From Galerina marginata (Eukaryota > Basidiomycota > Agaricomycetes > Agaricales > Galerinaceae), in NCBI GenBank assembly GCA_023014335.1, contig JAECYW010000005.1, positions 744,001 to 808,000 on the forward strand: DNA of 64,000 nucleotides, written 5' to 3'. Below, in pieces: positions 1 to 64,000 of this stretch (positions are counted from its first letter, which is position 1; every line of letters begins with the position of its first letter). A model generated the notes under the pieces. That model ran no database searches and was not told the DNA's origin. It saw nothing but the letters and a program-made list of their open reading frames with translations. The position numbers were made by a program, and so were the translations under genes.

Positions 1-3000
1 AGGTAAACTTTCAGGACCATGAACGTCATAGCCAGTGAAAGAACCATCATGGGAAGGCAGACTAGCAGCTGCGATACGAGCTTGCAATCGGCGGATTTCC
101 TTCTGATAGTCAGCAATCTCCGAATTTTTGACTGGGGAGGTGGTTTGAGTGGGAGTAGACTGATTAACAGCAGAGGATATGAGAAGGGTACGACCAGAAG
201 GTACTGCCGTGTGATTTGCCGATTTCGCAGATTTCGAATGAAGAGGAGCAGTAGATGCTGATGATGACTTTGACTTCGGATGTGGAGCAGAAATAGAGAC
301 TGAATGTCCAGTGTTACCAGAAGCTAGCTTGACATCTTGTACCATGACCAGGACTTTGTCTTCATTTGATACCAGCAGTGGTATTTTGAAATATGCAGCC
401 GAACCAACAGGAATTTTCTGCTCCTCTAAATTTTAAAATTTATAAGTATTACTCAAATTCAAAGAACAAATAAACATACCTTTACTCCAAGGAACGACCT
501 TAAGTTTTCCTTTATCAAGCATGTCGACAAGATGCTTCCATGCTTGTAACGATTGCTTCGCAGGATCAAAAAGGCCTTGATGAGGGTAGGTTGGAACCAT
601 AAGATCAGGCCATCCAACAATGCGGAAATTATAGGCCACTGCTCGCTCAGTCAAATTAACCCATGGAACTGTCTTACGACCAGCCAGCCCAGGAGCAGCA
701 GAATCTGATAAAAATCATTAGTCTATATCCTAACAAACAATAGACAAGAAAGCAACTTACTGATCTGTCTGCGAACTTCATTTGAGAATTCCTGACGATA
801 TTGTGGCTTCGTCTTATTATCAGCCTCAGCTGGTGAATTGGCCTTTTCTGAAGCTATATCCTTATCTTCAGCAGGTTTCTTTCTGGTCAGCATAGCCTTG
901 AGTCGAGCATCCACCAGCCCAGCCCTAGAAAAATGTTAACATTCTATATATGCACCAAAAAAAATGCTCCAAACTACACTTGTCGGTAATGTTGTCGATC
1001 AGACTTTGGACATGGAACTTGTGAGTCTTAATGAGCATTTCACCAGCGTCATTTCCTGCAATGACTCCTGAATTCTGACGGGCTACTGCATTGGTACCAA
1101 CATGAACAATTGCTCCAAAAGCAAGGAAGTCCTTGTTTAGTCGATTAACACCAGTCAGCTAAATGAGTAACATAATATTAGCACATAAATCATTAGACGA
1201 TTTGAGAATAAAACATACGACAGCTTGGATTTGTCGTTCTGCTGCTAACAGGCGACGAGCAGGATTAAGTGTTGCTGTTTCATCTGATGCAAGGTCTTCC
1301 AAGTCCTTCTCAACTTTCTCCCGAAAAGCTTGACGTTCATCTTTCGGAAGTTTTTTATAGTCACGGTACTCCCGCTTAACAGTTCTACGAAAGTCATCCA
1401 CTATAAATTCAATAATCAGTAAAGTGAATATCATAAAAGAAAGATAACTTACATCCTTCAATCTCAGCATCAGTTGCATTCCTGGCCCTCCACTGCTGGA
1501 ATTTGTTCCAAAAATTGACTGCCCGCATCAAAGGGTTGGCAATGTTAGCATATTGCAAAACCTTCTCTTCGGTCATCCTGTTGGCCTTAGCATACTTGGC
1601 TACCAGCTTCGCAAAATCTTCTCCAAGCTTTCTTGCACCAGCAGTGGAAGTGTGCGAAATACGGCCGACTTTGATATCTCCCTTTGGACCCTCCTCATCA
1701 ACTGTTGAACCATCCGACTGGTGATCTTCATCAACTGACTGGTGATCTTCGACAGCTTTTTGTTTCCCTTTATCGAGCTTGGCATGAACAGGGTGACTTG
1801 GGCTTGACGCGACTACATCATCAGCCAATCCCATATCATCCGAATCGACTGTCTCCGAAAGCTCCTCTCGACGATCCCGGAAGGCCCGCGTCACCTTCGC
1901 CTCATGGCGCAATTTTTCGAAGTCAGACCCACTGGTCCCACTTTCAGTCGGCGGAGTCGAGTTCCTGCGGTTCTTACGAGGTGGTCCAGTTTTGAAGGTG
2001 TTGCTTTGCACAAGCAGCTGGCTGAATGATGAGAGAGGGCGTGAAGGTGGTGCAACAAATATATCATCGCCTCCACGGCGGGAACGAGCCTCGGTAACCT
2101 CATCAAGCCCACCACCATATGCTTCATCATGCACTAGGCCTGGCCCATCACTCTCGTCTTCCGTATGACCACTTTTGATAGGGTCAAAAACCCCATCGCG
2201 ATGTTCGTCATCGTCGTCGTCGTCCATCCTGCCGTCGTCCGATGGCTCAGTCTCATCACCTGTGTCGGTATCCTCCTTCTCGCCGTCGGTCGTGTCGTCA
2301 GTATCATCGCTCGTATCGTCGTCGGTATCTGGGCCTTTCCTCGGCACAGAAGTACCGGTACGGCGGGTTATAACAATGCCGTCGAACTTAAGACCGCCCG
2401 TTCTGATAACCTTGGGCTTCATAGCCGCCGCGAGCTTCTTGCGAGTTCCCGAACCGGCAGCCGACAATTGGCCATAGGCCTCGGAGGTCTTCTTCGCAGC
2501 AAGCTGGGCTAGCTTAGCCTTCCGTTCGGCGCGCGTTTTGTCGTCTATGGTGAAGCGGCAACGGGGTGACTCCTTGGGAGCTGCAGGTCGTTGGGATTCG
2601 CGCTCGACGTCGGCCTCGGGGTGATGCTTCTTCCGCAATGGAGCGTTTTCACGCTCATCCGCTGAGTCGTCTTCGCGCCGTCGTTTCCCAGCAGAAACTG
2701 CAAGCTCGTGGCGAAAAGCGGGCGAGCCCAAGGTCTGCCGAACAGTCTCCTTAGCCTTCCTCCTAGCATCGCGCAATTTCGCCTTGGCTTTGTTCTTCGC
2801 CTTGTTGTGACCATGATCGCTGTCATCGAGGGGGCTCTCGAAGTCGCTATCATCACGACGGATCGGACGAGGTTGCGGTCTCGGTAGTGTAACCGGAGGG
2901 GCAGGAAGAGGAGCCGCTGCTGCTGCTGCCTGCTGCTTCTTCCGAGAACGTGTAAGACGAGGGCCTACACCCTCCTCAGAGCTGAAAGAGTCAATTAGGA

Positions 3001-3840
3001 CGAGTGAATTATGGCGAAAAGGTTGAATACGTACTTATGGGCCACATCAAGGACCGAAGGTCCAGAAAGGTGACTAACCGCGGGGGGAAACCTAGATAGA
3101 GCACTCGTAAGTTCGTGGTTTGATAAGAGTGGGAGACAGAAAGGCAAAAGGTGGTATAGCGAGCAAGCCATCGACATCAGAGAGCTGGGCAAGTCAGCGA
3201 GCCCCGATAGGTGAAGAGGCAGTAACACAAAGCAGATTTGGCTAAAACTTACACGACGGGTGGTGCTGGCGGAGGCGAGGGCAAGGGCAACGAGTGGGCA
3301 GAAGCCCTGCCTACTGGAGTGTCCGAAGCCGGGGCCGACCTGGAGAGCGCGTCAGGTCATATTGTCAAACCCTCGTGGCACGGGAACGAAACGAGCTAAC
3401 AGTCGACGCGACAAATCAACGACGAAATGGGAGGACCGCGAACAAGTCAACAGTCCTCAAGAAATAGGCGAACATGTCAACCTATAACCCTCGCTCCTGT
3501 CCCGAACCACGAGAGGATTATGTCGCAGTGAAGACTCACTCGACGTGGCTTGCGGAGACCCGGTTTTGCGGGTGCTTGGGTGGTCGGCCTCGTTTCCTCT
3601 GTAGAAATTGTTAGCAGTAACCAAGTAGAATACCTTGAACACGACTTACCTTGACCTCCTTCACCGTCGCCGTCGCCGTCGCCGCCTTGTTGACCTTCGC
3701 ATCGTCCACAGGCTCCTTGAACATTGACAAGTTAGCTTTGAAGACGAAAAGGGGGAACGAGGGCATACCTTGTCCTTCTTTGCTCTTTTCTCCTTCGAGT
3801 TCTTCTGCTTTTCGTCTGTCGCTTTGCGTTTCGGTGGCAT
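1..3840 (-). CDS. AT-hook-containing hypothetical protein, multi-exon, 3' end beyond window
   Basis: Function unknown; probably nuclear and DNA-binding. The start is the ATG at 3840. Exon 1 (3840-3769) is basic (MPPKRKATDEKQ...). Exon 2 is 3715-3650. Exon 3 (3598-3540) encodes RKRGRPPKHP, an AT-hook core. All three are bounded by GT/AG. A proline-rich exon follows near 3354-3255. A large exon (about 2985-1455) encodes a basic then strongly acidic low-complexity region, ending in a motif NFWNKFQQWRA. The next exon (about 1400-1220) carries KREYRDYKKLPKDERQ, faintly like an HMG box. Further exons near 1140-985, 925-765, 705-480 and 430-1 stay open. The motif TERAVAYNFRIVGWPD (650-600) recurs in Agaricomycete hypothetical proteins as I recall them. 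No frameshift was seen, so it may be expressed. Exon borders are inferred from splice signals only. Confidence 0.6.
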
Positions 3841-4943
3841 GATGTGGTTGGGTGGAAAGAAAGGTTGTCAGATTTAACGCGCGCACTTTAAATAATGTGA
3901 GCTAGCCGAAGGATGGGATATCCCGAAAACGTAAAACCAAGAGATCACGCCGATCGGGAGTCGCAAATAAACTTGAATTTTCAAGTGTTCTAACATCAAA
4001 TTCCTGAAATGTATTCAATAAGTAAAGTAAATGAGTGTATAATGATAACCTCACCTTAAATCTATAGTTGTAAAGCCATCGTCGGGCTGCGCGGTGCTAA
4101 GGAAATGTTGAAGTTCGTGAAAATAGGAGTCGGACGATAATACTTACCCTGACCTGTCACATCCCAAAGGAGCATTAAGTTCCTATTCGAGGTATTGACG
4201 ATGTAACCGGCCGGTTCGCAATGAATGCGCGTAGCCGACGGTTTTGAATTGCCTGCCTCCTCGTCGATAAGGTATCCCATCTACCCATCCCTCAGCCAAT
4301 TCATACTCGGCAGTCTATACGCTGGTCTGCATAGATTCCGTCTTGCAGTCGTAGCCCGAAAATATGACTTCGGATTCTTCAATGATACTGTGTCAGTACT
4401 TTTATTTGTGTGTTAAAGCTGTAGATTCGTACCTCGTATGTAAAATTTGATCTTGATATTCATTCGAAGTAACCATGCCTTCGGCTGTCGGGAAGATTCC
4501 CTCAAATCGTGGTCGGTTCGCGAAGGCTGTCGAGGCAACTGAGACAGATCCGAGTCAGTGGGGCACATTGAATGAGAGTGGGGACTCACCTAGTAGATAA
4601 CCCGGCATCATATTGAGCGAATCGCCTTGTGGCGTTCTCGACGTCGTTGACCACGGGGTGTGTAACGGAGTAGTCGATGAGGTTGGCGAAGTGGGGGTAG
4701 GATGATGTGGGCGAGTTATGGTGTGGTCGACAAAGTTGGCCAAGGGTGTCTCGAAGAGCGAAGGCGGTCGACGGGGTAGATGATAATGCTGAGGGGCGAA
4801 GTGTAGGGTGAGATGAAGAGGGCGAACTTGCGTGCTGAGAGTCGGATAGCCAATGAGCAGTGAGGCAACGATGAACGAGAGTGAGCGACATGTCAGCTCA
4901 CTCTGAGGCCGAAGGCGAGCATGTCAGCCATGGCGTACGTTGT
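3841..4943. other. Gene-poor stretch with possible exon remnants
   Basis: No convincing complete gene. Between about 4440 and 4130 the minus strand has short open stretches with one in-frame stop (for example EYELAEGWVDGIPYRRGG), which may be remnant exons. From about 4840 the sequence matches 6655-6765, a duplicated segment (see the empty-site entry). Confidence 0.4.
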
Positions 4944-6584
4944 TACGAGTTCTTACGTTAGTAAAAGAACTCGTTCTTATTCTGACTTTCTGCTAATTTG
5001 CTTGCAGTGCGACCACATTTTTCGTTCATTTTCTCTCACGGCTTCACTTTTTTTGTAGTCTTTGTTCCTAGTGGCTACAAATGTTTGTAGTCTTTTAATT
5101 CAAAAAATGAAGTTGTGAGAACACATTTGATGACAACTTTGATTGATTCGTGATGCATCATTTTCCCTAGTAACCATCTGTTGCACGTTGCCAATGTGAT
5201 TGATTCCCAAAATAATACATCATTCAATTGTGCAACTGCTAAACCTTCTTAATAAAAACTGATCCCATTAATTTTCCAAGTAATATCTTTTTTTTTTTCA
5301 GGAAAATTGGTGCAGAATAGCATAAAATACATCAATCCTCAGTATTGATTGCTTAAAGTAACACATTCTAAATTTAGCTTGATTGATTGATGGGATCAAT
5401 GACATCACATTGCTATATTTATGACATCAGATCCATCACTTCCCTTGGTAACCAATGATGCAATACTCTGATATGCCGTCAATGACTCTTATAATGCCTA
5501 TACGTCACCAAATAGTCCGATTCCCGCAACGCACATTTAGTATGATTTATAGCCCTGAATTTTCTGAAAATTTTACAATTTATTTCATCAGAATCCGTGG
5601 AGAATTGATAGAGATACGCCTAAAATAAGTACTTATGTGTATGAATATTGCACATTAATGACATCACGATCCTTAATTGAATGATGACGCACGCCGAGGT
5701 CAAAAGTGGGTCGACTATAGTCATTTTTGACCTCGGCGTGCGTCATGCTGTGCACAATGTCGATCATGATCGAATTATTAGGCTTTTAGCATGCAGATCT
5801 GATCTGCGGGGTGGAAATGTTATGTAATAAATCCGGAAAAAATATTGAAAAATAGCCTGAATTTTTCTGATTACAAATATATTAATATCATGTGACCAGG
5901 TAATTTCCTCATTGAGAAATGACTTTTGGACGCGAGTTTGCAAATCAATAATCAGGCTCTAACATGCTCAGTTCTGACTCAAATTACATAATTTTAATAT
6001 CAGAAAATCCAGGAAATTCAGGGCAATAAAATAGGTGGATAATTATTTGCAAATATTTGGTTCTGTTTGTATTATTCAAGAAATAAGCACTTTGCATCCA
6101 AGCGTGGGAAAGTTGTGGAAAGCAAAAAACATCTGTAAAATAAGAGAAATTTTTTCTGAGTCCAAATATATTTATACCATGCAATCTGATAACTTAATTG
6201 TTAAGCAAATGCCCAAGATAAGAGATTAAATATATTATAATATCATAGCTTCCTGAATTCTTGTTCAAATATCATGAATTTTGTATCATAAAATTTGTAA
6301 AATTCTGTGTTATTTGCTGAGTATATTTATGCTCACAAATATTGACAAATATTTGCACCATTCCTCAAATACTTCAATTTATTATTCAAATGAATAATTT
6401 CATTACTAATTGTAGATGCTGAGGAATTGTGTGATTTGTTTTGAGTCTTTAAATATTTTATGCTGTTTTTATTTAGTCTAAAAATTATAATCAATAGCTG
6501 GGTATTTGATACTGATGAACTTATTTAGACAATAAAAACATAAAGAACTCGTATTTGCCATGCACAGCAATGGCTGCTTCACAA
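4944..6584 (-). mobile_element. Copy H: old, degenerate AC/GT-duplicating hairpin element
   Basis: The left end reads TACGAGTTCTTACG...AAAGAACTCG and the right end reads ...AAAGAACTCGTATTTGCCATGCACAGCAATGG...CACAA. Both match, with substitutions, the ends of the young copies at 17.9-37 kb (there TACAAGTTCTTACG and GCCATGCGCAGCAATGG). GT dinucleotides lie at 4942-4943 and 6585-6586. A paralogous segment at about 6735-6785 reads straight through the insertion point (TACGTTGTGGTCGAAGG), an empty site that fixes both ends and the 2-bp duplication. The interior is AT-rich, without a credible ORF, and differs from the P/Q/R modules of the young copies. It is either an older subfamily or a larger relative that has decayed. 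Confidence 0.75.
5684..5746. repeat. Perfect 22-bp inverted repeat with palindromic loop
   Basis: ATGACGCACGCCGAGGTC plus AAAA at 5684-5705 is exactly reverse-complemented at 5725-5746. The 19-bp spacer contains a perfect palindrome GACTATAGTC. The arms are GC-rich inside AT-rich element H, so the pair could extrude as a cruciform, or be two terminal repeats left by a deletion inside a nested element. Confidence 0.85.
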
Positions 6585-6654
6585 GTGGTCGAAGGCCGGG
6601 AGTCGATGGAAGCGGAACGCGGGTGAACTTCTTGTCGATCGTGCTGAGGAGCGA

Positions 6655-6815
6655 AGTGAGAGTCGAATAACCAATGGGCGGCAAGGCAACAATGAACGAG
6701 AGTGAGCGACATGTCCGCTCACTCTCAGGCCGAAGGCGAGCATGTCAGCCTTGGGGTACGTTGTGGTCGAAGGCCGGGAGTCAATGAAAGCCGAAGGCGA
6801 GCAAGTCAACCTTGG
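6655..6815. repeat. Paralogue of 4840-4943, containing the empty target site of copy H
   Basis: 6660-6765 matches 4845-4943 (shared AACGAGAGTGAGCGACATGTC and GGCCGAAGGCGAGCATGTCAG). It then continues directly into GGTCGAAGGCCGGGAGTC, which is the sequence found right of copy H at 6587 onward. A third, shorter motif copy lies at 6790-6815. Confidence 0.8.
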
Positions 6816-7039
6816 TGTATTTCGGGTTGACGGCGTTCATGATAGAGATAAGATCAGCTGGCGCCTAATCGGTCATCGTGTGAATTTTACGCTCACCTAG
6901 GAGATGTGTGCAAAGCGGACTGCGAAGGGTACGAAAAACTGGTATGGAACGGAAAAAAAGAACTTACTCATATTCTTTATTTAAAAAAATGTGTTGCTTC
7001 ACGATACAGACAGGTAAATAGGTGGGAAGTAAAAATAAT

Positions 7040-7125
7040 ATAAAATGGACTTACTGGGAATCGAACGCGGTGCATCATGAAAGACCTCGGTCCGACCCGG
7101 AGGCGTTAGCTCACAGCCTCGGTGA
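7040..7125 (-). other. tRNA-like or tRNA-derived (SINE-like) segment
   Basis: On the minus strand this reads GTGAGCTAACGCC (A-box-like) and about 40 bases later GCGTTCGATTCCC (good B-box / T-loop match). The flanking sequence does not form a proper T-stem or acceptor stem, so it is not a functional tRNA as read. It is followed by an A/T-rich tail. A degenerate tRNA or the head of a SINE fits. Confidence 0.3.
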
Positions 7126-7330
7126 TCGTTACCAATACACCAAATGAACGTTGATTTTGTAGGTAAACATTATCCTTAAGACAACAGCTCTAACCCAAAT
7201 ATGAACTTAGGGAAATATTTGCCGTGTCTCTACGCGGACTTCGAATTGCTTCCTCCCTCTTTCCCTCGTCTTCCTACCACATAAGTTAGCTGACTTGTAC
7301 GCTCGGTAAGTTCAGCTCACATGTCGCTGG

Positions 7331-8015
7331 CTATTGCTAACTTGTATTCATCTAGCCCACGCTCATCCGCCGCCTCGCTGGACCCTTGTGTCGCCGCCAT
7401 CGGACTTCGCAGGAAGCCTCTCCAAAGCCGCCCTCGTTCGCCAGCCTACGACAGGCTTTCTCAACATCCACGGTGAGCTGCAGTCTCATCCTCAACGGGA
7501 TAGCTGGTGTTTGGCACCCTCGATCTACCTCGACGAGTGCAGGGTGACATGTTCCCCTGCACTTGCTCGAAGCATGCCTGACTTGTTCAGTGTGCCATCC
7601 GAGTCCGATGGGTTGACATGCTCACCCATCGTCACTATCGTCTCTGATCCCCGTTCGTCGGGAGGACTGTCGCCTGCTTTCGCTAATTTGTACTCGTTAG
7701 CCCACTGTCACCCGTTGCCTCGCTGGACCCTCGTGTCGCCGCCATCGGTCTTTGCAGGACACCTCTCCAAAGCCGCCCTCGTTCGCCAGCCTACGACAGG
7801 CTTTCTCAACATCCACGGTGAGCTTTAGTTTCATCTTCAACGGGATAGCTGGTGTGTTGGCGCCCTCGATCTACCTCGACGAGTGCAGGGTGACTTGTTC
7901 CGCTGCACTCGCTCGAAGCATGCCTGACTTGTTCAGTGTGCCGTACGATGGGTTGACATGCTCACCCATCGTCACTGTCATCTGTGATCCCCCGTTCTTC
8001 GGGAGGATATTTTGA
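7331..8015. repeat. 346-bp tandem duplication
   Basis: Two head-to-tail copies (about 7331-7675 and 7676-8015; GCTAA anchors at 7336 and 7682). Shared blocks include AAAGCCGCCCTCGTTCGCC, TCGATCTACCTCGACGAGTG and GGGTTGACATGCTCACCC. The copies differ by scattered substitutions and small indels. It lies immediately upstream of the gene starting at 8082. Both copies contain GCAG|G acceptor-like and GGTGAG donor-like sites, so a duplicated 5' non-coding exon is possible. Confidence 0.8.
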
Positions 8016-8081
8016 AGCCTCCTTTGCTGAAAGTTCGCCCTTCCTTTTTCTGTACAGGAAAGTTTGCAGGCGACACGCACC

Positions 8082-10496
8082 ATGACGCGTAAGTTTTATC
8101 GTCCTCTATTAACTTCTTCGTCGTGTTCTAACTTAACATAGTCGACTACTACGTTGATTATTATGGAAGGAAGCGGGAAAAGGGCACGCATAAGGCTATC
8201 TTTGAGAATTTCGTCAGCTCAACACGGCGTACGTCCATTGATTTCTTATATCGTGAACTTGTTTTGATTTTTGTAGCATTTTCGGGGGTCGACGCTCTCG
8301 TCGTTGCTGAATTCCCCAGGGACCTCGACTACGCCGTACCTGGCCTCCAATGCCTGGCCCCCAACCTTGTCGACCGGAATGGCATGCCCCGCCCTACGAA
8401 TCTCATCATAACCTCTCCCAATATGGACTGGATCCCCAACCTGTGCCAGGACACAATGACGGTTTTTGCCCGAGCTGACGGTCGTTTTGCCTTCAGGGAC
8501 CTAACACTATGGCCCCTGTGGCATTTTATGGGCACGTACTACATACCATTCATCCTCTGCAGGCCCTCCGATGCCGAAATTCCCGGCCATGAGCATGGCC
8601 TCGCCTGGTATGACTTAAAACCGTCCGACTTCGTGCCGGAACCAGGCTCTGCCATTGCCGACATTGGTCGAATTCGTGAGGATCTGGGGGCCTCGTTCCT
8701 GGAAATGAGAAAGAAACTCGAGAAGACGGTGAAAACTTTCCTTGCCAGGAAGGAACTATTGCCCACCCAGATTGCAGAGCTGCGGTATTGCGAGATGGGC
8801 ATGCGTCTTGCCAATGTCACCCTCAACAGTGCCCCTCAGTCCTATATCCTCACGCTCCTCACCGTTACCACCTTTCAGCGTTACTATCTAGAAACCCTCG
8901 CTTGTTATGAATACCTTTCGAAATGGAAGGACCGACGTCCTCTGGAGGACGACAAACCCCATCCAGTCGACAAGACAATCATCAGCTTCGTCACCTGCAG
9001 TGCCGAACTCGCGATTAAAGGCTTCCTCGACGGCATACCCACCTGGCTTGTTCGTACGCCCGACCAAATTTCGAATCGCATGACCATTTTGGGTCATGTC
9101 GAGCCTTCGGTTCCAGCCCACATCGTCCTCGACCCGTTGCCGAATGGCAGCATGTTTGTCCATAATGGGCCTGCTTCCGCGACTCGCAATCGCGCTTCAC
9201 AAGGCCTCCGCCAGTATTGCGTCCGTCTCGGTCATAGCGCGTACAACGAGGCTCCGCCAGAAGACGTGGGATACGCTCATCATGGCAGTAAGTTGTTTTG
9301 TTTTTTAGTCAATACTTCTTCTAATTGGTTATCTAGCTGAATCATTAACCAGTGATGCTAATGCTGCTACCTCTCGGACCGCCCCCATGCTTCCTGCGCC
9401 TCCTGCGCCGGCCCCGCCTCCTGCGCCTCCTGCGCCGGCCTTGCCTCCTGCGCCATATGCACCAGCCTTGCCTCCTCGCTTTACTAAGCCTACTCCCGTT
9501 TACGTACCCAGGCTCCTGACTAGGCACCTTCTCGAACATGTCAGCATTAATGCAGAGAAGTTCAGGATTATTGCCTCGGCAAGATTCCCTCTCGCGAACC
9601 GTGGCTGGCCTGAGGCGCTGGGCCGCGTCAAGAAGGAGTGGAAGTTGATATGGGATCATGACGATCTTCACCTTCTTAGAGGGTCACCAGTTCTCGACCC
9701 TTTCGTCTTTGCTAACGAGAAGCTTGCGGAAGATCGGCTGCAAACCTACCTTATTGGCTGGTTAGCTATTCGCGCAGCATGGATCTATCGGACAACGTCT
9801 CGTTTATCGAAGCGGGATCGAATTCCCATTCCTCAGGAATGGAAAAATTATCTCCTGTATTGTGTTGGTCCAAAGCTCGGTTTTCCTGCGGAACAAGCCA
9901 ACCCCTCCGGTCGTATTTTGTCGCCAGATAAGCTTCGGGATCTCTTTAATTTGGATCTCTCGAAAATCTCTGGTCCCGTCCGTTTGGTGTGGAAACGACG
10001 TGTTATTGCCACTGCACAGGAAGTTCGGGAGGGCAATGTGAGGATGAGTTTGCAGTTGATGAAGGAGATCATCTGGGATCTGTATGATCTCAATTTCCGC
10101 CTCGAAATGCTTGCCCTCGACCGATGTGTTGTACCCCGCGAGGGATTATCGGAATATGTGGCTCTTGAACGAGATTTGATGGTCGCGGCTTGCTTTCATG
10201 GCAAGTCTTTCGTGCGAGTTGACATTCCCAGCACTGATGAAGGGCTCGGAGCACCTGCTTGGGAGGACCGTATGGAGTACGTTGAAGCTTTCCGTTTGCT
10301 GTTGTGCACCTGGCCGGGATCTCCTTCTGGCCGGCTGAGGTCAATGTCTGCAATCACTCGTACTTCGTCGACATCCTTCAGTTCAACGTCCCATCAAGTT
10401 TTGGCAGTGGAAGCTATCGCATATCCTTTCTACTGCCAAACTTTCTTCGAGTACTTTGGACGGGCGCCTTCGGTTCCACACCAGCTTCCTCTTTAG
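8082..10496 (+). CDS. Hypothetical Agaricomycete protein, four exons
   Basis: No function recognised. Four exons fit one frame with good splice sites: 8082-8088, 8142-8228, 8277-9287 and 9337-10496, stop TAG. The protein is about 750 residues. The N-terminal half (exon 3) is globular with no motif I can name. A proline/alanine-rich linker at the start of exon 4 (9390-9475, repeated PPAPPAPA) leads to a second globular half with RFPLANRGWPEALGRVKKEW. From about 10300 another frame looks more protein-like (AEVNVCNHSYFVDILQFNVP, open to about 10540) than the one used, so a late 1-2 bp indel or an unrecognised intron may alter the true C-terminus. It lies between the 346-bp duplication and the KDZ transposase, and resembles lineage-specific genes often found near mushroom transposons. 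Confidence 0.65.
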
Positions 10497-10712
10497 TGAG
10501 GAATGAATGTATCATACGAGTTCTTGCACTTCGCCATCAGTAAGCTTTTTATTATTATTATGAATTGTAATCTGATTATTGCTAATCACTTATTGCAGTT
10601 TTTTTTTTGCTGTATATACTGCGTAGTTTTTTTGTGACCTAACTTCGCTTTCAATTCTATTTTGGTCATGGGATATAAAAGGTGTGTTGACTAACATGTC
10701 AAACATGATTGA

Positions 10713-10770
10713 CACATCACATCTGTCAACTCTTGAAAGATGTGATGGGTGAAAGGTATATAATATGGTC
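10713..10770 (+). promoter_or_regulatory. Putative KDZ promoter: 10-bp hairpin and TATA box
   Basis: CATCACATCT (10715-10724) is reverse-complemented at 10738-10747 (AGATGTGATG) across a 13-bp loop. A TATA-like TATATAAT follows at about 10757-10764, some 50 bp before the transposase ATG at 10815. The inverted repeat could be a protein-binding site, for instance for the transposase; that is inference. Confidence 0.45.
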
Positions 10771-10814
10771 CTACTTGAAACATCTTTCTTTCTTTCCTTC
10801 TTCTTGCCATCACC

Positions 10815-13800
10815 ATGACTTCTGTTTTCCGCCGTGCTTCTAAGAAAGTGTCTGGGGCTGAGGAACAACCTGTTGCTGGGACCTTGATTCCAGTTGAAGA
10901 CTTGTCTAAAACTCGGGCTTATTATGGCTTTAATGCTAAATCTGGTCCTAGTGGCTTAGTTTATACACAATCAGGGCTTTATTCTCAGGTGTCTCCAGGT
11001 GGTGTAGAGGACAACTTGCCTGAGGACATATCTGATAAACCAGCTGGTCTTGCAGATGAAGGTGTAGATGCAGGTGCAGAACAGCGGGCTTTGAAAAAGC
11101 AACGGCTATGGCGCAAATGGAGTAAAGATATTATACCTGCTTTACTTAAACCATATCTTGGCCTCCTACATGATACATCTGGCCTTCGTGATTTAAATGA
11201 TTCCAGGAAGGCCCAAGGCTGTCGGGGATGTGATAAAGGTCGAATTATTGATGTCTCCTGTGTGTATTTTGAAAGTAAGACTTTATTTATACTTGAATTT
11301 ATGCTATATTAGTTAAACTCTGGTTATAGGACTTGAGAAGATTAAACTCTGCACTTGCACCGAACCAGCTTTGCAATTGCTCTCACGTGGCTTGTTTCCC
11401 TGTGCTCCTTCCTTACCTTCTTTGGCTATTGACTTGAATGTTTTGGAATTTGCACAGGAGCTGTTTGTTAATGCAGCTCCTAATACCACTGCTTGGTGTG
11501 AAACACTTGAAGGATTTTTGAGTGCACGCAAATTCAAGCTGGCCACTCGAGTAAGTCTTCGCCTACAAATCTGAGCTTTGCTTGTATGGGGTTAATTATC
11601 TTGATTAGAATAATCTTCGGGCACGCTTTGGAAGTGCAATGCATTGGTATGCAACTTTGACAAACACCAAAAACTTAATGATGCGGGATTATTTGGATCG
11701 GGTACGGGGATCTATCTTGTCCATGGATGATGAGGATGATGCTGTTATGACTGATGGTATGTATACTTCTTTAATTTCCTAGCTCTATCAATTGATCTTC
11801 TATTCATAGACCTCCACTATCAACCGCAAAATATTCCTGATATTGAAATGGTGGATCTGTCAGAGTCAGGTATTACCATTATTCAATACAAAGAACATCT
11901 GGCTAATTGTATCTCTAGCTCCAAACACCAATCTACCTCAGTTTCAGGACCAACCAAGTGAGTACCTTCGGGAAAGGTGTCCTCTTTGCTTTGGTGGAAA
12001 TAACTGGCAAAAGAAAGAGGATTTGTGAGCTTGGAGTTGCTTATATATGTTTATTACCTTCTGATCTTTTCTCAGAGTCGATGCAATTGTCTGCATTGAT
12101 GCTTGTTTTACTCAAAAGCGCCGTAAGTCTCAGGGAAATGCTTGGCAGGCTCCACACACACATCCAGAAACTATCTTTGTTCCACAAGAAGATGTGGAAC
12201 AAATGGAGAAAAAGGTTGAAGCGATTCGGCCTGCTAAAACTAAACCAGGCAAAAGTAAATCAAATAACAAGGAAAAAATTCAGGAGACTAACAGTAGTAA
12301 TACTGATGATCCTGATTTTGAACCAGGAATGCGTGTTCCTGTCTCAGTTTTGGATGGCTGTAATGAGTCTTTTATATCTGCTGATGAGCGTCGAGCCAAA
12401 GCCAGTACACTTTTTTTTGCGGACACAGGGCTTATGGGTTTACTCTGTCGACATGATCGTGTTTTGTGGCTTGTAAACATGACCTCAGCAGGAGAAAAAC
12501 AGCACTATGCACTTTCTTTGCTGAATAAGCTTTTTGAACACATTCCTGCAACTATGCGGATAGGAGTTCTTTATGATATTGGCTGTCAATTGCACCGAAG
12601 TTGTGCTAAATATGGCTTTTTGGACGACTTTCTTGATCGTCTGGTTTTCGGAATTTCAGTATTTCATGCATATGGGCATCAGTGGCCCTGTCAAATTATT
12701 TACCATCCCCGAAAGTGTGAGGGATTTGGATTGACTGATGGCGAAGGTTGTGAAAGATTTTGGAGTGCAATCAAAGCTTTGATTCCCTCTTGTCGGGTCT
12801 CTGGCTATTACAACCGCATTTACACTATTGATACCAAGGTTAAACATCTAGATCAAAAGTCTCTGCTTGGTCTGGGAAACTGGTTGAGAAAAAAGTGGGT
12901 AGCTACAATAACCAAAAAGAACTCAGCTTTGGAGGTCTTAGAAGAGGTTTATGAACAAGGTTATACCAAAGAGTTTTTAAAAGCACAATGGCAAGCTCAA
13001 GTTATAGAGCAGACAAAACCTTTGAAACGTCAGTCAAAAAATCTTGCAAATAAAGAAATTGAAGAGATCTTGGCACTTTCTAAAAATATAACCAATTATA
13101 AAGAAGAACTTTTAAAATTGGAGACAATGCTTATAACTGGAGAATATGAGGATGGGTTCACAGCAGTTGTGATTCCTGACTTGATGGAAGATCTGGAAAG
13201 CAAGGTTAAAAAAACTCAAAAAGCCGTTGCTGCCAAAAAAGCCAAATTATCAGTTGATGGAAGATTAAATCTGGAAAAGCTGATTGGAAATGAATTTTTG
13301 AAAATGCGCATAAATGCTTTGGCATTAAAGCAGAGAATTCGTGACCGTTTAAGACATCGCAAGTTTGAAATTGAAAGTTTGGAACGTGCTTATAGAAACA
13401 CAGTCAATCATTCAAAGCTTCAAAAACATACCGAAACACAAATAAAAAGAAAAGAGCCAGGTATACAAACTTTGGCAAGGAGCTATAACAAATTGTGCTC
13501 TGATTTAGCCCAATTAATCAGATCAAAAAAGGCACCTAGAGGTGCTATTGCTCCTTTGCCAATTCAACCAGATGGCCTGTTCAAACTCGATGTTGATAAT
13601 GATATTTGGCAAGATGTGGGTCTGACAGATGAAAATGACCATGATTTTGAAGTTCCTGCATGGCTAGGAAATGATGATGTGAGATCGGGTATCAAGGCAC
13701 TGCTGGACTATGAGCGGTGTGTGGAAGAAGAAAGAAGACTGATAGCAGAGAAACTATCAATGATTCAATGGATCTGTGAAGAGTGGAATGTGGTGGTAAA

Positions 13801-14149
13801 TGCAATTATATGGTCAGAAAAAGATCCTGATCTTGTATTTCAACTCAATGGTCGCAAAAGTCATTTATTAAGACTTTGTGTGACTTGGGAACCATATGTT
13901 AGGATTATTCCTTCTAATGCAGATGTTGGCTGGGGTCCTAATGATGAGGAACTGGCAGATGCAAGGGCTTACGAGTTTAATGAAAACACCCAAGAAAGTG
14001 ATATGTTTGAAGAGAACAGTATGATTTCCATTGCTGAAGATGAGGAAATGGAATGGTCTGGAAATGATGATGATGAAAATGATGCAGAAGTTCTTGATGA
14101 TATGGAGTCAAATGCACTTCAAGATAATTTTAGGGTTGAAAGAATGTAA
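10815..14149 (+). CDS. KDZ-superfamily transposase (copy 1), apparently intact
   Basis: Transposase of the Kyakuja-Dileera-Zisupton class common in mushroom genomes. Six exons fit one frame: 10815-11274, 11330-11550, 11609-11756, 11810-11869, 11919-12024 and 12076-14149, giving about 1022 residues. The N-terminus carries a cysteine cluster (GCRGCDKG, then KLCTCTEPALQLLSRGLFPC), the CxC region associated with KDZ proteins. The RNase-H-fold core shows the expected acidic residues in CIDACFTQKR (near residue 338), LLYDIGCQLHRS-type VLYDIGCQLHRS (near 497) and DGEGCERFWSA (near 553). A long basic, coiled-coil-like C-terminal part follows and ends in an acidic tail. No stop or frameshift was seen. 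A promoter-like block lies upstream and the ubiquitin-derived satellite downstream. Assignment to KDZ is firm; activity is inferred from intactness only. Confidence 0.88.
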
Positions 14150-14359
14150 TATAACAAATGGTGATTTGTATAAATATTGATCATGAATTTTTTGGGGAGA
14201 TTGAGAAATAAGTCTATATATACAGTCAGAAATGTTTTAACGGGGCAAAATATATGTGTACTTTTGTTTGAATGGATCATAAGAGAATTTTGAAGTATTT
14301 AAAGGTCAGATTGTGGAAGCTGGAAAAAATTAACAAGCAATTCTTTTAACATTGAGTTA

Positions 14360-16560
14360 TCAAATACAACAGATAACATCAAGGCTAAGATCCAGGACAT
14401 GCAAGGCAGGTCCTCTGACACCATAGATAATGTCAAAGCGATGTTCCAGGACGATATAGCCTCGACTATTCCAATACTGTAGATAACGTCTAGGCCAAGA
14501 TTCAAAAAAATATTTTCAGAACTAGGTGGGAAAACATTTTTTGTGCCTGAAAATATTTTTAAACATCAGTGTGAAAATGTTTTGACAACGTCAAGGCAAA
14601 GATCCAGGAGAATATAGCTGTGACTGTTCCAATATCATTGATAATGTCAAGGCTAAGATCCAGAAGCCGAATGTCGAGTGCTCCAACACCATAGACAATG
14701 TCAAAGCGAAGATCCAGGACAATAGAACTGCGACTATTCCAATACCATTGATAAAGTCAAGGCTAAGATCCAGGACAAGGAAGGCAAGTCCTCTGACACC
14801 ATAGATAATGTCAAAGTGAATGTTGAGAAGAATATAGCTGTGACTATTGCAATACCATAGATAATGTCAAGGCTAAGATCCAAGACAAGCTGAATAGACA
14901 ATGTCAAAGCGAGGATCCAGGACAATATAGCCTCGACTATTCCAATACCATAGATAATGTCATGGCTAAGATTCAAAAAATATTTTCAGAACTAAGTGGG
15001 AAAATATTTTTTGTGCCTGAAAATATTTTTAGATCTCAGTGTGAAAATGTTTTGACATTGTCAAAGCAAAGATTCAGGACAATATAGCTGTGACTGTTCC
15101 AATACCATTGATAATGTCAAGGCAAAGATCCAGAAGCCAAATGTTGAGTCTTCTGACACCATAGACAATGTCAAGGCTAAGATCCAGGACAATAGAACCG
15201 CGACTATTCCAATACCATTGACAATGTCAAGGCAAAGATCCAGAAGCCGAATGTCGAGTCCTCTGACACCATAGACAATGTCAAGGCTAAGATCCAGGAC
15301 AATAGAACCGCGACTATTCCAATACCATTGACAATGTCAAGGCAAAGATCGAGAAGCCGAATGTCGAGTCCTCTGACACCATAGACAATGTCAAGGTTAA
15401 GATCCAGGACAATAGAACCGCGACTATTCCAATACCATTGACAATGTCAAGGCAAAGATCGAGAAGCCGAATGTCGAGTCCTCTGACACCATAGACAATG
15501 TCAAGGCTAAGATCCAGGACAATCCAACCGCGACTATTCCAATACCATTGACAATGTCAAGGCAAAGATCTAGAAGCCGAATGTCGAGTCCTCCGACACC
15601 ATAGACAATGTCAAAGCAAAGATTCAGGACAGTAGAACCGTGATTATTCCAATACCATTGACAATGTCAAGGCAAAGATCGAGAAGCCGAATGTCGAGTC
15701 CTCTGACACCATAGACAATGTCAAGGCTAAGATCCAGGACAATCCAACCGCGACTATTCCAATACCATTGACAATGTCAAGGCAAAGATCCAGAAGCCGA
15801 ATGTCGAGTCCTCCGACACCATAGACAATGTCAAAGCAAAGATTCAGGACAGTAGAACCGTGATTATTCCAATACCATTAATAATGTCAAGGCTAAGATT
15901 CAAAAAATATCTTCTGAACTAAGTGGGAAATATTTTTTGTGCCTGAAAATATTTTTAGACCTTAGTGTGAAAATGTTTTGACAATGTCAAGGCTAAGATC
16001 CAGGACAATATAGCCGCGACTGTTCCAATACCATTGATAACATCAAGGCTAAGATCCAGGACAAGAAAGTCGAGTCCTCTGACACCATAGATAACGTCAA
16101 GGCTAAGATCCAGGACAATATAGCCGCGACTGTTCCAATACCATTGATAACGTCAAGGCTAAGATCCAGGACAAGAAAGTCGAGTCCTCTGACACCATAG
16201 ATAACGTCAAGGCTAAGATCCAGGACAAGAAAGTCGAGTCCTCTGACACCATAGATAACGTCAAGGCTAAGATCCAGGACTTTATAGCCGCGACTGTTCC
16301 AATACCATTGATAACGTCAAGGCTAAGATCCAGGACTATATAGCCGCGACTGTTCCAATACCATTGATAACATCAAGGCTAAGATCCAGGACAATATAGC
16401 CGCAACTGTTCCAATGCCATTGATAATGTCAAGGCCAAAATCCAGGACAAGAAAAATAGACAATGGCAAAGCAAAGATCCAGGACAATATAGCTGTGAGC
16501 TTTCACATGTCATAGACAATTTCAAAGCAAACATACAAGACATACGGGAATAAATTCTTC
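14360..16560 (+). repeat. Satellite built from a ubiquitin gene fragment
   Basis: The unit contains, on the plus strand, codons for VESSDTIDNVKAKIQD, identical to fungal ubiquitin residues 17-32 (for example 15253-15300; also from 16069, where the K33 codon follows). A second, diverged version (CGACTATTCCAATACCATTG then ACAATGTCAAGG) alternates with it. From about 15090 to 15900 the two form a dimer with an exact 110-bp period (TTCC anchors at 15207, 15317, 15427, 15537, 15647, 15757, 15867). A different ~95-bp block (ATATTTTCAGAACTA...GTGCCTGAAAATATTTTTA) interrupts at about 14502, 14968 and 15889. Since 110 is not a multiple of 3 and stops abound, it is not coding now. It lies directly 3' of the KDZ transposase and may be inside that transposon. 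Confidence 0.88.
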
Positions 16561-17180
16561 TCCATATTTGTATTAGCCTCATTGTAAACTAAGTTACTTT
16601 AATTGTCATGTTACTATTATTAATCTACAGCAGTAATAAATTAAATGGTAATATTTTTTGCTTTTCTGATAATTATAATTTAGTACATTGCTTTATTCCT
16701 TCTTTGGCCTGCTCTTTCTGGTATTACTTGCTGTATTACACCTGTGGGGCTCTTACCTATCCTAGCAAGGACCAGAAATGCCCAGAAAACTTTTGGCACT
16801 GAAAGGACCCCTGACACCCCTTCAGCAACAAATATATTCTCTAAGAACAAATATATTCTGAAACAAGAAAACCTTTCTGCCCGTCACATAAATATTTCTA
16901 TATTTATGTATAAAATATTTATAGCAAGAAACATTATTCATTTTTGAAAAATAATCCTTTCAGTATAGAGGAATGTTTCGGGAGAAAAAAGAATATTTGG
17001 CTGAAATATGTTTCTACAAAATCTTTCTGAGCCTCCTCTAGATTGTATTTCCTATCAGAAATTAATCAACCTAGTAGGTTATGTTTAGTGGGTCACTGAA
17101 GTGCAGGTCTGATCAATCTCCACCTCCATATTTTTGCTTTTTTATTTTTTTGATATTTTAAGGTTGACCTGGTTTTAGGT
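16561..17180. other. AT-rich intergenic DNA
   Basis: No gene, RNA or repeat recognised. Composition is AT-rich, with short open stretches that lack coding character. Confidence 0.5.
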
Positions 17181-17929
17181 TTACTCCCAGAAGGTTTAAA
17201 AGAGTAGCGGATCCACAAGCAGCTTTGGGAAGCCTGTGAGTAATTGGTTTAAACTTTTTGATTACTTTATTAATTATTCTGCCAATCAGCTCCAAGTCAA
17301 AGAAGAAAAATACTACAGTTGCAGCATTTACCCCAAGGTATTTTGATATCTAATTTTTATAGACTTCATATTAAACATATTTTTAGTCCAGAACAGAAGT
17401 CACCCAAAAAACCTTGTCATATATCAAAGCCAAAGCATCCCACCACTCCAACTAAAAATTCCAAGCTCAGATCGCCAATTGTTTTAATCCAGACCAAGAA
17501 AAAGATTACAAAAGCCATTAAAGAAGAGACTGCATCCGAGTCTGACGGTGGTAGTGAAAAGGCTAGATAGTGAAGACAAAGAAGACACACAGGAAGATGA
17601 AGACCAGACCGAAGATGATGAAGAGGAAGAAGAAGAGGGGGAGGATGAAGATGAAAAAGACGATTCTGATGCCAATTTCATAGATGATGAGGCGTATGTT
17701 CTTTTTGCTTTTTTCTTGGAATTAAACTAATTTTTTCTTATTGGTTTTCTTCTTTTAGTGAGGAGAATACCAGCTCAGAGGAGAATGAACCTCCTTTGAC
17801 CAAGTCCAAAGGAAAGACCAAAGCCAGGTATGTAAGATATACTTTGCTAAGAATAATATTTAATACTGCCTTTTAATAGTAATCCTCAACGTCAGAAAAT
17901 TGTTAACGCGGCCATGTATACTTTCTAAC

Positions 17930-19169
17930 TTGGTCAGAGGCCATTGCTGCGCATGGCAAAAACAAGTTCTTACTTTGGGGTGAGGCAGTGCGTGAAGACT
18001 TACAGTGTTATTCAATAAATATATATTTAATATGTAAATAATATGTAGTCCGCTCAAACGTGAACCGATTGGGATGATCTTATACTCAAAAAAAGCAGAA
18101 AAATGAGGCGGATCTAACAAGCCTAAAATCTGGCCCTGATTTTTACGATTTTTTTGATACCAAGATCATAAAAATTGGCCCAGTAATGGCTGAGATACAG
18201 AAACCATGCAGGGTCACTATAGCAGTGGGAGAATTTCCAACCATTGCGTTAGAAACCATTTCCTTCTGCTATCAAGTGTAGAAAACAAGTTCTTTTACTA
18301 CGTAAGAACTTGTAACAAGATTAATTCATACGTCGCTTAGTTTTTATCAGATTGCCTTGAAATAAAGTGTGTAATTATCAGAAAAATCAGGGCTATAAAA
18401 TGGTGTGACATATGTATTGTCACATTTTCATGTGACTTACCAAATGCGGAATGTCATTTGAAATACATAGTAAATAAGCCATTTTAAGAGATTTTAAAGG
18501 CATTAAAATAAAATAAAAATACTAATAATGTTTTTTTACCTAAGAGATGGTCTGTGCACACATCTCACATGACATATCCCTGAGAATATTTTGGTCTAAC
18601 TTGGTGCATCAACTGATTTCAAGGCAATTGCACAAAGTTCTGCTGTGAGTTTGATTATGTAAGCATCTAGAACATTATATTCAAGTCATTTGGTCATGTT
18701 TTGCAATGTTTGGTGTGTCTTTCAGGGGTTGTCCAGTCAGTTTAACACCAATTTTGCGATTTTCACTGAGTTAAGCTGGCTGTTTGCCAGATTTGGACAT
18801 CATGACATCATTGCAAAACATATGTAAATATTTGTACATTATTCTAGATTGGTCTGGATAACATATTTTAGTATATCTAGCTCACTGAAATCTGTTTTAA
18901 GTGTAAATTTACACAAATTTGCGCTTTTTGGGTCGTGTGAACACGTCACATGACCTAATCAACCCTGGATACACATGCCACATGAAAGCCCTGATTTTTA
19001 CGAATTTTTTGATACCAAGATCATAAAAATTGGCCCAGTAATGGCTGAGATACAGAAACCATGCAGGGTCACTATAGCAGTGGGAGAATTTCCAACCATT
19101 GCGTTAGAAACCATTTCCTTCTGCTATCAAGTGTAGAAAACAAGTTCTTTTACTACGTAAGAACTTGTA
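17930..19169 (+). mobile_element. Copy A: P-Q-R-Q element inserted in an intron
   Basis: Begins TTGGTCAGAGGCCATTGC and ends ACGTAAGAACTTGTA. AC precedes it at 17928-17929. The base pair after the right end is AT, so the duplication is imperfect here. Order: P (about 17930-18130), Q (to about 18312), R (to about 18990), Q (to 19169). The two Q copies are nearly identical. No coding capacity. Confidence 0.85.
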
Positions 19170-19322
19170 ATTTTCTTCCTACTTGTTCATTTTGTTGATT
19201 CTTTTCTGGCTTATAGAAAATCGGCAAAGAAGTCACAGGCAAAGGAAGAAAAGACCTTTGATAAGAGAAAAGATCTTTTGAAGGATACAGGAGTTTATCT
19301 GGAGGATTTGATCACTAAAGAC

Positions 19323-20324
19323 TTGGTCAGAGGCCATTGCTGCGCATGGCAAAAACAAGTTCTTACTTTGGGAGTGTGTGTTACAACATAAATATATGTT
19401 AAATAGGTAAATAATACATAGGCCGCTCAAATCTGAACCGATTGGGATGATCTTATACTCAAAAAAAGCAGGAAAATGAGGCGGATCTAACAAGCCGAAA
19501 ACAGCCTGGTCACGTGACCAGGAAGGCCCTGATTTTTACGATTTTTTTGATACCAAAATCATAAAAATTGGCCCAGTAATGGCTGAGATACAGAAACCAT
19601 GCAGGGTCACTATAGCAGTAGGAGAATTTCCATTGGTTTTGTTAGAAACCATTTCTGCCTGCTATGCAGGCCGGAAAACAAGTTCTTTTACTAATTATAA
19701 GAGATTTTAAAGGTATTAAAATAAAATAAAATACTGATAATGTTTTTTCTACCTAACAGGTGGTCTGTGCACACATATTACATGACATAATCCTAAAAAT
19801 ATTTTGGTCTAACTTGGTGCATCAACTGATTCCAAGGCAATTGCACAAAGTCCTGCTGTAAGTTTGATTATGTAAGCATCTAGAACATTATATTCAAGTC
19901 ATTTGGTCATGTTTGGCAATGTTTGGCATGTCTTTTATGGTCTATCCAGTCAGTTTAACACCAATTTTTGGATTTTCACCAAGTTGAGCTGGCTGTTTAC
20001 CAGATTTGGACACCATGACATCACTGCAAAACATATGTAAATATTTGTACATTATTCTAGATTTGTCTGGGCAACACATTTTAGCATATTTAGCCCACTG
20101 AAATCTGTTTCAAGTGGAAATTCATACCCATGCTACATGAAAGCCCTGATTTTTACGAATTTTTTGATACCAAAATCATCAAAATTGGCCCAGTAATGGC
20201 TGAGATACAGAAACCATGCAGGGTTACTATAGCAGTGGGAGAATCTCCAACCATTGCGTTAGAAACCATTTCTGCCTGCTATGCAGGCCGGAAAACAAGT
20301 TCTTTTACTACGTAAGAACTTGTA
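19323..20324 (+). mobile_element. Copy B: P-Q-R-Q element with an internal deletion
   Basis: Same termini as copy A, flanked by AC at 19321-19322 and 20325-20326. P includes the 18-bp palindrome CCTGGTCACGTGACCAGG (about 19507-19524). The first Q breaks off after TTCTTTTACTA (19692) and joins R part-way, so the 3' hairpin of Q1 and about 200 bp of R are missing. Confidence 0.85.
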
Positions 20325-20515
20325 ACAAACTGTTCAAATAATAGCATTGATATCATGTTTTAGTAAACAAAAATTGAAACTCACCTCAACGTTATATGAG
20401 AAACAGCGATGATTGATAAATCTTATAGGGCCAATCAAGAGCTTTTCATCAAATGAAGAATTCTTGTCCTTGTTGCGGTTATCAGGATGAGGGGTGATTG
20501 TAGAAAGATCAGTGT

Positions 20516-21782
20516 AATTACAAGTTCTTATGTAGTAAAAGAACTTGTTTTCCGGCCTGCATAGCAGGCAGAAAACATTCCTAACGCTGAGGACGGAAAT
20601 ACTCCCATTCATATAGTGACCCTGCATGGTTTCTGTATCTCAGCCATTACTGGGCCAAATTTAATGATTTTGGTATCAAAAAAATCGTAAAAATCAGGGC
20701 TTTCATGTGGTATGTGTATCCAGGGACAAATCGGTCATGTGACTTGTTCACACAACCCAAAAAGCGCAAATTTGTGTGAATTTACACTTAAAACAGATTT
20801 CAGTGAGCTAGATATGCTAAAATGTGTTGCCCAGACCAATCTAGAATAATGTACAAATAATTACATATGTTTTGTAATGATGTCATGGTGTCCACATCAG
20901 GCAAACAGTCAGCTCAACTTGGTGAAAATCCGAAAATTGGTGTTAAACTGACTAGAAAGCCCATAAAAGGCACACCAAACATTGCAAAACATGACCAAAT
21001 AACATGAAAATAATGTTTTCGAAGCTTACATAATCAAACTCACAGCAGGACTTTGTGCAATTGCCTTGGATTTGGTAATGCACCAACTTGGACCAAAATA
21101 TTCTCAGGGATATGTCATGTGATATGTGTGCACAGACCATCTTTTAGGTAAAAAAAACATTATCAGTATTTTTATTTTATTTTAATGCCTTTAAAATCTC
21201 TCAATATAGCTTATTTACTGTGGTTTCAATAATATTCCGCATTTGGTAAGTCACATAAAGATGTGACAATACGCATGTGACACCATCTTTTAGCCCTGAT
21301 TTTTTTGTTAATTACACATTTTGTTTCAAGGCAATCGGATAAAAACTAAGTGACGTATGAATTAATCTTTTTACAAGTTCTTATTGTAGTCAATTAATTA
21401 ATCTTGTTACAAGTTCTTACGTAGTAAAAGAACTTGTTTTCCGGCCTGCATAGCAGGCAGAAAACATTCCTAACGCCGAGGACGGAAATACTCCCATTCA
21501 TATAGTGACCCTGCATGGTTTCTGTATCTCAGCCATTACTGGGCCAAATTTAATGATTTTGGTATCAAAAAAATCGTAAAAATCAGGACTAGATTTTAGG
21601 CTTGTTAGATCTGCCTCATTTTTCTGCTTTTTTTGAGTATAAGATCATCCCAATAGCTTCAGATTTGAGCGGACTACATATTATTTACTTATTTAACATG
21701 TATTTATCTAACAATCTTGGTATCTCTCCATCCCCAAAGTAAGAACTTGTTTTTGCCATGCGCAGCAATGGCCTCTGACCAA
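20516..21782 (-). mobile_element. Copy C: P-Q-R-Q element inside the SET coding sequence
   Basis: Left (3') end TACAAGTTCTTATG preceded by AAT; right (5') end GCAATGGCCTCTGACCAA. GT at 20514-20515 and 21783-21784. Inserted between SET motifs of the minus-strand gene, in the gene's own orientation. Its Q variant (CTAACGCTGAGGACGG at about 20580) differs from that of copies A and B. Confidence 0.85.
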
Positions 21783-22288
21783 GTGTTTTGTGCGATCTTC
21801 TGGCATTAATCCAAGAAGTTCTAGGATGTATTCTCCTTTTATAATGTCCTTGGTGGCATAAATTGCAAAGCCTTTCTGATTAGCATGGCCAAGAGGTTTG
21901 ACCTTGAGATGTACAATGGCTTCTGGGTTGATAACCAAGGTGTAGGCTGCAATACACCTGTTAAGCTTTATTAATAGTGTATAGAGAATGAAATATCTTA
22001 AAACATACCAAGAAAGGGTCGCCAAACTCTCACTTTTTTTATTTTCCCAAACAAATAAAGGATAAAGAGAAAGAATACTTTTTGCCAGCTTTTCTGCTGT
22101 TGACACATATGCTGGTGGATCTTGGATATTAAGTTGGTGTTCGATTTTCTCAAACATAGACCAAATGATAGCGTGGGCAAAAGGTTTCATATTCATCTCC
22201 AAAGAGATAGTTTGGATATTGTGGATTTTGCTTTCAGATTTTTCCTTTTGTTGAGCAAAGAGAGCATTGACAATAAGAGGGTCAATGT

Positions 22289-22649
22289 TACAAGTTCTTA
22301 CGTAGTAAAAGAACTTGTTTTCCGGCCTGCATAGCAGGCAGAAAACATTCCTAACGCAATGGTTCGAAATTCTCCCACTGCTATAGTGACCCTGCATGGT
22401 TTCTGTATCTCAGCCATTACTGGGCCAATTTTGATGATCTTGGTATCAAAAAATTCGTAAAAATCAGGGCCTTTAGGCTTGTTAGAACCGCCTCATTTTT
22501 CTGCTTTTTTTGAGTATAAGATCATCCCAATCAGTTCAGATTTGAGCGGACTATGCATTATTTACTTATTTAACATATATTTATGTCGTAACACGCACCC
22601 ACAAAGTAAGAACTTGTTTTTGCCATGCGCAGCAATGGCCTCTGACCAA
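22289..22649 (-). mobile_element. Copy D: minimal 361-bp P-Q element
   Basis: Contains only P and a single Q, with no R. GT at 22287-22288 and 22650-22651. Its excision restores the SET reading frame. It is the shortest complete form seen and shows that R is dispensable or has been lost by recombination between Q repeats. Confidence 0.87.
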
Positions 22650-22891
22650 GTGTAGTATAGCCTTGGAGGAAAGAATAGCAAGAGACAAATGATTTGCAAG
22701 AGAGGATTTGTTGGAATTGCCTTGATTCCAGGCCATAGCACGATGAGAGGTAGAAGCAACCGCAGAGTCAGCCATTGAGTTGAAAGAAATTGCAGTTTTT
22801 TATTATATCCGGGAATCTTATATACACATACTCTCATAGCTTTATGGCTATGCAACTGTAGTTTCATAGCTCTGTGGCTATATCATATTAC

Positions 22892-25800
22892 TTGGTCAGA
22901 GGCCATTGCTGCGCATGGCAAAAACAAGTTCTTACTTTGTGGGTGCGTGTTACGACATAAATATATGTTAAATAAGTAAATAATGCATAGTCCGCTCAAA
23001 TCTGAACCGATTGGGATGATCTTATACTCAAAAAAAGCAGAAAAATGAGGTGATTCTAACAAGCCTAAAACGGCCTGGTCACGTGACCAGGAAGGCCCTG
23101 ATTTTTAGAAATTTTTTGATACCAAGATCATAAAAATTGGCCCAGTAATGGCTGAGATACAGAAACCATGCAGGGTCACTATAGCAGTGGGAGAATTTCC
23201 ATTGGTTTTGTTAGGAACCATTTCTGCCTGCTATGCAGGCCGGAAAACAAGTTCTTTTACTACGTAAGAACTTGTAACAAGATTAATTATTAGACTACAA
23301 TAAGAACTTGTAATAAGATTAATTCTTACGTTGCTTAGTTTTTATTGGATTGCCTTGAAACAAAGTGTGTAATTATCAGAAAAATCAGGGCTAAAAGATG
23401 GTGTCACATAGGTATTGTCACACCTTTATGTGACTTACCAAATGCGGAATATTGTTTGAAATACACTATATTGGGAGATTTAAAGGCATTAAAATAAAAT
23501 AAAAATACAGATGATGTTTTTTTTACCTAAGGGATGGTCTGTGCACACATATCACATGACATATCCCTGAGAATATTTTGGTCTAACTTGGTGCCTCAAT
23601 TGATTTCAAGGGATTTGCACAAAGTCCTGCTGTGAGTTTGATTATGTAAGCTTCTAAAACATTATTTTCATGTTATTTGGTCATATTTGGAATGTTTGGT
23701 GTGCCTTTTATGGGTTATCCACTCAGTTTAACACCAATTTTCTGATTTTCACCAAGTTGAGCTGACTGTTTGCCTGATTTGGACACCATGACATCATTGC
23801 AAAACATATGTAAATATTTGTACATTATTCTACATTGGTCTGGGCAATACATTTTAGCATATGTAGCTCACTGAAATCTGTTTTAAGTGTAAATTGACAC
23901 AAATTTGCGCTTTTTGGGTTGTGTGAACAAGTCACATGACCTAATCAACCCTGGATACACATGCCACATGAAAGCCCTGATTTTTAGAAATTTTTTGATA
24001 CCAAGATCATAAAAATTGGCCCAGTAATGGCTGAGATACAGAAACCATGCAGGGTCACTATAGCAGTGGGAGAATTTCCATTGGTTTTGTTAGGAACCAT
24101 TTCTGCCTGCTATGCAGGCCGGAAAACAAGTTCTTTTACTACGTAAGAACTTGTAACAAGATTAATTATTAGACTACAATAAGAACTTGTAATAAGATTA
24201 ATTCTTACGTTGCTTAGTTTTTATTGGATTGCCTTGAAACAAAGTGTGTAATTATCAGAAAAATCAGGGCTAAAAGATGGTGTCACATAGGTATTGTCAC
24301 ACCTTTATGTGACTTACCAAATGCGGAATATTGTTTGAAATACACTATATTGGGAGATTTAAAGGCATTAAAATAAAATAAAAATACAGATGATGTTTTT
24401 TTTACCTAAGGGATGGTCTGTGCACACATATCACATGACATATCCCTGAGAATATTTTGGTCTAACTTGGTGCCTCAATTGATTTCAAGGGATTTGCACA
24501 AAGTCCTGCTGTGAGTTTGATTATGTAAGCTTCTAAAACATTATTTTCATGTTATTTGGTCATATTTGGAATGTTTGGTGTGCCTTTTATGGGTTATCCA
24601 CTCAGTTTAACACCAATTTTCTGATTTTCACCAAGTTGAGCTGACTGTTTGCCTGATTTGGACACCATGACATCATTGCAAAACATATGTAAATATTTGT
24701 ACATTATTCTACATTGGTCTGGGCAATACATTTTAGCATATGTAGCTCACTGAAATCTGTTTTAAGTGTAAATTGACACAAATTTGCGCTTTTTGGGTTG
24801 TGTGAACAAGTCACATGACCTAATCAACCCTGGATACACATGCCACATGAAAGCCCTGATTTTTAGAAATTTTTTGATACCAAGATCATAAAAATTGGCC
24901 CAGTAATGGCTGAGATACAGAAACCATGCAGGGTCACTATAGCAGTGGGAGAATTTCCATTGGTTTTGTTAGGAACCATTTCTGCCTGCTATGCAGGCCG
25001 GAAAACAAGTTCTTTTACTACGTAAGAACTTGTAACAAGATTAATTATTAGACTACAATAAGAACTTGTAATAAGATTAATTCTTACGTTGCTTAGTTTT
25101 TATTGGATTGCCTTGAAACAAAGTGTGTAATTATCAGAAAAATCAGGGCTAAAAGATGGTGTCACATAGGTATTGTCACACCTTTATGTGACTTACCAAA
25201 TGCGGAATATTGTTTGAAATACACTATATTGGGAGATTTAAAGGCATTAAAATAAAATAAAAATACAGATGATGTTTTTTTTACCTAAGGGATGGTCTGT
25301 GCACACATATCACATGACATATCCCTGAGAATATTTTGGTCTAACTTGGTGCCTCAATTGATTTCAAGGGATTTGCACAAAGTCCTGCTGTGAGTTTGAT
25401 TATGTAAGCTTCTAAAACATTATTTTCATGTTATTTGGTCATATTTGGAATGTTTGGTGTGCCTTTTATGGGTTATCCACTCAGTTTAACACCAATTTTC
25501 TGATTTTCACCAAGTTGAGCTGACTGTTTGCCTGATTTGGACACCATGACATCATTGCAAAACATATGTAAATATTTGTACATTATTCTACATTGGTCTG
25601 GGCAATACATTTTAGCATATGTAGCTCACTGAAATCTGTTTTAAGTGTAAATTGACACAAATTTGCGCTTTTTGGGTTGTGTGAACAAGTCACATGACCT
25701 AATCAACCCTGGATACACATGCCACATGAAAGCCCTGATTTTTAGAAATTTTTTGATACCAAGATCATAAAAATTGGCCCAGTAATGGCTGAGATACAGA

Positions 25801-28276
25801 AACCATGCAGGGTCACTATAGCAGTGGGAGAATTTCCATTGGTTTTGTTAGGAACCATTTCTGCCTGCTATGCAGGCCGGAAAACAAGTTCTTTTACTAC
25901 GTAAGAACTTGTAACAAGATTAATTATTAGACTACAATAAGAACTTGTAATAAGATTAATTCTTACGTTGCTTAGTTTTTATTGGATTGCCTTGAAACAA
26001 AGTGTGTAATTATCAGAAAAATCAGGGCTAAAAGATGGTGTCACATAGGTATTGTCACACCTTTATGTGACTTACCAAATGCGGAATATTGTTTGAAATA
26101 CACTATATTGGGAGATTTAAAGGCATTAAAATAAAATAAAAATACAGATGATGTTTTTTTTACCTAAGGGATGGTCTGTGCACACATATCACATGACATA
26201 TCCCTGAGAATATTTTGGTCTAACTTGGTGCCTCAATTGATTTCAAGGGATTTGCACAAAGTCCTGCTGTGAGTTTGATTATGTAAGCTTCTAAAACATT
26301 ATTTTCATGTTATTTGGTCATATTTGGAATGTTTGGTGTGCCTTTTATGGGTTATCCACTCAGTTTAACACCAATTTTCTGATTTTCACCAAGTTGAGCT
26401 GACTGTTTGCCTGATTTGGACACCATGACATCATTGCAAAACATATGTAAATATTTGTACATTATTCTACATTGGTCTGGGCAATACATTTTAGCATATG
26501 TAGCTCACTGAAATCTGTTTTAAGTGTAAATTGACACAAATTTGCGCTTTTTGGGTTGTGTGAACAAGTCACATGACCTAATCAACCCTGGATACACATG
26601 CCACATGAAAGCCCTGATTTTTAGAAATTTTTTGATACCAAGATCATAAAAATTGGCCCAGTAATGGCTGAGATACAGAAACCATGCAGGGTCACTATAG
26701 CAGTGGGAGAATTTCCATTGGTTTTGTTAGGAACCATTTCTGCCTGCTATGCAGGCCGGAAAACAAGTTCTTTTACTACGTAAGAACTTGTAACAAGATT
26801 AATTATTAGACTACAATAAGAACTTGTAATAAGATTAATTCTTACGTTGCTTAGTTTTTATTGGATTGCCTTGAAACAAAGTGTGTAATTATCAGAAAAA
26901 TCAGGGCTAAAAGATGGTGTCACATAGGTATTGTCACACCTTTATGTGACTTACCAAATGCGGAATATTGTTTGAAATACACTATATTGGGAGATTTAAA
27001 GGCATTAAAATAAAATAAAAATACAGATGATGTTTTTTTTACCTAAGGGATGGTCTGTGCACACATATCACATGACATATCCCTGAGAATATTTTGGTCT
27101 AACTTGGTGCCTCAATTGATTTCAAGGGATTTGCACAAAGTCCTGCTGTGAGTTTGATTATGTAAGCTTCTAAAACATTATTTTCATGTTATTTGGTCAT
27201 ATTTGGAATGTTTGGTGTGCCTTTTATGGGTTATCCACTCAGTTTAACACCAATTTTCTGATTTTCACCAAGTTGAGCTGACTGTTTGCCTGATTTGGAC
27301 ACCATGACATCATTGCAAAACATATGTAAATATTTGTACATTATTCTACATTGGTCTGGGCAATACATTTTAGCATATGTAGCTCACTGAAATCTGTTTT
27401 AAGTGTAAATTGACACAAATTTGCGCTTTTTGGGTTGTGTGAACAAGTCACATGACCTAATCAACCCTGGATACACATGCCACATGAAAGCCCTGATTTT
27501 TAGAAATTTTTTGATACCAAGATCATAAAAATTGGCCCAGTAATGGCTGAGATACAGAAACCATGCAGGGTCACTATAGCAGTGGGAGAATTTCCATTGG
27601 TTTTGTTAGGAACCATTTCTGCCTGCTATGCAGGCCGGAAAACAAGTTCTTTTACTACGTAAGAACTTGTAACAAGATTAATTATTAGACTACAATAAGA
27701 ACTTGTAATAAGATTAATTCTTACGTTGCTTAGTTTTTATTGGATTGCCTTGAAACAAAGTGTGTAATTATCAGAAAAATCAGGGCTAAAAGATGGTGTC
27801 ACATAGGTATTGTCACACCTTTATGTGACTTACCAAATGCGGAATATTGTTTGAAATACACTATATTGGGAGATTTAAAGGCATTAAAATAAAATAAAAA
27901 TACAGATGATGTTTTTTTTACCTAAGGGATGGTCTGTGCACACATATCACATGACATATCCCTCAGAATATTTTGGTCTAACTTGGTGCCTTAACTGATT
28001 TCAAGGGATTTGCACAAAGTCCTGCTGTGAGTTTGATTATGTAAGCTTCTGAAACATTATTTTCATGTTATTTGGTCATGTTTTGCAATGTTTGGTGTGC
28101 CTTTTATGGGTTATCCAGTCAGTTTAACACCAATTTTTGGATTTTCACCAAGTTGAGCTGACTGTTTGCCTGATTTGGACACCATGACATCATTGCAAAA
28201 CATATGTAAATATTTGTACATTATTCTAGATTGGTCTGGACAACACATTTTAGCATATCTAGCTCACTGAAATCTG
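22892..28276 (+). mobile_element. Copy E: element expanded to an 879-bp tandem array
   Basis: Starts with P (TTGGTCAG..., after AC at 22890-22891, about 115 bp upstream of the SET ATG) including the 18-bp palindrome. Then come Q-R units with an exact period of 879 bp: the GATACCAAG anchor falls at 23118, 23997, 24876, 25755, 26634 and 27513. The first five units look identical base for base. The last R (from about 27960) differs at many positions and resembles R of copies A, F and G. The array stops inside R at 28276, where the 104-bp minisatellite begins, so the 3' end of the element is missing. Confidence 0.9.
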
Positions 28277-29285
28277 TAATGAATTTGCTCCAGCATTAAC
28301 CAACTCACAGCAAGTCATCCGAACTCACTGCAGGTCATCCGGAACTCACCGCAAGTCATCCGCAAGTCATTATAAGGATATGATGAATTTGCTCCAACAT
28401 TAACCAACTCAATGCAAGTCATCCGAACTCACCGCAAGTCATCCGGAACTCACCGCAAGTCATCCGCAAGTCATTATAAGGATACGATGAATTTGCTCCA
28501 ACATTAACCAGCTCAATGCAAGTCATCCGAACTCACCGCAAGTCATCCGGAACTCACTGCAAGTCATCCGCAAGTCATTATAAGGATACGATGAATTCGC
28601 TCCAGCATTAACCAACTTACTGCAAGTCATCTGAACTCACCACAAGTTATACGAACTCACCGCAAGTCATCCGCAAGTCATTATAAGGATATGATGAATT
28701 CGCTCCAGCATTAACCAACTCACAGCAAGTCATCCGAACTCACTGCAGGACATCCGGAACTCACCGCAAGTCATCTGCAAGTCATGATAGGGATACGATG
28801 AATTTTCTCCAGCATTAACCAACTCAATGCAAGTCATCCGAACACACCGCAAGTCATCTTAACTCACCGCAAGTCATCCACAAGTCATCATAAGGATACA
28901 ATGAATTCGCTCCAACATTGACCAACTTACTGCAAGTCATCCGAACACACCACAAGTCATCCGGAACTCACCACAAGTCATCCACAAGTCATCATAAGGA
29001 TACGATGAATTCGCTCCAACATTAACCAACTCACTGCAGGTCATCTGGAACTCACCGCAAGTCATCCACAAGTCATTATAAGGATACAATGAATTTGCTC
29101 CAATATTAACCAACTTACCGCAAGTCATCCGAACACACCGCAAGTCATCCGAACACACCGCAAGTCATCCGGAACTCACCGCAAGTCATCCACAAGTCAT
29201 CATAAGGATACGATGAATTCGCTCCAACATTAACCAACTCACTGCAGGTCATCCGAACCCACCACAAGTCATCCGCAAGTCATTA
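28277..29285. repeat. 104-bp minisatellite with ~20-bp subunits
   Basis: About 9.5 copies; GAATT anchors at 28281, 28385, 28489, 28593, 28696, 28800, 28903, 29007, 29091 and 29215. Each unit holds GAATTYGCTCCARCATTAAC followed by three or four CAAGTCATCCGAACTCACCG-type subunits and TCATTATAAGGATAYGAT. The 84- and 124-bp spacings reflect loss and gain of one subunit. Confidence 0.9.
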
Positions 29286-29299
29286 ATTCACCAACTATT

Positions 29300-29372
29300 C
29301 TAATTACAAAAGCAAAAACAAAAACAAAAACAAAAACAAAAACAAAAACAACAACAACAACAACAACAAAAG
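29300..29372 (+). repeat. Simple repeat (CAAAAA)n then (CAA)n
   Basis: Six or so AAAAAC hexamers followed by about six AAC trinucleotides, between the minisatellite and copy F. Confidence 0.9.
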
Positions 29373-29406
29373 TACAAAACAAAACATAAACATTTTTCTT
29401 AATAGT

Positions 29407-32400
29407 TACAAGTTCTTACGTAGTAAAAGAACTTGTTTTCCGGCTGCATAGCAGGCAGAAATGGTTTCTAACGCAATGGTTGGAAATTCTCCCACTGCTA
29501 TAGTGACCCTGCATGGTTTCTGTATCTCAGCCATTACTGGGCCAATTTTTATGATCTTGGTATCAAAAAAATCGTAAAAATCAGGGCTTTCATGTGGCAT
29601 GTGTATCCAGGGTTGATTAGGTCATGTGACTTGTTCACACGACCCAAAAAGCGCAAATTTGTGTGAATTTACACTTAAAACAGATTTGAATGAGCTAGAT
29701 ATGCTAAAATGTGTCGCCCAGACCAATATAGAATAATGTACAAATATTTACATATGTTTTGCAATGATGTCATGGTGTCCAAATCCGGCAAACAGTCAGC
29801 TCAACTTGGTGAAAATCCGAAAATTGGTGTTAAACTGACTGGATAATCCATAAAAGGCACACCAAACATTGCAAAACATGACCAAATAACATGAAAATAA
29901 TGTTCTAGAAGCTTACATAATCAAACTCACAGCAGGACTTTGTGCAATTGCCTTGGATTTGGTAATGCACCAACTTGGACAAAAGTATTCTCAGGGATAT
30001 GTCATGTGATATGTGCGCACAGACCACCTGTTAGGTAAAAAAAAGATTATCAGTATTTTTATTTTATTTTAATGCCTTTAAAATCTCTCAATATAGCTTA
30101 TTTACTGTGTTTTCAACAATATTCCGCATTTGGTAAGTCACATAAAGATGTGACAATACGAATGTGACACCATCTTTTATCCCTGATTTTTCTGATAATT
30201 ACACACTTTGTTTCAAGGCAATCCGATAAAAGCTAAGTGACGTATGCATTAATCTTGTTACAAGTTCTTATTGTAGTCAATTAATTAATCTTGTTACAAG
30301 TTCTTACGTAGTAAAAGAACTTGTTTTCCGGCCTGCATAGCAGGCAGAAATGGTTTCTAACGCAATGGTTGGAAATTCTCCCACTGCTATAGTGACCCTG
30401 CATGGTTTCTGTATCTCAGCCATTACTGGGCCAATTTTTATGATCTTGGTATCAAAAAAATCGTAAAAATCAGGGCTTTCATGTGGCATGTGTATCCAGG
30501 GTTGATTAGGTCATGTGACTTGTTCACACGACCCAAAAAGCGCAAATTTGTGTGAATTTACACTTAAAACAGATTTGAATGAGCTAGATATGCTAAAATG
30601 TGTCGCCCAGACCAATATAGAATAATGTACAAATATTTACATATGTTTTGCAATGATGTCATGGTGTCCAAATCCGGCAAACAGTCAGCTCAACTTGGTG
30701 AAAATCCGAAAATTGGTGTTAAACTGACTGGATAATCCATAAAAGGCACACCAAACATTGCAAAACATGACCAAATAACATGAAAATAATGTTCTAGAAG
30801 CTTACATAATCAAACTCACAGCAGGACTTTGTGCAATTGCCTTGGATTTGGTAATGCACCAACTTGGACAAAAGTATTCTCAGGGATATGTCATGTGATA
30901 TGTGCGCACAGACCACCTGTTAGGTAAAAAAAAGATTATCAGTATTTTTATTTTATTTTAATGCCTTTAAAATCTCTCAATATAGCTTATTTACTGTGTT
31001 TTCAACAATATTCCGCATTTGGTAAGTCACATAAAGATGTGACAATACGAATGTGACACCATCTTTTATCCCTGATTTTTCTGATAATTACACACTTTGT
31101 TTCAAGGCAATCCGATAAAAGCTAAGTGACGTATGCATTAATCTTGTTACAAGTTCTTATTGTAGTCAATTAATTAATCTTGTTACAAGTTCTTACGTAG
31201 TAAAAGAACTTGTTTTCCGGCCTGCATAGCAGGCAGAAATGGTTTCTAACGCAATGGTTGGAAATTCTCCCACTGCTATAGTGACCCTGCATGGTTTCTG
31301 TATCTCAGCCATTACTGGGCCAATTTTTATGATCTTGGTATCAAAAAAATCGTAAAAATCAGGGCTTTCATGTGGCATGTGTATCCAGGGTTGATTAGGT
31401 CATGTGACTTGTTCACACGACCCAAAAAGCGCAAATTTGTGTGAATTTACACTTAAAACAGATTTGAATGAGCTAGATATGCTAAAATGTGTCGCCCAGA
31501 CCAATATAGAATAATGTACAAATATTTACATATGTTTTGCAATGATGTCATGGTGTCCAAATCCGGCAAACAGTCAGCTCAACTTGGTGAAAATCCGAAA
31601 ATTGGTGTTAAACTGACTGGATAATCCATAAAAGGCACACCAAACATTGCAAAACATGACCAAATAACATGAAAATAATGTTCTAGAAGCTTACATAATC
31701 AAACTCACAGCAGGACTTTGTGCAATTGCCTTGGATTTGGTAATGCACCAACTTGGACAAAAGTATTCTCAGGGATATGTCATGTGATATGTGCGCACAG
31801 ACCACCTGTTAGGTAAAAAAAAGATTATCAGTATTTTTATTTTATTTTAATGCCTTTAAAATCTCTCAATATAGCTTATTTACTGTGTTTTCAACAATAT
31901 TCCGCATTTGGTAAGTCACATAAAGATGTGACAATACGAATGTGACACCATCTTTTATCCCTGATTTTTCTGATAATTACACACTTTGTTTCAAGGCAAT
32001 CCGATAAAAGCTAAGTGACGTATGCATTAATCTTGTTACAAGTTCTTATTGTAGTCAATTAATTAATCTTGTTACAAGTTCTTACGTAGTAAAAGAACTT
32101 GTTTTCCGGCCTGCATAGCAGGCAGAAATGGTTTCTAACGCAATGGTTGGAAATTCTCCCACTGCTATAGTGACCCTGCATGGTTTCTGTATCTCAGCCA
32201 TTACTGGGCCAATTTTTATGATCTTGGTATCAAAAAAATCGTAAAAATCAGGGCTTTCATGTGGCATGTGTATCCAGGGTTGATTAGGTCATGTGACTTG
32301 TTCACACGACCCAAAAAGCGCAAATTTGTGTGAATTTACACTTAAAACAGATTTGAATGAGCTAGATATGCTAAAATGTGTCGCCCAGACCAATATAGAA

Positions 32401-34255
32401 TAATGTACAAATATTTACATATGTTTTGCAATGATGTCATGGTGTCCAAATCCGGCAAACAGTCAGCTCAACTTGGTGAAAATCCGAAAATTGGTGTTAA
32501 ACTGACTGGATAATCCATAAAAGGCACACCAAACATTGCAAAACATGACCAAATAACATGAAAATAATGTTCTAGAAGCTTACATAATCAAACTCACAGC
32601 AGGACTTTGTGCAATTGCCTTGGATTTGGTAATGCACCAACTTGGACAAAAGTATTCTCAGGGATATGTCATGTGATATGTGCGCACAGACCACCTGTTA
32701 GGTAAAAAAAAGATTATCAGTATTTTTATTTTATTTTAATGCCTTTAAAATCTCTCAATATAGCTTATTTACTGTGTTTTCAACAATATTCCGCATTTGG
32801 TAAGTCACATAAAGATGTGACAATACGAATGTGACACCATCTTTTATCCCTGATTTTTCTGATAATTACACACTTTGTTTCAAGGCAATCCGATAAAAGC
32901 TAAGTGACGTATGCATTAATCTTGTTACAAGTTCTTATTGTAGTCAATTAATTAATCTTGTTACAAGTTCTTACGTAGTAAAAGAACTTGTTTTCCGGCC
33001 TGCATAGCAGGCAGAAATGGTTTCTAACGCAATGGTTGGAAATTCTCCCACTGCTATAGTGACCCTGCATGGTTTCTGTATCTCAGCCATTACTGGGCCA
33101 ATTTTTATGATCTTGGTATCAAAAAAATCGTAAAAATCAGGGCTTTCATGTGGCATGTGTATCCAGGGTTGATTAGGTCATGTGACTTGTTCACACGACC
33201 CAAAAAGCGCAAATTTGTGTGAATTTACACTTAAAACAGATTTGAATGAGCTAGATATGCTAAAATGTGTCGCCCAGACCAATATAGAATAATGTACAAA
33301 TATTTACATATGTTTTGCAATGATGTCATGGTGTCCAAATCCGGCAAACAGTCAGCTCAACTTGGTGAAAATCCGAAAATTGGTGTTAAACTGACTGGAT
33401 AATCCATAAAAGGCACACCAAACATTGCAAAACATGACCAAATAACATGAAAATAATGTTCTAGAAGCTTACATAATCAAACTCACAGCAGGACTTTGTG
33501 CAATTGCCTTGGATTTGGTAATGCACCAACTTGGACAAAAGTATTCTCAGGGATATGTCATGTGATATGTGCGCACAGACCACCTGTTAGGTAAAAAAAA
33601 GATTATCAGTATTTTTATTTTATTTTAATGCCTTTAAAATCTCTCAATATAGCTTATTTACTGTGTTTTCAACAATATTCCGCATTTGGTAAGTCACATA
33701 AAGATGTGACAATACGAATGTGACACCATCTTTTATCCCTGATTTTTCTGATAATTACACACTTTGTTTCAAGGCAATCCGATAAAAGCTAAGTGACGTA
33801 TGCATTAATCTTGTTACAAGTTCTTATTGTAGTCAATTAATTAATCTTGTTACAAGTTCTTACGTAGTAAAAGAACTTGTTTTCCGGCCTGCATAGCAGG
33901 CAGAAATGGTTTCTAACGCAATGGTTGGAAATTCTCCCACTGCTATAGTGACCCTGCATGGTTTCTGTATCTCAGCCATTACTGGGCCAATTTTTATGAT
34001 CTTGGTATCAAAAAAATCGTAAAAATCAGGGCCTTCCTGGTCACGTGACCAGGCCGTTTTAGGCTTGTTAGATTCGCCTTATTTTTCTGCTTTTTTCGAG
34101 TATAAGATCATCCCAATCGGTTCAGATTTGAGCGGACTACATGTTATTTACGTATTTAATATGTATTTGTTTAATAACAGTGTAAGTCTTCAGGCACTGC
34201 CTCACCCCAAAGTAAGAACTTGTTTTTGCCCTGCGCAGCAATGGCCTCTGACCAA
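29407..34255 (-). mobile_element. Copy F: element expanded to an 889-bp tandem array, minus orientation
   Basis: GT at 29405-29406 and 34256-34257 bound a complete element. On the minus strand it reads P (34255 to about 34030, with the CCTGGTCACGTGACCAGG palindrome at about 34035-34052), then Q-R units of 889 bp, then a final Q. TACAAGTTCTTACG anchors recur at 29407, 30295, 31184, 32073, 32962 and 33851. The units look identical except for a missing C in the outermost Q. Inserted about 30 bp past the stop codon of KDZ copy 2. A 61-codon open stretch repeats in every Q but is not considered a gene. Confidence 0.9.
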
Positions 34256-34285
34256 GTCATACTGCTTAGACCCCCAATATGACAC

Positions 34286-36254
34286 TCAATATATAGCCTC
34301 TAGATTCATTTCCATTGCATTTATCTCGATATTATCCAGTAGTTCTGCCTCATCTATGTCCTCCTGCTCTTCTCCTACAAAGTCAGCCTCCTCATCTTCC
34401 TCATAATCACTTTCTTTTACTTCAAACTCATTTGCTTTGGCTCTTTCAACATCTTTTGGTCCCCAAACCCTTTCTGTAACTTCAGACATTTTTGCTTCAG
34501 CTATTTCAGCCTCACTTGGTCCCCAAGATTCATTAAATACATCAGGAATGACCAAAACTTGTGGCTGCCATGCAATACAAAGCCTCAGCAGATATTTCTT
34601 CCGCTCTTTCAGTTGAAATATCACATCAGGATGTGCCTGAGCCCAATTCAAGGCCACCATTAATATTTCCCATTCTTCTCGTATCCATTGTTGCATAGAT
34701 AGCTTTTCTTCCCTAAGTCGTCTTTGTTCTTCAACACAGCGATCATACCCTAGCAAAGCTTTAATTCCAATTCGTACATCATCAATTCCTAGCCAGGCTG
34801 GAATTTCCAAAGGATTATCATTATCATCTGTCAATCCAATATCTTGCCAGATATCATCATCTACATCCAGCTTGAATAAGCCATCCAACTCAATTTGCAA
34901 AGGAGCAACTGCACCCCTAGGTGCCTTTCTTGAGTCAATTAATTTCACCAACTCAGAACACAATTTGTTGTAGTTTCTGGCAAGTGCTTGAATACCTGGT
35001 TCCTTCTTTTTGAATGATTGTTCAGTGTGCTTTTGCAATTTTGAATGATTTATAGTATTTCTATAAGCCCGCTCCAAGCTTTCAATCTCAAACTTTCTCT
35101 GGCGAAGTCGATCACGAATGCGCTGTTTCAATGCCAAGGCATTCATACGAATTTTCAAAAATTCATTTCCCATAAGATTTTTCAAATTTAGTCTTCCATC
35201 AACTGAAAGCTTTCCTCTTTTATAAGCTATAGCAGTTTGAATTTTTTTCACTTTAATGTTGAGTTCTTCAATTGACTCTGTTACAGAAATTGGGTCCAGA
35301 CCATCCTCATATTCCCCGTCAACAAGCATCTTTTCAAGTTTATTCAAATCCTTCTTGTTATTCTCTAGACTTTTTGTTAACGCCAATATTTCTTCAATTT
35401 CTTTATTCGCCAAATGCTTTGATTGTCGCTTTAGAGGTTTAGTTTGTTCAGCAACCTGATTATCCCACTGTTCTCGCAAAAATTTCTCTGTATATCCTTG
35501 GTTGTACAACTCTTCCAAAATTTCAGCTGCTTCAGCTTTTCGATTACCAGCTGTGATCCATTTCCTCCGTATCCACAGACCCAAGTCCAGCATAGATTTC
35601 TGATCAAGATGTTTGATCTTGGTGTCAATGGTGTAGATACGGTTAAAATAACTGGAGACTCGGCAAGAAGGAATCAATGCTTTTATGGCACTCCAAAATC
35701 TCTCACAACCTTCACCATCGGTTAATCCAAAGCCTTTACACTTTCTCGGGTGATATATAATTTGACAAGGCCATTGATGACCATATGCATGGAATACTGA
35801 AATTCCAAATACAATACGGTCCTGAAAGTCACCGAGAAAATCAAACTTGGTACAACTTCTATGGAGTTGACATCCAATATCATACAATAAGCCAACCCGC
35901 ATAGATTCTGGGATATGTTCAAACAACTTGTGTAATAACGCCAAGGCATAATGCTGTTTTTCACCCGCAGATGTCATGTTTGCAAGCCACAATACTCGAT
36001 CATGCCGACAAAGTATACCCATAAGACCAGTATCAGCAAAAAACACAGTGTTGGCTTTAATACGCCGTTCATCGGCTGCTAGAAAGGAGTCATGACACTC
36101 ATTAAGAACAGCCGAAGGCACTTTCATCCCAGGCTCATAATCTGGGCCCCCAGTCTCTTTTTCTTTCTCCTTTGATGGCTTGGCCTTGTTATCTTTTTTC
36201 TTCTTACTAGGACGAACTGTTTCAACCTTCTCCTCCATAGCTGTTAGCTCCTCT
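34286..36254 (-). pseudogene. KDZ-superfamily transposase (copy 2), 5'-truncated by element G
   Basis: One open frame of about 655 codons, homologous to KDZ copy 1 from its residue ~360 to the end (for example LLYDIGCQLHRS, TDGEGCERFWSAIKALIPSCRVS and AKLSVDGRLNLEKL-like GKLSVDGRLNLKNL). The cysteine cluster, exons 1-5 and the first catalytic aspartate (the DACFTQK region) are absent: the coding sequence is cut at EELTAMEEKVE by element G and the 5' part is not found beyond it. The two KDZ proteins are clearly diverged in linkers and tail, so they are different families rather than a recent duplicate. The retained frame has no stops or frameshifts, so truncation is recent. It cannot transpose as read. 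Confidence 0.85.
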
Positions 36255-36256
36255 GT

Positions 36257-37330
36257 TACAAGTTCTTACGTAGTAAAAGAACTTGTTTTCCGGCCTGCAT
36301 AGCAGGCAGAAATGGTTTCTAACGCAATGGTTGGAAATTCTCCCACTGCTATAGTGACCCTGCATGGTTTCTGTATCTCAGCCATTACTGGGCCAATTTT
36401 GATGATTTTGGTATCAAAAAATTTGTAAAAATCAGGGCTTTCATGTGGCATGTGTATCCAGGGTTGATTAGGTCATGTGACTTGTTCACACAACCCAAAA
36501 AGCGCAAATTTGTGTGAATTTACACTTAAAACAGATTTCAGTGAGCTAAATATGCTAAAATGTGTTGCCCAGACCAATGTAGAATAATGTACAAATATTT
36601 ACATATGTTTTGCAATGATGTCATGGTGTCCAAATCTGGCAAACAGTCAGCTCAACTTGGTGAAAATCGGAAAATTGGTGTTAAACTGACTGGATAACCC
36701 ATAAAAGGCACACCAAACATTGCAAAACATGACCAAATAACATGAAAATAATGTTTTAGAAGCTTACATAATCAAACTCACAGCAGGACTTTGTGCAAAT
36801 CCCTTGAAATCAATTGAGGCACCAAGTTAGACCAAAATATTCTCAGGGATATGTCATGTGGTATGTGTGCACAGACCATCCCTTAGGTAAAAAAAACATC
36901 ATCTGTATTTTTATTTTATTTTAATGCCTTTAAATCTCCCAATATAGTGTATTTCAAACAATATTCCGTATTTGGTAAGTCACATAAAGGTGTGACAATA
37001 CATATGTGACACCATCTTTTAGCCCTGATTTTTCTGATAATTACACACTTTGTTTCAAGGCAATCTGATAAAAACTAAGCGACGTATGAATTAATCTTGT
37101 TACAAGTTCTTACGTAGTAAAAGAACTTGTTTTCCGGCCTGCATAGCAGGCAGAAATGGTTTCTAACGCAATGGTTGGAAATTCTCCCACTGCTATAGTG
37201 ACCCTGCATGGTTTCTGTATCTCAGCCATTACTGGGCCAATTTTGATGATTTTGGTATCAAAAAATTCGTAAAAATCAGGGCCTTCCCGGTCACGTGACC
37301 AGGCCGTTTTAGGCTTGTTAGAACTGCCTC
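36257..37330 (-). mobile_element. Copy G: element in KDZ copy 2, truncated in P
   Basis: GT at 36255-36256, then Q (36257 to about 36437), R (to about 37100), Q, the P palindrome variant CCCGGTCACGTGACCAGG (about 37285-37302), and P up to GTTAGAACTGCCTCA at about 37331. There it breaks into unrelated sequence instead of continuing to the TTGGTCAG end. The missing end coincides with loss of the KDZ 5' half, so one deletion probably removed both. Confidence 0.85.
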
Positions 37331-37930
37331 ACAGCTGGGGTGGGACTATTTTGACAGAGGGTCAAAATATTGGGTAGGTTGTTAGGATTTTGGCTAGCAG
37401 TCAAAATGTCGTCAAAATTCTTTCTTTTGCCTTAAGCAAGATCAGGGCAAGAGATCAGATTTTGCTAAAATTTTGCTAATGTTTAAATCAAACACTTTCC
37501 CTGCTGGCTAAACATTGACAAAAGAATGACTTTTGTTGTTATTTACACTGAATGAAAATATAACATTTTGTGGAGGCCAAAGGTTGACTCAAAATGTAGT
37601 ATTTTGCTTAGATTTTCCATCATGCAAAATTGCTGATTTAGCCAAGTGGCAAAGCGGCACTGATACCCAGAAATTTTAAACGCAGGTCAACACACAATAT
37701 TTTGCTTTGTATTTTATTTGCGGGCAAAGTATCGTGTTTTGACCTGATATTTTGCCTTATATTGTGTTCACGGGTAAAATATTGGAGTCAAAACATGATA
37801 TTTTACTCTGTATTTTGCCCGGACAAAATACTGAGGACAAAATGGATCGCGTGATGAGCGTGTCGCGCTTCGGTCGCTGAGCGTGCCAGATTTCGGTCGC
37901 TGAGTGTCTCGCAGACTAAGCGTGGCGCTA
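37331..37930. repeat. Region dense in short CAAAATA/TATTTTG motifs and a GC-rich subrepeat
   Basis: From 37350 to 37850 TATTTTG, CAAAATA, GTCAAAAT and close variants occur well over ten times on both strands, like the subterminal binding-site clusters of some DNA transposons. Just right of it TTCGGTCGCTGAGCGTG occurs twice in tandem with variation (37868-37910). Confidence 0.5.
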
Positions 37931-40800
37931 CCAGAAGTGTTGAGATTGTTACCAGACTTGTCACAGCTCTTGAAGACGCGATACGTTGGTGTCGGACGCG
38001 TACATCGAGTGCGAGACTTTGGAGTCACCTTCCTTCCGGAGCGACTCACATCAAGTTCCCAGCGATATCCGGTTTTGACATGAGCTCGTGGGTTGATATT
38101 TCATAAGTATAACTGTCCGATCTTCGATTGCTCAAGTATCGCTTGCCTATCATTTTGCAAGCAGCTGTAAAGGGAAGGTGGTCAGCTGGCGTGATGCCGC
38201 CGTGTAATCCGTCAAATTTGGAGGAGCTGTCAAGATATCGATAACGAGGTAAGTGGCAGTTTCTATTATCATCGAATACAAGCTTACACTCGTTCTAGTG
38301 CCCATGCAGCCTGCACTTCACCATCGGAATTCCAATATCAACCACAAAGGTTCCCCTCTGCACCTGCCATGACCCATCCACCTCCCTGTGTGCCAACATC
38401 CCCTCCACCTTTCTTGACCCCCCCCCCCCATCATCTTCCGCACCCCCGCCCAACTCGACACACCATACCCAGGTGGCCGCGCACATTCCTGCGGGCGGCG
38501 GCACGATTCGCACAGCATCAAGGACATGAACGAGTGCTGGTGCACTCGTTCGTGTTGGAAACCGGTGTCGTTTGGGCTGAAGGAGGCGGAGGAGCTGCCA
38601 ATATCAACCAAGGTCAGTATTAGGCTTTATTGTTCAAAAACTCGCTTACCTCGTATACATGTTTCCAGTCAGCGTCAGCGTCAGCGTGTTGCATGTTTCT
38701 CCGTCGCCAATGCTGAACATCGTCTCGAACTTGTTTTTTTTTTTCATTCCTGGTCAGCCATTCCGGCTTTAGTATCACAGGCCTTTGGTGGTATTGTTGC
38801 ACCGGGATAGCCCTCTGCAGCAGTCTCATCTGCCGACGACGTCGACCGCCTTTTCGCTCTTGCGTCGTTCTACCCCTTTTCAGTGTTTTTGTACGCATTT
38901 CCACCAAGATGGTCCGAAGCTTTCTGTCCCGACCCCTGTCAAATGGATTTAGGCGACTAAGAGTAACGTTGGCCTTCAATGTGGTATTTGCACCGGAATA
39001 AACCTCTGCAATGTCCTGAGATCAATCCACCCTCTCGTGTCACTGTGTTCGCTCGACCGACGTCTTCTTTCGCAACTTTCAAGACGCCTGGTACACCGAA
39101 GCTGCCCACGGCGGTTAGTTACTATCGCGAACTTTCCTCCGCCTTTCGCGTCGATGAAAAGTTCAAACACGTCGAACCTTGAAACTTATTTGGAGGCGCT
39201 GTTCGACTTGGGAAAATTGAAGAGCAAAAGGAGCGAAACAGGCCCCGATGGCGAAAGTCTGGACGAGTAAGTCGCTGGTTTGTAAACTAAGCAACCGAAC
39301 TGACCTATCTTATAGAATCTTATTCCTGTCTTGAACTTCAGAACCACCAGACCAAATTTAATTTTTTTGCGCATCGTGCTATACGTACGGCATTAAAATT
39401 TTATATTCATCTTATGCTTGACGTCGGCTTCCAACTCTCGGAGCATGATCTGCCCTCCTTCCTTTCCTGAGCATCGGAGATGTAATTGAGAGGCATATTA
39501 TCGATGGTGATATCGTACTTTTTAGTCGTCAGCCGAGTTTGCATAAGCTCTCGATTATGTGTCACGGAGTTCGTTGCATTTCGTTGCGTCTGATCTGGTC
39601 TACCAGGATTTTCATCGTGTGGGCCTTTCCTCAGACAGAATGGGCCAAATTTGACGAAGACACTTTGGGACGGAGGGTGCGGATCCTTCGATAGCAGACC
39701 CAGGGGTTTCAACCCCCGAAAGTAAGTACTTGCATGGCAATGCCACTACAATTCCTGCGCTGTGCCCTTCTGAAGACCTGGTAAGAGTCATTAGACAGCC
39801 TTCACAGACTGACCGCCGTAGGCCATATGAGCTTGCTGTGTTGGCGGAGAATGTAAGTGCAAGACTAATAATGTCCGCAAACTTATGCATCGTCAGCAAG
39901 CGAGCAAACCTCCAGACCATGCATCATCAGCACAAGCGAGTGTCACTTGGGGGCACTTCGTTCGTCGTTGTTCGATGATTGCTTCAGGATCTTCATGAGA
40001 CATGCGGGCGAGGTCAATGCCTTTGGCGGTACCGTTTAAATTTTCCAATACCGAGCTGCCTCCAGTCCTGTCTTATGCGTCATCAGCACAAGCAAGTGCC
40101 ACTTGGGGGCACTTTGTTCGTCGTTGACTCGTTGTTCGATGATTGCGTCAGGAGTCACATAACCCATGTCTGGGCGACTGAGGTCAACGCCTTCGGCGGT
40201 ACCGTCGCTCAGGATGCCTATGCTATCAGCCTATGCCGTGATTCTCTGTGCTGGTTCTCGCTCTCTCCTAACACCAACAAAAAGTACGTATTTTTGAACA
40301 GGATACCCAAATCAAGGCAATCAGCTGTCCAGGGGGGGTTCTCATTCAAGCCTTTACATTGGAATGTCTCAAATACAATCACTAGATTTCTATGTAGGAC
40401 ATACAAGAGTGGATATGACTGGGTGTCCGCTGCCGGATCTTGTGACGGTTCCTCTCCCGCTGAACCCCACCCTATTTGTTTTTCTGGGTTGGATTGAACT
40501 TAAAGTGCAAGGAGGTCGAACTCCTGACGACCTTGGGCACGGGAGACGCTGGGGATTTTTATGGCACATGTGCAACGGCTGCGCAGTAGCCATTGATGTT
40601 GAGTCTGCATCCCTTAAGTTATTAAAGGAGGCCCAAATCTATGGCTTACCGCGGGTCTTGTTTCTGAGAAAATGGTCAATACGCACTGTCTTGTTGCTAT
40701 CCCAATACGCGCAGGCGCACCATGTTGGCCTTATGATACTTTGGCTATCTTCTCATAATGCCGCGCGAGAGATATACGTCTTGTTTGCTGTAACTTAGCC
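37931..40800. other. Remnant-rich region, no intact gene
   Basis: Short open stretches with exon-like edges occur, for example about 38520-38615 (+, VLVHSFVLETGVVWAEGG) and about 39740-39850 (+, QPSQTDRRRPYELAVLAEN, followed by GTAAGT). None can be extended into a gene. A ~157-bp tandem duplication lies at about 39918-40210. The 38400-38450 stretch is C-rich low complexity. Confidence 0.4.
39918..40210. repeat. Degenerate tandem duplication, ~157-bp period
   Basis: ATGCATCATCAGCACAAGCG (39919) recurs as ATGCGTCATCAGCACAAGCA (40076). Both are followed by CACTTGGGGGCACTT, GTTCGTCGTTG, CGATGATTGC and GGCGGTACCGT. The second copy carries small insertions. Confidence 0.8.
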
Positions 40801-42835
40801 TGTAAGCTTAGGGGTAGGCCAAGCTTACATGGACAGTGGCCTCGACTATGCCAGTCGTCGTCGCCGTCATCACTCATTTGTGGCGTGGCGTGAACGGGGG
40901 GATGTGGGAATGCGAGAGGAGGGCTGCAGGCAAGAGACAGGCAATGGCAAAGAGGATAGTCGGCACTGCAAAGTGTGAGGGCGGACTCGGAGGATGATAT
41001 GTACCGCGTACAACTAGGGTATGCCTGCACCTCTTGTTAACAAGCGTTGGCGCTGGACACTCCAAGTCAGCCTAAAGGAAGAGGAGGAGAGGAAGAAGAT
41101 GTGGCTTAGCCTCCCGTGGCGGCGATGTTTGAAGGCTCAGGGGCGGACTCGCCGTGCTATTGTCAACTTGCATGCTCAGCCCGACTCTTGCCCGTATCGC
41201 AGCAGCCACGGAAGCGCCCAAAAAAGTTGTAAGCGACGTCAACAAATGCTGAAAAGTCGGTAGGTTTTGTGTATTCAATTGTCAGAATGGCGTGCTTACC
41301 GTTTCATTCTCTTCTATTTCTGTGTTTTTCTGACCTGACAACGCCCTGTACACCCGAAACAAATAAGCGCGGCGTCGACGAGAAAAGTTGTCTAGAGAAG
41401 GGACAGAAAGGAGGGAGGATGAGTTTCCGGCTGCGCCGACGTTTAGAGTCATAGACAGACTCACCTCGCTTGGCGGTCGTTGTCAACTCGCATGCCCGGC
41501 CCTACGTACGCATGCATCACAGCAGCAGCCGCAGTGCCCCAATCAGTAGTTGATGTTAAAATACGTTGAAGTCAGTAAGTTTTTCGGTAATCTTCTATGG
41601 GAGGCTAGACATGATATTGGAATTCCAAGTACTCAACGACCTGTTTTGGGGTGATATAAGGGGTGAAACCAGGCTTCTTGCAGCAATTACGCCTTGTGTT
41701 ACAAAAGGACGGGATGCTTCAAAGCAGTTGACCACATATCAAACCGCCACCACCCAGACTGTCACAGACTTGAGAGCAATATCCAGCGTAGTTGGAAGAG
41801 CAAAAACTAGAAATTGGTGGGGCATCATTGATAGGAGTGGGGAATACTCAAGAACGGTATTTGTGGCTCAGGATTGCACAGTAGTAAATTTCTCGGAAGA
41901 AAGCTAAACATGCCTATGTTTTATTTTAACAACTGGCTCAATGACATGAATGAAGCTAATGACGAGGGAGTAAGCGGGGTTGGTTGTGGTGGCCAAGGTG
42001 AGGACAACTGGAATCAAGGTCATACAATTGTGGTAACACCGTTGCTATCTCTGAGCCCGGACTCTCGCCTTGTAGGTGTTGATAAACAACTGGGTCGTCT
42101 GCTGCGACTCGAATATCTGGTGAAACGTTGAGCTTGTAGCATGGAGGTTGGTAAGTTCTTCAATAAGGATTTCCATGGTGGATTCCGTTGACCAGGACAG
42201 ATTTGCGGCCTCTGAGGGTTGAAGTAGATGGTTGGAAAACAGTCTTCACCTTGAGAAGCAGGATATCGCACCTTCATCAGTTTCAGAGACATGACAGTGG
42301 TTAGCGACAGCGATCAAGCCCGTCTGCAAGGCGGAGATAATAGTGGGCAAGATGTGAGGTTACGACACCGTCGCACTGCCCCTTCTCTCCCTATCATCTC
42401 TCCTCGTTGCCGACTTCGGGGTCGTAGCCTGACTGCCCTCTACACCTAGTATGTTGACCCTTCCCAAGAGCAAATCAAATGCCGCCCTATTGACTGCCGG
42501 ATCCCATACACCAGGCAAAATTGTCTTCAGCACGCTCCACCCACTAACAAGCTCAAACTTCCTGCTGAACGCGCTTGACGTCCTAATACTGATTGCAATA
42601 AGGCCGAGTATCTACACGGATACGGCTGGTGATGGACGATCACCGAGAAGGAGCAACAGAATGCGGGTAAGTGGCAACGAAGCTGTGAATTTAGTGTAAT
42701 AGGCCTGTGACGACAGGATGACGAGCAGTGCCAGAACGAGTTCGGCTTTTTCGCGTGGAGGTACTTTAAATTCGAATCTTGAAATAATAGAATGGGGTGA
42801 GTGGTCTCCTCCGGATGCTATGATCAAGCAACAGT
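40801..42835. other. Remnant-rich region with a mushroom-type exon fragment
   Basis: About 41755-41865 (+) encodes DLRAISSVVGRAKTRNWWG followed by IIDRSGEYSRTVFV. I recognise this as the C-terminal motif of a hypothetical protein family common in Agaricomycete genomes. Surrounding exons are missing or broken. Nothing else is supportable. Confidence 0.35.
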
Positions 42836-42839
42836 TAGT

Positions 42840-45800
42840 CACCTCGATTTAGATAGGACTTGCGGCGAACGATTCGGGTACCCACTCTCATGTAAATTTG
42901 CTGCGAGATATGCCACAACCGCCTTGACATATTCTTTCTCAAACCCGCCAGGTGCCTTCAATGTAGCATCCAACGCTTCAACAAGCTGCCCAAGCATTTC
43001 AGCTCCGTCCTTGCTGGCAGAAAAGTTGTACCGATCCGTCTGCAGAGAGCATCTTCCTGACCAATCCCGTCTTGCCGAGTCTCTGCTTCCAATTGAACGC
43101 CTTGTACCGGCTGACCTCAAGGAGGGTGCTAAATTGCTCCAAGTGGGCTCGCTGGATTTCCGTGCGTGTCTGCGACCAGAGGAAGAAATCCAGGGCGAGT
43201 GCTCTATATCCGAGGGGGTTAACGATTGTTGATTACCTGCAGAAAAAAATTTATGTCTCGACCAAAAAGACTAAAATGTGATCAGGGCTTACTCAGTTAT
43301 GTTGAAGTTGATACCCAAGGATTCAAACGACGTCTCAAAAGCAGTGAGGTTAATAAGGCGAGCTTTGCTGCGCAGGATGTCGCCCAAGATCTCATAACCT
43401 CCTGAGTTAGAGATTACATAAAGCCAAGAAGAGAAGGAACACACTTAATCGTTCCATATCTTCCGAATTCTGCCAACTATTCTTGAGCCCGTCCGTCAAT
43501 ATCCCAAGTGTGCGAGAAAGTTCATGGGGAGTCCATAAGAGGTACAGAGGTCAACGTCAGATATGAATAAGAATAAACACTTAAGGAAGGAAGAAATTAA
43601 AACCTACAGAAGCGAGTTGTACGAGGCGCAGGCCAACAGCCGCACCACCAATCTTCCACAACGCAACTGTCCAGGCTTTCTGCCTTGACCACAAACACAC
43701 CGCCCACGGGCCGTGCATCACTAGTACTGGCACTAGCACGTTGTTCGCCCTTGCCTCCACCACTAAACCAGTTTCCGCCACTACGGCCAACACCTTCCTC
43801 ATCCTGCCCCCCACCAGCACCACCAGCCCCCTCGACCCCCCACGCAAAGGCGTCAGGCGCGACCACAAATACCAGGGTCTCTTCTTTCAGGCCCATAGCG
43901 GGCATACCTTCTCGCAAAGCTTTGACGATCGGCATTTGAGAGGTCTTCACGTTGGCTTTTCCTCCTGCTGGGACTGACCCCCCACGGTTGGTGGTGGCAT
44001 GTGGGCTCCGCGCACCCGACATAGAGTGGGCTGCAGCGGCAGAGCCGAGGTACGTATTCAACGACGTGGACGCCTCGTACGTGAGGAACTTGACGAGCTC
44101 GGGGTCCTGGAAAGATCCGGTGTCGAGGTGGTGGATGAGCCGAGGCAGGTCGTCCGCTGAACCCAGCAAATCGTTAGATACCAGTTAACGAAGAAAAAAC
44201 GAGGGAAAATCTACACCAAGAGGCACGCCAAGCAAATACGCAGAAGCAAGACACCAGCTCATCCCGGGCTTATCCTTCTCCTTAGAATTGAGACCCGGAG
44301 GCGACCCCAGATCGCCAATCGTAAACCGCAACCCAGCCCCCGCCGAATCAGATCCTGTCGAAGTCGCATCAACCTTCGGATAGGTGAGGTTCACAGCATT
44401 AACGAATACGCCGTCGATATAAAGCCCTAATGAATTAGCATTCTTATTCAATTTTCCGCTATAGGTAAAGCCAACAACTCACTGAGATTCGGATTGCCCG
44501 CCTGCCCCTTCCTCTGGTACCAGACCACGCCCAGATGTGTCCACCGGCCCTTCCTAAACTTGGCACCAGCAGCAGAGAACACCGTCTCCTGTCCGGCTCC
44601 AGCTCCCGAAGTGCTGAAAACGGAGGATGCGCTGCTGCTGTTGGTAAAAACCGAGAGCTTGCCATCCGGATGCAGGACAACGCGGAAGTGCGTCCGTGTA
44701 CTATTCTGGGACGACGAAGTTGAGTTGGGATGTTGGAGTATCGATGGCGATGGCGAGGAAAGGTTGAAAGAAGAAGACGGCGATACTTCAGGGGACGGCG
44801 ATACAGACGGAGATGTGGCAGAGAAAAGTGTATATGGAGTTGAAAGCATAGAGCACGGGAAGAACCACATCTAGAGTTACCATTAAAAAGGTCGTTGGTG
44901 ATTATATGTATCGGAAGAGACATACTAAGAAGGTAAGCCCATCCTTCGGAAGCGTCTTCCAACGGGGATTCCAACTTGCTTGGCCTTGTCCAAAACCATT
45001 CGTACTTCCGTACCCGTTCATCCCCCGAGGCCCATTCCCATAATAATCCTCAGTAGGTCCAAGCCCAAGCACCACGCCAGCCCAGCCTTCCATGGAGAAA
45101 TGCTCGACCCATCGACTCTTCATGCCGAACCGGATAACGTCGAGCATCTCGGCGTCTAGCTTCGGGCTTGGGTTCTGGTTTGATGAAGTCGGCGTTGCGG
45201 TTGTGGGCTTATCTACAGCGGTAGAGGCCGCAGGGGATGAATAGGTGACTGCAGCTTTGAAGAGTCCCCTTGCTCCCGCCGTGCCTGCACCCATCTCCAA
45301 GAGTCTCCTTAATAGTTTCTGTAGGACGGGTTTCGTCCTCTCTCTGTCATTATCCTTCTCCTTCGCCTCCCCGTCTTTCCCACTCGACTCTTCAACCATA
45401 TCCTTCTCTACCTTTCGCTCGTCGTCTGTCTCTTTCTCTATGTCTTTGCCCTTTTCTTCGGCAGCGGCCTTATCCTTCTCCCCAGAAGAGTTTATAGGCG
45501 CGGGCGACGGGCAAAGATAAAGAAGACACTCCACTGCCAGCACTCAACTCCCTAAACCGCTGTACAACTCCGCCAACGATGCCCAGACTCGACAGAACAC
45601 CACCATTTCGAGTGTTGACCACGAAAAGTGCCTCGAAGAGTTTATACAGGGCATGCGCATCCTCTTTACCAAGGGAGGATCGGAGTCGGAGTCGGCTTCC
45701 GCGATGTCCCATAGAACCTTGAACGCACCCCGTGCTCAATTGTTGGCGTCCCTGTCACTCCATCTTTAGGGCTTGACCCCGAACCGTTCTACGAGACAAG

Positions 45801-46352
45801 TTCTTTGACTCTCTCATCAATCTCTTCCACCGACATCATCCGGAGATCGGTAAAGAATTCGACAACTGGGGTCGAGAAATCAGCCAGCCCGAGTGCCAGG
45901 AAAAGAGAGATGAAGAAGTTCGCTTGACGTTAATGTTGGGACGTTTTCTTCAGACGAGGTAGCGGTAGATGAAGGCAAGGTAATCAGAGACGAGGGTATG
46001 CTCTGCAACGCCAACTTCAACGACTCGTATCCTACTTTTGTCTGGATAAATATATAAAAATGGACTCATCAACTTCTCGAACTTTCCGAATGAATGTCTT
46101 GACGCGAAAGAAAAGTGAACTCACCGGAAATACACTTCATTCTCTGCACGTTCCTCCATTGCCTCGCTCAAGACCATAAATACGAGCTTCAAACACTCGC
46201 GTCTATCTTCCTCCAGCTGGTTAGGGGATTCGACGACGAGTGCTGGGATTGGGGCCATTTGTGAGTCCGCGAGGCTCGATATAGTGCCGGAGTGGCTGGT
46301 GGTACGAACATGGATCTGCGGTTGCGTCGACGCTTGAGTAGGAACGGATACA
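42840..46352 (-). pseudogene. BEACH-family (Beige/neurobeachin-like) gene fragment, frameshifted
   Basis: BEACH proteins are very large membrane-trafficking scaffolds; only an internal part is here. Minus-strand exons with intact GT/AG introns include CLKLVFMVLSEAMEERAENE (about 46190), DAHALYKLFEALFVVNTRN (about 45640), LLRRLLEMGAGTAGARGLF (about 45290) and SRWVEHFSMEGWAGVVLGLG (about 45110). A concanavalin-A-like lectin module follows (RKGRWTHLGVVWYQRKG about 44540; GLYIDGVFVNAVNLTYP about 44420), then LALWKIGGAAVGLRLVQLAS-type sequence (about 43650), [21 protein letters not shown] (about 43490) and [20 protein letters not shown] (about 43180). At least four frameshifts are visible: about 45940, 45670, 43680 and 43040. 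The catalytically conserved BEACH and WD40 domains are absent. Introns are retained, so it arose from DNA, not mRNA. It is fused at 46352 to the FAS fragment. Confidence 0.75.
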
Positions 46353-47455
46353 GGGCTCCTGAGAACCTTGACCAGTGAAAACGTAAACCGTGGTAGGTTG
46401 AGAAGCCTCAGCCGACCCATGGAGGACCTTTTCACCTCGGTCGTTCGTGGTCTCGATACCGATGACGACAATGTTGCCGTCGCGCATGCCGATATGACGG
46501 AGCTTGACTTCCAGTGCGTCGCCAGGAAGAACCATGCCGACGAAGGTAAACGTCGTATCTAGATGAATGATGACTGATGAGAAAAATGTAACGAGAAGTT
46601 AAAAAGTAATTAGCCGTACGCAATAACGCGGTCTGGGCGGCCATTTGCGACAATGTTCTCAACATAGCGGTGCGTGGCAGCACTGGACCAAAGGCCATGG
46701 GGAATAGTAGCAGGAAGCGAGGCGAAGTCGGAGAAGTACGGATTTATGTGAATAGGATTGAAGTCGCCAGAAATCTTGGAATAAGGTTCGTTCGTTAAAG
46801 GAGCGCTGAAAGCGGTGGAAATGTCGGCAACCAAGAGAGAATACCCTTCGTTGGCGAGGGGGGTAGTTAGACCAAGGGGAGTTCCATGGCGCTGAAGGTA
46901 AGAAAGGACCGGGTTTCCCTGCGAGTCATCCTGTTGGAAATCAACTGATCCAACCTTGACCAACACCTTCACTTGGTTGCGAACGAAAATATCGCCATTA
47001 ACAGAGACCTTGCGGAAGGCCGTCCGGTCCTTGAGGGCAACTTGAGACAGGATACGGAAAATGAGAGTGGTACCGTCAAGGAGAGGTGACGCTGAATTCT
47101 CCCAGTGAAACCACTCTTGGAATGCAAAACGCCAACTGCAGCGTCGTTCTCCAAAAGAACACTATAGTCGGGCTCTTCCGTTGTGTCGAATGTGTTCTCG
47201 TAGTCAACGAAGCGGCCACGGTATAAGAACGCGGAGACCACTTCGATCACGCGCTGCCCCTGACGGTAAACATGTCCCTTGACCTTGACGATCTTGCCCT
47301 CCAGTGCATTGATGATGGCGACGATTCGAGCTTCGGCTTTGCATACATCGCCAACAGCCAAAGACTTGGCACCGTTGACCATGCGGCTTTGAAAGGTGAA
47401 CAAGTGACAAAAGATCGCCATCAATGGCTGGGGGGAATATGGACTTCATGATGGC
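46353..47455 (-). pseudogene. FAS1: Fatty acid synthase beta subunit fragment, frameshifted
   Basis: Part of the cytosolic fungal type I fatty acid synthase beta chain. The minus strand encodes MKSIFPPAIDGDLLSLVHLS, MVNGAKSLAVGDVCKAEARI, VKVKGHVYRQGQRVIEVVSAF and FDTTEEPDYSVLLENDAAVG. Then comes the MaoC-like hot-dog dehydratase with ISGDFNPIHINPYFSDFAS (catalytic D and H present) and IPHGLWSSAATHRYVEN. After an intron near 46620-46560 follow MVLPGDALEVKLRHIGMRDG and the start of the acyltransferase domain, VYVFTGQGSQE, where homology stops and BEACH sequence begins. Frameshifts lie at about 47400, 47110, 46540 and probably 46980. Upstream domains (acetyltransferase, enoyl reductase) and the rest of the acyltransferase are missing. 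It cannot encode a working enzyme. Confidence 0.87.
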
Positions 47456-49096
47456 CTAAGCGCTTCTGGTGCATATAGCAGATCTGGTTTCATAAATGCA
47501 GGGCCTATTAGATTGTTACAACTGATTGACATAATTTCGACGTGTCGCGTTAACAAGGCAATTGTAGCCAATCATTGTGATATGTGGCATAAAATTTGCG
47601 TGGTGATGGTCTGAATGAATAGTGCATACCCAGGGGTTGAATATGCAGGACCAAATGCTGTTTCCTATGCGTAACAGGGCTGCTTGAAATCATGAGCACT
47701 GTACCAAATAACAGGTATCGAGTGCGACCTGGATCATGACTTGCGGTATGCGAAAGGGCATAGAAGTTGTGGGAGGACGTTGAGGGCGAAGAGGAAAGAG
47801 GAGAACCCTTTTATGAAGCGCGTGGAATGGAAAATGAGGGCAACCATTGCCCGACGTGAGTCGTGGTTAATTGGCTGGACACTTTGGTAGCCGGAAACAG
47901 AGGGGCCATATCTGCAACAAGTTGTATTTATCAGCTATATTTCGAGGGAAGAATGGGAGAGAAATTGGCTAAATGCTCACCAACAAACCTTCATAATTTC
48001 ATGCTCAATTGCGCCATTCCTTCCACCAACGCCCCTCTCTATGCTCAGCGGCGAGACCTGTGGGTCTACCCCGCGTTCATATCAGCACTAGCCGCAGCGC
48101 CGAGCCCATTCGCGCTTACGGCAGAGATGAAGGACGAGGGCGGCGCAGACCGCTCCCTGTCGCGAGAGCATCAGAGGAGCTTGATGAGCAATTCTTCAAA
48201 GTCCTGGGATGATGCGGTCGAGCGACTCGGACCAGATATTCGCTGGGCTCCTCCGTCAGAATGCTCCCGCCGATGACCTTTGCCTATTGTGTCATCAATT
48301 CTTGTTAGAGGCAATTAGTTAATGTTCAAATAAAAATAACTTACCTCTTCTGTAAAATGAACTATCTTCTTTTTTTCAAGCAATCAGCCACGGCGTCGGC
48401 CTGAGCAATTGAACGGAATTCAAGGGCACATTCGTGGCCGTGCTCTCTGCAGACACCGAGGATGTAGTTTGTTCGTGGTTCCCATCGAAGCCGACCTTGA
48501 ACTTTAGCTCGTCTATTAACATTGATGTCGGAATGACGACAGCAGTTGAACCCAGGTGTGAACCTGGCGCTGGGATAGGTCCATCAGTACCGGGATAAGA
48601 AGGGATAACAATGCTCCGTGTTAGACGTAAGTTCCCCTGGCGTCGGGAAGCCTGGAGAAGCTTGAAGCGGTTTTGATGCGATATGTCGTTTCGTGGCGTC
48701 AATCGACGGTATTCCGAGTGAACGATGAGCAATATTGGCAGCAGAACGATCACCAAGCTTGTAAATCAGAAATTTAAATTTAAAGGCTCGCTCCAGAGTC
48801 CATCTGCCGCAATCACCAAATGCGCATGCGTCACAAACTTGAGTATGTACATGTCACATGTCACAGCTACAACCGAACTTTCCAATCCATCCTCAAATCC
48901 TATTCCCTGCCGGGTCTGTATCGGGAAAGCCCATTATAGAATCCCAGGGTATATTTCTTCACTTTGGACCGATCATTTCTAGGTTACCTACTTAAACAGG
49001 GCGCTTTGCGAACGCAATTCCGCATTATCTCGTCTCTGCCGAGGCTGTGCAAGTCTTTTCGTCCCTCTGCCTCCTATACTTGGAAAGGCGCCCGAA
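47456..49096. other. Gene-poor stretch with short open frames
   Basis: Plus-strand 47863-48276 (137 codons) and an overlapping frame ending SSDSDQIFAGLLRQNAPADD at about 48300 look weakly coding but match nothing I know. On the minus strand 48756-48376 is open and begins with a hydrophobic run (IVLLPILLIV) but lacks an ATG. No confident gene. Confidence 0.35.
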
Positions 49097-52000
49097 ATGC
49101 CTTTCTGCCAGTGTTCGGTCAATCAGTGTGGGAGCGTCCCCGGTGGGACTGAGGTAGACCAGAGAACATACGACCGACATGCAGTAGCCGAGTATCGAAA
49201 GAAGGGCAAAGCGACACGGGCTGAAGCACTCCATAGGACGAACGAGGTCATCGAATCTTTCGTCACATCAATGTCTCTTGCAGACAAGGTCTCAGGTCCC
49301 ATGATGCAGTCTGGGGGCAGGCTGTGGGCGATGAATACGCCACTTCGTTCAGATGTCGACCGGTTGGACACACATCTTGCTGCGGGTGTACAAGAGCCGT
49401 CATCGTCCAGAGGGTCAGCACCCCTCACTTCTAAAAAAATGCGTCTCGGCGAATTTTTTGATCGGTTGAAGACCATCGAACAACGATTTGGAGAGGTTTC
49501 TACATCAACATCCTCCAAGATCAGATCCATCGGTGTCCCAGTTAATAAAACTCAGGCGTTTCCACTTGAGATAGAGCTTCAGAACGTCCGAGATCTCAAA
49601 TCAGAATTGCAGGGCATCAAGACAAGCTTCGTAGAAGTAACCTCTGCAAAAGAGAGCATCGAAGAACGTTTAGATGGCCTTCTTGAGGAGCTCAGAGATG
49701 CTCGGAAATCGTGGCAATTACAAGCAAGTAAATGCGGAACTGCTACCTCCTCTGACTCAAATATAATGGAGTACGACACGGGTGATTGGTTTGGTCCATT
49801 CTTCAACTTATATCTCGCTAATGCTTTTTGCACAGAGCATCACCACCGCAGCATTTTGGAAGGCGTAAACCCGATAATTCAGGCGATGATCTTCACCATA
49901 GCGGCGTTACAGATTGTCTCCAAGGCCTCGCGCTCAGCGTGTCGCTTTGTCTTGGAAATGATGGGCTACATCGTTAAACTTGTCATCCTCGGGTCTCAAA
50001 GTAATATATCCCCTCAAACAGCAAAACTTCTCCATGACCTTCCTATCGACCCCGACTCTGCGACAAATCAATTTCGGCTGGATGGAAAATCTACCATTTT
50101 CGCTGTTTGCCCTGATCCTAATTGTCACCGCACATATAAACCAGAGTTCCGGGAAGGTTGTCCAGTAGCCGAGTACCCAAAATATTGCAAGCATAGACGG
50201 TTTCGAAATGGCCCTATGTGTGGAACCGTTCTTACTCGACCTCGAATCATCAAGGATCTTGAAATTCAGGTGCCGATCAAAACCTTTGTTTCCTTTGATT
50301 TCAAAGACTGGCTTGCTGCAATGCACTCAAGGCGTGGGTTTGAGGACCGTGCAAGTGATGCTTGGAAGAAGAAAGGTTCTGGAGAGCAAATGCATGATAC
50401 TTTTGATGCCGAGTTTCTTCGTAACTTCAAAGGCCCCAATGGGAAGCTCTTTAGCGAAACCACTGGGAATGAAGGTCACTATGTGTTTACCCTTTGTGTG
50501 GATTTTTTCAATCCATATTCCAACAAGCAAGGAGGGAAAAAGGCATCTGTTGGAATTATTTCCCTTGTCTGCCTTAACCTCCCTCCAGAAGAACGCTACA
50601 AGCCAGAGAACATGTTCCTTGCTGGCATAGTACCTGGGCCAAATGAACCTCCACTGAATTCTTTAAACCATTATTTGACACCACTTGTTGATGACCTCCT
50701 CGATTTCTGGGAACCTGGTGTATGGTTTTCACGCACCTGCAATTATCCTTCTGGTCGTGTGGTTCAATGTGCTCTGATCGCCGTAGTTTCGGATCTTCCT
50801 GGTGCCCGAAAAACAGCAGGGTTTGCTTCCTTCAAACATGAGCATTTTTGTTCTGTTTGTCACTGTACAAAATCAAAGGAGGGATATGGTAGTACAAATT
50901 ACGAATCCTGGAAGAAGAGGACAAATACTGAGTGCCGACACTGGTCAACAATGTTTGCTGAAGCTCTTGATGAAGCTTCCCAACGAGCAGCATTTGACGC
51001 TTCAGGCATCCGCTACTCTGAACTATCTCGTCTCCCATATTTTGATCTGGTTCGATCTATTGTCGTCGATGCTATGCATAACCTATTTCTTGGCCTCATC
51101 AAGGAACATTTCCGTAACGTCATCGGTATTGGCCAGTCCAAGACAAATGAGGATGCAGTTATTCTTGTTGACCTGTCTCAACCTCCCACTGACTTCACTG
51201 ATAATGAACAAAAGTCGTTGAAGCAGCTTCAAAAGCAGCTTCAGAACCCCCTCAATGAACAGATACAAGCTTCACCAGAAAAAGTCATGAAGAAACTCGA
51301 ACGCATGCATAACAGAGCACTTGCCTTTGCTTGTGTTGAGCTTGAAGTCGATGAAAGCACTATATTTATGGATGATAATGGAAAGGCTGTTCAATCAAGG
51401 AAAGTCTGTGCTGAAAAGCTCCTAGCTTGGGTAAGTAGTGAGTCTGTTTCTGAACATGACAGAAATTGAAATTTTTTAGCGTTTCAACCAAATGGAGCAA
51501 CGGGATGCCGGTGCAGATACTTTTACTCGTCTTCGGCAAGTTTTAACAGACGATGAGTTACGAAAGATGTGGTCAGATTTATCAGAAATAACGAAACCAT
51601 CATGGGTTTCTCCTGTTCCGTCAAACCTTGGTGCTGCGTCTCATGGGAAGCTTAAAGCAGACCAATGGCGTACACTAGGGGTTACACATCTCCCTCTTAT
51701 TCTTTTCAAGCTTTGGGGTTTGCATGACTCTGATGACTCACGATCGCAAAAGTGTAGGGAAATATTAAATGTCACAGTTGACCTAATTTCAGCTGTTATT
51801 CTCGCCTCATCCCGCACGTCCTCTCCTGCAATTGCAACTGCATATCTGTCCCACATGAAGGCTTACATGGAAGGCATCAAAAACATCTTCCCGCAATACA
51901 AATTCCTGCCCAACCATCATATGTCGTTACATTTGTATGATTATCTCCTTCTATTTGGACCTGTACACTCCTGGTGGACATTCCCATTTGAGCGGATTAT

Positions 52001-52889
52001 TGGAATGCTGGAGCGGATTCCGACAAATTTCAAATTTGGTACGTCATTGCCGGGCAAGGACAACCCTCAGCTTGATCATAATAATTTTTTCTTAGGCCAG
52101 CTAGAAAAGACGATTTCAGAAAGCTTTACCCGCTCTGCCAACCTCCGGGCTATGGTTTACAAGCCCAACCAATATCCCCAAGTTGTAGATGCCTGTCAAC
52201 CTATCTTCAATCGGCTAGTTGACCCTCAAATCCGTAGCACACTGACGTCTGACATAGCTGGTTTTGCGTCGATCTTCCAAGAACCTGGAATTGAATCAGA
52301 GTGGGCATGGAATCCTCACCTTGCTACACAGCTATCAGCCGAGCTGAGGAAGGCACTTCTTGGTTACAACCCAACCATCAACACACAGAAGGCACAATTT
52401 ATGACCCATGTCGTTCTTCGTGGATTGCGTTTCACCACTCTTAAAAAACATTACGGAAACTCCTGTGTTATGATCAAAAACTCGTCTACGGGCCCTTCAT
52501 GCTCTCCTGGTGTTATCCAGTTGATTTTCAAGATACCGGTCTCAGAGAATAACCATGCTATTCACACTCTCGTTGCGATCCGCTGTTTCAAGAAACTGCC
52601 GACATCCCTCATTAAACAACCAAGATACCCCCTACTTGGGTTGTCTGTCTGGGATGTAGAGCTTGGGGAACTTGAAATATTCAAAATCCAGGATATCGAC
52701 TGCCACTTTGCGTCTCTTTCTTCTGAAATTTCTGGGAAAGCCGTTGTGTTGATTGCCTCTCTCTCTAGGGTGAGTTCTCTACATTGCCCGCCCTGATCAG
52801 TACTAAATCAGCTTCATCAGGTAGTACCTGCTATCCCTCACCATTCAGACAGTAATGAGCCAGATCTGGAGGATGTAGAATTTGAATAA
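49097..52889 (+). CDS. CACTA/EnSpm-type (Tnp2) transposase, apparently intact
   Basis: DDE transposase of the Tnp2 family. Three exons in one frame (49097-51430, 51480-52769, 52821-52889) give about 1230 residues. A coiled-coil-like stretch (about residues 150-210, with ESIEERLDGLLEELRDA) follows the N-terminus. A cysteine/histidine cluster (CPDPNCHRTY ... CPVAEYPKYCKHRRF ... C) and IKTFVSFDFKDWLAAMHSRR mark the Tnp2 entry region. The catalytic acids expected for the family are visible in LCVDFFNPYSNKQGGK, then VVDAMHNLFLGLIKEHF and WTFPFERIIGMLERI. NLPPEERYKPENMFLAGIVPG is the diagnostic segment after the first D. No stops or frameshifts. Neither CACTA termini nor a second element-encoded gene could be placed with confidence. 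Family call is strong; activity is inferred. Confidence 0.87.
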
Positions 52890-53445
52890 ATGTAGACATG
52901 AAAATGCTTCCACATCTTATGCATTGCGTTGCTGTCCCAGTCCACCTCCGCCTCGGCCATGCCCCACCTTGTCAACTGTGTGACCCCCGGGCCATGTCAA
53001 TCATAGGTCAAAAGAGTCGGATTGCGCTCCATAACTGTGGGTGCCAGTCATAGGGCGCGAGCTTCTTACGAATGATCTTGCGTTTGGATAAATAAGAGTA
53101 TAGTTTCAGTTTTAATATACACTGCGTGGATCACTGCACGATTTTGCGGGACAATGGAGGAGAAAGGTACGAGTAAAACGTATTTGTGTAATGCTGCAAG
53201 TTTCTCGTCGCTTACATACTTCAGAAAATCCGGCGGTATTTTTACTATTCAAATAGCTTGTAAGACACTGTCTAGGAAAAGCAGCCTTGAATTCGCCTTT
53301 ACCTATCTCTCAAAATTGACAACACCGGACAACTTATCGACAGTATTGCACAATAAAGGGATGACTTCATCATCATGGCCTTGCTGCGGCAATTCAAGCC
53401 TTTTTGATCTGTAGTGAAAGAAAATGAGAAGGGGTGTTGACGAAT
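52890..53445. other. Intergenic region
   Basis: An 86-codon plus-strand open frame at 53154-53414 (ATG) is the only open stretch; it has no recognised motif and is doubtful. Otherwise nothing seen. Confidence 0.4.
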
Positions 53446-53448
53446 GGC

Positions 53449-54940
53449 TCAACATACAGGAGGAGCCGGATCTGTCACTTCCATGTCGACGTCGTCAGGC
53501 GGCACGCTTGATTTGTCACGATCGCCGCTGATCAGAGGTGCCGGTAAACGCGATTGTTCAACGCGACCGGCGACGATCGCAGGCGTAAGTGTGGGTTGGC
53601 GTGCTGGTGATGGATGGGCAGGTTCGCGTGGCATAGATCTTGATGGCGTTTCGGATGCAGTGGTGGGGGCAGCATCTGCCGACTCGGAGTCTGCAGTGGC
53701 GGTGGTGGTAGGTACGTGGGCTTGTCTGTCCTGGTCGGCCTCTGCAGATCTCAATGCTTGGAAATTTTAATCAACCACTGCAAGACCAAATAACAGAAAG
53801 GACTTACCTGCAGCCTCTTCTTTAGCCGCGCGTTGAGCAGCGCTTCTTGCAATTGGGTCGCGAATTCGACCGTCTGGACCAACAGCCTTCTTCATCTTCT
53901 TCGCAGCTGTGGACTTTGGGAGCCCCGGAACCTGCCTGTAAAGAAGTAGTGAGCGAAGAGTTGCAACTCGAGGAAAGGATGTGTTACTCATTCCACCACT
54001 TCAAGGCCTTGATGACCCATGGATCCTCGGGGTCGTCCTCGAACATACGAACAATGTTCTGATAGAAAACATTGTATTCGAAAGACCTATCATTGAGGAC
54101 CCACCCCATTCCACGTAAGCCAATGCGAACCTTGATGAGCATCATTAGCATCAAGTGAAGCCGGTTTGAGCAGATTTAATACTCACCATGACGCAGACAT
54201 ACGCGACAGCGCGACCTGTTACCTCGGTGAGTTTGTGAATACGGGCTTTACTGGGCCGACCCTTTGCGGTTGACATGGGTTCCAGTGCCGATTGCGGGCT
54301 TGTAAAATAACCTCGAAAGGCCTTGAATACCAGGTTGTCAGCATGCAATACTACATATACGTACTAAATTAAAGAACTTACAATTGGAAGCAAATTCCCT
54401 CGAAAAAGGCCTTTGCGGTCATCTTCGACATCCGGACTGGTGCTGGTTGGGTACAGATATGCCGGCCATTCTGATTCACTAATCTCAATCTCTCCGTTGT
54501 TGGCATCCTCCATGATTTGCCTGTGAATGTATTTAGACATGAAGGATAGGGTAACAACAAACTTACAGGAGCTCCTCCGGATGGCAAAAAAGGTGGTCAT
54601 GCATGGCCATGGGGTAAAGAAGTGAAGCACCAACCCCAGCTCATTTTTGGTACAGGCAACCGACAGTCCTCCCTGTCGTAGTCGATACGATTACAGTCCC
54701 ATTTGATGTACTCACAGATGGAGCCATTGATGTGGGAAACATCCGAGTGAGTTTCGTGCACTTTGTGATTGAGTTTCGAGCTGGAACCAATCAAAGCATT
54801 AGAGACTATATTTTTGATAGCATATATGTACTTACCATGTGTACGAGGTTTTGTAACGCCCGCGGATGATCAGTACCGGCTAGCGTGACAGCCTCGAGAG
54901 ACGGTGTAGTTTGATGATAGCGTTGTAAACCTTAAGCTCC
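53449..54940 (-). CDS. Agaricomycete hypothetical protein (DUF6698-like), multi-exon
   Basis: Function unknown. The minus strand has a run of small exons with good splice sites: about 54940-54839 (LEAVTLAGTDHPRALQNLVH), about 54780-54570, 54520-54383 (DVEDDRKGLFRGNLLPI), 54328-54189 (KARIHKLTEVTGRAVAYVCV), 54132-53993 (RIGLRGMGWVLNDRSFEYNV and EDPEDPWVIKALKWWN), 53940-53808 (basic, AAKKMKKAVGPDGRIRDP) and 53755-53449 (Ser/Thr/Pro-rich tail, stop). The block KGLFRG ... VTGRAVAYVCV ... FYQNIV ... WVIKALKWWN is the signature of a family I recall as DUF6698, abundant in mushrooms and often near transposons. The 5' end is uncertain; an open exon at 55203-54982 could belong, but an in-frame stop intervenes. 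Confidence 0.55.
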
Positions 54941-55259
54941 ACTGCGATGCCGCTAAAGAATATGTCAACAGGTTGTATTTGTTAGAAGGTGCATATACGT
55001 ACGTTTCCGAAGCTTGGGGGTGTCTTCGTCCTCTTCATTGGTGTGTTGTCCAAGCCCAGTAAAGAAAACCGAGGTGAGATTCGCGTATGGATGGGGAAAT
55101 CCATCTCGCTGCGAGCAAAATTGAGCTCAACAACGACAACAAAGCCAAAGTGACCATAAACGGAAGTTGTGCGGTTTTCAAACGTTGAAGTTGACAAGTT
55201 CAAATCCGACCTCGGTTATGTAATGCAGTCATTTTTCTCTTGGTTCATGAAAAAGTGTA

Positions 55260-56785
55260 ATGGTTAAACCGTCCAAATGTCCAGGATGCAAAAATGAATT
55301 CCCCGCTGGTCAATCATATTCCCAACACGTCAATTCCTGTAAACACTGCCAACGAGCTCGCAGAATGTAAGTTCCAATCTACTCGATTATAATGAAATTA
55401 AAAATTGGATAGGGAGAGTCCGAGCACAAGCGTTCAAAACAATTCTATCCCTGTGTGCGCAAGGGTGACCATGTCCGAGGGATTGCACGCCACGTCTTCA
55501 GGGAACGAACACTTTTCCGGGCACAGCGTGTGATGAAGACAGGGTAGCACCTTGAAAAAACTACTCCTCTCGAGGATGAGGAAGCACTTAGACCGACGCC
55601 TCCAGAAAATCACCACCATATCTCCAAAGATGTTTGTCATTTGTTCGTCATAAGGTGGATGTACCCAAATGATTGGCAGATAATCGTAAAGTAAGGCCCT
55701 TGTGGTACGTTTATCTCCTTTTTCCCTATTTCTTATTCTATATCTGTCATTCAATTAGAACTTCTGTTGCAACTCAAGGACCACCTCCTCAGTCGGCTAC
55801 GCAATTCCGATGGCCAAGAAACCACATTCACAATCAAAGACCACTCAACTATATCAATTCTCAACAACCGTATCTATCGCCACAGTCTTGCGCGTCAACT
55901 ACACAACTTACGACGTGCGCCGTGCCCAAGATTCTCTCAACCCACGAACTCACGGCGACATCATGGTCCTGTCTCGTGAAGACGACCCCGAGAATGCGCA
56001 TCCTTGTTGGTACGCACACATTGTGGGGATTTTCCATGCCATGATCACGCAGATGAGGGCTAATTCGAGGTGGTCCGAGCCAAAAAAAAAAATGGAATTT
56101 CTTTTTGTGCGGTGGTTCAGGTTTGACACAAAGGAACCAGGAGGATGGAAAGCCAAAAGATTGCACCAGGTCGGCTTTCTTGACGGCGATGACCCCTCTG
56201 CATTTGGTTTTCTTGACCCAGCTGACGTGATTCGCGCCGTGCACCTTATTCCTTGATTTTCTTGGAGTCGGACTGGTGACTTTCTTGGCCCATCCATCGC
56301 TCGATCATTACTGGACTAAGATGAGGACTGGGTTTGTTACTATGTCAACATGTAAGTTTTCTATCTCACATGCATTAGCCTGTTTCTCATATTTTCATGA
56401 TAGGTTTGCTGACCGTGATATGATGATGTGATTTCGAGGCGGCGGTGTTGGCCATGCATAAATCAGGGCCGCGACAGACGTGTTCAAAAAAGATCGAGAC
56501 GCGATGGATATCAGTTCTCGGGACAGTCGTCAGAAACCGCACACGGAAGCTCAGGAAGGCGAAGATCAGGACAACCCCGACGTTGACGAGAATCAGACCC
56601 AAGGCTGCGACGATGACGAGCTCTCAGAATCCGAGCTCATTGACTACGGCTACGAGGACGAGGAGGAAATTGACGAGGAAGGCGAGGAAGGCGAGGATGA
56701 CATCGAAAAGAAACCCGAGGAAGGCGAGGATGGAGGAGAAGGAGTCGTTGAAGACCTGGCTACACTTGGTTACGCAGAGTACTGA
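55260..56785 (+). pseudogene. Plavaka-type transposon remnant: zinc-finger exon joined to C-terminus
   Basis: Exon 1 (55260-55366) encodes KCPGCKNEFPAGQSYSQHV followed by NSC, the C2H2-type finger found at the N-terminus of Plavaka transposases. After an intron the frame stops within about 40 codons. Then 55810-56256 encodes the Plavaka C-terminal block (VRRAQDSLNPRTHGDIMVLS, HPCWYAHIVGIFHA, EFLFVRWFRFDTKEPGG, GFLDPADVIRAVHLIP). Past a stop, DEDWVCYYVNM|intron|FADRDMMM, GGGVGH and FKKDRDAMDISSRDSRQ follow, interrupted by three or more TGA/TAG codons. The acidic tail (56500-56785) is still open. The whole DDE core, about 600-700 residues in relatives, is missing. It is thus an internally deleted and mutated copy, oriented opposite to its two gene neighbours. 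Confidence 0.8.
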
Positions 56786-57290
56786 GTGCGACCCTCAATG
56801 TACCCTTTCTCTCTTTTAAGAGCTCGCAATAATTCTATGGGTCTCATATTCGTTCATACAAATTTTACTCTGTTTATATTCGGCTCAATTTTATTCCAAA
56901 TATATTCTCTCATATTTCGAGACCACAATGACATGCGGATGGGACAATTTGAAGCTCTTATATATATTCGCCGAAACTGAATATATTAAAAGTGCACTTT
57001 TGCTGATGGCCTGTGTGTGATAGTTTGGTAACATTTTATTTTCGAATTTACGCCCAAGCGTTCACGGGTAATTTACAGCTAAGTTCATATCGGTAGGCCG
57101 AAACGCTAAAATTACATAGGTCGCTTAGAATTCTTCCCTGAGCAGGGTCCAAAGGTGCAGCGAGCCGACAGCCGGATCTCCAATTTTGATGACCAGGCCT
57201 TGGACCAGGCTCATCGGCTCTCGTTCGAGAGTGATGTAGCAAGCCTCCCATGCGTCCGCCTGCCACCAGGGCCCAGGCGGCGAAGCCGTC
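56786..57290. other. Intergenic, AT-rich then GC-richer
   Basis: No gene recognised between the Plavaka tail and the stop of the minus-strand gene. Confidence 0.5.
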
Positions 57291-57295
57291 TGCGA

Positions 57296-59539
57296 CTAAT
57301 AACGTTCTTCACTATTGCCCACCACATGGAAGTCGGTCCAAGCAAAAGCAGGTGCTGCTCCAAGTTCCCGCTCTTGTTTTCCGTTCAATCGTTTATACCA
57401 TTCCTCGTCATAGAAGTTGATGGGGAGACCGGGGGGTGCTTTTCTCGAGGTCTCAGTTGCGTTCACCCTTCTCTTTCTTGTCCTTGGTGCGTTCCCGGTG
57501 ATGTTGTCATAGCAGTTTTTGAAATTGCGATCACGGTCGATCGTAATCATCCTAGAAACCAAACCCCGCTTCCTCCAACTCATTTTCTTGACAAAATATA
57601 CTTTCTGCCCATCCTCGTCAACCTCGCTTTCATCAGAGCTCATTCCAGCGGCTCCCAAGGACTCTAAAACGTCGTCCAGATGCCCCCATATAATCTCACC
57701 TTCACCTTTCTGCGACATAGCATTTTGAACAGTTATGCGGCTTCTCACTGCAAATCTCTGTTGTTTTGAATTTGGTCGGATCGAAACCTGAACGTTCCAC
57801 TGATCACTTACTTCGTTTCTTCGTGTATTCCGCCTCTGATTGGCGAGCACTTTCTTATGCTTCACTAGTAAGCGGTTATTCATTTGAGGGTAGGTCTCTT
57901 CATTTCTTGGAGTCCCTTGCCTCACTTGCTTCTTCAGTCGCCGAAGTCGGTTCATGAACATCGTCTCAATTTCTTCTTCTTCTTCTTCATCTCTGACAAC
58001 GTAATCGGACTTATATTTCTCCATAAAGAGCTCGAACAAAGCATGGTTCCATGGGCCGTTGATACTAACCCAGTCGGCAGCGTACGGTGGTGTGGGTCCA
58101 GGTCCAGTTTCGTTCTCGTAGGCAGTAATCGCATCATCGTCGGCCTTATTTAAGTTCATTATATCAGCGTCTCTCTTGATCCCAAGCATGTCGTTCATCG
58201 TGTTCCGAACCGCTCTCTGAAAGTGAATAAAATATTCATTGAATTAACCCAAGGATCAAAAGAGGAATTCAACTTACTAATTGGTCATTCCGTTGAGGAG
58301 TTGTGTGCCTTTGCGGGGGCGGTCTAAATTCCCGATTTCGACCTCGACCATATTTCTTTTGACGAGCGACCTTATCCCCGTAATAGGGTAGGCGTGATAA
58401 CTGCTCTGTCAGTCTTGTTACACTTCCGGTGAGGGTTGACACAGCCAGTTTTAAAGAACCCAGCTTCATGCGAAAAAGCGGTTAGCGGTTTCACCTCAGA
58501 TAAATAATGAACCTTGGCAGACCTGAACATTTTCATGGGGAGTAGGGTCCTGTGAATAAAATACGCAACTTAAAATGTACAACGTGCCGACAAGTTCTGC
58601 TTACCGTATGGGGTTCACCAGAAGGACCTGCAGGACCTGTCTTCGTCCTGTCAAGGAGCGCCAAGCGGGGGCCCGCGCCTATGATAGTCCTGGGAAAATT
58701 TGCAACGGCAAGGTCTATCGGATTCTGCCTTGGCGAGCTGGTCACCATCTACATCTCCGCGTATAAGTGCCACCGTCATTCAGTGCAACCATTACTCACC
58801 GCCAGGATTTCTTCTTCTTCGTCTGTTGCGTCGTACTCTTCGTCCTCGTCCTCGGTCTGTTGCCCCTCTGGTTCCTTTCCACCTGTTTGGCTCAACAACA
58901 GGCAAGTGAACAGAGCTCAAAGTAACCTACTATATGGTTCTCTCATACTTCTGTCAGCATCCAGGCCAGCTCGGACTGGATACTCTTGTGGATGGATTGC
59001 TGAATAGAGAAGGTGACTATTATCTTCTCCGAGAAGCATACTTGTGTCACGGTCTGGGGTGCCCACAGTGTGAGGAGAAATGAATTCACTATTGTTTGAA
59101 CGGTGGATTTGCCTATGTTCTATACCCTCGAATCGTTTAGCGAGGCGTTTGGCTTGAATCTCGGCCACTTCTGCTCGGGCAACTGCTGCATTGATTGACG
59201 CCTGCCAGCCATGACATTGCTCAAGAACCTGCTGCTCCCTGCGGTCCAACTCCTGAAACTTGAAGACGTCAGTACCCCATAACAACTTCCAAACAGATCA
59301 ATGCAACATACTCTTTCGATTAGCATGGCTGACGAAATTTCTACAGGCACGGTCTGAGATGCATGTGGGTGGATTTTCATATCTCCGTAAGAAATTTAAC
59401 AAATATGGGGTTTAATTGAGAGACTTACCGATTGCATGGCGAAATCTGGCTCGCCAGTGTACGAGCCCAAGGGGTTGTTGGTTGAATTTGGGTCAACTGT
59501 GAAGCTCATTGAGGGACAATCGTTCGACTTGACACTCAT
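57296..59539 (-). CDS. Agaricomycete hypothetical protein, eight or more exons
   Basis: Function unknown; the composition suggests a nuclear protein. The start is the ATG at 59539 (MSVKSNDCPSMSF). Small exons with GT/AG borders follow: 59539-59430, about 59382-59312, 59263-58932 (coiled coil, ELDRREQQVLEQCHGW; AEIQAKRLAKRF), about 58880-58800 (acidic), 58750-58605, 58550-58525, 58465-58280 (RLPYYGDKVARQKKYGRGRN) and 58217-57296. The last exon carries RAVRNTMNDMLG, an acidic run, LGAAGMSSDESEVDEDG followed by VYFVKKMSWRKRGLVSRMI, and ends APPGLPINFYDEEWYKRL. The segment MSSDESE...W(R) and the PPGLP-IN-Y ending are shared by a large mushroom-specific family as I remember it. Intact as read. Confidence 0.65.
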
Positions 59540-59605
59540 CGTTCTTATAGAAGATATCAGTGGAGTGGCGACAGCCTGACTTGTTGCAATTAAGTTCCCT
59601 TCCAA

Positions 59606-60431
59606 TTGAATAATCCATCACTCGACTCACTTTGGTTTCATCCATCCCCGTATTCATCCCTGCAAGGTTCGATATTCACGTATATGAGGTATGATCTCCC
59701 GAATTGGGATGAATATGAACCCTGTGCCCATTTAGGGATATTGTCGCGTAGTAAATTACGAGTCACAATTTGGCTAGGATATTCTGAAGATAGGTACTTA
59801 CTTACATATGTGGGTGGGATGCGAAACTGAAATTACCGACGCGACTCGGACTCCCTGACTAGAACATTTGCTGGGAACTCTTCAATATGATTGTGAGTTT
59901 GTGGTGAGTCACAAAAATGGACGGCTTACCTGACTAAATGAGATATAGTGTGAACCAAAAAAGCAGTGTGACGAACAATTGTGCAATAGGGAGATTGCCA
60001 ACTCTACCGTGAAACACCCAAGCCCAACGGAATTCCCTTCAGGTTTGGGCTGAAGTTGGGACCAAAGTCGGACATGAAGTTGAGCTCAAGTTGGGCGACT
60101 GTGAATCGCCCTAATGTCAATTGTGAGACTTCGAAGCATTCGGTGGGAAAAACGGATTGGCGGTACTCATAGATACTCATGTGAGATGCATAATAACCCT
60201 TAGGAGGCTAACCATGAGAATATTTTCCCAGCTGACTTCATTGACTCATACCAGTTTCATTGACTCATGTAGCTGACAGTCATGCGGCTGAGGATATTTA
60301 AACACCAGGCGTTTCATCCGACCAACTCAAACCGCATATCTTTGATATGTGTTTCCAACCCGTTTGGCGACCTTTTTGTTTGCGGCACGTGCGTTTTTCT
60401 CTCTAGGTAGAGCGAGTTGCCCATTTAACAA
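59606..60431. other. Intergenic region upstream of the MITE
   Basis: No gene. 60000-60120 has repeated AAGTTGGG/GGGCTGAAGTTGGG phrases. A TATA-like GATATTTAAACACC at about 60291-60304 could be the promoter of the WD40 gene. TTAACAA at 60425-60431 is the left duplication of the MITE. Confidence 0.45.
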
Positions 60432-61212
60432 GACTGGTAGCTGCCAATTTAATCATTCCACTGTGGTAAGTGCCATAGCAAGAATCTGATATAAGGCCGG
60501 TAAAAGTTATGATTTCGAGATCATTAATTTACCGGATGGTTTCATACTCATTCTTGCCTAAGTGTTTCATAATTCCCAGAGATTAAATCATATCTTTCTG
60601 AAAGTGGTATCATAACTTATATATGACGATTTCATATCTTTCTGGCAGGATTTCATTCCAAGTTTCTGTTTCATAACCTTTTTAGAGTCATTTCATTTCG
60701 CTTTATAGCTGTGAATTAATTATATAATCAGTGTACATACTCTGAAAATGCCTTATTTGTCATCACCAGCACCTGGTCTCTTCATATTTGTGCCTCAAAT
60801 TGAAATTTACTTTAAATTGGCCCTGCATGCCAGCAGGGTACTTACCTAAGCCATTAGAATAGTCAATTTGATCTATTTCCAGATTTGGAATGGGGTATAT
60901 CATTAAATATTTGCCTGTGGATTTATGAAATCCATAATGATTTGAAAAAAAAATGAAATTGTAATGAATTCCTACCGGAAAATTATGATTTCAGAATGAT
61001 TTCAGAATGATTTCAGGAATCATATCACTTCTTGAAAGATATGATTCAATCTCTGGGAATTATGAAATCACTTAGGCAAGAATGAGTATGATTCTGTTTG
61101 AAATCGTCCGGTAAAATTAATGATTTGAAATCATAACTCTTACCGGCCTTATATCAGATTCTTTCTATGGCACTTACCACAGTATGAATGATACCATTGG
61201 CAGCTACTAGTG
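60432..61212. mobile_element. 781-bp MITE with ~200-bp terminal inverted repeats
   Basis: Left arm (from 60432) GACTGGTAGCTGCCAAT...ACTGTGGTAAGTGCCATAG...GATATAAGGCCGGTAA. The reverse complement of the right end (from 61212) is CACTAGTAGCTGCCAAT...ACTGTGGTAAGTGCCATAG...GATATAAGGCCGGTAA. The similarity runs about 200 bp inward (GAATGAGTATGA, AATCTCTGGGAATTATGAAA). TTAACAA flanks both sides (60425-60431, 61213-61219), a 7-bp duplication that may be 8 bp with one mismatch, which favours a hAT-like origin. No coding sequence. Confidence 0.85.
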
Positions 61213-61250
61213 TTAACAAAGCTTGATAGAATTACTTCTTGCGGGCCAGA

Positions 61251-62704
61251 CTTGACGGGCACCGTGGTCCTATCAATTGTCTTGCTATCGTCGGAGATCT
61301 CGAGCTCCTTGCTAGCGGAGGTATGTCATGGTAATATTGAAAGCAAATAGGATCTTACCTTGTACAGCTGACGATGAATGTGTCCACATCTGGGATTTGA
61401 CAAATTTCAAACTGAGCGACACACTCACCCGGCCTGGAGGGCATTGGGGCCAAATAACCTGCCTGGATTGGATCAATGTTACCAACGATTTATCTGGAAA
61501 TGGATTAATATGCTTTGGAACAGGCAAAGGACGATTGGTTGTCTATCGGCGCCAATGCCAGAGAGTAAGTTTTTAAGCTTATCGTATCCTCACGCGCATG
61601 AATAATCAGAAGCAGTTTGTAGAATCTTGTGATGTTCAGATTTTCGACCCTGGGAACAGTCTTGAGGCCCTCGCCTTCGATCCTATTCACCAACGACTCG
61701 TGGCAACAAGCCACGCCGGCAGCGTCAAAATGTTTCATATAGACAAAGATGGTAGATCGATATTTTATACTTGAGCGACTGACTGATATCGGCCACGCTT
61801 TTCCGCCAGGGATGCTTTCAACTGCGTTGTGGACTCTAGACTACACTGAAGCCATTCCACGCTCTGTACATTTCTTGAACCACGGTAAGGACATGGCAAT
61901 TTACAGCCTTGAATCAGGAGAAATGTGAGGTTTACTCCTCTCTAAGCCGCATCAAGGCTCTCAAACTGGAACTAGGTCATATCGGGACTCACAGTCGTCG
62001 ACGATAAAATATTCCAAATATATCAAGAGCCCAATGTTTGTTTTTTCAGTTATTCTTGTGAAATTCGAGCTTACGAGAGCTCTAGCGGCAATGCGTGTGT
62101 CGACAATGCTGGGAAGAATGTCGTGATCGACAATATTGGCGCAGGCTTTCTTGTTTGTCCAGTGGGCCGTTCCACCGCAACGCACTTTTTCGAGGTACCG
62201 AGTGCTCGCCAACATATCACAGGAGTAGGGTTTTGCGAGGAAGGGACGGCGATCGTGGGTGGCAGCGACCACGGCAAAATCTATCTGTTCCATCTGACAT
62301 CATCTGATGTTCCCGACCAAGTATTGACACACGGAAGCCAACTATCCTTGGTCCAGGCAATAACAGTGAGATTCCGTGTTTTGTACTTGTACGATAATTT
62401 GGGTGCTTATCTGATTCTTTTCCCTCCTTTACTCAGTGTGGTAGCTCGGATGAACGTCATCTTATTATAAGCGGGTCTTCTGATAACAAATTCGACATTT
62501 GCATCTGGGAAAAACCAGTGAGTGTCTCCTTTTCTCCGTCGTTCGTGCCGATAAGCCCCTTCGGAAGACTAAAACGGCGCAGGAACGAAGAAGATATCAG
62601 GATCACCGTCGGGGAGAGTTGGTCCTGATCCTAGTTCTCATCATCACCGGTTTATTTACATGGTTCCCAGCGGTGAAAATGGTCAGGCTGCCTCCTTGTC
62701 ATTA
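61251..62704 (+). CDS. WD40-repeat protein with C-terminal membrane helix; 5' end unresolved
   Basis: A beta-propeller scaffold of a type expanded in mushrooms. Exon 61251-61320 encodes LDGHRGPINCLAIVGDLELL followed by ASG, the first visible WD repeat. The next exon (61367-61564) gives DDECVHIWDLTNFKLSDTL and GHWGQITCLDWINVTNDLSG. Further exons (about 61610-61751, 61810-61926, about 62070-62366, 62438-62518) give AFDPIHQRLVATSHAGSVKM, HITGVGFCEEGTAIVGGSDH, GKIYLFHLTSSD and SSDNKFDICIWEKP. The last part contains a basic run, a hydrophobic helix LVLILVLIITGLFTWFP and a stop at 62704. The exon structure around 61975-62070 is unclear. No start codon could be placed: the MITE lies directly upstream, in a 5' exon, intron or UTR, and may have disabled the gene. 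Confidence 0.6.
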
Positions 62705-62732
62705 AAGCGGCTCGCTGATTTATTGCAATAAT

Positions 62733-63011
62733 ATGGCAAAATTTTCAAAGAAAATTCAGGCGGCGTTTGCTACACCAACCAGTGCCGGTCTTTCGACTGC
62801 ACGCGCTCACATCCTGAGAACACGTGATGCCATTGAGTATGTCGAGAAGCTTGAAGATAGTATTCTCGAACAGTTTGATGACCGAATGTGGCGCAAAGTT
62901 CTCAAAATGGGTCCAAAGCTTCAAGACCACGAGTTGACTGATGACGAAAACGAGGAACAGTCAGTGGTCACTATTAAGGGACAAGCAGAGGCATGCGAGT
63001 TATATTTGTAG
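62733..63011 (+). CDS. Small hypothetical protein (92 codons)
   Basis: ATG-initiated open frame 29 bp after the WD40 stop: MAKFSKKIQAAFATPTSAGL..., charged C-terminal half with EYVEKLEDSILEQFDDRMW and an acidic DHELTDDENEEQ. No motif recognised. It could be a separate small gene or a misread exon of the WD40 locus. Confidence 0.35.
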   Translation: MAKFSKKIQAAFATPTSAGLSTARAHILRTRDAIEYVEKLEDSILEQFDDRMWRKVLKMGPKLQDHELTDDENEEQSVVTIKGQAEACELYL

Positions 63012-64000
63012 TTAGAGGAGTTAGTGTTGGAATCAGATTTGCGCGGTGGTCCTTGAACATGCTGTTATTTTTCAAAACCTCTCAGTTTGCTGTTACTTAT
63101 TGAAAAAATATGGCCTGTTTATTGTTGCACTTCAAAGCTTCAAGGCAGGTATAACGCTGTCTTTCTGCATACTTCTGCTTCCCAGTAAGTGTCTAGATCT
63201 TCCGAAATTCGATTGACAACGCAGCTTCCTCCTGTTGCAGAAACTGCTCGAAATCTCGCCAAGAGTCCCAAGTTAGATCTATGACTGTCGTAGTCTCCAT
63301 ATTCGAAGCGCGTGTCCAAGTCAAGAACACGGTCAGGGCAGAATCTCAACATCCCGAGGCCTGAGGTGAAGTCAAAACAGGCAGGCACATATGTAGGCAA
63401 TTTGTACTGTTACAACAGCGTGTCCAGGGGGATTAAGGAAAGAATGTCCGCATATATGTGTTAGAACTTAGAAGCTTAAGCTTTGATGCATCCCCTTTCC
63501 TACCCCAGATTAGTGACTAGGCGGCAACAAAGTAGACTATAAATTTGTGGGACCCTGTATGATGCAGTAAGTACATGCACACGAACTTTGAAGGTTTTGC
63601 TGAAGTTCACGTCGGCGTCAAGGGTCACGCGCGTCACGGCACGCTCTTTCCGGACATCACATGGCGATGCCTCGCTGCGAAGTATTTCCTCTTCATTTGC
63701 CCTCATCGTTGTTCCTGCCTCCCTCAGCTCACCTCCTCGATAACGCTTGCGTCTATATCAATCTGCAGTTACTTATCCACTGTTATATGTGTATCGGGAT
63801 AGTCCCCTGCAGCATTCCCAGTCCTATCATCTGTTCTCGTCATCAATCTTGATCGTTTTTTACGTCTCCGTTTGCTTAGCCGCGGTTATGTTTGCATCGG
63901 GATAACCCTTTGTAACATTTCCTACGAACTTCATCGTCCTCAACTGGCCTTGATCACTAGGTTTGATTCTGTCTCTTATTAAATTGTACACGTTCCTCCC
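63012..64000. other. No intact gene; short repeats at the end
   Basis: Nothing coding is supportable. At about 63786 and 63893 a motif (ATCGGGATAGTCCCCTGCAG and CATCGGGATAACCCTTTGTA) occurs twice. It also appears at about 38798 and 38989. Confidence 0.4.

Follow-up and report, generated by a model that had tools for sequence, protein, structure and literature searches.

Non-coding repeats in Galerina marginata are probable short hitchhikers of Helitron-type elements with giant Rep-bearing relatives

The repeats in a 64,000-nucleotide stretch of the Galerina marginata genome (hereafter the window) are short, non-coding hitchhikers of Helitron-type elements, and large enzyme-bearing relatives reside elsewhere in the same genome. 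Taken as a whole, the window copies are very probably non-autonomous Helitron2-type (HINE-like) rolling-circle transposons with autonomous Rep-helicase relatives of 31–39 kb. This assignment follows from Helitron2-like ends, seamless empty sites and the match of the ends to those of the Rep-bearing giants, by which the window copies are probably mobilised. Of the two mechanisms suggested in a first-pass annotation, the Helitron variant is thus the one supported, as is the label ‘non-autonomous’. Since the family is of Helitron type, its odd-looking insertion signature becomes mostly ordinary once the ends are correctly drawn.

The shared end sequences of the family are confirmed by 484 exact occurrences of TTGGTCAGAGG in the 69-Mb genome, against 26 for a reversed-pattern control. 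The family is therefore real, but its limits had been slightly misplaced and read from the reverse strand. In the sense orientation, the 5′ end reads TT-ACAAGTTCTT...AAGAACTTGT and forms a perfect 10-bp hairpin (ACAAGTTCTT-9-AAGAACTTGT after the TT, 10/10 pairs) whose stability is reached by 0/200 shuffles. The 3′ end reads AAGAACTTGT-TTTTT-GCCATGCGCAGCAATGGC-CTCTGACCAAG, followed by T. Here, the 3′ ATIR AAGAACTTGT is complementary to the 5′ ATIR at 10/10 positions and lies upstream of TTTTT and the palindrome GCCATGCGCAGCAATGGC; the 33 bp between its edge and the element end slightly exceed the ~20–30 bp quoted for Helitron2. As had been noted, the two ends carry no matching terminal inverted repeats of the ordinary kind. 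The other proposed subterminal hairpin, the short 3′ palindrome GCCAT...ATGGC, is present but unexceptional in stability, with 108/200 shuffles at least as stable.

Copy D (22288–22650, + strand) is a minimal element of 363 bp, composed of a 5′ part of ~188 bp and a 3′ part of ~175 bp. Its 5′ terminus (22288–22318, +) comprises TT, the 5′ ATIR ACAAGTTCTT, the loop ACGTAGTAA and the hairpin arm AAGAACTTGT, and its 3′ terminus (22608–22650, +) the 3′ ATIR AAGAACTTGT, TTTTT, the palindrome GCCATGCGCAGCAATGGC and CTCTGACCAAG. Copies A (17929–19170, −; 1242 bp) and C (20518–21783, +; 1266 bp) each contain one extra 5′-end unit; in copy A the sense 5′ end TTACAAG is located at 19170 and the sense 3′ end CAAG at 17929, followed by T. 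Copy B (19322–20325, −; 1004 bp) is a variant with an internal rearrangement or deletion. The internal arrays of the family consist of 850–890 bp units that represent repeated 5′ ends. Copy E (22891–28277, −) is an array of 879-bp units with a complete 5′ end at the start of each; its outermost 5′ part is missing, and a 104-bp minisatellite adjoins the array at 28278. Copy F (29406–34256, +; 4851 bp) is an array of 889-bp units with a single 3′ end, and copy G (36256–37331, +) has a 5′ end and one unit, without a 3′ end. At least three head-to-tail CAAG|TTACAAG junctions are found in the assembly among the matches listed, two of which are probably one duplicated stretch.

Copy H (4943–6585, +) had been considered an old copy of the A–G family. 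It instead belongs to a second, separate non-autonomous family of ~1.64 kb with related ends (ATIR ACGAGTTCTT/AAGAACTCGT; end CAAG|T), another copy of which, at C12:3513089-3514733, is 96% identical. An ACGAG hairpin at C12:3514701 was rejected as the 5′ end of a giant, as it turned out to be a copy of H.

The flanking bases and the empty sites together refute the AC/GT 2-bp target duplication that had been proposed from the window. The left-end pattern, which demanded a non-C base 19 positions out, matched 340 sites; of these, 100 were listed, and 100/100 rows (98 distinct) read N-A|CTTGG, since the ‘A’ is a target base and the ‘C’ the terminal base of the element. The base outside this A is mixed (A33 T24 G21 C20 in the 98 distinct rows among the matches listed). 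For the right end, 100 of 852 sites were listed, 42 of them internal array units; the other 58 were counted. ACTTGT-AA is found in 57/58 of these non-array rows listed, and one lacks the AA. The following base is T24 C17 A10 G0 (51 distinct rows among the matches listed), which on the sense strand, 5′ of the element, corresponds to A24 G17 T10. AC/GT is hence not kept on both sides across the genome, with a right-end ‘AC’ in only 17/52 distinct rows listed. The T beside the 3′ end of the element is constant in the rows listed, and the base before it is most often, not exclusively, A.

We tested 25 flank pairs for empty sites, five of which were internal array ends and not true pairs. Six clean paralogous empty sites were obtained for the window family, five of the type A|T and one G|T. 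Insertion took place without duplication, where a 1-bp T duplication would be indistinguishable from a T borne by the element. One of the six belongs to a copy that lies inside a Rep-helicase frame; the uninterrupted counterpart of this frame is identical at 240/240 bp across the joined flanks. A spanning match was absent for 16/25 pairs; of three other matches, one was to the copy itself, a second was seamless but only at ~73%, and the third had nearby gaps at 72%. The ends of the element, its D|T target and the lack of duplication can thus be read directly from the copies and their empty sites.

The statement that no partner enzyme is visible holds for the window only. The genome contains 120 Helitron_like_N matches, and ends nearly the same as those of the window family flank such a Rep match. 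The proposed search for a longer copy with the same ends and an enzyme gene yielded Rep-bearing elements of 31–39 kb, with ends that are near-identical, not exact. In seven of them, agreement with the window family extends to 28/30 terminal bases at the 5′ end and 27/30 at the 3′ end, and the first 94 bp show 79–83% identity to copy D. Their 5′ end is TT-ACGAGTTCTT-ACGTAGTAA-AAGAACTCGT and their 3′ end AAGAACTCGT-TTTTT-GCCATGCGAAGCAATGGC-CTCTAAACAAG|T, each in 7/7 copies with ends read, with flanks that are unrelated among copies. The ATIR of these seven is of the ACGAG type, versus ACAAG in the window family, and the 5′ and 3′ repeats and the hairpin arm all carry the corresponding change at this single distinguishing base. 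For the giants, these ends were read, and for the C6 element some further parts. At a Rep locus at C23:2204695 (−), the exact 3′ ATIR of the window family is found 5581 bp from the start of the Rep match, a distance equal to that in the C6 element; ATIRs of the C21/C40 type match at only 8/10.

Seamless empty sites were recovered for 3/7 giants, and none was found for the remaining 4/7 in the sequence searched. One is located in the window (4255–4554, −), where 300/300 bp are identical to the joined flanks of the 30.7-kb Rep-bearing element C39:655868-686592. Where these sites are available, the Rep-bearing relatives insert in the same manner as the window family, as single units. The true 5′ end of the C6 type was located via a search for the ACGAG hairpin and read in seven copies. 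It lies ~20 kb further upstream than a 19-bp palindrome near L043:597, which had resembled an end because 11 copies align from 590–597 on and was rejected, since flanking loci place it inside the element. A Rep copy on C4 that seemed to carry the window family’s own ends was likewise rejected, the end at C4:1278161 being that of a separate short copy; a search for the 5′ end of this Rep copy did not find one.

The C6 element has a 2626-aa frame with DUF6570 and Helitron_like_N within the first 1486 aa and PIF1 within the last 1172 aa, and it carries HxH, YxxxY and Walker A motifs. Motif II of the giants’ Rep, VEQQGRLTLHxH, differs from both forms named in the excerpts of PMC4067079, the Helentron S and the Helitron L. 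A search of solved structures with the first 1486 aa of the C6 protein gave no match at E 0.01. As cargo, the C6 giant shows one HSP70 match above the cut-off among 10 frames scanned, and four other matches fell below the cut-offs. Our literature search returned no paper combining Helitron with DUF6570 and nothing combining basidiomycete, RepHel and centromere.

Several other readings were weighed against this one. If the copies were true Helentron-associated elements (HINEs), inserted at TT by a Rep-helicase that carries a C-terminal AP endonuclease, this would account for the palindromic subterminal repeats, the 3′ palindrome, the internal tandem repeats and the clustering, all of which fit HINEs as described in the excerpts of PMC4067079. 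However, a Pfam search of two partners (C-terminal 1172 and 1184 aa; E 0.001) found no endonuclease domain, TT is present at 0/6 clean empty sites, and the Rep motif lacks the Helentron S, which makes this reading unlikely. That the genome’s second, canonical Helitron group, and not the giants, mobilises the copies is more doubtful still. This group is recognised by RGLPHxH, the motif in 20/30 Rep loci read, and insertion beside a T recalls canonical Helitrons; against this, the window family has both of its ends in common with the giants.

The two remaining readings appear extremely improbable. A cut-and-paste element without inverted repeats and with an AC/GT duplication would explain the constant left-end AC and the AC/GT on both sides of window copies B, D, F and H. 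However, this flank fails in C and also in A, the C is present in every copy listed next to a mixed base outside the A, the right end continues as AA and then T, C or A, and no empty site carries a duplicated AC. A Crypton-like tyrosine-recombinase element has the lack of terminal inverted repeats in its favour and nothing more, whereas near-identical ends occur on elements that encode a Rep-helicase.

For the Helitron2-type reading, a rolling-circle route can be proposed from the sequence features. The giants’ Rep-helicase would nick the 5′ end at the D|TT-ACAAG hairpin, and one strand would be peeled off and copied in the 3′ direction, with the 3′ ATIR, the palindrome and CAAG serving as a putative termination signal. 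The resulting single strand or circle would then be inserted at a D|T site, leaving no duplication. A likely end signal, as proposed for Helitron2 (PMC3627910), is that the 3′ ATIR pairs with its 5′ counterpart and thereby opens the 5′ hairpin. The simplest account of the 850–890 bp arrays, with repeated 5′ ends and a single 3′ end, is self-insertion and then transposition that started at the outer 5′ end and stopped at the first 3′ end, with tandem recombination as the last step.

This kind of element is already known; what is noteworthy is the size of the partners, their divergent Rep motif and the clustering. With its relatives, target rule and empty sites known, the seeming rule-breaker can be classed as a well-defined non-autonomous Helitron. 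The ATIR base that distinguishes the window family from the giants is changed in both copies of the repeat and so offers a direct test of whether 5′/3′ repeat pairing sets the replication endpoint, and the arrays form a natural series in which to ask which of the 5′ ends is used by the enzyme. The Rep-bearing giants exceed the published fungal Helitrons compared (5–13.3 kb in the excerpts of PMC5148889 and PMC4289320) more than twofold in length. We tentatively suggest, as a possibility we would not yet press, that they constitute a distinct giant autonomous rolling-circle lineage. It would be characterised by a length of 31–39 kb, a DUF6570-Rep-PIF1 protein of ~2650 aa, a motif II unlike both published Helitron types, an end code specific to it (D|TT-ATIR hairpin ... 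ATIR-palindrome-CAAG|T), an HSP70 gene piece in one copy, a heavy burden of short parasitic copies whose 5′ ends are tandemly amplified, and giant-type ends limited to one region per contig, which may mark centromeres.

When comparing the window family with canonical Helitrons (Helitron1; 5′ TC, 3′ CTRR, no 5′ hairpin, insertion between A and T), its TT...CAAG ends and 5′ hairpin set it apart. In the excerpts of the published descriptions on which the following comparisons draw, HELPO1 and HELPO2 of Pleurotus (Castanera 2014, PMC4289320) are fungal Helitrons that likewise show a 3′ palindrome and captured genes, with insertion at AT, where the window family most often has A before the T, and with HELPO2 ending in CTTG; however, their ends are of the T[C/G]...CTRR type, the excerpts do not mention ATIRs, and their lengths reach up to 13.3 kb. 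Helentrons, HINEs and DINE-1 (Thomas 2014, PMC4067079) share the non-coding derivatives, palindromic subterminal repeats, 3′ palindrome, unmodified target site and internal tandem repeats, and differ in the AP endonuclease, which was not found here, in their TT target and in the Rep motif. FoHeli1 and FoHeli2 of Fusarium oxysporum (Chellapan 2016, PMC5148889) are similar in their hairpins at both ends, ATIRs, non-autonomous derivatives, multiple 5′ termini ahead of one 3′ terminus, nested self-insertion and ends confirmed by empty sites. They end in TCAG...ATTTT rather than TT...CAAG, their autonomous members measure ~5–11 kb compared with 31–39 kb for the partners described here, and their few non-autonomous copies contrast with hundreds of non-autonomous ends, as do their duplicated 5′ pieces of typically <200 bp with units of 850–890 bp. 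In Helitron2 (Bao and Jurka 2013, PMC3627910), ATIRs of 8–15 bp are found 0–2 bp from a 5′ end that carries T, where they form the 5′ hairpin, and just upstream of the 3′ palindrome, ~20–30 bp from the 3′ end; target duplications are absent from copies that retain an intact 5′ end. The window family has the same 5′ ATIR hairpin, 3′ ATIR upstream of a palindrome, 5′ T and lack of duplication, whereas its D|T target differs from the TTTT|T or C of Chlamydomonas. In line with a Helitron2 assignment, an autonomous relative with Rep and PIF1 helicase was found, and the ends of the giants are nearly the same, with an ACGAG in place of an ACAAG ATIR.

The short repeat family of the window is a Helitron2-like, non-autonomous element, and Rep-bearing relatives of it have been identified. 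In the window self-comparison, copies A–G belong to one family (17929–37331), located on contig C39 of a 69.3 Mb genome of 43 contigs whose transposons point to a eukaryote, probably a fungus. TTGGTCAGAGG occurs 484 times in this genome versus 26 times for the reversed control pattern. In the first three long Rep-helicase elements read (C21, C40 and C6), the 3' end is ...GCCATGCGAAGCAATGGCC...CAAG followed by T. Since these 3' ends are the reverse complement of the left end in the first-pass annotation, that annotation has the sense 3' end on its left and the sense 5' end on its right. On its sense strand (+), the minimal copy D (22288–22650, 363 bp) begins with TT-ACAAGTTCTT-ACGTAGTAA-AAGAACTTGT and ends with AAGAACTTGT-TTTTT-GCCATGCGCAGCAATGGC-CTCTGACCAAG. 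The 5' hairpin was more stable than 200 of 200 shuffles, while the 3' palindrome did not exceed its shuffles in stability, 108 of 200 folding equally well or better.

The first-pass annotation had proposed a 2-bp AC/GT target duplication. At its left end, A lies directly outside the terminal C in all 100 rows listed among 340 pattern-matching sites, with mixed bases further out. At its right end, 100 rows were listed among 852 sites; 42 were internal array units, and 57 of the remaining 58 read ACTTGT-AA, followed in 51 distinct rows by T (24), C (17) or A (10) and never by G. The sense-strand flank rule is thus (A/G/T)|TT-ACAAG ... CAAG|T. With C belonging to the element, a mixed base beyond A and a constant AA, the supposed duplication dissolves into flank and element bases: one end contributes a flanking base and the final base of the element, the other the invariant TT and a G that often stands next to it. 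Within the window, AC/GT does stand on both sides of B, D, F and H (the latter a member of a second family with related ends), but not of A and C.

One copy is nested inside the C4 Rep-helicase frame, whose uninterrupted counterpart on C6, an empty site, reads CATAAAA|TGAAAG. Joining the flanks of 25 distinct pairs, 5 of which were internal array ends rather than true pairs, yielded junction-spanning matches for 9. Six were seamless (79–100% identity), one was seamless only at ~73%, and one had nearby gaps at 72%; the ninth match was the copy's own sequence. The net insert is TTACAAG...CAAG with zero duplicated bases, one T being assignable to either element or target. The six clean targets read A|T (five) or G|T (one), and none carried TT at the insertion site.

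A profile search of the genome returned PF14214 matches at 120 places. Among 30 Rep loci cut out, the canonical RGLPHxH motif is present in 20 (L009–L028) and absent from 10 (L029–L038). The former constitute a second, coexisting Helitron group with frames of up to 1685 aa. Rep frames lacking RGLPHxH on C6 (2626 aa), C21 (2665 aa) and C40 (2646 aa) carry HxH within VEQQGRLTLHxH, together with YxxxY and Walker A. A domain search of the C6 and C21 proteins identified DUF6570, Helitron_like_N and PIF1 and no AP endonuclease match. The C6 Rep region as protein query gave 751 relatives, of which 120 were listed.

Pairing 5' hairpins with 3' ends around Rep matches predicts giant elements of ~31–39 kb. 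Both ends were read in seven giants, and the interior for parts of the C6 element. The seven 5' boundaries all read exactly TT-ACGAG..., preceded by g, a, a, g, t, g and a; the 3' boundaries are likewise exact (CAAG|T), and the sequences flanking the giants are unrelated. The beginning of L048, a stretch of the C6 giant, was used as an anchor. In five of seven giants, 12.7–12.9 kb separate it from the 5' hairpin; in the C23 giant a 73% match places it at ~12.0 kb, and for the C39 giant none was among the matches listed (40 of 87 candidates scored). Three giants have seamless empty sites: that of the 30.7-kb C39 giant at window 4255–4554 (300/300 bp), that of the C12 giant within C6-giant sequence (97.7%), and that of the C23 giant (92.7%). 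An open frame of >2600 aa over the Rep match is intact in four of seven.

The C6 giant (~33.3 kb) is present as two oppositely oriented copies (C6:1792274–1825605 and, inverted, C6:1851244–1884573), 100% identical over the DNA compared (C6:1804982–1817521); this pair suggests either an inverted duplication of recent date or a duplication made in the assembly. The C6 giant also contains an HSP70 gene fragment (L048:2349–3173, C6:1807330–1808154; E 2e-71), absent from the other giants' listed alignments, with similar stretches on C41, C31, C8 and C14. Gene capture is a possible origin.

The terminal 30 bp of the window family agree with those of the giants at 28 positions (5' end) and 27 positions (3' end), which passes the threshold of more than 80% at each end given in the excerpt of PMC6544945. 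The giants' first 94 bp are 79–83% identical to copy D. The ATIR, a repeat near the 5' end that recurs at the 3' side, matches at 10/10 positions within single elements of the window family (ACAAGTTCTT), in H (4943–6585, +) and in the giants (ACGAGTTCTT), and at 8/10 in C21/C40-type elements; further 3' ends, known from that side alone, bear AAGGACTCAT. At C23:2204695 (-), read on the 3' side only, the Rep match starts 5581 bp away from a 3' ATIR identical to that of the window family, the same spacing as in the C6 giant.

Copies E, F and the C4 copy are built of 879–889 bp units, each opened by a full 5' end, and a single 3' end closes F and the C4 copy. Shifted-unit identities are 99.6% (E), 99.9% (F) and 99.97% (C4) gapped, or 96.7% (E) and 99.3% (F) ungapped; units of E and F are ~91% identical (gapped). 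Many complete copies share a length ladder (363–407, 1242–1266, 2187, 4823 and 4851 bp), outside which copies of 850 and 1004 bp fall. Head-to-tail CAAG|TTACAAG junctions number at least three among the right-end rows listed, two resembling one duplicated stretch, and fit either joined-end circles or insertion adjoining an existing 5' end.

ACGAG-type 5' ends (n = 90) occur on 15 of the 43 contigs, spanning 52–512 kb per contig. Their summed span is 2.9 Mb versus a random mean of 26.7 Mb and minimum of 18.5 Mb (10000 placements, 12 contigs of known length). These single regions per contig may possibly mark centromeres. Window-family ends are less strictly clustered, a few among the first 100 places listed being solitary or in a second cluster (for example C1:1454499, C1:1986867, C1:2265345, C2:2135143, C3:928575 and C4:692963–724566).

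The window also holds further features. KDZ transposase frames (PF18758) lie at 12065–14149 (+; E 1e-62) and, between copies F and G, at 34286–36265 (-; E 1e-56). Two adjoining frames at 48983–52796 (+), one with Transposase_21 and a weak Plavaka match under the cut-off, the other with a weak DUF4218 match under the cut-off, are possibly a CACTA-like element. Minisatellites occupy 14360–16540 (period ~110 bp) and 28278–29285 (period 104 bp), the latter adjoining copy E where its 5' side is broken. The segment 60430–61214, with inverted ends 84% identical (60430–60613 versus 61019–61214) and 95% identity to C21:127551–128322, is possibly another transposon.

The Helentron-defining features that were checked are absent, and the Helitron2 features of ends and insertion set out in the excerpt of PMC3627910 are present. 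The multiple 5' termini and single 3' terminus of the F and C4 arrays resemble those of Fusarium Helitrons, for which the excerpt of PMC5148889 gives a self-insertion model. This kind of element is already known; of specialist interest are how long its autonomous relatives are and how their Rep motif diverges.
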